Part shown: piece after piece, positions 1 to 51,794 of the stretch
Position numbering within the stretch: position 1 is the stretch's first letter
Layout: each line of letters opens with the position of its first letter
Assembly: GCA_021741195.1 (NCBI GenBank)
Contig: JAIOYL010000004.1
Span: forward strand, 1-51,794
DNA from: Sneathiella sp.
GTDB taxonomy: Bacteria > Pseudomonadota > Alphaproteobacteria > Sneathiellales > Sneathiellaceae
Direction of reading: 5' to 3'
DNA: 51,794 nt
Notes under the pieces: generated by a model
What the model was told of the DNA's origin: nothing
What the model saw: the letters and a program-made list of their open reading frames with translations, nothing else
Databases searched by the model: none
Made by a program: the position numbers and the translations under genes

Positions 1-1
1 T

Positions 2-370
2 GTCTTTCTCGCACTGGGATTGCTTTTAAGCACGTTGGCGCGCGACCGCGGAACGGACGCCGCCGGGGCGATCGGGCTCTGGCTCGTTTTCGTCGTGCTG
101 TTCGATATGGCCTTGCTGGGGTTTCTCTCGTCCGGCGCCGCGGGTCTGATCCGTGACGATGCGGTTAAATGGATCATGCTGGCAAGCCCCTCAGACGCCT
201 ATCGCATGTTCAATTTGGCAACCAACGCGGAAACGGCGCTCCTCTCGGGAATGGCCGGACTGAGAGAAGATCAGGGGGTGCCCGCACCCGTCCTTATTTC
301 TCTTCTATGCGCCTGGATAATTGTTCCATTGACCGCTTCATGTGTTCTTTTTCAGCGGAGATCGTCATGA
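2..370 (+). CDS. nosY: NosY, permease of the nitrous oxide reductase maturation ABC transporter (3' end only)
   Basis: The last 122 residues of a membrane protein are present; the start lies left of the window. NosY is the integral membrane part of the NosDFY transporter, which supports assembly of the copper centres of nitrous oxide reductase. Visible here are a hydrophobic helix with an FVVLFDMALLGFL stretch, the NosY-typical segment reading SPSDAYRMFNLAT, and a final helix near residues 100-115. The stop codon overlaps the nosL start as ATGA, so the two are translationally coupled. The nosL-nosX genes that follow confirm the assignment. Confidence 0.88.
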   Translation, partial: VFLALGLLLSTLARDRGTDAAGAIGLWLVFVVLFDMALLGFLSSGAAGLIRDDAVKWIMLASPSDAYRMFNLATNAETALLSGMAGLREDQGVPAPVLISLLCAWIIVPLTASCVLFQRRSS

Positions 371-924
371 CGGTGATCCGGAACCTTGCTCTCACCTTGT
401 TATGTCTCGGTCTTCTCGGAGCCTGCGATAACGACGGGGACCATGTGCCGCCGCCGCAAGCACTTACCGATGATGCTGTCGGTGTTTACTGCGGAATGAT
501 CCTCACCGAGCATGCCGGCCCGAAAGGACAGGTGTTCGAGAAAGGCCGCGACGCCCCTCTCTGGTTTACCGCGGTCCGGGATGCGATTGCCTATACGCGG
601 TTGCCCGGAGAAGGACAAAGCACTGTCGCCATTTATGTTCAGGATATGGCCCGCGCGGAGAGTTGGGAGAAACCGCAGCCAGACGGTATCTGGATCACGG
701 CCGAAACCGCCTTCTATGTCGTCGGCAGCGAGATGCGCGGTGGTATGGGCATGCCTGAAACCGTTCCTTTCGGAACGATCGAGGCGGCGCAGGCCTTCGC
801 GGCAAAACATGGTGGACAGGTGATGCGGTTCGAGGAAATTCCCGACTCCGTCCTGTTGCCCGGTGACAATGAAAACAGCGATACTATTGCTGATAAACCG
901 TCAGGAGAAGGTGCGCCGAAATGA
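367..924 (+). CDS. nosL: NosL, copper-binding outer-membrane lipoprotein for N2O reductase maturation
   Basis: 185 residues. NosL delivers Cu(I) for the CuZ/CuA sites of nitrous oxide reductase in the periplasm. An N-terminal hydrophobic segment ends in a lipobox (LLGAC) with the lipidated cysteine at residue 20. The family's metal-binding motif, Cys42-Gly-Met44 followed by His49, is present. The later region with WITAETAFYVVGS and a Gly/Met-rich loop is also typical. I chose the ATG at 367, overlapping the nosY stop, over an earlier in-frame start at 169, because only the former gives a signal peptide and because the longer version would lie inside nosY. Confidence 0.93.
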   Translation: MTVIRNLALTLLCLGLLGACDNDGDHVPPPQALTDDAVGVYCGMILTEHAGPKGQVFEKGRDAPLWFTAVRDAIAYTRLPGEGQSTVAIYVQDMARAESWEKPQPDGIWITAETAFYVVGSEMRGGMGMPETVPFGTIEAAQAFAAKHGGQVMRFEEIPDSVLLPGDNENSDTIADKPSGEGAPK

Positions 925-1907
925 TGCAGAAACATTCAAAACCGACAGTCACCCGCCGCCGTTTTATGATCATGGCGAGCGCCTTGGGGGCCCTGCCCGC
1001 AATACCGGCCACCGCATCTGCGTTGGATGGCCGGATGCAAGCAGTCAACTGGACCGGCGCCGCACTTGGCGCAGAGGCCTCCATCCAGTTATTCCATCGT
1101 GATCCAGAATGGGCGCGCGGACAGCTCGATCGATGCCAGCAGGAAATCTACCGGCTTGAAAATCTGTTCAGCCTTTATCAACCGAACTCGGCGATCTGCA
1201 GGCTGAACGCGGAGGGTCATCTCGACAATCCCGATATCGAGTTTTTGAACCTCCTGTCGTTGGCAAAGTCCTTCTCACAACAAACGAATGGATTGTTTGA
1301 TGTGACGGTACAGCCGCTATGGAAATTATATGCCGATCATTTTTCCCGGGAAAATGCAGTCCCGGCCGGTCCCAACCCTTCCGAAATCGGGGCAGTTCTA
1401 GAAACTGTCGGATCATCGATGATCAATTTGACGACAGACCGGATCGGATTCAAAAAACCGGGAATGGCAATTACGCTAAACGGTGTTGCGCAAGGATATA
1501 TTACGGATCGCATCACGGCGCTTCTCAAGTCGGCGGGATTTGAAAATGTGCTGGTTTCTCTTGGTGAAAATTATGCGTTGGGCGGCAAGCCCGATGGAAA
1601 CCCGTGGCGCGTCGGCATCCTGTCGCCGGAGGACGGAAAAACTATCGCAACGACTGTAGATCTGACGAATAAAGCGCTCGCGACCTCTGGCGGTTATGGC
1701 AGCCCCTTTTCCACACATTCCACGGCAAACCATCTTCTCAATCCGCTGACGGGCAGATGTGCGGAGTTTAAACGGTCCGTTTCCGTCCTATCCCCGTCCG
1801 CCACGCATGCGGATATGGCTTCGACGGCGCTCTCGTTCATGTCTGAGGATGAGGGCAAGCAATTTATCGTACGTCTGCCACTCATTGAAGACGTGATATA
1901 CGGGTGA
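921..1907 (+). CDS. nosX: NosX, ApbE-family FMN transferase of the nos cluster
   Basis: 328 residues. ApbE-family enzymes attach FMN covalently to proteins. NosX flavinylates NosR, the electron donor route to N2O reductase, in the periplasm. An N-terminal twin-arginine signal is visible (RRRF at residues 12-15, then a hydrophobic stretch and an Ala-rich cleavage region). ApbE landmarks follow: LNGVAQGYITD in the middle, ALATSGGY and HLLNPLTG near the C terminus. The start overlaps the nosL stop; a second ATG at 924 is equally possible. This is the last gene of the nos operon and converges on nasA across 90 bp in which I see no clear terminator. Confidence 0.9.
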   Translation: MMQKHSKPTVTRRRFMIMASALGALPAIPATASALDGRMQAVNWTGAALGAEASIQLFHRDPEWARGQLDRCQQEIYRLENLFSLYQPNSAICRLNAEGHLDNPDIEFLNLLSLAKSFSQQTNGLFDVTVQPLWKLYADHFSRENAVPAGPNPSEIGAVLETVGSSMINLTTDRIGFKKPGMAITLNGVAQGYITDRITALLKSAGFENVLVSLGENYALGGKPDGNPWRVGILSPEDGKTIATTVDLTNKALATSGGYGSPFSTHSTANHLLNPLTGRCAEFKRSVSVLSPSATHADMASTALSFMSEDEGKQFIVRLPLIEDVIYG

Positions 1908-1997
1908 AAAGGCGTTGCCATCGCTTTGTCGTGTGTGGGCAGGGCGCCATATCTGGAAAAATGTTATTCAGAATGTAGGGAATTGACGACATGTCAT

Positions 1998-4667
1998 CTA
2001 CTCGGCTGCCTGTCGAACAATCGCATCATTCAAAATCTCCGCGATTTCAGAACGGCAGGAACCGCAGTTCGTACCAGCTTGAACGCAGTTGCCAATCGCC
2101 GTTAAATCAGCGCAGCCCATTTCCGTTATAGCACTTAATATCTGGTTGCGGCCGACCGAGAAGCAGGAGCAGACGATCGCGCCAATATCTATCTCGGTGC
2201 CGCCGGACCGGCCCGCCAGAAGCTGATACCGGTTCAACCGGTTTGCATGGGCCATTCCAAGCTGATTGACCAGCCAGGTTCTAGAGACCAGGACGGGAGT
2301 GGACGACATATAAACGGCGCCGTTTAGTTGCTCGCCGTCGAAAACGGCATATCGGTACTCGCCTGCTGTTTGATCCTGATACGCAATCAGCTCTCCACCG
2401 CCAAGCAGTTCCGTCGCCAGATCCAAAAATTTGGCAGGCGATTGAAGGCCCGCAAACTCGACGCGCCAGCCGCTTTCGCATTTTGCGAGCGCCCAGTAGT
2501 CGGCCGCCATAACATCCGGTTTATTGCGGATCACCATAAAGCCTTGTAATTGTGCGGCATATGCGTGGACGGTGCAGCGGATATTCTTGGTTGCAGGCTG
2601 GCCGGAAATCGGGTCGGTCACGGCGGGAACAAGGCTGTTTACGCGCGCATTTGACGCGAACTGATCAGTCCAATGCATGGGAACGAAAACGGATTTGCGG
2701 CGGACAGTGTCTGTCAGCATGGCCCGCAGAGTGACGGATCCAAAATCGTTGGAAATTTCGACGAGACCAGCCTCTCCTATGCCGAGCTCTGCGGCGTCCG
2801 CAGGATGAATTTCCGCGAAGGGCTCGGCCAGATGCTGGGACAATCGTGGGCTTTTGCCTGTACGCGTCATGGTGTGCCATTGATCGCGGATGCGCCCGGT
2901 GTTAAGCGCGAAGGGAAGTTCGAGGGAATGGATAGCAACCTTCGTCTCTGTAGGCGCGCAAAACCGCGCCCTGCCATTCGGTGTATAGAACAGGCCATCG
3001 GCAAAGAACCGCGTCTTCTTAGGGCTTTCCCCCGCCTTGAAGGGCCATTGCACCGGCACGAATTTAGCGAAGTCCTCTGCCGCCATATCCGCAAGAGCGC
3101 CGATATCAAAATCACGGTTCCCATTATTTTCGAAGGCGGACAGCGCCGCATATTCGCGCGCGACCGACGCAGCGTCGACGAAATCGAACGCCTTTACAAA
3201 CCCCATTCTTTTGGCGACTTCTGCAAGCTGCCTCCAGTCGGCGCGCGCCTCGCCGGGCGTCGGTAGAAACTTCTGCTGACGGGAGATTCGGCGCTCGGAA
3301 TTGGTGACCAGTCCTTCCTTCTCTCCCCAACCCTCGCTCGGCAGCTTCACATCTGCATAAAGGGTGGTATCGGTTTCCTGAATGATATCGGAGACCACAA
3401 CAAAGGGGCAGGTTTCGAGCGCCACTCTGACCAGGTCGGCTTCGGGCAGACTATCGGCAGGATTTGTTCCCATGATCCAGATGGCCTTGATCCTGCCCTC
3501 GCGAAGACTCTGGAACATATTGACAGCCTTAAGTCCGGTCCTGTCCGCCATAACAGGCGAGCCCCAGAACCGTTGCACCAATGAGCGATGCTCCGCGTTC
3601 TCAATATCCATATGGCAGGCGAGCATATTGGCCATGCCGCCAACTTCGCGTCCACCCATGGCGTTCGGCTGGCCGGTCACCGAGAATGGGCCCATGCCCT
3701 CTCGGCCGATCCGTCCCGTCGCCAGATGGCAATTGATGATGGCGTTTACCTTGTCCGTTCCGACGGCTGACTGGTTAACGCCCTGACTATAAAGGGTGAC
3801 GGTTTTTTCCGTTTCCGAGAAAATCCGGTAGAAGTCTCTCAACTCATTGATCTCGATGCCAGTCTTTTCGGAAATACCCGTCAATGAAAGAGGCGCCGCC
3901 GAGGCCAACGCCTCCTCAAAACCGGTCGTATGAGCATCAATATAACGCCAGTCCAGAGCGCCGTCCGCGCTTAAATGCACCAGTAATCCCTGAAACAAGG
4001 CGACATCCCCATCGGGATTAATCGCAAGATGCATATCCGCGAGATCGTTGGTCATGGTGCGGCGGGGATCGATCAGGACAATCTTCATCTCCGGCCGTTC
4101 CGCCTTTGCCGCGACAATCCGCTGATACAGGACCGGATGGCACCAGGCGAGGTTCGATCCAACCAATACGACCAAGTCGGCAAGTTCCAGGTCCTCATAG
4201 GTTCCGGGCACCGTATCAGCACCGAAGGCACGGCGGTGACCGGCGACGCTGGAAGCCATGCATAGCCGGGAATTGGTATCGATATTCGCGCTGCCTATGT
4301 AGCCCTTCATTAGCTTGTTGGCGACGTAATAGTCTTCTGTCAGCAACTGACCCGAAATATAAAGGGCGACCGACTCTCGGCCGTAAGAGGCGATCGTCTC
4401 GGAAAATCTCGAGGCGACGAGATCCAGCGCCTGATCCCAGCTCGTGCGCGCTCCATCTACTTCCGGATAGAGCAGTCGTCCGGCGAGATTCATCGTTTCG
4501 CCAAGAGCCGCCCCCTTGGAGCAGAGACGCCCGAAATTCGCCGGATGGTCAGGATCGCCTTTAATGGAAACAAAGCCGTCCGCGCCTTGGGAAGCGAGGA
4601 TACCGCACCCTACACCGCAATAGGGGCAGGTGGTTTTGACGGTAGTTATCTCACCGGGCTCCTTCAT
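1998..4667 (-). CDS. nasA: Assimilatory nitrate reductase catalytic subunit with C-terminal [2Fe-2S] domain
   Basis: 889 residues, a cytoplasmic molybdopterin (bis-MGD) enzyme reducing nitrate to nitrite for assimilation. The N terminus has the [4Fe-4S] cysteines (CPYCGVGCG near residue 14, fourth Cys in RLCSKG). Molybdopterin oxidoreductase and dinucleotide-binding domains extend to about residue 700. The last 70 residues form a BFD-like domain (CSC, then CVQAGTNCGSC), found in the NasA/NasC forms that take electrons from a flavin partner. No signal peptide, which argues against periplasmic NapA. Its ATG overlaps the nirD stop, so it is the distal gene of the nrt-nir-nas operon. Ferredoxin- or flavodoxin-dependent relatives exist, so the electron donor cannot be stated. 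Confidence 0.94.
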   Translation of the reverse strand: MKEPGEITTVKTTCPYCGVGCGILASQGADGFVSIKGDPDHPANFGRLCSKGAALGETMNLAGRLLYPEVDGARTSWDQALDLVASRFSETIASYGRESVALYISGQLLTEDYYVANKLMKGYIGSANIDTNSRLCMASSVAGHRRAFGADTVPGTYEDLELADLVVLVGSNLAWCHPVLYQRIVAAKAERPEMKIVLIDPRRTMTNDLADMHLAINPDGDVALFQGLLVHLSADGALDWRYIDAHTTGFEEALASAAPLSLTGISEKTGIEINELRDFYRIFSETEKTVTLYSQGVNQSAVGTDKVNAIINCHLATGRIGREGMGPFSVTGQPNAMGGREVGGMANMLACHMDIENAEHRSLVQRFWGSPVMADRTGLKAVNMFQSLREGRIKAIWIMGTNPADSLPEADLVRVALETCPFVVVSDIIQETDTTLYADVKLPSEGWGEKEGLVTNSERRISRQQKFLPTPGEARADWRQLAEVAKRMGFVKAFDFVDAASVAREYAALSAFENNGNRDFDIGALADMAAEDFAKFVPVQWPFKAGESPKKTRFFADGLFYTPNGRARFCAPTETKVAIHSLELPFALNTGRIRDQWHTMTRTGKSPRLSQHLAEPFAEIHPADAAELGIGEAGLVEISNDFGSVTLRAMLTDTVRRKSVFVPMHWTDQFASNARVNSLVPAVTDPISGQPATKNIRCTVHAYAAQLQGFMVIRNKPDVMAADYWALAKCESGWRVEFAGLQSPAKFLDLATELLGGGELIAYQDQTAGEYRYAVFDGEQLNGAVYMSSTPVLVSRTWLVNQLGMAHANRLNRYQLLAGRSGGTEIDIGAIVCSCFSVGRNQILSAITEMGCADLTAIGNCVQAGTNCGSCRSEIAEILNDAIVRQAAE

Positions 4668-5014
4668 GCGGTTTTTCTCAAATCGGACTGAAAATTGAAA
4701 TCAATCTGGATATCGTCGCCCTCGAGCCTCACCGGGAACGACATGGCTGCCCCCTCGTCTGGGCCCTGGGCCTGCCCGGTTTCAAGCGAAATTACCCAGT
4801 TATGCAGCGGACAGGTTACGCAATCCCCATGGATGATGCCCTGGCTGAGGGGACCCTGCTTATGCGGACATTTGTCTTCAAGGGCTAAAATCCGGTCCTC
4901 GGCGGTGCGGAATATGGCAATCGTGATCGCACCGCTCTGAACCCGCCTCGCACCCCGCCTTGGAATATCCGACAGGCGGCCAACGCGGACCCAGTTTTCT
5001 GGCATGGCATTCAT
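4664..5014 (-). CDS. nirD: Nitrite reductase small subunit NirD (Rieske type)
   Basis: 116 residues from the ATG at 5014, which overlaps the nirB stop (ATGA); an internal Met at residue 4 is an alternative start. NirD is the small partner of the NADH-dependent siroheme nitrite reductase NirB. A Rieske-type fold is indicated by CPHKQGPLSQG and CPLHNWVISL, which carry the Cys-X-His and Cys-X2-His ligand spacing. Many NirD proteins lack these ligands; this one keeps both pairs, so a [2Fe-2S] cluster is likely. It ends in an ATGA overlap with nasA. Much longer readings of this frame run into nirB and are not supported. Confidence 0.92.
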   Translation of the reverse strand: MNAMPENWVRVGRLSDIPRRGARRVQSGAITIAIFRTAEDRILALEDKCPHKQGPLSQGIIHGDCVTCPLHNWVISLETGQAQGPDEGAAMSFPVRLEGDDIQIDFNFQSDLRKTA

Positions 5015-7458
5015 TCCGCCGCCTCCAGAGTTAAATCCGACATTGGCACGAATTCGTGCTTGTCCTTGCCCGAAACACGCTCTGACCAGGGATCGACTTG
5101 CGCAAACTTTTGCGACAAGACGAAGCGGTCGAAATATCCCCTGCGGGCCTCCGTATCTTCCATGATCTGGCGGCGGATTTCTTCCAGCCCAATGCGCTTC
5201 GCCCATTTATAGATGCGTTCAAGATAATGGCCCTGTTCGCGATACATCTGGGTCAGCGCCGAGATATGCTCAATGGTTTCATCTTCGCTCCTCACCCGAC
5301 CGAGGATCTCCGTGCCCTTGATGTCAAGGCCCGCAGCACCCGCGAAATGGATCTCGTAGCCCGAATCGAGGCAAATAACGCCGATATCCTTGCAGGTGGC
5401 CTCGGCGCAATTTCTCGGGCAACCGGAGACCGCCATTTTGACTTTCGCCGGGGTCCAGGAGCCCCACATGAATTTCTCGATTCTAATGCCAAGACCTGTT
5501 GAATCCTGCGTCCCAAACCGACACCAGTCCGTGCCGACGCAGGTTTTCACCGTACGAAGACCCTTCGCGTAGGCATGACCCGAAACAAACCCGGCCTCAC
5601 CAAGATCGGCCCAGACTGCGGGCAAGTCCTCTTTCCGAACGCCCAGCATATCGATCCGCTGACCGCCAGTAACCTTGACAGTTGGAATATCGAACTTGTC
5701 GACGACATCAGCAATTTTACGCAGCTCGGCGGCAGAGGTGACCCCGCCCCACATCCTGGGAACCACGGAGTAAGTGCCGTCCTTCTGGATATTGGCATGA
5801 ACGCGTTCATTGATGAAGCGGGACTGGTAGTCATCCCGATACACATCGGGCCAATCACAGACGAGATAATAGTTGAGCGCCGGGCGGCATTTGGCGCAAC
5901 CGCAGGAGGTTTTCCATTCCAGCGCCTGCAGGACGGCAGGCAGGGTCTTCAGACCTTTCGCCCGGATCAGATGCCGGACATCATCGTGACCGAGATCGGT
6001 GCAGCCGCAGACGGGCGTCACGGCAGCGGGTTTGTATCCATCCCCAAGCGTGACCGTCAGCAGTTGCTCGACAAGCCCCGTGCACGTCCCGCAGGAAGAG
6101 GAAGCCTTCGTATAGGCCCGCACGCCATCAAGTGTAGTCAGGCTCTTCTCGGCGATCGCCGACGTGATCTGGGATTTGCAAATGCCGTTGCAGCCGCAGA
6201 TTTCTGCATCATCTGGCAAGGCTGCAACGGCCGCCGTAGGGTCCAGCGGAGCACCCCCTTGATAGGCCTGACCGAAAATAAGCGTGTCGCGCATTGGCGC
6301 GATATCCGTCTGCTTTTTGAGAAGATCAAAAAACCACGGGCCGTCCGAGGCCTCGCCATAAAGCACCGCACCGATGATGCGGTTGTCTTTGAGCACGAGG
6401 CGCTTGTATATCCCAGCCTTACCGTCCCGCAGGACGATTTCCTCACGGTCTTCGTCATCGGCAAAATCCCCTGCGGAGTAAAGATCGATCCCCGTCACTT
6501 TCAGCTTCGTCGCGGTCACCGATCCATTATATTCGGCCCTGCCGCCGAGCAAATTCTCCGCCAGCACCTTCGCCATTTCATACAAGGGCGCAACGAGGCC
6601 ATAACAAAGTCCGCGATGCTCGATACATTCGCCAAGGGCATAGATATCCGGATCAGACGTCCGCATGTCGTCACCAACAACGATGCCACGGTTGCAATCG
6701 ATATCCGCGCTTCCCGCAAGCGCTGTCGAGGGCCGGATACCAACAGCCATGACAACGATGGAGGCCACTATTTTGCGTCCGTCATCGAGCAGAACGCCGG
6801 CAACCCGTCCGTCCTTTTCGAGGATTTCCTCGGTATTGGCCTCGGTAATGACCTCGATGCCCCGACCGGCGATGGCATCTTCCAGCAAATGTCCGGCTGT
6901 GGGATCAAGCTGGCGTTCCATCAAGGTCGGCATGAGATGAAGAACTGTCACTTCCATCCCCTGCTCTCTTAACCCGGCCGCGGCTTCAAGGCCAAGAAGC
7001 CCGCCGCCGATCACTACGGCACGACCGCCTGCTTTCGCCGCCGCCAGCATCTTGTCGACATCGTCGAGATCGCGGTAGACTAGGACGCCGTCCAGCGTAT
7101 GGCCAGGCAGCGGAATCATGATCGGCAGAGAGCCGGTGGCAATGACAAGCTTGTTGTAATCGGCAGTCACCCCATTTTCCGCCGTGACTTTCTTTGCCTC
7201 CCGGTCAATCTTCGCAACCCGCGCGCCCTTGTGAAGAGTAACGCTGTGTTCTTCATACCAGTCATCATCATGGGTGACGATATCGCTGTAGGTTTTTTCA
7301 CCCGACAGGACAGGTGACAGCATCAGGCGGTTATAATTCACGCGCGGTTCCGCATTGAAAATGGTGACGTCACACGCCTCCGGGTCCATATCGAACAAAT
7401 GTTCCAGCATCCGCCCCGGCGCCATTCCATTGCCTATGATCACGAGTTTTTGTTTCAT
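5011..7458 (-). CDS. nirB: NADH-dependent assimilatory nitrite reductase large subunit NirB
   Basis: 815 residues from the ATG at 7458, preceded by GGAGCGAG; a 10-residue longer form starting at 7488 would overlap the upstream gene. NirB reduces nitrite to ammonium with NADH. The order of domains is an N-terminal FAD/NADH oxidoreductase (IIGNGMAPGR, then IGGGLLGLEAA), two BFD-like [2Fe-2S] segments (CGCNGICKSQ with CGTC; CGCTDLGH with CGCAKC), and the siroheme/[4Fe-4S] reductase part with the Cys-X5-Cys pair in TCVGTDWC and the Cys-X3-Cys pair in SGCPRNC. All ligands are intact. It sits between the transporter genes and nirD/nasA in one operon. Confidence 0.95.
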   Translation of the reverse strand: MKQKLVIIGNGMAPGRMLEHLFDMDPEACDVTIFNAEPRVNYNRLMLSPVLSGEKTYSDIVTHDDDWYEEHSVTLHKGARVAKIDREAKKVTAENGVTADYNKLVIATGSLPIMIPLPGHTLDGVLVYRDLDDVDKMLAAAKAGGRAVVIGGGLLGLEAAAGLREQGMEVTVLHLMPTLMERQLDPTAGHLLEDAIAGRGIEVITEANTEEILEKDGRVAGVLLDDGRKIVASIVVMAVGIRPSTALAGSADIDCNRGIVVGDDMRTSDPDIYALGECIEHRGLCYGLVAPLYEMAKVLAENLLGGRAEYNGSVTATKLKVTGIDLYSAGDFADDEDREEIVLRDGKAGIYKRLVLKDNRIIGAVLYGEASDGPWFFDLLKKQTDIAPMRDTLIFGQAYQGGAPLDPTAAVAALPDDAEICGCNGICKSQITSAIAEKSLTTLDGVRAYTKASSSCGTCTGLVEQLLTVTLGDGYKPAAVTPVCGCTDLGHDDVRHLIRAKGLKTLPAVLQALEWKTSCGCAKCRPALNYYLVCDWPDVYRDDYQSRFINERVHANIQKDGTYSVVPRMWGGVTSAAELRKIADVVDKFDIPTVKVTGGQRIDMLGVRKEDLPAVWADLGEAGFVSGHAYAKGLRTVKTCVGTDWCRFGTQDSTGLGIRIEKFMWGSWTPAKVKMAVSGCPRNCAEATCKDIGVICLDSGYEIHFAGAAGLDIKGTEILGRVRSEDETIEHISALTQMYREQGHYLERIYKWAKRIGLEEIRRQIMEDTEARRGYFDRFVLSQKFAQVDPWSERVSGKDKHEFVPMSDLTLEAAE

Positions 7459-7469
7459 CTCTCGCTCCG

Positions 7470-9236
7470 TCAGTTTGCCGTTGAACATAGAGGGGCGTCA
7501 GCCACCGCCTGCTGGCGCGCGATCCGCTCGGCGCGTTTCTGGCGAATGGAATCTAGCTGTTCTTCGCTCGGATTTGCACCGCCTTCATAGGCTTCAAGGA
7601 AGCCCAGAAGCTCCTCGCGATAGGCGTAATAGTCGGGATGCTCGAGCAGTTCCTTCCGTGAACGCGGGCGCGGCAGATCCACCTTCATGATATTACCGAT
7701 GCGGGCGTTGGGGCCGTTCGACATCATGACGACGCGGTCGGCGAGCAGAATGGCCTCATCAACGTCATGGGTTACGCAGAGAGTGGTCACCTCCGTCCGC
7801 TTCCAGACCTCCATCAATACGTCCTGCAGTTCCCACCGGGTCAGGCTGTCGAGCATGCCGAAGGGCTCGTCGAGCAACAAAAGCTTCGGCGAGAGCGCAA
7901 AGGCGCGGGCAATGCCGACCCGCTGCTTCATCCCGCTCGAAAGTCCGGCGGCGGATTTATGCATGGAATCCGCGAGGCCGACCTTAAAGAGACAATATTC
8001 GACTATATCCCGCCGCTCCGCCTTGCTGGCTTTCGGGTAAACCCGGTCAACCCCGAGCGCGACATTGTCATAGGCTGTCATCCATGGTAGCAGCGACGGC
8101 GCCTGAAACACGACCGCGCGGTCCGGGCCCGCCTTGGTCACATGGGCTCCGTCGAGCACAATGGCTCCGTCGCTAATGCTGTTCAGTCCGGCGACCATTG
8201 AGAGAACCGTGGATTTCCCGCATCCCGAGTGGCCGATCAGGGTGATGAATTCACCCTTGTCGATTTTCAGATCGAAACCGTCAACGACGGTAAGCGGGCC
8301 GGTTCTGGTCGGGTAAACCTTGCTGGTCTGACTGAAGTCGACATAGCGCCCGGTTCTCGGCGATGAGCCTGCCTCGATATAGGCGGCGGGCAAGATATCC
8401 TTCTGGGTGATGGGAACAACATTAGGCAGAATAATGTCCTCTTGATCCGAGGTACTGGTTCGCGCCGCGCCGAGTTCCATCAAATATTCGGTGATTTCAC
8501 TGCGGAGGCGGATAAACGACGGATCGCTGTTCATCTTTGCCCTGTCGCGGGGACGGGCAAGACTAATCCTGAATTCCTTACCCAATGTCGCCTTCGGTCC
8601 GGGTTTCAGCGGAATAACCCGGTCGGCTAGGAGAATGGCCTCATCGACATCATTGGTGATGAGGATAATGGTCTTTTTCTCCTGCTCCGATATTTCAGCG
8701 AACTCATCTTGCAACTTGGCGCGAGTCAGGGCATCCAGCGCCGACAGCGGTTCGTCGAGAAGCAATACTTCAGGCTGTGTGGCGAGCGCACGGGCAACCG
8801 CCACCCGCTGACGCATGCCGCCGGAAAGCTCTGCGGGCTTGCGGCCCTGCGCATGATCCAGCCCGACCATCTCGATATATTTCTGCGTGATGCCTGCGCG
8901 TTCCACCTTGCTCTTTTTCTTGAAAACACTATCTACCGCTAACGCCACATTTCCCTGCACCGAAAGCCAGGGCATCAGGGAATAGGACTGGAACACAACA
9001 CCGCGTTCGGGGTCCGGGCCGGTCACTTCCTTGCCCTTGAAGATGATACCACCCACATCCGGCTTGATCAGCCCGGCGAGCGCCGAGATGAGCGTTGTCT
9101 TGCCGGAACCGGAAAAGCCGACAATGGCGATAAACTCTCCCTCTTCCACCTTGAGATTGATATTGTCCAGTATCTCGGCTTTCTTGTGCCCTTCGCTGAA
9201 ATGCTTCGACAAGCCGGAAATTTCAATAAATGACAT
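7470..9236 (-). CDS. Tandem (double) ATPase of the nitrate ABC importer
   Basis: 588 residues with two complete ABC ATPase modules in one chain. Module 1 (about 1-250) has Walker A GFSGSGKTT, signature LSGGMRQRV and Walker B VLLLDEP. Module 2 (about 300-540) has GHSGCGKST, LSSGMKQRV and LLLLDEP. Both contain the PSLLPW/YSLMPW-type Q-loop context of the nitrate/taurine family. It powers nitrate/nitrite uptake with NrtA and NrtB. Cyanobacteria use NrtC (ATPase plus binding domain) with NrtD (ATPase only); here two ATPases are fused and neither carries a binding domain. The start is preceded by a G-rich ribosome-binding sequence 8 bp after the nrtB stop. Substrate is inferred from the operon. 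Confidence 0.9.
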   Translation of the reverse strand: MSFIEISGLSKHFSEGHKKAEILDNINLKVEEGEFIAIVGFSGSGKTTLISALAGLIKPDVGGIIFKGKEVTGPDPERGVVFQSYSLMPWLSVQGNVALAVDSVFKKKSKVERAGITQKYIEMVGLDHAQGRKPAELSGGMRQRVAVARALATQPEVLLLDEPLSALDALTRAKLQDEFAEISEQEKKTIILITNDVDEAILLADRVIPLKPGPKATLGKEFRISLARPRDRAKMNSDPSFIRLRSEITEYLMELGAARTSTSDQEDIILPNVVPITQKDILPAAYIEAGSSPRTGRYVDFSQTSKVYPTRTGPLTVVDGFDLKIDKGEFITLIGHSGCGKSTVLSMVAGLNSISDGAIVLDGAHVTKAGPDRAVVFQAPSLLPWMTAYDNVALGVDRVYPKASKAERRDIVEYCLFKVGLADSMHKSAAGLSSGMKQRVGIARAFALSPKLLLLDEPFGMLDSLTRWELQDVLMEVWKRTEVTTLCVTHDVDEAILLADRVVMMSNGPNARIGNIMKVDLPRPRSRKELLEHPDYYAYREELLGFLEAYEGGANPSEEQLDSIRQKRAERIARQQAVADAPLCSTAN

Positions 9237-9244
9237 GCCCCCCC

Positions 9245-10339
9245 CTACCGGTTCGACGAGAAAGTGAAGGCGCGTTGCAGAGCAAACATCACCCTGTCGA
9301 GCGCGAAGCCGATAAGCCCGATTGTGAAGACGGCCACCATGATCTTGGCCAGCGACTGCGACGAGCCGTTCTGGAATTCATCCCAGATGAATTTCCCGAG
9401 TCCCGGGTTCTGCGCCAGCATCTCAGCCGCGATCAATACCATCCACCCAACGCCGAGCGACAGACGGAGACCCGTAAAAATCAGGGGAAGCGCCGAGGGC
9501 AGGACCAGTTTGGTGACGGTTTTCGCGGTCGGGAGCTGCAGCACCCGGCCGACATTCATCAGATCCTTGTCGACAGAGGCAACTCCGAGTGCCGTATTGA
9601 TCAAAGTTGGCCAGAGCGAGCAGAGTGTGACCGTCACGGCAGAGATAACCAGGGATTTGGGAAGCAACTCTGACGGATCCGCGTAGGCAGCGGAAATGAT
9701 CATGGTGACAATGGGCAGCCAGGCGAGCGGCGACACCGGCTTGAAAATCTGGATGAGCGGATTGATGGCGCCGTTGACCGACTTCGAAAGGCCTGACGCG
9801 ATCCCGAGGGGGATGGCAATGAGAGCCGCGATTACAAATCCCAGACCGACCGTAAACAATGAGGTAAATATCTGATCTATATAGGTCGGCTTGCCGGTAT
9901 AATCGCGATACTTGACCATATCGGCCTTGCCCGATGCAATCAGTTTGTCGTTGCGCGTGTCCTGACGCTCGTAGAATGCGGCCGCTTTTTCCCGTTCGCG
10001 TACGTGATCGTTCCAGAGATTAACTGTCTGCTCCCAGACCTGGGCAGGTCCTGGAATGGCGCCGAGTGAAGTCTTGACCTGCGGCGCGAAAACGGCCCAG
10101 GCGAGAAGAAAGAGACCTATTCCAATCAGGGGAATAAAGAGAACACGGCGAAGTTCAGCAAGTTGTTCCCTCGGATTATCGCCGATTGCCATCTTAATGA
10201 GCGGCGTTACCCAGGATAAACCCAGCGCATCAAGCCACCCCGAAGCCCGGTTGACGATCGAGAATAATTTTTCCTTCTTCGCGATTTGCGCGGCCGTCAA
10301 ACGGGCGGTCATGGCTTCAGTCGCGGTTGTTTGGGACAT
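9245..10339 (-). CDS. nrtB: Nitrate ABC importer permease NrtB
   Basis: 364 residues starting at the ATG at 10339, chosen because an AAAGGAATT ribosome-binding site precedes it; a longer frame upstream lacks one and crosses a hairpin. It is an inner-membrane permease of the NrtB/SsuC/TauC type: an N-terminal cytoplasmic stretch, one helix near residue 80, then the BPD-type membrane domain from about 160. The coupling (EAA) loop is visible near the C terminus as IAAEMLAQNPGLG. It lies between nrtA and the double ATPase. Nitrate specificity comes from neighbours rather than from residues in this subunit. Confidence 0.9.
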   Translation of the reverse strand: MSQTTATEAMTARLTAAQIAKKEKLFSIVNRASGWLDALGLSWVTPLIKMAIGDNPREQLAELRRVLFIPLIGIGLFLLAWAVFAPQVKTSLGAIPGPAQVWEQTVNLWNDHVREREKAAAFYERQDTRNDKLIASGKADMVKYRDYTGKPTYIDQIFTSLFTVGLGFVIAALIAIPLGIASGLSKSVNGAINPLIQIFKPVSPLAWLPIVTMIISAAYADPSELLPKSLVISAVTVTLCSLWPTLINTALGVASVDKDLMNVGRVLQLPTAKTVTKLVLPSALPLIFTGLRLSLGVGWMVLIAAEMLAQNPGLGKFIWDEFQNGSSQSLAKIMVAVFTIGLIGFALDRVMFALQRAFTFSSNR

Positions 10340-10369
10340 AATTAATTCCTTTACCAATGATAAGATACC

Positions 10370-10395
10370 GGCGCACCTGTGGGTACGGATGCGCC
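10370..10395 (-). repeat. Intercistronic hairpin between nrtA and nrtB
   Basis: On the minus strand GGCGCATC and GGTGCGCC form an 8-bp stem (one G-U) with a 10-nt loop in the 69-bp gap after nrtA. No U-run follows, so it is more likely an mRNA-stabilising or attenuating structure that keeps the binding protein in excess than a full terminator. Confidence 0.6.
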
Positions 10396-10408
10396 GCATT
10401 CACTAAGG

Positions 10409-11803
10409 TTATCCTCCGGTGACGAGTCCGCCACTGACCTTTTCGCCGGATTTCAGGCCAATGGCGAGCGAGTCGATATAGGCATTTGGCGTGCGTCCGT
10501 CATAGGGAATGTTGTCGATGAATGCTGACGTCGGTTCGCGGTAGCCGTCTGTACCCCAAGGGAAATCCGCCTTGTCGACATGGCCCTCGTCGACCAGCAT
10601 CTGGGCGGCTTTAAGATAGATATCCGGTCGGTAGACGGACTTTGCAACATCGGCATACCAGGCATCATCTTTCTGATCGGCGATCTGGCCCCAGCGGCGC
10701 ATCTGCGTGAGATACCAGACAGCGTCGGAGTAATAAGGGTATGTCGCGAAATGGCGGTAGAAGACGTTGAAGTCAGGAACCTCGCGCTTGTCGCCTTTCT
10801 CATACTCGAATGTGCCAGTCATGGAATTGGCTATCACTTCGACATCGGCTCCGACATATTCGGACCGTGCCAGGATCTTCACGGCTTCCGGGCGGTTGGC
10901 GTTGTTGTTCTCATCGAGCCATTTAGCCGCGCGGATAAGGGCTTTCGTCAATGCGAGCGTCGTGTTGGGGTATTTCTCGGCAAACTCCTGCGTAATGCCG
11001 AAGACTTTTTCCGGATTGTTCTTCCAGATTTCGTAATCGGTGATGACGGGAACGCCGATCCCCTTGAAAACGGCCTGCTGGTTCCAGGGCTCCCCAACGC
11101 AATAGCCGACGATGGTACCCGCTTCCATGGTTGAGGGCATCTGCGGCGGCGGCGTCACGGAGAGCAGCGCGTCGGCCTTGATCTGGCCGGAAACGTCCGT
11201 CGGCGAATAGAAGCCCGGATGGATATCGCCCGACGCCAGCCAGTAGCGCAGCTCGTAATTATGGGTCGAGACCGGAAAGACCATTCCCATGTTGAACGGT
11301 TTTCCGTCTGCCTTGAATTTATCAACCACTGGCTTGAGCGCTCCGGCCTTGATGGGGTGAACCGGCTTGCCTTCCGAGTCCATGGGAACGTGTTCTTTCA
11401 TCATTGCCCAGACTTCATTCGAGACCGTAATGCCGTTGCCGTTAAGATCCATGGAAAAAGGCGTTACAATATGGGCTTTCGTCCCGAAACCGATCGTAGC
11501 GGCAAGCGGCTGCCCCGCGAGCATATGCGCTCCATCAAGCTCGCCGGTAATCACACGGTCGAGCAGCACCTTCCAGTTCGCTTGCGGCTCCAGAGTAACG
11601 AAGAGGCCTTCATCCTCGAAATATCCCTTCTCATAGGCGATGGCGAGAGGCGCCATATCCGTGAGCTTGATAAAGCCGAACTTCAACTCGTCCTTCTCGA
11701 CGGGAAGCATGTCGGCTCTGGCAATCATCAGGCCGGATATCATCATCACAGAAGAGGCCGCGGCGACCATGAATGTTCTGCGCATGAAATCTATTGGTTT
11801 CAT
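10409..11803 (-). CDS. nrtA: Periplasmic nitrate-binding protein of the ABC importer
   Basis: 464 residues of the NrtA/CmpA/NasF family, capturing nitrate (or nitrite) in the periplasm. The N terminus MRRTF followed by a hydrophobic run ending ARADM is a cleavable, Tat-like export signal. Family features include [21 protein letters not shown], the ligand-pocket region [12 protein letters not shown] and [12 protein letters not shown] strong AGGAGAG ribosome-binding site precedes the ATG. It is the first gene of the operon nrtA-nrtB-ATPase-nirB-nirD-nasA and lies behind a sigma-54 promoter and an attenuator leader. It shares clear homology with the cytoplasmic sensor NasS encoded upstream. Confidence 0.93.
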
Positions 11804-11842
11804 CTCATCTCTCCTCTTTCACCTGCCACATCGGGCCAGATC

Positions 11843-11934
11843 AAAAAAAAGCCGCCTACCGCTCAATGCACTGGAGGAAACCGGTGTCATCGCGATGGGC
11901 GACCTTGCCAAAATAACGCCCGCCATTGGACGTT
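11843..11934 (-). promoter_or_regulatory. NasT-type (ANTAR) antitermination leader: two hexaloop hairpins and an intrinsic terminator
   Basis: Read on the minus strand. P1 (11915-11934) is a 7-bp stem, AACGTCC/GGGCGTT, around the hexaloop AATGGC. P2 (11896-11910) is a short bulged stem, TGGC/GCCCA, around AAGGTC. Both loops have A at position 1 and G at position 4, the bases conserved in ANTAR targets. The terminator pairs 11892-11903 (GTCGCCCATCGC) with 11851-11862 (GCGGTAGGCGGC): 12 positions with one mismatch and two G-U, then eight U (11843-11850). The 3' arm of P2 shares 11896-11903 with the terminator's 5' arm, so the two exclude each other. NasT binding to P1/P2 would let transcription enter nrtA. 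Family behaviour is known; its action here is inferred. Confidence 0.82.
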
Positions 11935-11969
11935 TATAGGGTGACTAGTCTTTAGTCTGCCATTTACAA

Positions 11970-11985
11970 AGCAGGTATCATGCCA
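11970..11985 (-). promoter_or_regulatory. Sigma-54 promoter of the nrt-nir-nas operon
   Basis: TGGCATGATACCTGCT on the minus strand has the invariant GG-N10-GC spacing and a good -24 (TGGCA) and -12 (TGCT). A start near 11959 would put the first leader hairpin about 25 nt downstream and leave a leader of about 155 nt. NtrC-type activation under nitrogen limitation is the expected control. Confidence 0.75.
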
Positions 11986-12081
11986 ACATTTAACAGGAGA
12001 TTAATATTGTTAAATTTCAATATGTTATGGAATTTCTCGGAATTCCGTTGTCTAAAATAGGTTAGTCAGGGCTGCCGAAAT

Positions 12082-12098
12082 ATTGTGCAGTGCACAAA
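12082..12098. promoter_or_regulatory. Palindromic candidate activator site upstream of the nrt promoter (TGCANTGCA core)
   Basis: TTGTGCAGTGCACAA at 12083-12097 is a perfect inverted repeat about a single central base. Its centre lies about 130 bp upstream of the inferred sigma-54 start, a typical enhancer distance. The same core occurs upstream of nasT (13981-13989) and between urtA and the kinase gene (27606-27614). The spacing is not that of the enteric NtrC consensus, so the binding protein is unknown. Confidence 0.5.
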
Positions 12099-12117
12099 AT
12101 TAGGGCTCAATTCCGCG

Positions 12118-13338
12118 TCATTCGATGCCTGATTGGGAGCGGATATAGTCTTCCACTTTATCGGGATCAAACAGGGCACCATCAAAGAAACCGTCCGGAC
12201 CAAGGTAGAGGGTATTTTTACCCGCGCCGACTGCCGAGGCGATTGTGAGCGCACCTTCAACCTTCGAGTTTGCAGCAGGAACCGGGATTTCCATCCGTGC
12301 TGCCGCCCGCCTAAAAATATCCGGTGCAAAACTTGCCGCTGCACGGCCGACATTCTCCTTGCTGAAAGAGGCCTGACCCCATCTTACCATCTGGCTGTAG
12401 TACCAGAGCGCGTGGCTTCGCCAGGGAAAATTGGCGGCGCGCGCAAAGGTCGTGAAGAAATCGGGATCCTTTATCAACTGTCGGTTCGTGACTGCAATAT
12501 TACCAGAAAGCGCTGGCAGGATAACCTCCACAGGCTGGTCAAGATACTGGGGGCCCGCGAGAATACTCGCAAGTTCAGCGTGATTTTCAGGATCAGCACA
12601 CCAAATGGCGGCGCTGACAAGACTGCAAATGATCCGGTCAAGAAGCTCGGGGTTAGTGATCGCAAACCGTTTGGAGACGCCGAGAACCTTCTCCGGGCTC
12701 GACTGCCAGAGACGCGACTTCGTTGTCAGGATAACACCCGTCCCCGCAGCAACAGAAGCCGTATTCCAGGGTTCGCCAACGCAGTAGCCATCAATATTGC
12801 CCTGGACGAGGGCATCCGACATAAAAGACGGCGGCAAGACCACAATCTGCAGGTCTTTTTCAGGGTCGATCCCGCAAGCCGCAAGCCAGTAGCGGAGGTC
12901 ATAGTTGTGGCTGGAATAGGGATGAACGACGCCGAATACCAAATCTGGAAGGTTCCGGGCGCGGCGCTTTTCGATCAAAACGGCAAGCGCCTTCCCAGCT
13001 GTTTCTGGATTAAGCGAGTCATCATACCCGTTCTCGCACAATAGTTCATACAGCTTTGTAGAAGCCGTCACTGCGTTACCGCCAAGACCGAGCGCCATGG
13101 GCGCCAGTATCTCCACAGGCACCGGCGACAATCCAATAGCGGCGGCGACGGGCATTGGCGCGAGCATATGGGCGATCTCGAAATGCCCGACCGCCATCCG
13201 GTCGCGGATATTGGCCCAAGAGATTTCCCGCGCGAGTTCAAGGGTAATCCCGGCTTCTTCCGCAAATCCCTTTTCATGGGCTGCAATGAGTATGGCCGCA
13301 TCTGTGAGCGGTATGAAGCCTGCCCTAACCCTATCCAT
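12118..13338 (-). CDS. nasS: NasS, cytoplasmic nitrate/nitrite sensor
   Basis: 406 residues, homologous along its length to NrtA (GFIPLTDAAILIAAHEKGF at the start; YSSHNYDLRYWLAACG and [11 protein letters not shown] in the ligand region) but with no signal peptide, which is the hallmark of NasS. In characterised systems NasS holds NasT inactive and releases it on binding nitrate or nitrite. The start at 13338 has AGGA upstream, 19 bp after the nasT stop, so nasT-nasS form an operon. The downstream nrt operon carries the matching leader. CmpA-like binding proteins are the alternative family call, excluded by cytoplasmic location and partner. Confidence 0.92.
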   Translation of the reverse strand: MDRVRAGFIPLTDAAILIAAHEKGFAEEAGITLELAREISWANIRDRMAVGHFEIAHMLAPMPVAAAIGLSPVPVEILAPMALGLGGNAVTASTKLYELLCENGYDDSLNPETAGKALAVLIEKRRARNLPDLVFGVVHPYSSHNYDLRYWLAACGIDPEKDLQIVVLPPSFMSDALVQGNIDGYCVGEPWNTASVAAGTGVILTTKSRLWQSSPEKVLGVSKRFAITNPELLDRIICSLVSAAIWCADPENHAELASILAGPQYLDQPVEVILPALSGNIAVTNRQLIKDPDFFTTFARAANFPWRSHALWYYSQMVRWGQASFSKENVGRAAASFAPDIFRRAAARMEIPVPAANSKVEGALTIASAVGAGKNTLYLGPDGFFDGALFDPDKVEDYIRSQSGIE

Positions 13339-13357
13339 TTGCCCGCTTCCTATTCAT

Positions 13358-13951
13358 TTACTTCTCATTCATCAGGTTTTCGGCGGTTACCAGGCTCTGC
13401 GCAATATCGGCAATTTTCCGGTTCTGGTTCATCGCCGTCTTGCGCAGCAGTCGGTAAGCCTCGTCCTCATTGATATTTTTGGCTTTCATCAGAATGGCTT
13501 TTGCCTTGTCGATCACGCGCCGTCCGGCGAGTTCGTCACGCGCTTCCTGCAACTCACGCGACATCCGCGCAAACGCATTGAACCGACTGATCGCCATATC
13601 GAGAATGGGCTTGACCCGTTCCTTCGTCAGGCCGTCGACGATATAGGCGGAAACGCCCGCCCCGACCGCCGCCTCGATGGAGGATTGGTCCGACTGATCA
13701 ACAAACATGGCGATTGGCCGCTTCACTGTCCGCGACAGCTGGAACATGCTCTCAAGAAGGTCCCTGTTGGGATTCTCAAGATCAATAACAATAACATCGG
13801 GAGAGACCTGCTCGATATGCCGCGCCAGTCCCAGAGTTTCGCCAATCACATGCACCTGCTCGTAACCCGCCTCACGCAGACCCGCCTCGATGATGGCCGC
13901 CCTGATCTTGTTTTCGTCAACTACAAGGACTGAGAGATTGGAAATTGTCAT
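13358..13951 (-). CDS. nasT: NasT, ANTAR-domain transcription antiterminator
   Basis: 197 residues from the ATG at 13951; an upstream in-frame start at 13990 lies inside a palindrome and is unlikely. Residues 1-120 form a receiver-like domain (LVVDEN at the start, Asp57 in VIVIDLENP). A coiled linker leads to the C-terminal ANTAR RNA-binding domain (about 130-190: LAGRRVIDKAKAILM, then DEAYRLLRKTAMNQNRKI). NasT binds paired hexaloop hairpins in the nas leader and prevents termination; NasS controls it by protein contact. Exactly such hairpins are found before nrtA. The promoter of nasT was not identified. Confidence 0.93.
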   Translation of the reverse strand: MTISNLSVLVVDENKIRAAIIEAGLREAGYEQVHVIGETLGLARHIEQVSPDVIVIDLENPNRDLLESMFQLSRTVKRPIAMFVDQSDQSSIEAAVGAGVSAYIVDGLTKERVKPILDMAISRFNAFARMSRELQEARDELAGRRVIDKAKAILMKAKNINEDEAYRLLRKTAMNQNRKIADIAQSLVTAENLMNEK

Positions 13952-13976
13952 ACCGTATTTTTGCGCATGCGAAATA

Positions 13977-13993
13977 TTTGTGCAATGCAAAAC
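13977..13993. promoter_or_regulatory. TGCAATGCA site upstream of nasT
   Basis: TTGTGCAATGCAAAA (13978-13992) is a slightly imperfect copy of the palindrome upstream of the nrt promoter, 27 bp or more before the nasT ATG. Such a position suits a repressor or autoregulation as well as activation. The protein that binds is not identified. Confidence 0.4.
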
Positions 13994-14000
13994 AACGCCA

Positions 14001-14043
14001 TTGTCAGAGGAAAATCACTTGATGGGGGCATTGTCATGTATGG
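14001..14043 (+). repeat. Possible remnant of an IS110-family left end
   Basis: TTGTCAGAGG at 14001-14010 is identical to 40501-40510, and 14025-14043 matches 40509-40527 at 16 of 19 positions, in the same order. At 40.5 kb this sequence lies just upstream of a broken IS110-family transposase. No transposase follows here. A short insertion scar is the simplest reading, but chance similarity cannot be excluded without a search. Confidence 0.3.
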
Positions 14044-14166
14044 ACGGCGCCGGTTCTGCAAGAGATAAATTGAAGAAATTCGCCGATTTTATAAACTGCC
14101 GGGTTTGCCTTGCTTCTCAGATTGCTTCCCGCTAACTTGGCCCAAAATCTGAAACGGAGGATAATC

Positions 14167-14835
14167 TTGCGGGCAAAAAGAAAGCGTTTAGGCGCACCCG
14201 CCGGGCCGCGCGCCGTCAATATCGCGGAAACCCGTGAGAAAATTCTCAAGGCCGCCATCGAGCAATTCGCACAAAAAGGTCTGACTGGCGCCCGTATCGA
14301 AAGCATATGCGCAGAGGCGGACGTCAATCCGCGCATGGTTTATCACTACTACAAGGATAAAGAAGGTCTGTATGTCGCCGTACTTGAGCAGGTTCTCGGC
14401 GAATTAAGAGCGGAAGAGCTGGCTCTTGATGTTTCCAGGAGCGAACCTTTTGAGGGCCTGCTGACAATGTTCGATTTCATTTTCGGGCATTTCGCCAAGC
14501 ATCCCGAACTCATACGGCTACTTTCGTCGGAAAACTTGCTTGAAGGTGCTTTCCTGAAAAACTCGGTGGCGACTCCGATTGTCGCCTCTCCTGTCGTCGA
14601 ACATATTGATACATTGTTAAAACGCGGCGAGGCAACGGGCTCTGTGCGCTCCGGTCTGGATGCATTACATCTATATGTGGTGATGGTCGGCCTCTCTTAT
14701 TTTCACAAATCGAATGCACATACGCTGTCTATTATCTGGAACAAATCTCTTACCTCTGCAGACTGGCAAGAAGAACACAGGCGCCTTGGCCGCGACATTC
14801 TGGTAACCTATTTACGGCCTGCGCCCAAGAATTAA
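14167..14835 (+). CDS. TetR/AcrR-family transcriptional regulator
   Basis: 222 residues from a TTG start at 14167, chosen because GGAGG stands six bases upstream; the frame is open further left but without a ribosome-binding site. A basic N-terminal tail precedes a TetR helix-turn-helix (ILKAAIEQFAQKGLTGARIE, then VNPRMVYHYYKDKEGLY). The C-terminal ligand domain, about 150 residues, resembles the RutR/YcdC-like group in general layout but is not identifiable further. It sits alone, 254 bp before the BMP importer operon in the same direction, and is the obvious candidate to control it. Ligand unknown. Confidence 0.85.
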   Translation: MRAKRKRLGAPAGPRAVNIAETREKILKAAIEQFAQKGLTGARIESICAEADVNPRMVYHYYKDKEGLYVAVLEQVLGELRAEELALDVSRSEPFEGLLTMFDFIFGHFAKHPELIRLLSSENLLEGAFLKNSVATPIVASPVVEHIDTLLKRGEATGSVRSGLDALHLYVVMVGLSYFHKSNAHTLSIIWNKSLTSADWQEEHRRLGRDILVTYLRPAPKN

Positions 14836-14975
14836 ACACACTCCTCTATTGCTCAAAATTTAGGCTAATCCTGCTGTATTTAGATGCATTCAGGGACGAT
14901 ACAATCAGACAGTCTGCTTTTCATATTTGATAAATACGTGATCTGCGCCGACACCACATCTTTCAAGTCCTTTTA

Positions 14976-15064
14976 AGTAAATATATTTTTACTATTAACG
15001 GTCAAGCCGCCTTTGCAGCGGAATTTTCTGGCATGCGCCTTGCTTTAGTAAATCAGTAATTACT
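14976..15064. promoter_or_regulatory. AGTAA-type inverted repeats around the BMP operon promoter (candidate TetR operators)
   Basis: AGTAAA-N6-TTTACT at 14976-14993 is a perfect inverted repeat, and AGTAATTACT at 15055-15064 is a perfect palindrome with another AGTAA just before it. They flank the sigma-54 promoter; the second lies at the expected transcription start. The adjacent TetR regulator is the likely ligand-responsive binder, which is inference only. Confidence 0.35.
15029..15044 (+). promoter_or_regulatory. Sigma-54 promoter of the BMP-type importer operon
   Basis: TGGCATGCGCCTTGCT matches the sigma-54 consensus at both elements (TGGCA, TTGCT) with GG-N10-GC spacing. The inferred start is near 15055, 35 bp before the ATG of the binding-protein gene. 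This points to nitrogen-status control of the whole operon. Confidence 0.8.
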
Positions 15065-15089
15065 ATTTTCGTCCCAGCAGGAGCATATC

Positions 15090-16157
15090 ATGAAGCTACG
15101 TTACACCCTGGTAGCCCTTTTCATCGCGGCGACGATGAGTGCTGCACCCGCATCAGCCGATGATAACAAGATCGGTTTCGTCTATGTTGGCCCGGCGGCC
15201 GACTATGGTTACAACACATCCATGGATCTCGGACGCCAGTATCTTGAAAAAAATATGAAAGGTATCGAAACCTCTTCTTTTGAGAACATTCCGGAATCCG
15301 CCGAAGTCGAACAGGTGATGGAGCGCCTGATCCAAAGCGGTCATGGCATTATCTTCGCAACCAGCTATGGCTATCTCGATTACGCCATAGCACTTGGAAA
15401 GAAATATCCGGACGTGAAATTTCTCCATGCGGGCGGTTTGAAAACCTCCAACAATGTCGGTACATACTGGGCCGACAGCGACGACGGCATGTATCTGGCC
15501 GGTGTAGTCGCCGGATCGAAGTCAAAAAGTGGCAAGCTGGGGTTTATTGGCGCCTTCCAGATACCGCAGCTTTTCCGGTCCATCAACGCCTATGCACTGG
15601 GGGCCCAGTCAGTAAATCCCGATGCAACGGTCACAGTTGTCTGGACTGGCGGATGGTGGGAGCCGCAAAAGGAGGCAGAAGCCGTCAATGCCTTCGCTGA
15701 TGAAGGGATCAATATCATTGCGGAGCAGGTCGATAGCCCGATCACGATAGCCCAGACAGCCGAAAAGCGAGGTGTTTTTATCATTGGTAAAGACGTCAAT
15801 GTGATGGACCGCGCGCCCGAAGCATGGCTGACCGGTGTGTCCTGGAACTGGGGGCCGATGATGGAAACTCTGGTTGAGGAAATTCACGCGGGCACCTGGA
15901 CCCCATCGCATGTCCGCAGCGATCTTGCCGGCGGCGCAGCCGTACTCGATCCATTTGGCAAATCAGTCTCGGAGGAAACCAAGGTAAAGGTGCTTGCTTT
16001 GAAAGACAAAATTGTCAGCGGCGGGATGGATATTTGGGCCGGACCGATTGTTGCCCAAGATGGCACGGAAATTGTAGGTCCGGGGAAAGCGCTCGACATG
16101 GAAAAGATCGAAAGCATGAACTTCCTCGTCAAGGGTGTCATAGGCTCGGCCAATTGA
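15090..16157 (+). CDS. BMP/PnrA-family periplasmic substrate-binding protein
   Basis: 355 residues with a clear signal peptide cleaved after about residue 23 (SAAPASA). The family (Bmp, PnrA, BmpA) binds nucleosides and related purine- or pyrimidine-like compounds. Visible family features are KIGFVYVGPAADYGYN near the N terminus and the mid-protein IIFATSYGYLDYAIALG, with DSDDGMYLAGVVAGSKSK. AGGAG stands upstream of the ATG. It heads an operon with two enzymes, an ATPase and two permeases of the matching BMP importer class. The enzymes suggest that the substrate may be a ureido, carbamoyl or base-like compound rather than a nucleoside. Confidence 0.9.
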   Translation: MKLRYTLVALFIAATMSAAPASADDNKIGFVYVGPAADYGYNTSMDLGRQYLEKNMKGIETSSFENIPESAEVEQVMERLIQSGHGIIFATSYGYLDYAIALGKKYPDVKFLHAGGLKTSNNVGTYWADSDDGMYLAGVVAGSKSKSGKLGFIGAFQIPQLFRSINAYALGAQSVNPDATVTVVWTGGWWEPQKEAEAVNAFADEGINIIAEQVDSPITIAQTAEKRGVFIIGKDVNVMDRAPEAWLTGVSWNWGPMMETLVEEIHAGTWTPSHVRSDLAGGAAVLDPFGKSVSEETKVKVLALKDKIVSGGMDIWAGPIVAQDGTEIVGPGKALDMEKIESMNFLVKGVIGSAN

Positions 16158-16164
16158 TTTATAA

Positions 16165-16184
16165 GGCGGAGCCTTGGCTCCGCC
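16165..16184 (+). repeat. Intercistronic hairpin after the BMP binding-protein gene
   Basis: GGCGGAGCC-TT-GGCTCCGCC is a perfect 9-bp inverted repeat in the 54-bp gap before the hydrolase gene. It has no U-run. Partial termination or 3'-end protection would raise the binding protein over the downstream products. Confidence 0.7.
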
Positions 16185-16211
16185 CCATTCCCGCCATTGA
16201 AGGAAAATCCG

Positions 16212-17024
16212 ATGAAACTTACGATGAAGCTCAGGCAGACCGACGGCATCCTGATGGGGCAAGATCCCAGCCAGGGCTGGAAAGTAACAGTTGATCATGT
16301 CGACATGACCCGGCCGGCAAAGGAGTTGCGCCCGCTTATGCTGGAGGCCGAACCGCAGTCGATTACCATCGACGCCAGCAAGGCGGCCCTCCTTATTGTC
16401 GACATGCAAAATGACTTCTGCACAGAAGGCGGATGGCTGCATTCACGCGGCATTGATATCAGTCCAAACCGCAAGCCGATTGCGCCCCTCAAAAACCTTG
16501 TCACGACATGCCGCGATCACGACGTTCCTGTCGTCTGGGTCAATTGGGGCGTACGTAAGGATTTGCTCAATATCTCACCGTCATTGCAGCACGCCCATAA
16601 CCCGACCGGCAATGAAACATGCCTCGCTCAGCCTGTTCCCGGTACGCGGTCCGAAGTTATCGCCAAGGGTAGCTGGGGTGCCAATGTCGTCGATGAAATT
16701 AATCCGGGCGACAAGGATTACCAGATCACCAAACACCGCTTTAGCGCCTTCTGGGACTGCGAGACAGACGCCGTGTTGCGAAACCTCGGCATCAAAACGC
16801 TCGTTATTGCCGGCGTCAATATGGACCAATGTGTCATGACGACACTGGAGGATGCCAGTTTCCTTGGATATGACACTGTCCTGATCGAAGATTGCACCGC
16901 GACAACGTCCCCTGAATATTGCGTTGAAGCCGTACTCTACAACGTCAAGCTCCTCTTTGGTTTCGTAATCAAGTCCCCGACGCTTATCAAGGCGCTCGAA
17001 GAATCAGCAGGTCTTGACCAATGA
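16212..17024 (+). CDS. Isochorismatase-family cysteine hydrolase (RutB-like amidohydrolase)
   Basis: 270 residues from the ATG at 16212, with AAGGA upstream. The catalytic triad of the family is intact: Asp64 in IVDMQND, Lys152 in AKGSWG and Cys207 in MDQCV. Similarity to RutB (ureidoacrylate hydrolase) is strongest in AKGSWGANVVDE and in the C-terminal LYNVKLLFGFV region. Related enzymes cleave biuret, N-carbamoylsarcosine or peroxyureidoacrylate. It lies between the binding protein and a Rid gene within an importer operon, so it probably acts on the imported compound, releasing ammonia or carbamate. An N-terminal extension of about 50 residues is longer than in RutB. Exact substrate unknown. 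Confidence 0.85.
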   Translation: MKLTMKLRQTDGILMGQDPSQGWKVTVDHVDMTRPAKELRPLMLEAEPQSITIDASKAALLIVDMQNDFCTEGGWLHSRGIDISPNRKPIAPLKNLVTTCRDHDVPVVWVNWGVRKDLLNISPSLQHAHNPTGNETCLAQPVPGTRSEVIAKGSWGANVVDEINPGDKDYQITKHRFSAFWDCETDAVLRNLGIKTLVIAGVNMDQCVMTTLEDASFLGYDTVLIEDCTATTSPEYCVEAVLYNVKLLFGFVIKSPTLIKALEESAGLDQ

Positions 17025-17506
17025 GTTTATCGGAAGAAATTGTAAACATGGAACAACGTTTGCTCGATCTGAACATCGAGTTACCGAAGGTCCCGCGGCC
17101 CATTGCCAATTTTATCCCCTGGAAACGGCAGGGAGACATTATCTATCTTGCAGGACAGGTCTGTGAGTGGAATGGAGAGGTCGTCTATCAGGGGAAAGTT
17201 GGATCGGGGATAGATCTTGAAACCGCACAGGACGCCGCCCGCATCTGCGCCCTCAACCTGGTTGCCGCCTTGCGCGAAGCGCTCGATAATGACCTCAATA
17301 AAGTCCGGTCCTGTATTCGGGTTGGCGGATTTGTCCATTGCGCACCGGATTTCCTTTCGGTACCGCATGTAATTAACGGTGCGTCTGATCTCTTTCATGC
17401 CCTCTTCGGCTCACAGATTGGCGCCCACGCCCGAACAGCTGTCGGCGTCGCCCAGCTCCCGCGGGGAGCCTCGGTCGAAGTTGATGCCATTTTCGCCGTG
17501 GCGTAG
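17021..17506 (+). CDS. Rid-family (YjgF/YER057c/UK114) protein
   Basis: 161 residues; the ATG overlaps the hydrolase stop (ATGA), and Met10 is an alternative. Rid proteins hydrolyse reactive enamines/imines or aminoacrylates; RutC is the member paired with RutB. Family features are VPRPIANFIPWKRQGDIIYL, LAGQVCEW and the C-terminal RTAVGVAQLPRGASVEVDAI, which includes the Arg expected for catalysis, while the acidic residue near the end is Asp rather than Glu. It resembles the 150-160-residue subgroup rather than short RidA. It ends exactly where the ATPase gene begins (TAG then ATG). Confidence 0.87.
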   Translation: MSLSEEIVNMEQRLLDLNIELPKVPRPIANFIPWKRQGDIIYLAGQVCEWNGEVVYQGKVGSGIDLETAQDAARICALNLVAALREALDNDLNKVRSCIRVGGFVHCAPDFLSVPHVINGASDLFHALFGSQIGAHARTAVGVAQLPRGASVEVDAIFAVA

Positions 17507-19009
17507 ATGATGCCGAAGGCGATTGCATGTTTTGAAAATGTCAGCAGGCGTTTTGGTGACCTGGTCGCTGTCAATGACGCGAATCTGGAGTTATTCCAAG
17601 GCGATGTGACGGCTATCCTCGGAGAGAACGGCGCCGGAAAATCAACCCTGATGAAACTGCTTTATGGCGTATACCCGCCGAGCAACGGCCGCATTTTGAT
17701 AGACGGCGAACCCAGTGCCATCACCGGCCCGGCAGATGCAATGAGCAATGGCGTCGGCATGGTATTCCAGAATTTCTCACTCTTTCCGGCGTTGACCGTG
17801 CGCGAAAATCTGCTTCTGGCCTGGCCGAAAACCCCCTTTTGGGCAAGTGAGCGTAATAAGGGGACTAGTGAAGTCCTTGCTAATTTGACGCGGCTGGCAC
17901 CCCATATCAATCCGCATTCGAAAGTGGCCAACCTGTCCGTCGGCGAACAACAACTGGTCGAGCTATGCAAGGTCCTCAATATATCGGCGCGGATTGTTAT
18001 TCTGGACGAACCGACGTCCGTTCTCACGCCTGCCGAAGCCCGCCATCTGCACGGCTTTATCCGCCAAATCGCCGGCGAGGGGGTATCGGTCGTATTTATC
18101 ACCCATAAACTGGTGGATGTCGAGGCCTGTGCGGACAAGATCGCCATTATGCGGCAAGGCAAAATCGTTGATGTCTCGATACGCGGTCAAAGGTCGATGT
18201 CCGAAATTGTGACGCTCATGATGGGCAGTGATGTGAAGCGGACAATGTCTCCGCCAGCTCTCCCCAAAAAACCTGTGGAGAGATTGTTTCTCAATAAAAT
18301 CTGCGCGGATGCACCAGGGATGTCCCTAAAAAACATATCGCTTTCCGTCGCTTCGGGTGAGGTCGTTGGCCTTGCCGGGGTCGCTGGGAATGGGCAGGCA
18401 TTGCTGGCGGAAGTCATTGCGGGAATTCATCCAGTGACCAGTGGCGATGTGGTGTTAGACGGTCAAAACCTGGTCCGGCGAAATCAAATGGAAACGCTTG
18501 CGACGCCCCTCGGATATATTCCTGAACAGCCCCGTGAAAATGCGGTGGTAGAAAGCATGACGCTCGCGCAAAACCTGAGCCTGCGCACACTCGCTTCCGG
18601 CGGCATTGACGTGAATAGTGATGTACAGGCGTTGCTCACCCGATTTCATGTTAACCCACCGGAGAAGGACCGACAGGCCAGCACATTATCCGGCGGCAAT
18701 CTGCAAAAGCTGGTCAGCGCCCGTGAGTTCGGCAGTCCACGCGCCGCCATTCTCGCTTGCTACCCGACGATGGGCCTCGATCTTTCAGCGATACAAACGA
18801 TATACTTGGAAATGTTCGCCCAGGCCGAGGCAGGCGCAGCCGTGCTCTGGATATCGGAGGATCTTGACGATCTGATCGCCGGCGCCCACCGGATCGCCAT
18901 AATCAGGGAAGGACAAGTCGTCGCCGTCAAAATCAATGACGGCAGTCTTACCCGCGATAAACTTGGTGCGCTCATGACGGGCATGAACCTTGACGAGTTA
19001 GTCGCATGA
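17507..19009 (+). CDS. ATPase of the BMP-type (nucleoside-like) ABC importer, two ABC modules
   Basis: 500 residues of the double-ABC class used by Bmp/Nup-type and sugar importers. Module 1 has intact Walker A (GENGAGKST), signature LSVGEQQLVE and Walker B IVILDEPTS. Module 2 is degenerate at Walker A (GLAGVAGNGQ), keeps signature LSGGNLQKL, and has ACYPTMGLD in place of a normal Walker B/D-loop; such a degenerate second site is usual in the family. The gene starts directly after the Rid stop and overlaps the first permease by 4 bp. Confidence 0.92.
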   Translation: MMPKAIACFENVSRRFGDLVAVNDANLELFQGDVTAILGENGAGKSTLMKLLYGVYPPSNGRILIDGEPSAITGPADAMSNGVGMVFQNFSLFPALTVRENLLLAWPKTPFWASERNKGTSEVLANLTRLAPHINPHSKVANLSVGEQQLVELCKVLNISARIVILDEPTSVLTPAEARHLHGFIRQIAGEGVSVVFITHKLVDVEACADKIAIMRQGKIVDVSIRGQRSMSEIVTLMMGSDVKRTMSPPALPKKPVERLFLNKICADAPGMSLKNISLSVASGEVVGLAGVAGNGQALLAEVIAGIHPVTSGDVVLDGQNLVRRNQMETLATPLGYIPEQPRENAVVESMTLAQNLSLRTLASGGIDVNSDVQALLTRFHVNPPEKDRQASTLSGGNLQKLVSAREFGSPRAAILACYPTMGLDLSAIQTIYLEMFAQAEAGAAVLWISEDLDDLIAGAHRIAIIREGQVVAVKINDGSLTRDKLGALMTGMNLDELVA

Positions 19010-20040
19010 TGCAGGTCAATCGCGATAGCATTCTGGTCGTCAGTGCAACAATTCTCGCCTTTTTCCTGCTCATGGTCGGATTTTTCATGCTGCTTGGAAA
19101 GCCGCCTTTCGAAATGATCGGAATGCTGCTGACCTATGCCTTGGGTGATGGTTATTCGATCTCGCAGACATTAGCCAAAACAACCCCCATACTGCTTTGC
19201 GCGCTGGCGGCGGCCGTGCCGGGTCGGCTCGGTCTGATTTCCGTCGGCGCAGAAGGACAACTCTATGCGGGCGCAATCACCGGCACCGCCGTCGTCCTCG
19301 CGGCGCCCGGCCTTCCCGCCGCCCTGATGCTGCCGGCCATGCTCACCTCTGCCGCCCTCGGCGGCGCTTTTTACGGGTATGTCCCCGGTATCCTGCGCGC
19401 CCGCCTGCATATAAATGAGACCATCACAACATTATTGCTGAATTATGTGACGGTCCTTTGGGTTAACGCCCTCGTATTTGGGCCCTGGAAAGATCCGGCC
19501 AGCCAGGGGTGGCCCGCGACCATATCCTTTCCGCAAGCGGCAATATTGCCAGCACTACCTGCATCGCGCATTCATCTTGGTCTGTTGATCGGCATTGCGC
19601 TCGCAATTGCGCTGCATTTCTTCTTCACGCGCGGCGCGTCGGCGCAGAAAATCCGCATTCTTGCCGGAAACCGAAAGGTCGGCGAGATGTTCGGACTTAA
19701 TTTCGGCACATGGGTCATCATGCTGATGGCGATGGGAGGCGCCATCGCAGGTATCGCCGGCATTGCCGAGGTATCGGCTATTCAAGGCCGGCTTCAACCC
19801 ACGATTTCCATCGGCTACGGACTAACCGGATTCCTTGTTTCATGGCTCTCACGCCACCAACCGTTGATCATTCTTCCTGTCGCCTTTCTGGTTGGCGGCC
19901 TTGTTGCCGCGAGCGACGCACTTCAACTCTTCGCCAAGGTGCCGGCGGCGAGCGCCATAATTCTGCAAGGGCTACTTTTCGCCGTGGCACTTGCGGTTCC
20001 CGGGTTTATTAAAAGTATGAGGCCCGGATATGAGCGCTGA
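19006..20040 (+). CDS. BMP-type ABC importer permease 1
   Basis: 344 residues, about 9-10 hydrophobic helices, of the BPD_transp_2 class (NupP/YufP-like). The central stretch LISVGAEGQLYAGAITG and RLHINETITTLLLNYV are characteristic of this permease group. The ATG overlaps the ATPase stop and the gene overlaps permease 2 by 11 bp, so they are coupled. Substrate cannot be read from the sequence. Confidence 0.9.
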   Translation: MMQVNRDSILVVSATILAFFLLMVGFFMLLGKPPFEMIGMLLTYALGDGYSISQTLAKTTPILLCALAAAVPGRLGLISVGAEGQLYAGAITGTAVVLAAPGLPAALMLPAMLTSAALGGAFYGYVPGILRARLHINETITTLLLNYVTVLWVNALVFGPWKDPASQGWPATISFPQAAILPALPASRIHLGLLIGIALAIALHFFFTRGASAQKIRILAGNRKVGEMFGLNFGTWVIMLMAMGGAIAGIAGIAEVSAIQGRLQPTISIGYGLTGFLVSWLSRHQPLIILPVAFLVGGLVAASDALQLFAKVPAASAIILQGLLFAVALAVPGFIKSMRPGYER

Positions 20041-20953
20041 CCTCCTTACCCTTCTCGGCGCCTGGTCCATCGCGACATTGCGAAGCGCAACGCCGTTGAT
20101 ATTTACGACACTTGGCGAGACCTTCACCCAGCGCACAGGCATCATCAATCTGGGAGTTGAGGGAGAAATGCTGGTCGGCGCCTGTGTCGGATTTGCGGTC
20201 GGCGTCGCCACAGGCAACCCCTGGCTTGGCCTGCTGGCCGGAGCTCTTGCGGGTGCTGCACTCTCCTGTCTCCACACTGCGTTGGTGCTGGGCGCAAACG
20301 CCAATCAGATCGGTTCCGGCCTTGCCGTATGGATGATTGCACTTGGCACCACCTCCTATTTTGGCAGGGTGCTGGTCGGAAATCAGGTGACGCCGCTTCC
20401 TGATCTGGGTTCACCTCTCACGGACGGCCTGCCCTTTTTGAGCGTCTTTTTCGGACAGATGACGATGAGCGTGCCGCTGGCGGTGGCTGCCGTTGTTTTC
20501 GCAGCCTGGTGGCTGGCCAATACCCGATCTGGCATACAGTGGCAGGCGGTCGGGGACTCCGCCCGCATCTCCTCAGAAAATGGAATTCGGCCCGGAATCG
20601 TCCGCTTTAAGGCCATCCTCCTCGGCGGCCTGCTGTCCGGCTTTGGTGGCGCTATTCTCTCGGTCGACTATACCCAGACCTGGGCGCAGGATATGACCAA
20701 GGGTCGTGGATTGATTTCCGTCGGGCTGGTGATCGTCGCTCGCTGGAAGCCCGCGCTCGTTTTGCCGATCTGCATCATGTTCGGTCTGGCGGAAGTTGCG
20801 GTCCTCCGCGCGCAAACTGCCGGCTGGACCATCTCACCCCACCTTATGGCGACCGCGCCTTACCTAGTCGTTTTGCTCATCCTCATTGTCAGCCATGCGA
20901 TGGCGCGGCGCGATGCGGACATGCCCGCGGACCTCAGGTCAGTCTTCGCATGA
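20030..20953 (+). CDS. BMP-type ABC importer permease 2
   Basis: 307 residues of the second permease type (NupQ/YufQ-like). TFTQRTGIINLGVEGEMLVG is its hallmark, and GNPWLGLLAGALAGAALS and GANANQIGSGLAVWM follow. It completes the operon binding protein-hydrolase-Rid-ATPase-permease-permease. It ends 15 bp from the converging fmdB stop, with no room for a separate terminator. Confidence 0.9.
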   Translation: MSADLLTLLGAWSIATLRSATPLIFTTLGETFTQRTGIINLGVEGEMLVGACVGFAVGVATGNPWLGLLAGALAGAALSCLHTALVLGANANQIGSGLAVWMIALGTTSYFGRVLVGNQVTPLPDLGSPLTDGLPFLSVFFGQMTMSVPLAVAAVVFAAWWLANTRSGIQWQAVGDSARISSENGIRPGIVRFKAILLGGLLSGFGGAILSVDYTQTWAQDMTKGRGLISVGLVIVARWKPALVLPICIMFGLAEVAVLRAQTAGWTISPHLMATAPYLVVLLILIVSHAMARRDADMPADLRSVFA

Positions 20954-20968
20954 CAGCAGTGCATTAAC

Positions 20969-21295
20969 CTAATGTGAAATCATCCAGGGACGCTTGGCGG
21001 GAAAGCTTTTCGATCCGTCAGGGCGATATAACGTGCCCGAGTTGATTTTCTTGCCACCGCCACAACATCCGCAACCGGGGCCATGAGAGGATTTCTTCGG
21101 CTCATGCGCGCTTTTTTCGTTGGTGGCATGGGCATGGCGGGTCCCCGCTTCCATCATGGCCAGCCGTGGAGCGGACATCATTCTCGGCGCGTTTGAGCCG
21201 CAACTCGGGCAACAGCCGGGCTGCGCATAATCGGAAATCGGCGCCATTTCATCAAACGGACCGCAATCCTCACATGAATATCTGTAAATCGGCAT
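20969..21295 (-). CDS. fmdB: FmdB-family zinc-ribbon protein
   Basis: 108 residues from the ATG at 21295, which has GGAG at the right distance; four extra residues are possible upstream. The N-terminal zinc ribbon MPIYRYSCEDCG, with a second Cys pair in CCPSCG, is diagnostic. A His/Lys-rich linker and a CGCCGGG cluster follow. In Methylophilus methylotrophus fmdB lies beside formamidase and was proposed to regulate the amide system; its biochemical role is unsettled. It is the last gene of the urt-fmd operon. Confidence 0.88.
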   Translation of the reverse strand: MPIYRYSCEDCGPFDEMAPISDYAQPGCCPSCGSNAPRMMSAPRLAMMEAGTRHAHATNEKSAHEPKKSSHGPGCGCCGGGKKINSGTLYRPDGSKSFPAKRPWMISH

Positions 21296-21355
21296 GAAAT
21301 TCTCCAAAAGCCGGGCGGGATCGCGGCCCGCCCGTTCAAGAAAGGGAAATATGAC

Positions 21356-22588
21356 TTAGAGATCGGGCGCCAGCGGCACGTCGATGGACCCGTCAAGATA
21401 CTTCTTGGGCCCGTCCGCATTCGGCATCATGTCCCATTCGAAAATATCAGTCGGCAGCCAAAGCGTTGCACAGGCATTTGGAATATCGACAACGCCCGAA
21501 ATATGCCCCTGAACCGGCGCGGTGCCGAGGATCGCGTAGGCCTGGGCACCGGTGTAGCCGAATTTCTTCAGATACTCGATTGCATTAAGGCAGGCCTGAC
21601 GGTAGGCAATATGGACATCCAGATAATGCTGCTTGCCCACCTCATCGACGGAGATCCCTTCGAAGATGAGATAGTCATCATATTTCGGCGCGATCGGTGA
21701 GGGCCGGAAAATCGGGTTCTTGACGCCGTATTTCTGCATTCCGTCCTTGATCAAAGACACCTTGAGATGCAGCCAGCCCGCCATTTCAATGGCGCCGCAG
21801 AAGGTAATCTCGCCATCGCCCTGGCTGAAATGCAGATCACCCATGGAGAGCCCGGCGCCATCGACATAAACCGGGAAATAAATCTTTGATCCGCGCGACA
21901 GGTCCTTGATATCGCAGTTACCGCCATGTTCCCGCGGCGGCACTGTACGGGCGGCCTCGGCGGCGGCCTTATCCCTTGCCTCGCCCGTCATCCTGCCCAT
22001 ATGCGCAGTCGGACCGCCATCGGGGAGCGTTGCAAGCTCCGGAACGCGTTCGGGGTCGGTCGCGACCAGCGCCTTCTCGCGCTTGTTCCACATATCCAGC
22101 ATCTTCCGGTCCGGAAGGCAGCCGATCAGGCCAGGATGGATGAGCCCGGCATATCTCACGCCCGGCACATGGCGGGACTTGGTAAACATACCCTCAAAAT
22201 CCCAGATGGATTTTTGTGCTTCTGGGAAATGCTCGGTCAGAAAGCCGCCGCCATTCTTCTTCGAAAAGAAGCCGTTAAACCCCCAGAGACTTTCTTCTTT
22301 CGTGCCGATATCGAGAATATCGACGACCAGAAGGTCACCGGGCGACGCTCCTTCCACGCCGATCGGTCCGGAAAGATAGTGAACCTGCGCCAGTTCAACA
22401 TCGCGAACGTCGGAGGCATCGTCATCATTCTTGATCTGTCCGCCGGTCCAGTCATAGGTTTCGATCTTGAAGTCATCGCCCGGCTTCACCCAGACGGCAA
22501 TCGGAATGTCCGGATGCCAGCGGTTGTGGATATTCTCGTTGGTAAGCGGACTTTCACTCAGGTTCACTTCGATAATTGTATCAGTCAT
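21356..22588 (-). CDS. fmdA: Formamidase FmdA (acetamidase/formamidase family)
   Basis: 410 residues, matching the usual length of FmdA, with GGAGG before the ATG. The enzyme hydrolyses formamide to formate and ammonia in the cytoplasm, with weaker activity on other short amides. Family features include HNRWHPDIPIAVWVKPGDDF near the N terminus, DGAGLSMGDLHFSQGDGEI in the middle and YAILGTAPVQGHISGVVDIP near the end. It follows five genes for an amide/urea importer and precedes fmdB, as in the M. methylotrophus fmd cluster. No urease genes are seen in this window. Confidence 0.93.
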   Translation of the reverse strand: MTDTIIEVNLSESPLTNENIHNRWHPDIPIAVWVKPGDDFKIETYDWTGGQIKNDDDASDVRDVELAQVHYLSGPIGVEGASPGDLLVVDILDIGTKEESLWGFNGFFSKKNGGGFLTEHFPEAQKSIWDFEGMFTKSRHVPGVRYAGLIHPGLIGCLPDRKMLDMWNKREKALVATDPERVPELATLPDGGPTAHMGRMTGEARDKAAAEAARTVPPREHGGNCDIKDLSRGSKIYFPVYVDGAGLSMGDLHFSQGDGEITFCGAIEMAGWLHLKVSLIKDGMQKYGVKNPIFRPSPIAPKYDDYLIFEGISVDEVGKQHYLDVHIAYRQACLNAIEYLKKFGYTGAQAYAILGTAPVQGHISGVVDIPNACATLWLPTDIFEWDMMPNADGPKKYLDGSIDVPLAPDL

Positions 22589-22618
22589 ATTGCCTCCTTG
22601 TGGACTTTCTTTGGTTGG

Positions 22619-23308
22619 TTAGACGGATAGGAATTTTGAGACCTTTTCTTCATCGATTCCGGCGCGCGGGGCTTCATGGACGAACTCGCCATTTTCAAGC
22701 ACCAGCACCCGGTCCGCGACATCCAGCGCGAAACTCAGGACCTGCTCGGATACGATAATGGAGAGACCCCGCTCATCGCGGATGCGGCGCAGCGTCCTTG
22801 CCATTTCACGGATAATGGACGGCTGTATTCCTTCCGTCGGTTCGTCCAGCAACAGGACTTTGGGGTTGGAGGCAAGCGCACGGGCAATTGCTAGTTGCTG
22901 CTGTTGACCACCGGAAAGATTCCCTCCCCGTCTTGATTTCATTTCAACAAGAACCGGGAACAGCTCATATATATCGCTGCTGACCTTTTTCTTACCGGTG
23001 ACGATCAGGCCGGTCTCGACATTTTCCTCAACCGTCATGGAGGAAAAGATCTGGCGGCCCTGCGGTACATAGGCCAGGCCTTTGGCCACCCGTTCATAGG
23101 ATTTCAGTGCCTGGATGGATGCGCCGTCAACAGTAACACTTCCAGTTTTTGTAGGAACGATCCCCATAAGCGTCTTCATCAGGGTTGTCTTGCCCATGCC
23201 GTTCCGTCCCATGATCGCGACGATTTCTCCGGGAGAAATGGCAAAATTCAGCCCATGGAGCACTTCGGATTCGCCATAGGCGGAGCGGAGACTTTCAACT
23301 GCTAACAT
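22619..23308 (-). CDS. urtE: UrtE-type ATPase of the amide/urea importer
   Basis: 229 residues from the second of two adjacent ATGs (23308), which sits at the better distance from AAGGAGG; 23311 is the alternative. A LivF/UrtE-type single ABC module: Walker A GRNGMGKTT, signature LSGGQQQQL, Walker B VLLLDEPTEGIQPSII, the last with the UrtE-type Gly-Ile-Gln-Pro after the D-loop. Works with UrtD and two permeases. The FmdF protein of methylotrophs is the same type, so the name fmdF could equally apply. Confidence 0.87.
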   Translation of the reverse strand: MLAVESLRSAYGESEVLHGLNFAISPGEIVAIMGRNGMGKTTLMKTLMGIVPTKTGSVTVDGASIQALKSYERVAKGLAYVPQGRQIFSSMTVEENVETGLIVTGKKKVSSDIYELFPVLVEMKSRRGGNLSGGQQQQLAIARALASNPKVLLLDEPTEGIQPSIIREMARTLRRIRDERGLSIIVSEQVLSFALDVADRVLVLENGEFVHEAPRAGIDEEKVSKFLSV

Positions 23309-23318
23309 CATTACCTCC

Positions 23319-24065
23319 TTAGTGTCCAAGATAGACTTCGATGACTTTGGGATCGGCTTGCACATGCGCCATCGACCCTTCCGAGAGGACCTTGCCCTGA
23401 TGCAGCACTGTGACGCGCGTCGCGATATCCTCAACGAATTTCATGTCATGCTCAATGACGATGACCGAGCGGTCCTGAATGATGCGGTTGAGGAGTTCGG
23501 CGGTCTTCTTGCGTTCCGCCACCGACATACCGGCTACCGGCTCATCCAGCATAAGCAGTTCCGGATCCTGGATGAGCAGCATGCCGATCTCGAGCCACTG
23601 CTTCTGGCCATGGCTGAGATAGGCAGCCTTTTCCTCAAGCAATTCCTCCAGAAAAACCGTCGCGGCAATTTCATCTATCCGGGATATCACTGCGTCATCT
23701 CGGCGAAACGTCAATGCACCGAAAACTCCATGTCCCTTGGGGTATGAAATCTCGAGATTTTCGAAAACTGTCAGATCCTCATAGACCGTGGGGGTCTGGA
23801 ACTTGCGGCCAACGCCCGCATGGACGATCTGGTCCTCGCGCATTTTCAGGAGTTCCTGATTTTTGAACTCGACCTTGCCGCTTGTCGCTTTCGTACGGCC
23901 GCAAATCAGGTCGAGAACCGTCGTCTTGCCGGCGCCGTTCGGACCGATAATTACGCGGCATTCATTTTGCTCAACGTAAAAGCTCAAGCCGTCAACCGCC
24001 TTGAATCCATCGAAGGATACAGTCAGGTTCTCAACAGTGAGCAGGAAATCCGGTCGTGCATTCAT
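23319..24065 (-). CDS. urtD: UrtD-type ATPase of the amide/urea importer
   Basis: 248 residues from ATG 24065, which has AGGAGGA seven bases away; a GTG two codons earlier is too close to that site. A LivG/UrtD-type module with Walker A GPNGAGKTT, a signature reading LSHGQKQWLEIGM, typical of UrtD rather than LivG, and Walker B LLMLDEPVAGM. The FQTPTVYEDLTVFENLEIS segment is also family-typical. Tightly packed between urtC and urtE. Confidence 0.9.
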   Translation of the reverse strand: MNARPDFLLTVENLTVSFDGFKAVDGLSFYVEQNECRVIIGPNGAGKTTVLDLICGRTKATSGKVEFKNQELLKMREDQIVHAGVGRKFQTPTVYEDLTVFENLEISYPKGHGVFGALTFRRDDAVISRIDEIAATVFLEELLEEKAAYLSHGQKQWLEIGMLLIQDPELLMLDEPVAGMSVAERKKTAELLNRIIQDRSVIVIEHDMKFVEDIATRVTVLHQGKVLSEGSMAHVQADPKVIEVYLGH

Positions 24066-24077
24066 CGCCACTTCCTC

Positions 24078-25223
24078 CTAGTCGGCCGCCGCTTCAAGCG
24101 GGTCATATTTACTAACATCCTCGTCGATGTGCATTTTTCGCTTGAAAATCAGAGCTATACGCGGTTCGACGTAGTCCTTATAGATGCCCGCAAGGCCGTT
24201 CGGGAACGCCAGCACAACGGCAATGAAAAGGCCGCCAAGGCCAAGCAGCCAAAGTTCAGGGAAAAGTTCTGAAAATGTCGTTTTGGCAAGATTGACCAGG
24301 AGGGCACCGTATACGGCTCCGATAATAGAAAGGCGTCCGCCAACCGCACAGAAGATCACCATCTCGATAGAGGGAACGATGCCGACAAAGCTCGGCGACA
24401 TAAAGCCAACCTGCAACGTGAACATCGCGCCGCCGACCGCAGCGAAAGCCGCGCCTGCGCAAAAGACGAAAATTTTGAAGTTGGCGACGTCGTAGCCTGA
24501 GAACCGGACACGATCCTCCTGATCCCGCATGGCGATCAGAATGCGGCCAAGCTTTGATTTACGGATTATCTGGGCAATAAAGAGGCAGGCGAAAAGCAGG
24601 CCGCCATTGACGAAATATAGAATAACCTTGGCGTCGTCCGTGCGGATATCCCAGCCTTTCAGGGTTCTGAGATCCGTGATGCCGTTGACGCCCCCCGTAT
24701 ATCCCTGCTGGCCAATGATCAGGATCGTCAGTATGGCCGCGATGGCCTGGGTGATAATTGCGAAATAGACGCCGCCAACGCGCCTGCGGAACATGGCGAC
24801 GCCAATAATGAAGGCAAAGATTACCGGAATAATGATAACGGCCACGAGACTGAAGGTCAGACTATGAAAAGGCTGCCACCAGAACGGGATCTCGGCGATC
24901 TGGTTCCAGTCCATGAAGTCGGGGATGCCCGGCGTCGACTGGATTTTCGTCGCTTCCGGGCTGGAGGCCTCGAGCTTCAGAAACATGGCCATGCAATAGC
25001 CGCCAAGACCGAAGAAGACTCCTTGACCGAGGCTGAGGATACCTCCCGCCCCCCAGCAAAGCACAAGTCCGATCGCCACAAAAGCGTAGGTCAGATATTT
25101 GCCGAACAGATTGAGACGAAAAACGTCCAGACCGACGGGCAGCATCACGAAGATCAGAAGTGCGAGAAGAGCAAAGCCGATAAGGTCCGTATTCGAGAAA
25201 AAGCGGTTTTTGTTTAAAAACAT
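24078..25223 (-). CDS. urtC: UrtC-type permease of the amide/urea importer
   Basis: 381 residues of the LivM/UrtC class with about ten hydrophobic helices. WGAGGILSLGQGVFFGLGGY and GYTGGVNGITDL are UrtC-like, and FCAVGGRLSIIGAVYGALLV is near the C terminus. GAGG stands upstream of the ATG, 10 bp past the urtB stop. It forms the membrane channel with urtB. Confidence 0.9.
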   Translation of the reverse strand: MFLNKNRFFSNTDLIGFALLALLIFVMLPVGLDVFRLNLFGKYLTYAFVAIGLVLCWGAGGILSLGQGVFFGLGGYCMAMFLKLEASSPEATKIQSTPGIPDFMDWNQIAEIPFWWQPFHSLTFSLVAVIIIPVIFAFIIGVAMFRRRVGGVYFAIITQAIAAILTILIIGQQGYTGGVNGITDLRTLKGWDIRTDDAKVILYFVNGGLLFACLFIAQIIRKSKLGRILIAMRDQEDRVRFSGYDVANFKIFVFCAGAAFAAVGGAMFTLQVGFMSPSFVGIVPSIEMVIFCAVGGRLSIIGAVYGALLVNLAKTTFSELFPELWLLGLGGLFIAVVLAFPNGLAGIYKDYVEPRIALIFKRKMHIDEDVSKYDPLEAAAD

Positions 25224-25233
25224 CGGATTAACC

Positions 25234-26160
25234 TCATTTACGGAGTTTGAGAGCGAAGAGACCTTGCGGGCGCAGCATCAGGATACCGACGACCGTCAGC
25301 AAGGTAAGGACCTTGGCCATCGAGCCGGACAGGAAAAATTCCATAATGGACTGCGCCTGCGAGATCGAGAAAGCGGAGGCGATCGTTCCAAGAAGACTTG
25401 CGGCCCCGCCAAAGACGACGACCAGGAAGGTATCGACGATATAAAGCTGTCCGGCTGTCGGTCCGGTTGAACCGATCATCGTGAAAGCGGAACCGGCGAC
25501 ACCGGCAACACCGCAGCCAATGCCGAAGGTCAGCCGGTCCGTGCGTTCCGTGTTGATGCCGACGGCCCCGGCCATGACACGGTTCTGCGTGACCGCCCGT
25601 ACCTGTTTTCCCCAGGAAGAGCGGAACATCATGATATAGACAGCTATGGAGATTCCGGTCGCCAGCACCATAACAAAAATGCCGTTAATAGGGATTTCGA
25701 TCGTATCTGTAAGTGGCAGGGAGCCCATCATCCACTCCGGTATGGTCACACCGACTTCGCGGGCGCCGAAAACAGACCGGTAGATTTGCTGCATGATCAG
25801 GCTGAGCCCCCAGGTTGCGAGAAGCGTATCAAGGGGTCTTTTGTATAAATGTCGGATGAGCGCCCATTCGACAAACATCCCGAGCGCGCCTGCCACGATA
25901 AAGGCCAAAATCATCGCGAGAAAAAAATACATACTGAACAATGCTGGCATGTATTCGGAAAACAAATTGGAGGTCAGGTAGGTAACATAGGCGCCTAAAA
26001 TCATGAACTCGCCATGTGCCATGTTAATAACGCCCATCTGGCCGAAGATGATGGCCAGGCCCAGCGCCATAAGAACAAAAACTGAGAAGAGAATGAGGCC
26101 CGCAAAACCCTGCATGGCAAATATAGCCCCGAGTTCCCCCATTGAGTAATCAGCGAACAT
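25234..26160 (-). CDS. urtB: UrtB-type permease of the amide/urea importer
   Basis: 308 residues of the LivH/UrtB class. FGQMGVINMAHGEFMILGAY and RPLDTLLATWGLSLIMQQIY are characteristic; the glycine-rich GIGCGVAGVAGSAF follows in the second half. Some UrtB proteins carry a long N-terminal extension, which is absent here. AGGAG stands upstream of the ATG. The 94-bp gap from urtA holds a strong hairpin. Confidence 0.9.
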   Translation of the reverse strand: MFADYSMGELGAIFAMQGFAGLILFSVFVLMALGLAIIFGQMGVINMAHGEFMILGAYVTYLTSNLFSEYMPALFSMYFFLAMILAFIVAGALGMFVEWALIRHLYKRPLDTLLATWGLSLIMQQIYRSVFGAREVGVTIPEWMMGSLPLTDTIEIPINGIFVMVLATGISIAVYIMMFRSSWGKQVRAVTQNRVMAGAVGINTERTDRLTFGIGCGVAGVAGSAFTMIGSTGPTAGQLYIVDTFLVVVFGGAASLLGTIASAFSISQAQSIMEFFLSGSMAKVLTLLTVVGILMLRPQGLFALKLRK

Positions 26161-26204
26161 AACCTGTCTCCTAACTGCGATGAATCAATCAGCTAAAGGG
26201 TAAT

Positions 26205-26249
26205 GCGTAGGGTGGTCCGGACAATGGAGCTACGAACCACCCCCTACGC
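26205..26249 (-). repeat. Intercistronic hairpin after urtA
   Basis: Arms GCGTAGGGTGGTCC (26205-26218) and GAACCACCCCCTACGC (26234-26249) pair over about 14 positions with a two-base bulge and one G-U. It begins 5 bp past the urtA stop and lacks a U-run, so partial termination or protection of the urtA message is likely. Confidence 0.7.
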
Positions 26250-26254
26250 AAAGC

Positions 26255-27523
26255 CTATTGATACCCTTTCGGGAACGGATCCGGTTCGACCAGCTCCGCC
26301 GTTTCGAAGACAACTTCATATTGGCCGTCGAGCTTGGCGTGACCAACACGGGTCTTGGACCACAAGTGATGGTTTTCATGAACTTTCACATATCCCTCGG
26401 GAGCGGTGGTCAATTCAATTCCCGGGCTCGCGGCCCGCACCTTGTCGATATCGAAGGATCCCGCTTTCTCGACAGCCGCCTTCCACAGCCAAGGACCGAG
26501 ATAAGCGGCCTGGGTGACGTCACCGATAACGATCTCATCGCCCCACATCTTCTTGAATTCCTCGACAAACGCGATGTTGTTCGGGTTATCCAGGCTCTGG
26601 AAATATTTCATGCAGGCATAGGCGCCGACAATATTTTCACCGCCGATGCCACGGATTTCGTCTTCCGTTACCGAAATGGTCAGCAGAAGCGGTTTTTCCT
26701 TGGTCATATCAATGCCGGCCGCCTTAAGCTGCTTGTAGAAGGCGACGTTGGATCCGCCGACGACGATCGCGTAGATCACATCCGGTTTTTTCAGGCGGAT
26801 CTTGTTGATCACCGAGTTGAACTGTGTGTGGCCAAGCGGATAATATTCCTCACCCACTACTTTCAGGCCCAGCTTTTCGATATGCTTGCGGGCGATCTTG
26901 TTGGAGGTGCGCGGCCAAATATAGTCCGATCCGAGCAAATAGAAGGATTTAGCCCCCTTGGTTTCCGCCACCCAGTTGAGACCGGCGATGATCTGCTGCG
27001 TTGCTTCCTGCCCGGTGTAAATAACGTTCGGAGACTGCTCCAGTCCTTCATAGAATGTCGGATAGTAAAGGAAACCGTTATATTGCTCGAAGACAGGCAG
27101 CACGGCCTTGCGGCTGGCGGATGTCCAGCAGCCCATGACGGAAGCAACCTTGTCGTTGACCAGCAATTTCTTCGCCTTTTCGGCAAAGGTAGGCCAGTCC
27201 GAGGCACCGTCTTCCTGAATATACTTGATTTTGCGGCCCAATATGCCGCCTTGCGCATTGATCTGCTCAATGGCCAGTTTCTCTGCCTGCACGGAACCGG
27301 TTTCGGAAATCGACATAGTGCCTGTAATCGAATGAAGGATGCCGATCGTCACTTCATCATCGGTAACCGCCAGACCGGTCGTATTCACTGCTGCCGTCGG
27401 ATAATCGGCTGCACGCAGGAATTTTGGCACAAAAAGCGATGCGGCCAGTGCCGTTCCGCCCATCAACACCGAACGGCGTGACGCTTCCATCTGCTTGTTT
27501 GGTTTCTTTGGTGTATCGGACAT
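26255..27523 (-). CDS. urtA: UrtA/FmdD-type periplasmic amide/urea-binding protein
   Basis: 422 residues. The N terminus has a Tat-type signal (ASRRSVLMGG then a hydrophobic stretch ending LRAAD). The mature protein is a UrtA/AmiC-type binding protein: TIGILHSITGTMSISETGS, then GCWTSASRKAVLPVFE and NGFLYYPTFYEGLEQSPNV, with the paired aromatic residues typical of UrtA. It captures urea or short amides; the formamidase downstream favours formamide. An AAGGAG site precedes the ATG. First gene of urtABCDE-fmdAB; its control region is shared divergently with the kinase gene. Confidence 0.9.
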   Translation of the reverse strand: MSDTPKKPNKQMEASRRSVLMGGTALAASLFVPKFLRAADYPTAAVNTTGLAVTDDEVTIGILHSITGTMSISETGSVQAEKLAIEQINAQGGILGRKIKYIQEDGASDWPTFAEKAKKLLVNDKVASVMGCWTSASRKAVLPVFEQYNGFLYYPTFYEGLEQSPNVIYTGQEATQQIIAGLNWVAETKGAKSFYLLGSDYIWPRTSNKIARKHIEKLGLKVVGEEYYPLGHTQFNSVINKIRLKKPDVIYAIVVGGSNVAFYKQLKAAGIDMTKEKPLLLTISVTEDEIRGIGGENIVGAYACMKYFQSLDNPNNIAFVEEFKKMWGDEIVIGDVTQAAYLGPWLWKAAVEKAGSFDIDKVRAASPGIELTTAPEGYVKVHENHHLWSKTRVGHAKLDGQYEVVFETAELVEPDPFPKGYQ

Positions 27524-27601
27524 AGTTTTCTCCTTTGAACCTGCCTGTTCAGTCCCTAACGACAGCGGTCATCGCTGCCTTGCACAAAAGATTGGAGAAA
27601 A

Positions 27602-27618
27602 ATGTTGCAATGCAACAT
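27602..27618. promoter_or_regulatory. Perfect palindrome with TGCAATGCA core between urtA and the kinase gene
   Basis: ATGTTGCAATGCAACAT is a perfect inverted repeat around one central base, 79-95 bp upstream of the urtA ATG. It shares its core with sites before nasT and the nrt promoter and overlaps the neighbouring 22-bp inverted repeat by four bases. Confidence 0.5.
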
Positions 27619-27636
27619 ACGTCGTTTAACGTATGT
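27615..27636. promoter_or_regulatory. Inverted repeat ACATACGT-N6-ACGTATGT, candidate operator
   Basis: Perfect 8-bp arms around CGTTTA in the divergent region between urtA and the sensor kinase gene. The length and symmetry suit a dimeric regulator such as the LuxR-type response regulator encoded at 31.1 kb. It could also form an RNA hairpin, but no U-run follows on either strand. Confidence 0.5.
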
Positions 27637-27763
27637 GCATGCGCCTTTTGACGGTGCATAAAACTTCTGGTGAAAATGCAGACTCTGTAAGTCGGAGATA
27701 ACTCCCAGAGCGCGTAAGTATTAATCGGGTATCGGCATAATCTTTCGCCACGGAAAGCGAGAA

Positions 27764-30700
27764 ATGAAACCAATTTTTGGCGTGATGAGAGAGCGTCGGC
27801 GATATAACCAATGGGTCGCAAATGAGACCCTGGAAGATTTTGCGCTCAGGTTTACCGCCCGTCGCGCCCGTCGCTGGTCCTATTTACGTGTCACGAACAC
27901 GGCTCTCGGCTCCATCTCCTTTCTGGCGCTGGAGGCAATCGGCGGCGCGATTACCCTGCGCTATGGCTTTGATACGGCGATAACGGCGATTATGCTGGTC
28001 GGGGCAATCCTCTTCCTCACCGGTATCCCGATCAGCTACTACGCCGCCAAATATGGCGTTGACATCGACCTTCTTACCAGAGGGGCCGGCTTTGGCTATA
28101 TCGGCTCCACGGTTACATCGCTCATTTATGCCTCCTTCACCTTTATCTTCTTCGCGCTTGAAGCCGCTATCTTGAGCTTTGCGCTGGAATTATGTTTCGG
28201 GATTCCCATTGGCATAGGATATATTCTGAATGCCCTCGTCGTGATTCCACTCGTTACCCATGGATTCACCAAAATATCGAAATTCCAGGCATGGACCCAA
28301 CCCCTCTGGATTCTCCTGCATATTCTGCCCTTCGCGCTTCTTGCCGCCGCCGGATATGACATTCACAGCTGGCAGGCTTTCAAGGGGCTGGGCCCGACCG
28401 AGGCAAGCGGCATGACCCTGATGATGCTCGGCGCCGCGTCCGGTGTCGTCTTTTCCCTCATCGCGCAGATCGGCGAGCAGGTTGATTTCCTGCGCTTTCT
28501 GCCCGAGCCAAAAACAGCGCAGGAAACGAGAAAGTGGTGGATGTCGATGCTCTGTGCCGGGCCGGGATGGACACTCCTCGGGGTCGCCAAAATGCTCGCA
28601 GGCTCCTATCTTCTGACCTTCGCCATCTCGCAAGGCGTCGGGACCGACGACGCGGGCGATCCGACGCAGATGTATTTCGCCGCCTTCAGTCAGGTCATAG
28701 AAAATCCGTTTCTGGTGCTTTCGCTGACAGGCGCCTTTGTCATCCTCAGCCAGCTCAAAATCAATGTCACCAACGCCTATGCGGGATCAATAGCCTGGTC
28801 GAATTTCTTTTCCCGGCTGACTCACAGCCATCCCGGGCGGGTTGTCTGGATGGTGTTCAATGTCGCCATCGCCCTCATGCTCATGAATCTTGGGGTTTTC
28901 GGTGCTCTGGAAACAACGCTCGCCTTTTATTCGCACGTCGCGCTGGCCTGGATCGGCGCTATCGTTTCCGATCTCGTGATCAACAAACCGCTAGGTCTCA
29001 GTCCTCCCCATATCGAGTTTCGTCGGGCGCATTTATATGACATCAATCCCGTGGGGCTCGGATCCATGGGCGGCGCCTGTATCGTCTCATTTCTCGCCTA
29101 TTCCGGCGCCTTCGGTCAGACAGCGATGTCCCTGTCCTCCTTCATCGCCCTTTTCACCGCCGTGCTTCTCGCGCCCCTGATCGCCTATGCGACGAAGGGC
29201 CGATATTACATAGCGAGAACGCCGGCGGCCATGCCCGAAAGCCTCCATACATGCTGCATCTGCGAGTACCGCTTCGACGCGGAGGATATGGCGGACTGTC
29301 CTTTTTACGAAGGCCCCATCTGCTCCCTTTGCTGTTCACTGGATTCGGTCTGCCGGGATGCCTGCAAGCCATTTGCACGGCTGGACCAGCAAACCAGCAG
29401 CTTTCTCAATTGGGTGTTTCCAGAGAAAATTGTTTCAATATTACAATCGCGTATGGCGCAGTTTACAGTTCTGACATCGGCAATCTCGGGGCTGATCGGG
29501 GCGCTTCTTTGGGTTATCCGAAGTCAGGCGGGAACTGAATATCTCGATATTACGCTCACCCTGATTTTTTCCGGGTTGCTCTTCATTGTCGGTGTCTCAG
29601 TCTGGCTGTTTATTCTGGCTCATGAAAGCCAGCGGGCGGCGTGGCAGGAATCCAATTTGCAGTCCCAGCGCCTGATGCGGGAAGTCCGCGCCCATAAGCG
29701 CACAGATGCCGAACTGCAGGACGCCCGTGACAAGGCCGAAGCCGCAAGCCAGGCAAAAAGCCGTTATATGATGGGCTTGAGCCATGAACTGCGCACACCG
29801 CTCAACGCCATCTTTGGCTATGCGCAAATTCTATACAAGGATCCGAATACGCCTCCCAACCGGAAGGAAGCCGTCTCCGTTATCCGCCGGTCAGCGGAGC
29901 ATTTGTCCGGCTTGATAGAAGGCCTGCTCGATATCTCGAAAATCGAGGCCGGACGCATCGAAATTTACCGCGACCGCATTGATTTTGCTCTCTTCATGTC
30001 GCAACTGGCGGGCATATTTGAAATGCAGGCGGCGGAAAAAGGTCTGAAATTCACCTATCAGATCGCCACCAAACTGCCAGCCTGGATTGCGACGGACGAA
30101 AAGAGGCTGCGGCAGATCCTGATGAATTTGCTGTCCAACGCCATTCGCTATACCGAGGCAGGCGAGGTCAAACTGATACTATCCTACAGGAACGAGGTTG
30201 CTCATTTTGAAGTGAGCGATACCGGCATCGGCATACCGTCCAACAAACTTGATACTATCTGGAAACCCTTCGAGAGGGCAGGCGTCAAGACCGTCCGTGG
30301 TACGGGTCTTGGCCTCACCATCACGAAACTGCTGGTGGAGATGATGGGCGGGGAAATACGGGTCCAGAGTATTTATGGACAAGGGAGCAAGTTTAACCTT
30401 CGAATGATGCTGCCCGCGGTTTACAGGAGCGACCAGCCACCGGAGACGCCCGAAGCCCGGATCACCGGCTACACTGGACAGCGGCGCAGCATTTTCGTTC
30501 TCGACGACGAAACGGATCATCTGAAACTGATTGAGACGCTTCTTGCGCCGCTCGGTTTCAAGTTATACCTCGCTTCCAGTCTCGAGATTGCCCGGGAAAT
30601 GCTGAGCATGTCAAAACCCGACCTGTTCCTTCTCGATATCGATCTTCCGGATATATCGGGGTGGGAATTCGCCGCGCAGCTCAGACGCGGCGTCCATCAC

Positions 30701-31099
30701 GCGACCCCTATCATCATGGTGTCGGCGCATGCGCTTGAAGGCAGAAACAAGAAAAATGGGCCCGAAGATGCCCTGCATGATGCCTTTATTGCAAAGCCGG
30801 TCAGCTTCTCGAACCTGCTGGAGCAAATCCGCACGCTTCTGAAACTCGACTGGACCAAGGATATCCGCCGGCCAGTGATTGAGCATAATAATGTCATCTT
30901 GCGTGAAAGCGACAGGGCCCGAATTATCTCCATGGCCAGAATCGGGAACGCCTCTGCCATTCGCACACATCTTGACCAAATGGAAACGGAGGCGCCTAGC
31001 TTGCAATCCGGCCTGCAACCGCTTCGCCAGCGGCTTTCAGAATTTGATCTGCCGGGATTAATTAAAGATTTGGAGGCGTCGCCCGATGATATTGTCTGA
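27764..31099 (+). CDS. Hybrid histidine kinase with an NCS1 permease-like sensor, cysteine cluster and receiver domain
   Basis: 1111 residues. Residues about 35-480 are a polytopic membrane domain resembling NCS1 purine/cytosine permeases (LRYGFDTAITAIM, ISYYAAKYGVDIDLLTRGAGF, QLKINVTNAYAGSIAWSNFF). A cluster of eight or nine cysteines follows at about 497-535 (CCICEYRF, then CSLCCS). Two more helices lie at about 568-625. A coiled linker leads to HisKA with phosphorylatable His674 (SHELRTPLNA), HATPase_c (SDTGIGIP, RGTGLGL) and a receiver with Asp958 (LLDIDLPDISG), then about 90 helical residues. The layout recalls CbrA (SLC5 transporter plus kinase) with a different transporter class. It is divergent from urtABCDE-fmdAB and coupled to the regulator gene. 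Probable role: sensing an amide, urea or purine-like nitrogen source. Confidence 0.88.
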   Translation: MKPIFGVMRERRRYNQWVANETLEDFALRFTARRARRWSYLRVTNTALGSISFLALEAIGGAITLRYGFDTAITAIMLVGAILFLTGIPISYYAAKYGVDIDLLTRGAGFGYIGSTVTSLIYASFTFIFFALEAAILSFALELCFGIPIGIGYILNALVVIPLVTHGFTKISKFQAWTQPLWILLHILPFALLAAAGYDIHSWQAFKGLGPTEASGMTLMMLGAASGVVFSLIAQIGEQVDFLRFLPEPKTAQETRKWWMSMLCAGPGWTLLGVAKMLAGSYLLTFAISQGVGTDDAGDPTQMYFAAFSQVIENPFLVLSLTGAFVILSQLKINVTNAYAGSIAWSNFFSRLTHSHPGRVVWMVFNVAIALMLMNLGVFGALETTLAFYSHVALAWIGAIVSDLVINKPLGLSPPHIEFRRAHLYDINPVGLGSMGGACIVSFLAYSGAFGQTAMSLSSFIALFTAVLLAPLIAYATKGRYYIARTPAAMPESLHTCCICEYRFDAEDMADCPFYEGPICSLCCSLDSVCRDACKPFARLDQQTSSFLNWVFPEKIVSILQSRMAQFTVLTSAISGLIGALLWVIRSQAGTEYLDITLTLIFSGLLFIVGVSVWLFILAHESQRAAWQESNLQSQRLMREVRAHKRTDAELQDARDKAEAASQAKSRYMMGLSHELRTPLNAIFGYAQILYKDPNTPPNRKEAVSVIRRSAEHLSGLIEGLLDISKIEAGRIEIYRDRIDFALFMSQLAGIFEMQAAEKGLKFTYQIATKLPAWIATDEKRLRQILMNLLSNAIRYTEAGEVKLILSYRNEVAHFEVSDTGIGIPSNKLDTIWKPFERAGVKTVRGTGLGLTITKLLVEMMGGEIRVQSIYGQGSKFNLRMMLPAVYRSDQPPETPEARITGYTGQRRSIFVLDDETDHLKLIETLLAPLGFKLYLASSLEIAREMLSMSKPDLFLLDIDLPDISGWEFAAQLRRGVHHATPIIMVSAHALEGRNKKNGPEDALHDAFIAKPVSFSNLLEQIRTLLKLDWTKDIRRPVIEHNNVILRESDRARIISMARIGNASAIRTHLDQMETEAPSLQSGLQPLRQRLSEFDLPGLIKDLEASPDDIV

Positions 31100-32024
31100 T
31101 TTCGACCATCGCCGCCAAATCGTTCTGGTCGTCGACGATAGCCCTGAATCGCTCTCAATGGTCGCAACGGCCATCGAGGAGGCCGGAATGACGGTTCTGG
31201 TTGCGCGGGATGGGGAGACGGCCCTTGAACTCGTCAAAAGAATACAGCCGGATGTGGTTCTGATGGACGCGGTCATGCCCGGTCTCGACGGGTTCGAGAC
31301 CTGCGCCCGCCTCAAATCAGGTCACGACATGATCCAGGCACCGATCATATTCATGACCGGCCTGAGCGAGCCGGAACACATTCTGAAAGGCCTGGAAGTG
31401 GGCGGCGTGGATTACGTGACAAAACCGGTTAATCCCGATGAGCTGATTGCCCGGCTGACAATCCATTTAACCAACGCCAAGATGATTGAAAGCGCCCAGA
31501 ATGCACTGGATGCCGGTGGCCGTCCGGTTATGGCGGTGACACAGGTGGGCAATCTGATCTGGGCGTCGCCGGAAGCGAAGAAACTGATGGATCGGCTCGC
31601 GAAGTTCACGGATGACGACAATAGGCTGACCAATGCGAAGATGCTGGACTGGCTGTCGGAGCTCATTAAAACCCCGCTCTCGCAATCCCAACCTTTTCAT
31701 CTTGGGAAAAAAGACGATCTCATAGAGATTAGTCTCTTGGGCATTCGTACGCCGAAGGAGATTTTGCTCTCCATCGAGAAGGTATCGGTTCTGGACCCGA
31801 AGAAAGCCCTGATTAACACCTTCGCACTCACGGCGCGGGAAGCGGAGATCCTCATCTGGCTGTCCCGCGGTAAAACCAACCGTGATATCGGCGACATCCT
31901 CGCCATCAGCTCCCGCACGGTTAACAAGCATCTCGAACAGATATTCCAGAAGCTGGGAGTCGATAACCGGACGTCGGCCGCCGTAATTACGGATAGGATT
32001 TGCAGGAAAGCAGGCGTTCATTGA
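31086..32024 (+). CDS. Response regulator, receiver plus LuxR-type DNA-binding domain
   Basis: 312 residues, overlapping the kinase gene by 14 bp. The N-terminal receiver shows VLVVDDS, the phosphoacceptor Asp61 in VLMDAVMPG and the conserved Lys in YVTKPVNP. A middle segment of about 100 residues has no family I recognise (it begins after LTNAKMIESAQNALD and may be PAS-like). The C terminus is a LuxR/GerE helix-turn-helix (LTAREAEILIWLSRGKTNRD, then SSRTVNKHLEQIFQKLGVDNR). It is the cognate partner of the kinase and a good candidate to control urt-fmd across the divergent region. Confidence 0.92.
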   Translation: MILSDFDHRRQIVLVVDDSPESLSMVATAIEEAGMTVLVARDGETALELVKRIQPDVVLMDAVMPGLDGFETCARLKSGHDMIQAPIIFMTGLSEPEHILKGLEVGGVDYVTKPVNPDELIARLTIHLTNAKMIESAQNALDAGGRPVMAVTQVGNLIWASPEAKKLMDRLAKFTDDDNRLTNAKMLDWLSELIKTPLSQSQPFHLGKKDDLIEISLLGIRTPKEILLSIEKVSVLDPKKALINTFALTAREAEILIWLSRGKTNRDIGDILAISSRTVNKHLEQIFQKLGVDNRTSAAVITDRICRKAGVH

Positions 32025-32026
32025 AT

Positions 32027-32084
32027 AAGGTTAGAGAGATGTCAGGAGGGTGACATGCTCCCTGTCATCAATCTCAACCTTTTA
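32027..32084 (+). terminator. Long hairpin terminator after the kinase/regulator operon
   Basis: Starting 3 bp after the regulator stop, AAGGTT pairs with AACCTT and the pairing continues through GAGA/TCTC, GATG/CATC and CAGGAG/CTCCCTG, about 20 bp with small bulges and a 9-nt loop, followed by TTTT. Converging transcription from ACP ends nearby. Confidence 0.7.
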
Positions 32085-32107
32085 GGATCCCTCTCGTCAG
32101 GACTAAG

Positions 32108-32145
32108 CAATCAGAGTACCGCAACCTGCTTCAATCAGAGTTACC
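32108..32145. repeat. Short direct repeat in the intergenic region
   Basis: CAATCAGAGTACC (32108-32120) and CAATCAGAGTTACC (32132-32145) differ by one base insertion and lie 24 bp apart between the regulator terminator and the ACP gene. Purpose unknown. Confidence 0.4.
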
Positions 32146-32202
32146 TTAATTTATCTCTTGCAAAACCGGCGCCGTCCACACATGACAATGCCAATCGTTG
32201 AG

Positions 32203-32454
32203 TTAATGTGACCACGCGTGCTCGTTGAGGTAGGCTGTCATTGCATTGTAAGTCATCATCCGCGGATAGTCCGCTTGAGGCATGTCTATGTTGAAACGAC
32301 TGCTCAGCGCAGTTACCAAATGGAGAAAATCCATGGAATCGATGTCGAACTCCTCCTGCAAATTTGCGTCACGGTCGATTGTCGTGACATCAATATCTGG
32401 AGCAATGCGGTGAATTTCCTCTTTCAGTACGGCTTCAATCTCGATGGTGTTCAT
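32203..32454 (-). CDS. Acyl carrier protein (phosphopantetheine-binding)
   Basis: 83 residues with the phosphopantetheine attachment serine at residue 40 in DIDSMDFLHL. The sequence is acidic and helical as in ACPs but differs from housekeeping AcpP. The ATG overlaps the stop of the E2 gene, so it is translated with the dehydrogenase operon. A dedicated carrier beside E1/E2 and an acyl-CoA ligase is uncommon; it could accept an acyl group from E2 or the ligase, which is inference. Confidence 0.87.
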   Translation of the reverse strand: MNTIEIEAVLKEEIHRIAPDIDVTTIDRDANLQEEFDIDSMDFLHLVTALSSRFNIDMPQADYPRMMTYNAMTAYLNEHAWSH

Positions 32455-33692
32455 AACGTCTCCGGCGCTTGCAAAAAATTGGAAATTGCTCTCAGGAATA
32501 GAGCCCCCTGATGACCATCGCTAACGCGATGGTCCGCCGCCAAGGAGATATTGGCAATCTGCCGGGGTACCAGCACGCCATCCTGCACCCAAGGGCGCGT
32601 AGACGGGGTACCAATACCAATCAGCGCAACCTGCGGCGGATAGATAACGCCATATAGGGTGTCCACGCCCCGGTCCCCCAGGCTCGATATCGTAATTGTC
32701 GGGTCTGAAAGCTCTGATGACCGGAATCGCCCAGCACGGACACGGGAAACTAAATCGCGTATTGCCGACATCACGGAGTCAAGATCAAGGCTTTCTGTGT
32801 TATGAATTGCCGGAGCGACCAGACCGCCGCCGCGTATTCTGATCGCCATTCCGATGTGAGCCGCGGCATTGGGGTGGAAGATGTCACCGGTAAAATGTCC
32901 GTTGAATTCGGGATATTTCCCCAAAGCCCTTGCGACGGCCTTTAGATAAAGCGCGCCCAGCAAAAGCCGCTCTGCTGGAGGTCGGTTTGCGTTGGTCTGA
33001 GTGACAAAAGCCGCTGCTTTGGAGAGGTCAATCGTATGTCCAAGGTAATAATGCGGTATTTCCCGTTTTGATCGCGACATCGCCGCCGCAATCGCCTTAC
33101 GCATTCCAGACTTTTCCATAGGCCCAGCGACGTTTGCGGCCGCACCGGGAGCCCCCGGTTTAGCGTCAATCCGTGCTTCAACATCAGCCAAAGTAATCAC
33201 GCCTTCTGGCCCGAAACCGGGGTTTTCAAACGACATCAGATCGAGCCCCGATTCCTTGGCCCGCCGACGGGCTGCCGGTGTTATCCGAACGCGCATCCCG
33301 GGTTTTCCTGAAGGAAGTGACGATCCACTGACTGTTTGATCCGGCTTGGTATCGGGAGCAGTTTTATGGACCGGTTCCGCCGGAGCGACTTCTTTCTTTT
33401 GTGTCGTCGCATCGGCGGCTGCGAGGAGCTGTTGGTCGCGGGAGGGTACATCTTGTCCAGCTCCCCGGATGACGGCCATCGGAGTTCCCACCGGAATAGT
33501 TTTTCCAATCTCAGCCAGATAGGTTTCAAGAACACCGTCCTCAAAGACCTCGATTTCAATCGCGCCCTTGTGGGTTTCAACAACCGCGATGATATCTCCA
33601 CGGTGAACATCGTCGCCCGGTTTTATCAACCATTCTACGAGTGTCCCGGCCTCCATGTCAGGCCCGAGGGATGGCATGAGGAATTCGCTCAT
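32451..33692 (-). CDS. Dihydrolipoamide acyltransferase (E2) of a 2-oxo acid dehydrogenase complex
   Basis: 413 residues. Lipoyl domain at 1-80 with the modified Lys42 in ETHKGAIEIE; a linker rich in Pro/Ala/Lys; a peripheral subunit-binding domain at about 131-170 (RITPAARRRAKESGLD); and the catalytic domain from about 190 with the active-site His in ADHRVSDG near the C terminus. It transfers the acyl group from E1 to CoA. It starts 4 bp after the E1 gene. The class is close to PdhC/AcoC; substrate (pyruvate, acetoin or branched 2-oxo acid) is not fixed by sequence. No E3 is encoded nearby, so a shared lipoamide dehydrogenase is needed. Confidence 0.9.
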   Translation of the reverse strand: MSEFLMPSLGPDMEAGTLVEWLIKPGDDVHRGDIIAVVETHKGAIEIEVFEDGVLETYLAEIGKTIPVGTPMAVIRGAGQDVPSRDQQLLAAADATTQKKEVAPAEPVHKTAPDTKPDQTVSGSSLPSGKPGMRVRITPAARRRAKESGLDLMSFENPGFGPEGVITLADVEARIDAKPGAPGAAANVAGPMEKSGMRKAIAAAMSRSKREIPHYYLGHTIDLSKAAAFVTQTNANRPPAERLLLGALYLKAVARALGKYPEFNGHFTGDIFHPNAAAHIGMAIRIRGGGLVAPAIHNTESLDLDSVMSAIRDLVSRVRAGRFRSSELSDPTITISSLGDRGVDTLYGVIYPPQVALIGIGTPSTRPWVQDGVLVPRQIANISLAADHRVSDGHQGALFLRAISNFLQAPETL

Positions 33693-33696
33693 AATC

Positions 33697-35700
33697 TTAC
33701 ACCCGGTCCATTAAGGCTTTGGCTGCGGCAATTATTTTTGGCACCTGCGGAATTGCAGCCTCCTCCAGATGGCGCGCATAGGGGATCGGCACTTCCTCGC
33801 TACAGACCCGCGCAATGGGCGCATCGAGTTCAAAGAAGGCACTTTCCACCAGCCGCATGCCGATTTCAGCGGCCAGGCTTCCACTTTTCCATCCTTCATC
33901 CACGATCAGGGCGCGGTGGGTCTTGGCGATCGAGGCAATTATTGTCTCTATATCAAGAGGGCGCAGACTGCGTAGATCAATCACATCAGTCTCGATATTC
34001 TCTTTCGCGAGTTCCTCCGCCGCATCAAGGGTTTTGAACAGCGATCCGCCATATGTAATCAATGACAGATCAGCGCCTTCACGGCGCAGGGCCGCATGCT
34101 CAATATTGACCGGCCCCGCATTGGCGGCGATTTCTCCGGATCGATTATAGAGCATGACATTTTCGAATATCAGGACTGGATCGGGATCTTCAAGCGCTGT
34201 CCACAGCATGCCGCGCGCATCCTCAAGTGTTGCGGGCGCAAGGACCCGAAGACCCGGAATATGCGCATACCAGCCTTCCAGGCTGTGTGAATGCTGCGCC
34301 GCCAACTGGCGTCCGGCTCCCGTCGCCATACGGATGACAACGGGGACGCCAAACTGATTATTCGACATATGGCGATAAGTGGCGGCGGTGTTCAGAATCT
34401 GGTCGAGTGCAAGTAGCGAGAAGTTGACGGTCATGACCTCAACGATCGGCCGCATCCCGGCAATTGCCGCGCCGATGCCAGCCCCGGTGAAACCCGATTC
34501 CGATAACGGCGTATCACGTATCCGGCCTGGGCCAAACTCATCAATAAGGCCTTTACTGACAGCGTAGCATCCGCCATATCGGCCAACATCTTCGCCCATC
34601 AGGAATACGCGATCATCGCGCGCCAAGGCATCGACAATCCCGGAGCGAACTGCTTCACGGTAGGTCATCTCAACCATTTTTCCGGGCTCTGCCGGTTCGG
34701 CAGGTTGTTTGGATTGTCCAGATGCCATGACATATTGGGTAAGCTGCTCAACCGGCTCCAATGTTCCAGCATCAGCGAAAGCGATGGCCTCGGCAATTTC
34801 CGCGTCAATTTCTTTTTCAATATCGTTAATCTCTTCAGCATGGATTAAACCGGCCTGCTCGAGCCAGCCCTTGAACCGCACAATCGGACCTTTCTCACGC
34901 CAAGCCTCCACCTCTTCCTTGGGTCGATAAAGCTGTGCATCAAACATGGAATGGGCCCTGAAACGGTAAGTCCTGCATTCCAGAAAATAGGGCTTGCCCG
35001 TTTCGCGGATATTGTACAATGCCTTCTTCGCGGCGACCTCAACCGCCACAACGTCCATACCATCAACAACATCACTCTGGATTGCGTAACTTTTTGCCTT
35101 GGCGCTGATATCTGTTTCTGCTTCAGAGAGTTTCAGAGCGGTGCCCATGGCGTAGCCGTTGTTCTCGCAGACGAACAGAACGGGCAGGCTCCATAGCGAC
35201 GCCAAATTGAGACTTTCGTGAAATTCGCCTTCCGCCACTGCGCCTTCGCCAAAAAAACAGGTTGTCACCGCATGTTGCGCACGCATCTTGTCAGCAAGAG
35301 CTAAGCCAACGGCAAGTGGCAGACCGCCGCCAACAATAGCATTGCCGCCATAGAAATTTGCATCCTGGCTAAAGAGATGCATGGACCCTCCACGTCCGCC
35401 GGAGCATCCTTCCGCCTTCCCGAACATTTCGGCCATGATCGTGTTCATGGAAATACCCCGCGCCAAGGCATGGCCATGCTCACGATAGGTTGCGACAACA
35501 CGATCCTTATGTTTGAGGAGGGGGATGATGCCGATCGCTACCGCTTCCTCACCATCGTAAAGATGCAGGAAGCCCCGGATTTTCTCCTGTGTGTAGAGTT
35601 CAGCGCATTTGTCTTCAAAGCGGCGGATACGGATCATTCCTGCAAGCAGGTTTCGCACATGGTTATGATCAAGATGAGGCTTCGGGCTTATGTCTGTCAT
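33697..35700 (-). CDS. Fused alpha-beta E1 component of a thiamine-dependent 2-oxo acid dehydrogenase
   Basis: 667 residues. Residues 1-325 are an E1 alpha domain ([24 protein letters not shown] site from [20 protein letters not shown] to CENNGY). After a linker ([15 protein letters not shown]) residues 345-667 are E1 beta ([48 protein letters not shown]). In most bacteria with this E1 type the two are separate genes. It decarboxylates a 2-oxo acid or cleaves acetoin and passes the acyl to the E2 downstream. The start overlaps the ligase stop, so four genes form one operon. Confidence 0.9.
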
Positions 35701-37448
35701 TGTTCATCACTCTCGAGTGTTGAGATATCGCCTTCAGGCAACCCTAATTCGCGAGCCTTGAGAAGCCGCCGCATAATCTTGCCACTGCGGGTTTTTGGAA
35801 GGTTTTTACGAAAGGCGATATCCTTCGGCGCGACAGCAGGGCCAAGCCGCTTGCGGGCATGCCCAATAAGGTCAAGACGCAGATCCTCTCCCGGTACATA
35901 TCCCGGTTTTAAGGCAACAAAGGCTTTGACGATCTCGCCCGCCGTCTCGTCAGGAATCCCAATAACGGCAACTTCCGCGACCGCAGCATGCTCCATCAAG
36001 GCACTTTCGACTTCAAACGGCCCAATCAGGTGCCCCGCACTTTTAATAACATCATCACTTCGTCCGACAAACCAGAAATAGCCGTCAGAATCACGCATTG
36101 CCAGATCGCCGCTCAAATACCATCCATTCGAAAAGCATTTCCGATACCGCTCATCCTCATGAAGATAGCCCCGCATCATTGATGGCCAGCCTGCCTGCAA
36201 GGCCAGTTCGCCAATTCCCAGGGGCTTTGTAATCTCGCGCACACCATTGTCAGATTTTTCGACAATCGCGGCTCTAATGCCCGGCAATGGTTTGCCCATC
36301 GACCCTGGTTTCACATCTACTGAGGCGTAATTGGCAATCATGATACCGCCGGTTTCGGTTTGCCACCAATTATCATGGAAAGGCATCCCAAATGTATCGG
36401 CGCTCCAGATCACGGCCTCCGGGTTCAGGGGCTCGCCAACACTCGCCATAAAGCGTAAATGCGACAGATCGCGGGATTTAACCAGATCAGAACCCGCCTT
36501 CATTAACATTCGGATGGCCGTCGGGGCGGTATACCAAACAGTGACCCGTTCCTCCGCCAGAATTTGATACCAGCGATTGACATCGAATTCCGCTTCGTCA
36601 ACAATCATCGTAACGCCGTTTGTGAAAGGCGCGATAATTCCGTAGGAAGTTCCAGTGATCCAACCTGGGTCCGCCGTGCACCAGTAGATATCATCCGGTC
36701 GCAGATCAAGCGCTATCCGGCCCGTAATATGATGAGCAACAACGGCCTCATGTACATGTACTGCTCCTTTTGGTTTACCAGTCGTCCCACTGGTGAAATG
36801 CAGTAGTGCGGTATCTTCCGGTGCCATGGCTTCAATTCTGAAGTCCTCCTCCGCAGCCGCCATCAGGGCGGTCAGGTTACGCAAGCCCCCATCACTGCCA
36901 TCGCCGTCGATAATAAGGATTTCCTTTAGTTCCGGGAGGTCGTTTCGGAAGGCTTCCACGTTACGCTTGTAAAGTTTTCTTGTGGTAATCAGCACATTGG
37001 CGCCGCCAATTTCCATGCGGGATTTTATGGGCTCCGGCCCAAATGCGGAGAACATTGGACAAAATACGCAGCCTGCTTTGAGAGTGCCTAGCGCCGCAGT
37101 ATAAAGTTCAGGGACACGTCCGAGCAGGGAATATATTCGATCCCCTTTTTTGATACCAAGAGACCGAAGTAAATTGGCAAAGCGGTTACTCATTTCGGAT
37201 AGATCACGATAGGTGAAATCTTTCCGACTCCCATCCTTGGCGATCCATCTTAAGGCAACATTTCCACCATTGCCATTTTGCAAATGGCGATCAATTGCTT
37301 CGTAAGCAATATTGAGCTTGCCGTCGGGAAACCAGCCCAAAAGCGCTCTTGCTGCATCCCAAGAAAAGCCAGCGACCTCTCTGTCATAGTCAGGCATGTT
37401 CGTTTGCCTAATTACATTCAATTGCTTATGAATTATTTTATTGATCAT
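35697..37448 (-). CDS. Acetyl-CoA synthetase-like acyl-CoA ligase (AMP-forming)
   Basis: 583 residues from the ATG at 37448 (GGAAG upstream); Met at 37397 (MPDYDREV) is an alternative and a TTG at 37496 opens the frame. AMP-binding signature [16 protein letters not shown], then [30 protein letters not shown] and the adenylation Lys region [20 protein letters not shown], which matches the short AcsA type (as in Bacillus) more than the 650-residue Acs. It activates acetate or another short acid. First gene of the operon, behind an FNR-type box, feeding the same acyl-CoA pool as the dehydrogenase. Confidence 0.88.
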
Positions 37449-37525
37449 ACCATTCTTCCAGCCCTCTCGTTTCCCAGAACCGTTTTCAATAAGCAAAAAT
37501 CTAAGTGACGATATCCACCGCCTCC

Positions 37526-37539
37526 ATGATTTAAATCAA
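37526..37539 (-). promoter_or_regulatory. FNR/FixK-type box upstream of the acyl-CoA ligase operon
   Basis: Minus strand TTGATTTAAATCAT matches TTGAT-N4-ATCAA at nine of ten conserved bases. A TAGATT hexamer lies where a class II -10 box is expected (37498-37503), giving a start near 37491 and a 43-nt leader before ATG 37448. Confidence 0.65.
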
Positions 37540-37645
37540 CGCGCGGATAAAGTGGTGTTAAGCGTATTATAGGCTTTGTTGTCCGTTGGTACAAACGTAG
37601 CAAGGGACATTCATGGATGGACGGCCATGCTGTCGCAAGCCTGTT

Positions 37646-39007
37646 CTAAACACCCGTTGGATATGTTTCATCCATCTCGCCCTCATGCCAGCGCGTCGGA
37701 ATGTTGAGAGGTTCAAGAGCCGTTGTATCGTCGAAATGAAGTAGAAAATCAAACTGCTCGGTCAGGCAGCTAAACAGGTAATGGCTCTGGCGCTCCGTTT
37801 CCGGACGATAAATGACGCCAATCGCGCGCTGCAAATGCGGCTTTGAAAGCAAATCGTTCATTTCATTATCTACGGTCAGGTCGAGCATGAACCGCTTATG
37901 GCTAACCTGGTGAAACAATCGCTCGTAGCTTCCTTCAAATGGCGGGCGGACGCGTTTGCGTTCAGCCGGAGCATCCCAATCCGAGGCCGCCGTTACTTCT
38001 CCCTGACAGGTTGAAAACCCTACCAAAAGTGCATCACTACCATATTTTTCCTTGGCCAGTTGTCCAATATTGAATTCGCCACGCCGGCTCATATCCGTCG
38101 CCGCCGCGTTTCCGATATGTGAATTGTGAGCCCAGACAACTATTTTTGCTTCTCTGTCCAGACGTTTATCCAGGTGGGCCTTGAGGTCACCAAGCGTTTG
38201 AAACATATGTTTATCGCGCTGGTTCCAGGAGCTGTGTCGTGCGCGAAACATAGTCCGATAATAAGCTTCAGCATTCTGCACCAACTTGGCATTCTGTTCG
38301 GCGCAAAAATACTCATCCCCATCGACGATGCCCTTTTTGGTAATATAGTGATGAGCATTTTTCTGTAGGTCGACCAGTTGTGCGACTATTTCCCGTTCAC
38401 AGGTCTTCGTCAAACCAAACTCTGCCGCTTGTCCATATAATTGTGGTTTATGAATAAACTGCGCGAGGCAGCTATATCGCGCTATCGCCCTGAGGGCGGC
38501 ATCCGGATCATGCTCTTCAAGATATTCAACGACGGCATGCGCGGAAGTACTCATGCTGTAAAGATCAAGGCCGAAAAATCCGACAGGACGTCCACGGCGC
38601 CCTTCCGACTGGGCAAGTTTATTAAAATCAGCTAGCCATTTGATGAAATGTAATATTTCAGTATTTGCCCACATCCAGTTTGGAAACCGCTCAAAATGCT
38701 TCAAAGCATCAAGTGCTGAAGTTTCAGAATCAGAATTTGATACGTAGCGGTTAACCTCATAGGCGTCGGGCCAATCCGCTTCAACGGCTATTGCATCAAA
38801 CTCCAATTCATCTATCAATCGCATGGTTATTTCGGCGCGGCTTCGATAAAATTCCCGTGTTCCGTGGCTAGCTTCGCCAATCAGAACGAAATGCTTGCCC
38901 TGTGCAGCCTTTATAATCGGGTCGTAATCGCCAAAAGCACCGCCGAGGGGCATGGCAAATTTTTCGATCGCCTGAACGGTGAGTTCATCGAACTTTATTG
39001 CCGTCAT
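37646..39007 (-). CDS. Erythromycin esterase-like family protein
   Basis: 453 residues of the EreA-like superfamily: IGEASHGTREFYRSRAEIT near the N terminus, VEADWPDAYEVNRYV, the FGLDLYSM segment, WAHNSHIGNA and a C-terminal GVIYRPETERQSHY. The His/Glu residues proposed as catalytic in EreA-type enzymes are present in GEASHG and EADWP. Chromosomal members of this class are widespread and usually not resistance genes; their substrate is unknown. It overlaps the phosphoribosyltransferase gene by 4 bp as the last gene of a three-gene operon. Confidence 0.88.
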   Translation of the reverse strand: MTAIKFDELTVQAIEKFAMPLGGAFGDYDPIIKAAQGKHFVLIGEASHGTREFYRSRAEITMRLIDELEFDAIAVEADWPDAYEVNRYVSNSDSETSALDALKHFERFPNWMWANTEILHFIKWLADFNKLAQSEGRRGRPVGFFGLDLYSMSTSAHAVVEYLEEHDPDAALRAIARYSCLAQFIHKPQLYGQAAEFGLTKTCEREIVAQLVDLQKNAHHYITKKGIVDGDEYFCAEQNAKLVQNAEAYYRTMFRARHSSWNQRDKHMFQTLGDLKAHLDKRLDREAKIVVWAHNSHIGNAAATDMSRRGEFNIGQLAKEKYGSDALLVGFSTCQGEVTAASDWDAPAERKRVRPPFEGSYERLFHQVSHKRFMLDLTVDNEMNDLLSKPHLQRAIGVIYRPETERQSHYLFSCLTEQFDFLLHFDDTTALEPLNIPTRWHEGEMDETYPTGV

Positions 39008-39705
39008 GACGGCCTCCCTTCTGTTCGCGAAACCTTTATTCCGTCGCCCTGAGCTGGCCCGTCAAGACGCCCCCCAAACTGATGAAGCAAAGCAATAACT
39101 TCGGCGTCGGTAACTTGGGTGAAGTCGTCATACCAGGCTCCAACCCCCCTGAATGGATCCGGTCGGGACGGACAGATGAACTCATCCACCTGATGCTCTA
39201 TTTCCGCGCAGGTATCTGTTGCCCCAACCGGAACGGCAACGACAATCTTGCCGGCGTATGCCTTCTTCAAAGCAGATATGGCGGCGCGCATGGTCGCGCC
39301 CGTAGCCAAGCCATCGTCAACGATAATAACAGTTTTATCAGAGAGGTCCGGCATCGGCCTGTTATCGCGATAGAGCTGGTTGCGGCGGTCAAGTTCCGCC
39401 TTTTCACGATGAAGAACTTTTTCAATGTCAGCCTCGCCCAGTCGGAGCTGGGCAATGATGCCCTCATTGAGCACGCACAACTCCCCGACAGAAATGGCAC
39501 CCATGGCAAGCTCTTCCTGTCCCGGTACGCCGAGCTTGCGCACGAGCAGGACATCAAGCGGCAGATGGAGCGCATCGGCAATTTCAGCAGCGATCGGGAC
39601 TCCGCCACGCGGGAGCGCGAAGATGAATACATCATCTCGATTGACATAATCTGCGAGGATCTCCGCCAGAACCTTGCCTGCTTCCTTACGGTTTTTGTAA
39701 CGCAT
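39004..39705 (-). CDS. Phosphoribosyltransferase-family protein
   Basis: 233 residues with the PRPP-binding loop IIVDDGLATGATM (about 130) and ALPRGGVPIA near residue 30; KLGVPGQEELAMGAIS is conserved in this stress-associated group. Members often sit beside erythromycin-esterase-like and dienelactone-hydrolase-like genes, as here, and their substrate is unknown. It overlaps the hydrolase gene upstream by 20 bp and the esterase-like gene downstream by 4 bp. Confidence 0.88.
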   Translation of the reverse strand: MRYKNRKEAGKVLAEILADYVNRDDVFIFALPRGGVPIAAEIADALHLPLDVLLVRKLGVPGQEELAMGAISVGELCVLNEGIIAQLRLGEADIEKVLHREKAELDRRNQLYRDNRPMPDLSDKTVIIVDDGLATGATMRAAISALKKAYAGKIVVAVPVGATDTCAEIEHQVDEFICPSRPDPFRGVGAWYDDFTQVTDAEVIALLHQFGGRLDGPAQGDGIKVSRTEGRPS

Positions 39706-40387
39706 GATCTAACCTTGTATGATGTTCAAACCAATCGGCCGCGGCATAGGCTGCTTTTTCAAGCGCTCCTTTTTCCTCAAACAGGTGCGTGGCCCCCGGA
39801 ACGATGTGAATGCTGGACAATACGTTCAACTTGCCGAGGGCTTGTTCATTCAGGGCCAGAACCTGACGATCGAGCTCCCCAACGATCAGAAGAACGGGAG
39901 CTGTGACTTTCTGTAAATAATTTTCCGCGAGGTCAGGGCGGCCGCCCCGTGATACAACCGCATTGATATCGTCTGTATGTTCCGCCGCCGCGATCAGCGC
40001 CGCCGCCGCTCCTGTGCTGGAGCCAAAATAGCAAACTTGAAGATCCTTTGTATCTTCGTTTCCGTTTGCCCATCTGGTGACATGTTCAAGCCGTTCAGCA
40101 AGCAATGGGATGTCAAATCTCAGATGCCCTGTTCGCTGATCTTCAATGCCTTCTTTTTCACTCAAAAGATCGATCAGAAGTGTTGCCATATTTCGAGAAT
40201 GCAGCACTTCCGCGACGAACCAGTTTCGCGGGCTGAATCTGCTACTCCCGCTTCCATGCGCGAAAATAACGATATTATTCGCTCTGGCCGGGACAGTTAA
40301 CCGCCCTCCCAGACTATCATTGTTTAAAGGAACAGCAACAGTTTTGTCATATATTGGATAAGCAGATTTGCTGTTACCAACTTGCAT
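39686..40387 (-). CDS. Alpha/beta hydrolase (dienelactone hydrolase-like)
   Basis: 233 residues from the ATG at 40387, preceded by AAGGAG; earlier in-frame starts at 40408 and 40444 lack such a site. An alpha/beta-hydrolase fold: IVIFAHGSGSSRFSPRN (oxyanion region), nucleophile elbow FGSSTGAAAAL with Ser, acid in VGELDRQV and His in PGATHLFEE. No signal peptide. It is the first gene of the operon behind a perfect FNR-type box. Substrate unknown. Confidence 0.87.
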   Translation of the reverse strand: MQVGNSKSAYPIYDKTVAVPLNNDSLGGRLTVPARANNIVIFAHGSGSSRFSPRNWFVAEVLHSRNMATLLIDLLSEKEGIEDQRTGHLRFDIPLLAERLEHVTRWANGNEDTKDLQVCYFGSSTGAAAALIAAAEHTDDINAVVSRGGRPDLAENYLQKVTAPVLLIVGELDRQVLALNEQALGKLNVLSSIHIVPGATHLFEEKGALEKAAYAAADWFEHHTRLDHALQKP

Positions 40388-40469
40388 GTTATCTACTCCT
40401 TTTTTCATGATGAGCCGACGCAACAAACATACAGCAGCCAACATTTAGCGGGATGTTGGCTACTCTGCA

Positions 40470-40483
40470 TTGATGTTAATCAA
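40470..40483 (-). promoter_or_regulatory. FNR/FixK-type box upstream of the hydrolase operon
   Basis: TTGATGTTAATCAA is a perfect match to TTGAT-N4-ATCAA. Class II spacing gives a start near 40435 on the minus strand, 48 nt before ATG 40387, with a TAAATG hexamer near 40442-40447 as -10. The symmetry means that plus-strand activation is possible too, but only IS debris lies that way. Confidence 0.72.
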
Positions 40484-40500
40484 TGGAGTGCGGAATAATT

Positions 40501-40885
40501 TTGTCAGAGGGGCGTTGTCAACTATGGGCGCCTCCTGTTCAGGCGTTGTTTGCGCTAAAATGGAAGTTGCAGAACTTCATCGACAGGAGGCGGCCATGAC
40601 AGATATTACGACAATTGGGCTGGATCTGGCAAAGACTGTGTTTCAGGTTCACGGTGCCGATAAGGATGGCAGGCCGGTCTTGCGCAAGAAACTGCGCCGG
40701 GGGCAGGTATTAGGTTTTTTTGCCGCGATCCCCTCGTCCGGATCGGGCTGGAGGCCTGCGGCAGTGCTCATTACTGGGCGCGCAAGTTGCAGGCGCTTGG
40801 TCATGAGGTACGACTGATTCCGCCGCAGTACGTGCAACCGTTTGTGAAGACCAACAAGAATGATGCCTGTGATGCTGAGGCGATT
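40501..40885 (+). mobile_element. Truncated IS110-family element: left end and broken transposase
   Basis: The transposase starts at ATG 40596 (AGGAGG upstream) with TTIGLDLAKTVFQVHGAD, the first acidic motif of the IS110 DEDD domain. The frame is lost between about 40725 and 40745, and the rest (GLEACGSAHYWARKLQALG, then IPPQYVQPFVKTNKNDAC) is in another frame, so one base is missing or two are gained. Homology ends near 40880 where recombinase sequence begins; the C-terminal half with the catalytic serine is absent. The noncoding 40501-40595 is where IS110 elements encode their bridge RNA. Not functional. Confidence 0.8.
40596..40885 (+). pseudogene. IS110-family transposase, frameshifted and 3'-truncated
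   Basis: About 97 codons of what would normally be roughly 320-400. Reading passes from the frame of position 40596 to a second frame after the run near 40730. DEDD motif 1 and the conserved KNDA segment are visible; everything beyond AEAI is replaced by foreign sequence. Confidence 0.8.
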
Positions 40886-41445
40886 CAACGATCGAAGATC
40901 CAGATGACCCGCATTTGGCCCGCGACGCTCTTGGCTCTCTCGTTGAGCAAGTGAAGGCCGTCAAGGCTGAGATTGGCCTGTCCGCCGGTACCATCACGAT
41001 TGATCTAAGCCGCACGGCCCTGGCCGGATTACTGAAGCTGGATGAAGACGCCCCCCACGATAATCGGGACGATATCATTCCGCTTGGGCTTTCCGTCACC
41101 TTACAGCGCAAGGGCGTTGGGGCAAAGCTGGTGATTGCCGGTCATGCCGACAGGCACCGTAAAGTGGATCCGGATCTCTGCCGGTTGATTGCACAGGCCA
41201 GATACTGGTTTGATCAGCTGGCCTCAGGGGAAGCCGGATCCGTGAGGGAAATCGCGAAACGCGAAAAGGTCTTTGATACGGAGATCACCCGGGTGCTTCC
41301 CCTCGCCTTCCTGGCGCCCTCCATCATTGAGGATATTCTCACCGGCCGTCAGCCGGAGATGTTAAATGTTAAATCCCTCAAGAGGAAAAGTCCGCTACCA
41401 ACCGACTGGAATGAGCAACGAAAGCGGCTCGGTTTCCATCAATAG
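40886..41445 (+). pseudogene. Serine recombinase, C-terminal fragment
   Basis: About 185 codons in the frame of ATCGAAGATCC, beginning with no own start; a TTG at 40915 is only a chance initiator. The sequence IPLGLSVTLQRKGV, then DPDLCRLIAQARYWFDQLASG and LPLAFLAPSIIEDILTGRQP, and a final WNEQRKRLGF, are typical of the C-terminal region of large serine recombinases of alphaproteobacterial phages and islands. The catalytic N-terminal domain with the serine is missing. The joint with the IS110 piece lies at about 40878-40890. Confidence 0.75.
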
Positions 41446-41485
41446 TCCATCGTAATATCCCATGAACTGGACCCTGAAACAGGGC

Positions 41486-41540
41486 GGCAGAGACGAATGG
41501 GGAAATCTACAGAATGTGGTTACTATGGAGAGTCTCTGCC
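41486..41540. repeat. Inverted repeat downstream of the recombinase fragment
   Basis: GGCAGAGAC (41486-41494) and GTCTCTGCC (41532-41540) are perfect 9-bp arms with a 37-bp spacer. Placed between the recombinase stop and the tRNA, it may belong to the old element's end; function not known. Confidence 0.45.
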
Positions 41541-41582
41541 ATCACTGAATAACCGCGAAGCCCCCGGAACTGCGGGGTTCAG

Positions 41583-41613
41583 GGGCGAACCTGGATTGGA
41601 CCAAGGTTCGCCC
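41583..41613 (-). repeat. Hairpin immediately downstream of tRNA-Ile2
   Basis: GGGCGAACCT and AGGTTCGCCC form a perfect 10-bp stem with an 11-nt loop, 10 bp past the tRNA 3' end. No U-run follows, so it may be a processing or Rho-assisted stop signal rather than a classical terminator. Confidence 0.55.
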
Positions 41614-41622
41614 GAGAATGAG

Positions 41623-41699
41623 TGGTGGGCCCGGTAGGACTTGAACCTACGACCAGTCCGTTATGAGCGGACGGCTCTAACCAGCTGAGCTACAGGCCC
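41623..41699 (-). tRNA. tRNA-Ile2 (anticodon CAU, lysidine-modified)
   Basis: 77 nt with encoded CCA. Acceptor arm GGGCCTG/CGGGCCC, D arm with AGCTCAGCTGGTTAGAGC, anticodon loop CTCATAA (anticodon at 41663-41665) and T arm with GGTTCAAGTCC. The CAU anticodon would read Met, but the anticodon loop and the GGTC variable region match tRNA-Ile2 types rather than elongator or initiator Met. TilS would convert it to read AUA. It lies downstream of rpoD on the same strand. Confidence 0.9.
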
Positions 41700-41773
41700 T
41701 GAAGATAAGTGCCCCTGATAGGACGCAAATGTCAGTTATTCGTGACTATTTAGCCTGTTAGGCCGCGGGACGC

Positions 41774-41801
41774 AATTGGCGAAATCCATGTTTCGCCAAT
41801 T
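41774..41801. terminator. Perfect hairpin after rpoD
   Basis: AATTGGCGAAA and TTTCGCCAATT form an 11-bp stem with a 6-nt loop, 23 bp beyond the rpoD stop. On the minus strand no U-run follows; on the plus strand TTTT does. It probably ends or attenuates rpoD transcription before the tRNA. Confidence 0.55.
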
Positions 41802-41823
41802 TTGTCTCTAAACCTGGCATTCA

Positions 41824-43893
<2,070 letters not shown>

Positions 43894-43961
43894 AAAATTG
43901 AACTCCTGATTAGTTACCAGTTTCTGTCCCGGGCGCCGAGAGCGATCCGGGTCGTGATTGT

Positions 43962-45851
43962 CTAAATATTTTGCTTGTGTCCGGAAACCAGGCCAAATCC
44001 GTCAAGATCCGCTTCATTTCCCGCAGCTTCCTGCAGAGCCTTCTTCGCCAGTTTTAAGCGTTCGTTATTTTCCACGGTAGTATTTTCCGCCAGCTGACGT
44101 TCCGCGGCCTCAAGCTCCTTTTCGAGTGCTTCCTGCTTATGCCGCGCCAGAATATGCAACCAGCCTCTCAACGCATCCTCATAAGCCGCGTCCGGATCGG
44201 CGAACTTGTCCAGCGCCTTTGTTGTCGGACCTTGTAACCCCTTTACCTGCTCAGACAATTTACGCTTTGCTAAATGGTGCGCCAAGCCCGCATAGTCAAG
44301 AGATGATTCGACCGCCGCAATATCTATTATCGACCGCCGCAGTCTGTCAAGCCGGGGGCTTGAAAGCTGCAGGGCAGCAAAGGTGTCAAAGTAATTTTCC
44401 ATTATTTCAGGGTGGTTTATAACGGTTAGGAGCAAAAGTTCCTCGCGCCGACCGGTCGTCGGCGACGGACCCGGACCGGGCCGGGGTTGCCGGAAATTTC
44501 GCGAATCAGCACTCTGATTCGCGAATCGGCCGAATCGGCGATCCTGCGAGCGCCCGCCAACGGAGCGCTCCGAGGGCATCCGCTTCGGGTGAAAGGCATT
44601 CCATAGCCGGTCCTTGAAATAGCTGCGATAATGCCCCTGAACCGCTGGATCGCTCATCAGATCGCAAACGCCATAGAGCGCCTTTTCAAAGGCGGCTTTA
44701 CGCTCCGGCGTATCAATGGATCGATCCTCCGTCTCTTTTCGCCAGAGAATTTCAGAAAGCGGCAACGCCTTCTCCAGAATATCTTTCATTGCCGCCGCGC
44801 CCTCTTGACGAATCAAATCGTCCGGATCGACCCCTTTTGGCAATAGGGCAAAGCGTAGCGAGTACCCAGGCTTGAGCAACGGCAAGGCTCTTACAGCCGC
44901 ACGCAAAGCCGCGTGCCAGCCCGCCTCGTCCCCATCAAGGCAGAGGATCGGCTCTGCAGCCATCTGCCATAAAATCTTCAACTGGTCCTCTGTAATGGCG
45001 GTGCCAAGCGGTGCGACGGATTGGGCGAAACCACCATCGCTCAAAGCTATCACATCCATATAGCCTTCAGCGACGATAATGGTGCCGGTCTCAAACGCCT
45101 TCTGTCGCGCGGTGGCCATGTTGTAAAGCATATGCCCTTTGTGAAACAGCGGAGTCTCGGGTGAATTCAGGTATTTTGCCGGCGCATCGCCAAGCGCTCT
45201 GCCGCCAAAGGCGATCACCCGGCCGCGCCGGTCCGTGATCGGGAACATCAAGCGGTTGCGGAACCGGTCATAGGTTTCGCGTCCGTCATCGGGCTTGATA
45301 ACGAGCCCGCCTTCGAGCATCGTCGCCTCACTCACCCCGCGGGCAAGAAGGGCTTCTTTCAGCGCCGTTCGGCTCTCGGGCGCAAAGCCGAGGCGAAATT
45401 CGGAAACAGCCTTCTGTGAAACCTGACGGCGGGATAAATACTGCCGCGCGCCTGCTCCCCCTTGTGAAGACAGCTGTGCGGTGAACCAATTCGATGCCAG
45501 TTCCATGACGTCATGGAGGGTGGCAACTCGTTGCTGCCGGGCTTTGTCCTCGGGCCGCTCGACCGGCATCGCCATTCCAGCAATCGCCGCTAATCGCTCA
45601 ACCGCTTCGGGAAAGGAAACGCCTTCGGTTTGTTTGACAAATTCAATCAGGTCGCCGTTGGCGCCGCAGCCAAAACAGTGATAGAAACCCTTCTCTTCAT
45701 TGACGGTGAAGGAGGGTGTTTTCTCGTTGTGAAAGGGACAAAGGCCGGAATATTCACGTCCCTTCTTCGTCAGCCTGGTACGGCGGCCGATCAGATCGGC
45801 GAGACTGACGCGGGCGCGCACCTCATCCATAAACTGCGGCGGAAAGGCCAT
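43962..45851 (-). CDS. dnaG: DNA primase DnaG
   Basis: 629 residues. N-terminal CHC2 zinc finger (Cys38, His41, Cys59, Cys62), the RNA polymerase core with [15 protein letters not shown], Toprim motifs [13 protein letters not shown] and [12 protein letters not shown], and a C-terminal helicase-binding region of about 170 residues after an Arg/Pro-rich linker near 440. It makes RNA primers for replication. It lies between yqeY and rpoD on the same strand, 68 bp before rpoD. Confidence 0.96.
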
Positions 45852-45929
45852 TTCTACGTCGAACCCCGTTTTTTATATTTAACCGGTTAATTTGTTTTTA
45901 TAGCCGCCAAGCCCATTGATTTTGGATTA

Positions 45930-46388
45930 TCATGCACCAAGCATTTCTTTAACGATAGCGCTCGCTTTCGAAAAATCCATCCGCCCGGGAAATCTTGTTT
46001 TCAGTTCGGCCATGGTCCGCCCCATGTCTTTCAGCCCTTGCGCGCCGATTTCCGCAATCACTTTTTCAACCGCCTTCCTGGTTTCCGCTTCATCAAATTG
46101 TTTCGGCAGGTAATCGGAAATGATATCGATTTCCTCCTGCTCCGATGCCGCAAGATCGATCCGGCCGCCCTTCTCATAGGCGGTAATCGATTCCCGGCGC
46201 TGGCGCACCATCGTCGTCAACATTTGGAGAATCTCTTCGTCTGTGATTCCTTCATCAGCGCCCTTGTCGCGGGCAGCAAGATCTCGGTCCTGGAGGGTGG
46301 CAATGATCAGGCGAAGAGTTGAAATTCTTCGCTTGTCCTTTGATTTCATTGCTTCTTTCAGAGAGTCTTTAATTTTGGTTCGTATCAT
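45930..46388 (-). CDS. yqeY: GatB/YqeY domain protein
   Basis: 152 residues, the usual YqeY length. IRTKIKDSLKEAMKSKDKRR, STLRLIIATLQDRDL and KDMGRTMAELKTRFPGRMD are characteristic. The family resembles the tRNA-binding tail of GatB; its role is not established. Often found just before dnaG-rpoD in alphaproteobacteria, as here, with a 78-bp gap to dnaG. No strong ribosome-binding site is seen before the ATG. Confidence 0.92.
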   Translation of the reverse strand: MIRTKIKDSLKEAMKSKDKRRISTLRLIIATLQDRDLAARDKGADEGITDEEILQMLTTMVRQRRESITAYEKGGRIDLAASEQEEIDIISDYLPKQFDEAETRKAVEKVIAEIGAQGLKDMGRTMAELKTRFPGRMDFSKASAIVKEMLGA

Positions 46389-46505
46389 TAATGTACATAT
46401 CTATTATGGAGAAAGGCGCAATACTAGCCGAAACCGCAATTTATAGCAATCCAATAATTCTTTGTAAGCTATTGATTTTAAACGATTTTTTTTCCATCGA
46501 AAAAC

Positions 46506-46534
46506 TTGACGTGCCCCGTCAAACTCCTTATGTT
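46506..46534 (+). promoter_or_regulatory. Sigma-70 promoter of carAB
   Basis: TTGACG (46506-46511), 17-bp spacer, TATGTT (46529-46534); inferred start near 46541, 66 nt before the carA ATG. The -35 is also the left arm of TTGACG-N5-CGTCAA, an inverted repeat that could be an operator for a regulator of pyrimidine or arginine synthesis. Confidence 0.6.
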
Positions 46535-46606
46535 CCAGCGCAATATCAGCACTAGGCCAGAGGAAAATCGGCTCGGCGGAAATACCGCAAAAGGGTCCCT
46601 ATTATC

Positions 46607-47774
46607 ATGTCTTATTCAAGCAATACGGTGGATCTAAACAGCGAACGGAAAGCGACAGCGGTCCTCGTTCTCGGCGATGGAACTGTATTTCACGGTTTCG
46701 GTATCGGGGTCGAGGGCGAAACCATCGGTGAGGTTTGCTTCAACACCTCCATGACCGGGTATCAAGAGAGCCTGACTGACCCCTCCTTTGCCGGGCAACT
46801 GATCACCTTCACCTTCCCCCATATTGGCAATGTAGGCTTCAATGACGAGGATATTGAAACAAGCGGCATCGCGGCCAATGGCCTGATCATCCGCGCCGAT
46901 ATTACTGATCCCGCCAACTGGCGCGCTGTCGGCAATCTCGACGACTGGCTGAAAACGCGCGGCCTCGTGGGTATCGCCGGTTTGGACACCCGTCGCCTGA
47001 CCCATTTTATCCGCAAATCCGGGGCACCGAACGGCATCATCGCCTATCACAATGACGGAACATTCAATATTCCCGAACTGACCGCGAAGGCCGCCGCATG
47101 GCCGGGCCTGGAGGGCATGGATCTCGCGAGGGAAGTCTCCTGCAAGGAGCCATATGATTGGACACAAACCAACTGGGACATTCATTTTGGCTATGGCGAG
47201 CTTACGGCACCAAAACGGCATATCGTTGCGGTCGATTACGGGGTGAAAAGCAACATCCTGCGCTGCCTGGCCGGCCTAGGCTGCCGGATTACGGTGGTTC
47301 CGGCGGCAGCAAGTTTTGCTGAGATCATGGCGTTTAAACCCGACGGGATTTTCCTCGCGAATGGTCCCGGTGATCCGGCAGCGACAGGCAAATACGCGGT
47401 GCCCGTGATCCGGGAATGTATAGACAGCGGTATCCCGACTTTTGGCATTTGCCTTGGCCATCAGATGCTAGCCCTTGCCCTTGGCGCCAAGACCATGAAG
47501 ATGCATCAGGGGCATCGGGGCGCCAACCAGCCGGTTAAGGATCTGATGACCGGCAAGGTCGAGATCACTTCCCAGAACCATGGCTTCGTGGTGACGCGGG
47601 AAAGCCTGCCGAAGGGGGTTACGGAGACGCATAAGTCCCTTTTCGACGGTGTCGTCGAAGGACTGCGTATTGATGGCAAGCCGGTCTTTTCGGTGCAGTA
47701 CCATCCGGAAGCCAGTCCCGGCCCGCAAGACAGCCAATATCTTTTTCAGCGGTTTATAGACCTGGTCGACGCTC

Positions 47775-47782
<8 letters not shown>
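46607..47782 (+). CDS. carA: Carbamoyl phosphate synthase small subunit CarA
   Basis: 391 residues. Glutamine amidotransferase subunit that releases ammonia from glutamine for CarB. N-terminal CPSase_sm domain ([34 protein letters not shown]) and the class I amidotransferase domain with the nucleophile Cys in [15 protein letters not shown] and His/Glu in [10 protein letters not shown]. An N-terminal extension of about 15 residues precedes the conserved start. It overlaps carB by 8 bp. Confidence 0.96.
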
Positions 47783-51017
<3,235 letters not shown>

Positions 51018-51021
51018 TTCC

Positions 51022-51050
51022 TTGACAAGAATTATATGAGATATTAATCA
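51022..51050 (+). promoter_or_regulatory. Sigma-70 promoter of greA
   Basis: TTGACA (51022-51027), 17-bp spacer, TAATCA (51045-51050), giving a start near 51057 and a leader of about 57 nt. The -35 is perfect and the -10 weak. It lies 5 bp after the carB stop. Confidence 0.5.
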
Positions 51051-51113
51051 CATTGCCTTTTCGCGAAGGCGGAACGAAAGGCATTTGCGTTAACGACGTA
51101 ATTGAGATGTTAA

Positions 51114-51593
51114 ATGGAAACGAGACTACCGATGACTGCGGTCGGCTATGCCCGGCTTGAAAAAGAACTGAAGGAACTGAAATCGACGGCGCGTCCGGCG
51201 GTCATTCAGGCTATCTCCACGGCTCGCGAGCATGGCGATCTTTCGGAAAATGCCGAATATCATGCTGCCAAGGAGCAGCAGTCGCATATCGAAGGACGGA
51301 TCGCGGAACTGGCCGACAAGCTCGGCCGCGCCGAAATCATTGACGTCGCCTCCATCTCCGGTCGCCAGATTAAATTTGGTGCCACGATTCGGCTCGCCGA
51401 TGAAGATACCGACGAAGAAACCAGCTATCAGATCGTCGGCGAGGATGAAAGCAGCATCGAAGAGGGCCGTCTTTCCATTTCAGCTCCTCTTGCCCGCGCG
51501 CTGATCGGCAAGGAACAGGGTGACAGCATTGAGGTCACAACCCCCGGCGGCTCCAAAGCCTATGAAGTGATTGAGGTCAGCTATATTGGCTAA
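51114..51593 (+). CDS. greA: Transcription elongation factor GreA
   Basis: 159 residues. [20 protein letters not shown] matches the GreA N terminus, which supports the start despite a weak ribosome-binding site. The coiled-coil tip carries the acidic pair in [16 protein letters not shown], needed for transcript cleavage in backtracked RNA polymerase. The C-terminal FKBP-like domain ends in [21 protein letters not shown] strong terminator follows. Confidence 0.96.
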
Positions 51594-51617
51594 GTAAATA
51601 TTTATCGATACGAAAAG

Positions 51618-51647
51618 GCTCTTCCATTTTCCGGAAGAGCTTTTTTT
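51618..51647. terminator. Bidirectional intrinsic terminator between greA and the cupin-like gene
   Basis: GCTCTTCC and GGAAGAGC pair over 8 bp around a 7-nt loop, followed by seven T on the plus strand; on the minus strand TTTT follows the same stem. It ends both converging genes. Confidence 0.9.
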
Positions 51648-51794
51648 ATCTCGGATCCTCGGCAATAGAATGATCGGTTGGCTGCGGGGTGACGGTCAGT
51701 ACTGTCACACCATTTGGTGCGCTAAACCGATGCCAGCAGGATTTTGGCACTACCGTCAACATTCCGGCCTTTAAGTCCAATATATCCTCACCGT
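51646..51794 (-). CDS. Cupin-like protein, C-terminal end (partial)
   Basis: The last 48 or so residues of a minus-strand gene whose start lies to the right of the window, closing with the stop at 51646-51648. It includes LDLKAGMLTVVPKSCWHRF and SAPNGVTVLTVTPQPTDH, with the Gly-X5-Pro...His layout of cupin motif 2. Frame conservation and the shared terminator support a real gene. Function cannot be told from this fragment. Confidence 0.7.
   Translation of the reverse strand, partial: GEDILDLKAGMLTVVPKSCWHRFSAPNGVTVLTVTPQPTDHSIAEDPR

Follow-up and report, generated by a model that had tools for sequence, protein, structure and literature searches.

What does a membrane protein perceive when a permease-like domain, a cysteine cluster and a histidine kinase are joined in one chain? 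The question is raised by a gene in a stretch of 51,794 nucleotides from Sneathiella sp. (the window), where the list of open reading frames and their translations gives a single uninterrupted frame of 1111 residues at positions 27764-31099 of the forward strand. The encoded protein is probably a membrane receptor built from an NCS1 transporter, and its gene adjoins genes for the uptake and breakdown of urea or formamide.

Domain organization and NCS1 kinship

From the reading frame, Pfam matches, an AlphaFold2 model and profile-profile comparison, the chain comprises, in this order and all on the forward strand, an NCS1 (Mhp1/CodB-type) transporter module (about residues 20-480, 27821-29203), an eight-cysteine module (residues 497-534, 29252-29365), two extra helices seen in the secondary structure of the model (about residues 563-620, 29450-29623), a HisKA domain with the phospho-acceptor His674 (residues 665-730, 29756-29953), a HATPase_c domain (residues 777-882, 30092-30409) and a receiver domain (residues 910-1022, 30491-30829). 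The last three each match above the Pfam curated cut-off, the H-box His674 is kept in the alignment columns of 79/79 fusion rows, and the receiver motif LLDIDLP starts at residue 956; with HisKA, HATPase and receiver all present, the protein is a hybrid histidine kinase. In the AlphaFold2 model (pLDDT 82.5, pTM 0.81; 57-row alignment) a helix bundle extends to about residue 476 and is followed by the cysteine module and helices 563-589 and 594-653. The first-pass annotation, which had placed HisKA/HATPase and a receiver on one chain and two extra helices after the cysteine cluster, was right on both points. At E 0.001, Pfam returned nothing for the whole chain beyond HisKA, HATPase and receiver, with no PAS, no PF00474 and no STAC. 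A variant of 894 aa (L176) has the same transporter and eight cysteines followed by HisKA-HATPase, the receiver being missing.

On profile and fold, the transporter module is NCS1-related. Since plain searches of the N-terminal part (Pfam, NCBIfam, phmmer, hmmsearch) gave no significant NCS1 match, and PF02133 exceeded its cut-off in none of the 57 fusion rows, this link rests on full-length profile-profile comparison and on fold comparison. The profile homology was specific in negative controls run with other transporter families, and the fold match to Mhp1/CodB ranked above other LeuT-fold families, with 14-17% identity in structural alignments. Among free-standing relatives, a Klebsiella protein matches PF02133 (37.7 bits, cut-off 23.5), and L160 and L194 have no match over the cut-off. 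The initial view of an NCS1-permease-like module, for which profile searches had been named in advance as the decisive ground, is thereby borne out by the profile-profile search.

Transporter-kinase fusions governing nutrient use have been described for CbrA (PMC13022988) and likewise for RpuS and CrbS (PMC9100948, PMC5715377). As far as excerpts of these papers go, the Sneathiella protein shares with them the coupling of a transporter domain to a histidine kinase by a small domain, predicted to be cytoplasmic here, and a putative role in nutrient-use control. It differs in transporter class, those proteins being of SLC5-STAC type, whereas comparison of its module with a six-row SSF set gave an hhalign E of 0.63, outside SLC5/SSF. 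It also differs in having the eight-cysteine module and a two-helix hairpin at the position that STAC occupies in those proteins, no PAS match (E 0.001), a LuxR-type regulator, and urea/amide genes nearby. Because the SSF comparison gave no significant match and the connecting part differs, we do not file the kinase with the SLC5-STAC kinases. The open-access literature searched contained no description of an NCS1-kinase fusion or of the transporter domain of this protein, which agrees with the earlier remark that no characterised member is known. With NCS1, the small number of transporter-kinase fusions described so far would gain a further class of transporter.

The cysteine module and the free-standing sister transporters

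In genome contigs 121 relatives were found, and the best 80, which were kept, show 51-89% identity; with so many relatives the architecture is far from a chance product. Matches turned up in 20 of the 289 genomes drawn from the window's class and, when the draw was repeated with a different query, in 26 of 385. Across the phylum a free-standing relative used as query matched 52 of 398 genomes at 57 places; each place sits in an open frame of 894 residues or more, and by this length they are probably fusions rather than free-standing transporters. Members occur, for instance, in Methylosinus trichosporium OB3b, which has kinase, regulator, urt and urease, and in a Sinorhizobium. Among 72,556 plasmid records, 517 match the full-length protein at E 1e-100 (500 cover at least 80% of the query), and 340 of the 517 carry the name Klebsiella. 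One kinase in an 'Anaerolineae' MAG (L008) looks nearly identical, in the parts compared, to that of the alphaproteobacterial L025, so that this contig may be a contaminant.

Nine cysteines lie within 38 residues of the Sneathiella protein (497, 498, 500, 512, 520, 523, 524, 530 and 534), much as the eight or nine in about 40 residues first reported, the last being C534 and not about C535. Eight of them (C497, C500, C512, C520, C523, C524, C530 and C534) are invariant in 79/79 fusion rows, and C498 is a cysteine in only 20/79. Conservation of the cluster among homologues had been set beforehand as a test of the idea, and the spacing C-x2-C-x11-C-x7-C-x2-C-C-x5-C-x3-C proved exact in 130/130 fusion-type rows (partly non-independent; L028, with a called ORF of just 181 aa, left out). 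In contrast, the complete set occurs in one of ten free-standing transporters; the full set is thus retained wherever a kinase is attached.

The other free-standing sisters carry reduced forms at their C-terminus, which speaks against the module being an invention of the kinase. Two Arthrobacter relatives and one Tsukamurella relative retain one or two cysteines, so that not every cysteine can be essential for the transporter, and a Streptomyces pair retains C512 as well, which weakens a division of the eight into two clean sets of four (predicted as 497/500/520/523 and 512/524/530/534). Matches of the module to rubredoxin (E 6.5) and to CRIPT and zinc-finger profiles (E 4.7 and 7.3) were at chance level. 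Judged by this distribution, the cysteine module belongs to the transporter and is not a linker made for the kinase. As to its role, our default reading is zinc bound for structure, to which we give no less weight than to the metal- or redox-sensitive cluster first suggested; a treble clef or cross-brace finger is a candidate geometry. The identical spacing beneath every kinase, together with its rarity on free-standing relatives, could also indicate that the cysteines are the true input, as a redox, iron-sulphur or metal (e.g. nickel or zinc) sensor with the NCS1 module as membrane anchor or modulator. That urease is a nickel enzyme favours such a sensor too; we consider this explanation unlikely.

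A tree computed from the transporter region, with 84 rows kept out of 146 (the 130 kinases thinned to 68; support given as SH-aLRT, outgroup branches long), unites the kinases in a single clade (98, starred). L194 branches as the sister of this clade (92), and outside both lie the nine remaining free-standing transporters (93). The simplest history, with L194 as the one intermediate and with SH-aLRT support, would be a single fusion event starting from a transporter that already had its eight cysteines.

Six of the ten free-standing transporters read adjoin urea or amide genes. Those of Klebsiella (L161:7944-9551) and Acinetobacter (L195:5944-7551) lie directly beside a urease operon, those of Tsukamurella (L198) and Moraxella (L199) adjoin a formamidase, that of Arthrobacter (L197) an aliphatic amidase and an acetate-CoA ligase, and that of Methylovirgula (L194) a kinase of the present family, a formamidase and an aliphatic amidase, with no annotated urt in the stretch. 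The annotated stretch shown for Streptomyces L160 has no urea/amide gene beside the transporter, which counts against a urea or amide ligand for the family; L196, L200 and L201 come from stretches without annotation. In Acinetobacter L196, a full-length fusion (1154 aa) with its regulator lies opposite a free-standing sister, with 165 bases between them. Free-standing relatives go by the names 'allantoin permease' or 'cytosine permease' in the records; some proteins so named are probably urea/amide transporters, and the 'cytosine/allantoin permeases' of L161 and L195 are candidate urea transporters under a misleading name. In the L161 table, ureE and the urease beta subunit stand on either side of an IS4321 transposase, and the L196 record measures 3.66 Mb though it is listed as a plasmid.

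In UhpC/UhpT, a transporter paralogue of MFS fold acts as sensor, and the kinase that it serves governs the true transporter. A similar placing of a sensor paralogue beside a true transporter is suggested by the Acinetobacter and Methylovirgula loci; in contrast to the present fusions, sensor and kinase of the Uhp system are separate proteins, and the fold is that of the MFS.

Regulator, urt genes and intergenic dyad

The kinase gene overlaps by 14 bases a gene for a LuxR/GerE-type response regulator of 312 aa on the same strand (31086-32024; Pfam receiver-GerE). A homologue of this regulator (41-89% identity) starts -10 to 297 bases from the end of the kinase match in 68/68 loci with at least 1.1 kb downstream, a constant adjacency such as marks a cognate pair, and from gene order it is probably the cognate partner of the kinase.

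Divergent from the kinase, on the reverse strand, are encoded a UrtA-type substrate-binding protein (26255-27523; TIGR03407 547.8 bits, cut-off 492.75), the permeases UrtB (25234-26160) and UrtC (24078-25223) and the ATPase UrtD (23319-24071), all three identified by NCBIfam, a UrtE-type ATPase (22619-23434; named from its place, its start, overlapping urtD, maybe set too far upstream), the formamidase FmdA (21356-22588; NF045496 768 bits, PF03069) and an FmdB-type zinc-ribbon protein (20969-21307). The urea and formamide picked earlier as test substrates fit this neighbourhood of urt, formamidase and urease. A urtA gene is present in 65/68 loci with at least 2.2 kb upstream and in 55/56 with at least 7 kb. 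Among the latter 56, formamidase occurs in 27, all of the window's urt type and six with an aliphatic amidase in addition; urease genes occur in 26, one of them also with formamidase; and three have urt alone. One locus (L040) has none of urt, fmdA and urease, which weighs against a urea or amide receptor; its kinase and regulator ORFs are full length all the same. The two urt types are nearly exclusive, the window type going with formamidase and a more distant type with urease, where type was assigned by the higher of two UrtA scores; as the two queries measured 422 and 306 residues, this procedure is biased towards type I. Several urease-type loci have an additional ORF between urtA and the kinase, perhaps a urea porin; that at L062:8471-9607 is porin-like (ExtI, below cut-off), and that at L030:8717-9652 has no family match.

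Similar gene clusters have been reported. The 'urea transport system' of pKPN-307 (UrtA, UrtB, UrtC, formamidase) is discussed, in excerpts of PMC5506382 and PMC13060141, as an aid to urinary colonisation. By gene content it resembles the kinase locus of a K. variicola plasmid, the one such kinase record examined, in which the kinase adjoins urtABCDE and formamidase. The terms 'histidine kinase' and 'two-component' are absent from the main texts of both papers, and a regulator for this type of system would be new. Excerpts of a 2026 genome paper (PMC13296017) show a hybrid kinase, which may be of the present family, drawn with a LuxR-type regulator beside a urtABCDE operon, and contain no discussion of a transporter part.

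An 18-bp dyad, ATACGTCGTTTAACGTAT, lies between urtA and the kinase (27617-27634, no strand assigned) and is identical in L001-L004; the family consensus is ATACGTCA, two A/T, TGACGTAT. The dyad matrix scores above 5 in 62 of 78 upstream regions versus 61 of 4012 control windows, and above 14 in 48 versus 10, where the 78 include part of the training set of the matrix and the control levels exclude the sites themselves. A matrix built from formamidase-type loci with the window site as seed found sites above the 99% control level in 26/33 urease-type loci, and one built from urease-type loci did so in 30/37 formamidase-type loci, both with the L066 site and with a hand-composed type II-like seed; a seed shared from all loci gave 22/33 and 30/37. 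Of eleven further strong sites in these loci, eight were located just upstream of formamidase and two just upstream of urtA; the last has the same position relative to the porin-like ORF found ahead of urtA in L067. In plasmid loci outside the training set, the best site of the stretch is beside urtA in L162, L163, L219 and L220 (22.2-27.7) and between the kinase and the sister transporter in L196 (21.2). Where a free-standing transporter occurs and a kinase does not, as in eight loci, the best scores range from -0.8 to 10.6. From its conservation and placement, the dyad is probably a response-regulator binding site. Against its proposed part in urea/amide signalling stand the 16/78 upstream regions with scores of 5 or less and the plasmid kinase loci L221 and L194, which hold only weaker sites (at most 10.5 and 14.7). 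The exact pattern occurs at one place in the window's genome, and a wider regulon there was discarded, matches with up to two mismatches numbering 13 versus 20 per strand in the reversed control. A promoter scan of the gap found one match with 0.5 expected and was uninformative.

Proposed ligand site and signalling

We regard it as likely that the protein is, as a whole, an NCS1-derived receptor for urea or a short amide that drives urt/fmdA through the LuxR-type regulator and the dyad. Binding of the ligand by the NCS1 module would change the conformation of its helix bundle and act on the cysteine module and two-helix hairpin, predicted to be cytoplasmic; cysteine hinge and hairpin would pass the movement to the HisKA/HATPase core, and a phosphoryl group would go to the adjoining regulator. 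The regulator would then bind the dyad between the divergent genes and turn on urtABCDE-fmdA (urt and urease in sister loci), probably together with its own gene. The kinase is accordingly named here a candidate urea/formamide sensor. At the window locus the presence of formamidase next to urt tips the balance slightly towards formamide over urea, and excerpts of PMC13209695 carry an earlier suggestion that urt beside formamidase takes formamide; since urease is present elsewhere in the window's genome, both stay candidates. The signal could also be another nitrogen-status cue, as the neighbourhood tells the output and not the ligand.

The putative ligand site departs from that of the NCS1 proteins compared. 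Lys332 in the TM8 segment (codon 28757-28759), the alignment partner of Mhp1 Ser312, is lysine in 79/79 fusions; in 24 NCS1 proteins this position is glycine (ten), threonine (six), alanine (four), serine (three) or arginine (one), and lysine in none. Mhp1 Trp117 corresponds to Phe129 (Phe in 77/79) and Gln121 to Glu133 (79/79). Ser312, Trp117 and Gln121 have roles in sodium and substrate binding in Mhp1, and the predicted pocket, more polar and possibly sodium-free, would suit urea-like ligands. The protein is like Mhp1 and CodB in fold and full-length profile, and unlike them in Lys332, in its kinase fusion and, probably, in a urea or amide ligand.

NCS1 ligands are usually nucleobases, hydantoin or allantoin, and the same residues bear on whether the module instead senses one of these. 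Such a ligand would accord with the names of the NCS1 proteins of known structure (Mhp1 for hydantoin, CodB for cytosine) and with the record names of the free-standing relatives, but the Trp117 and Gln121 replacements argue otherwise, as do the most frequent neighbour clusters identified, which are urt, urease, formamidase and amidase genes with no purine or pyrimidine enzyme among them. We hold this explanation to be very improbable.

Within the preferred reading of a urea/short-amide receptor, the module may itself transport, so that the kinase reads transport rather than occupancy of a non-transporting receptor. At 26 positions kinases and free-standing sisters have the same charged or polar residue, no more than one of the 140 rows deviating at any of them, and CbrA is reported, in excerpts of PMC7096432, to have both transport and kinase activities. 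On the other side are changes specific to the kinases in the helix-1 segment, including Ser52, Phe53 and Glu57. The last is Glu in 130/130 kinases; of the ten free-standing transporters, nine have Phe at this position and one has Gln. By alignment it is a candidate sensor-specific change adjoining the ligand-site region. A dedicated urt system, moreover, adjoins the kinase in most loci, and Ks-Amt5, an ammonium transporter-histidine kinase, is a transporter-derived receptor that transports inefficiently (PMC8534201). A transporting sensor is a real possibility, towards which we lean somewhat less than towards its opposite. Going by excerpts of the same paper, Ks-Amt5 is likewise a nitrogen-compound transporter turned receptor and fused to a kinase, and is unlike the present protein in belonging to Amt and sensing ammonium, with no cysteine module mentioned.

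On a broader proposal our judgement is evenly balanced. An undescribed NCS1 clade would carry urea and short amides, and one branch, fused once to a kinase, would have become a sensor devoted to urea and amides in many Pseudomonadota, that of the Klebsiella plasmid urea-uptake cluster among them. In this sensor a lysine would stand in for the sodium site, and a cysteine hinge with two metals would play the role that STAC has in CbrA.

Further gene groups lie in the window. A nitrate assimilation block (1998-13338) comprises a molybdopterin oxidoreductase with a BFD [2Fe-2S] domain, NirB, two NMT1_2 binding proteins and a nitrate-type ABC ATPase with two matched stretches. Downstream of the regulator, positions 32451-37496 encode a fusion of 667 aa that joins E1 alpha and beta of pyruvate-dehydrogenase type on one chain, along with an E2-type protein and a protein resembling acetate-CoA ligases, followed at 37646-39705 by two ORFs (453 and 233 aa) with no NCBIfam match at 1e-10. 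The stretch 15090-20953, which encodes a binding protein of PnrA/BMP type and an ABC ATPase matched over two stretches, is from its gene content a possible cluster for uptake and hydrolysis of ureido compounds; the RutB/biuret-hydrolase-like protein encoded there (16197-17024, below the cut-offs of both families) leaves another ureido ligand possible for the kinase.
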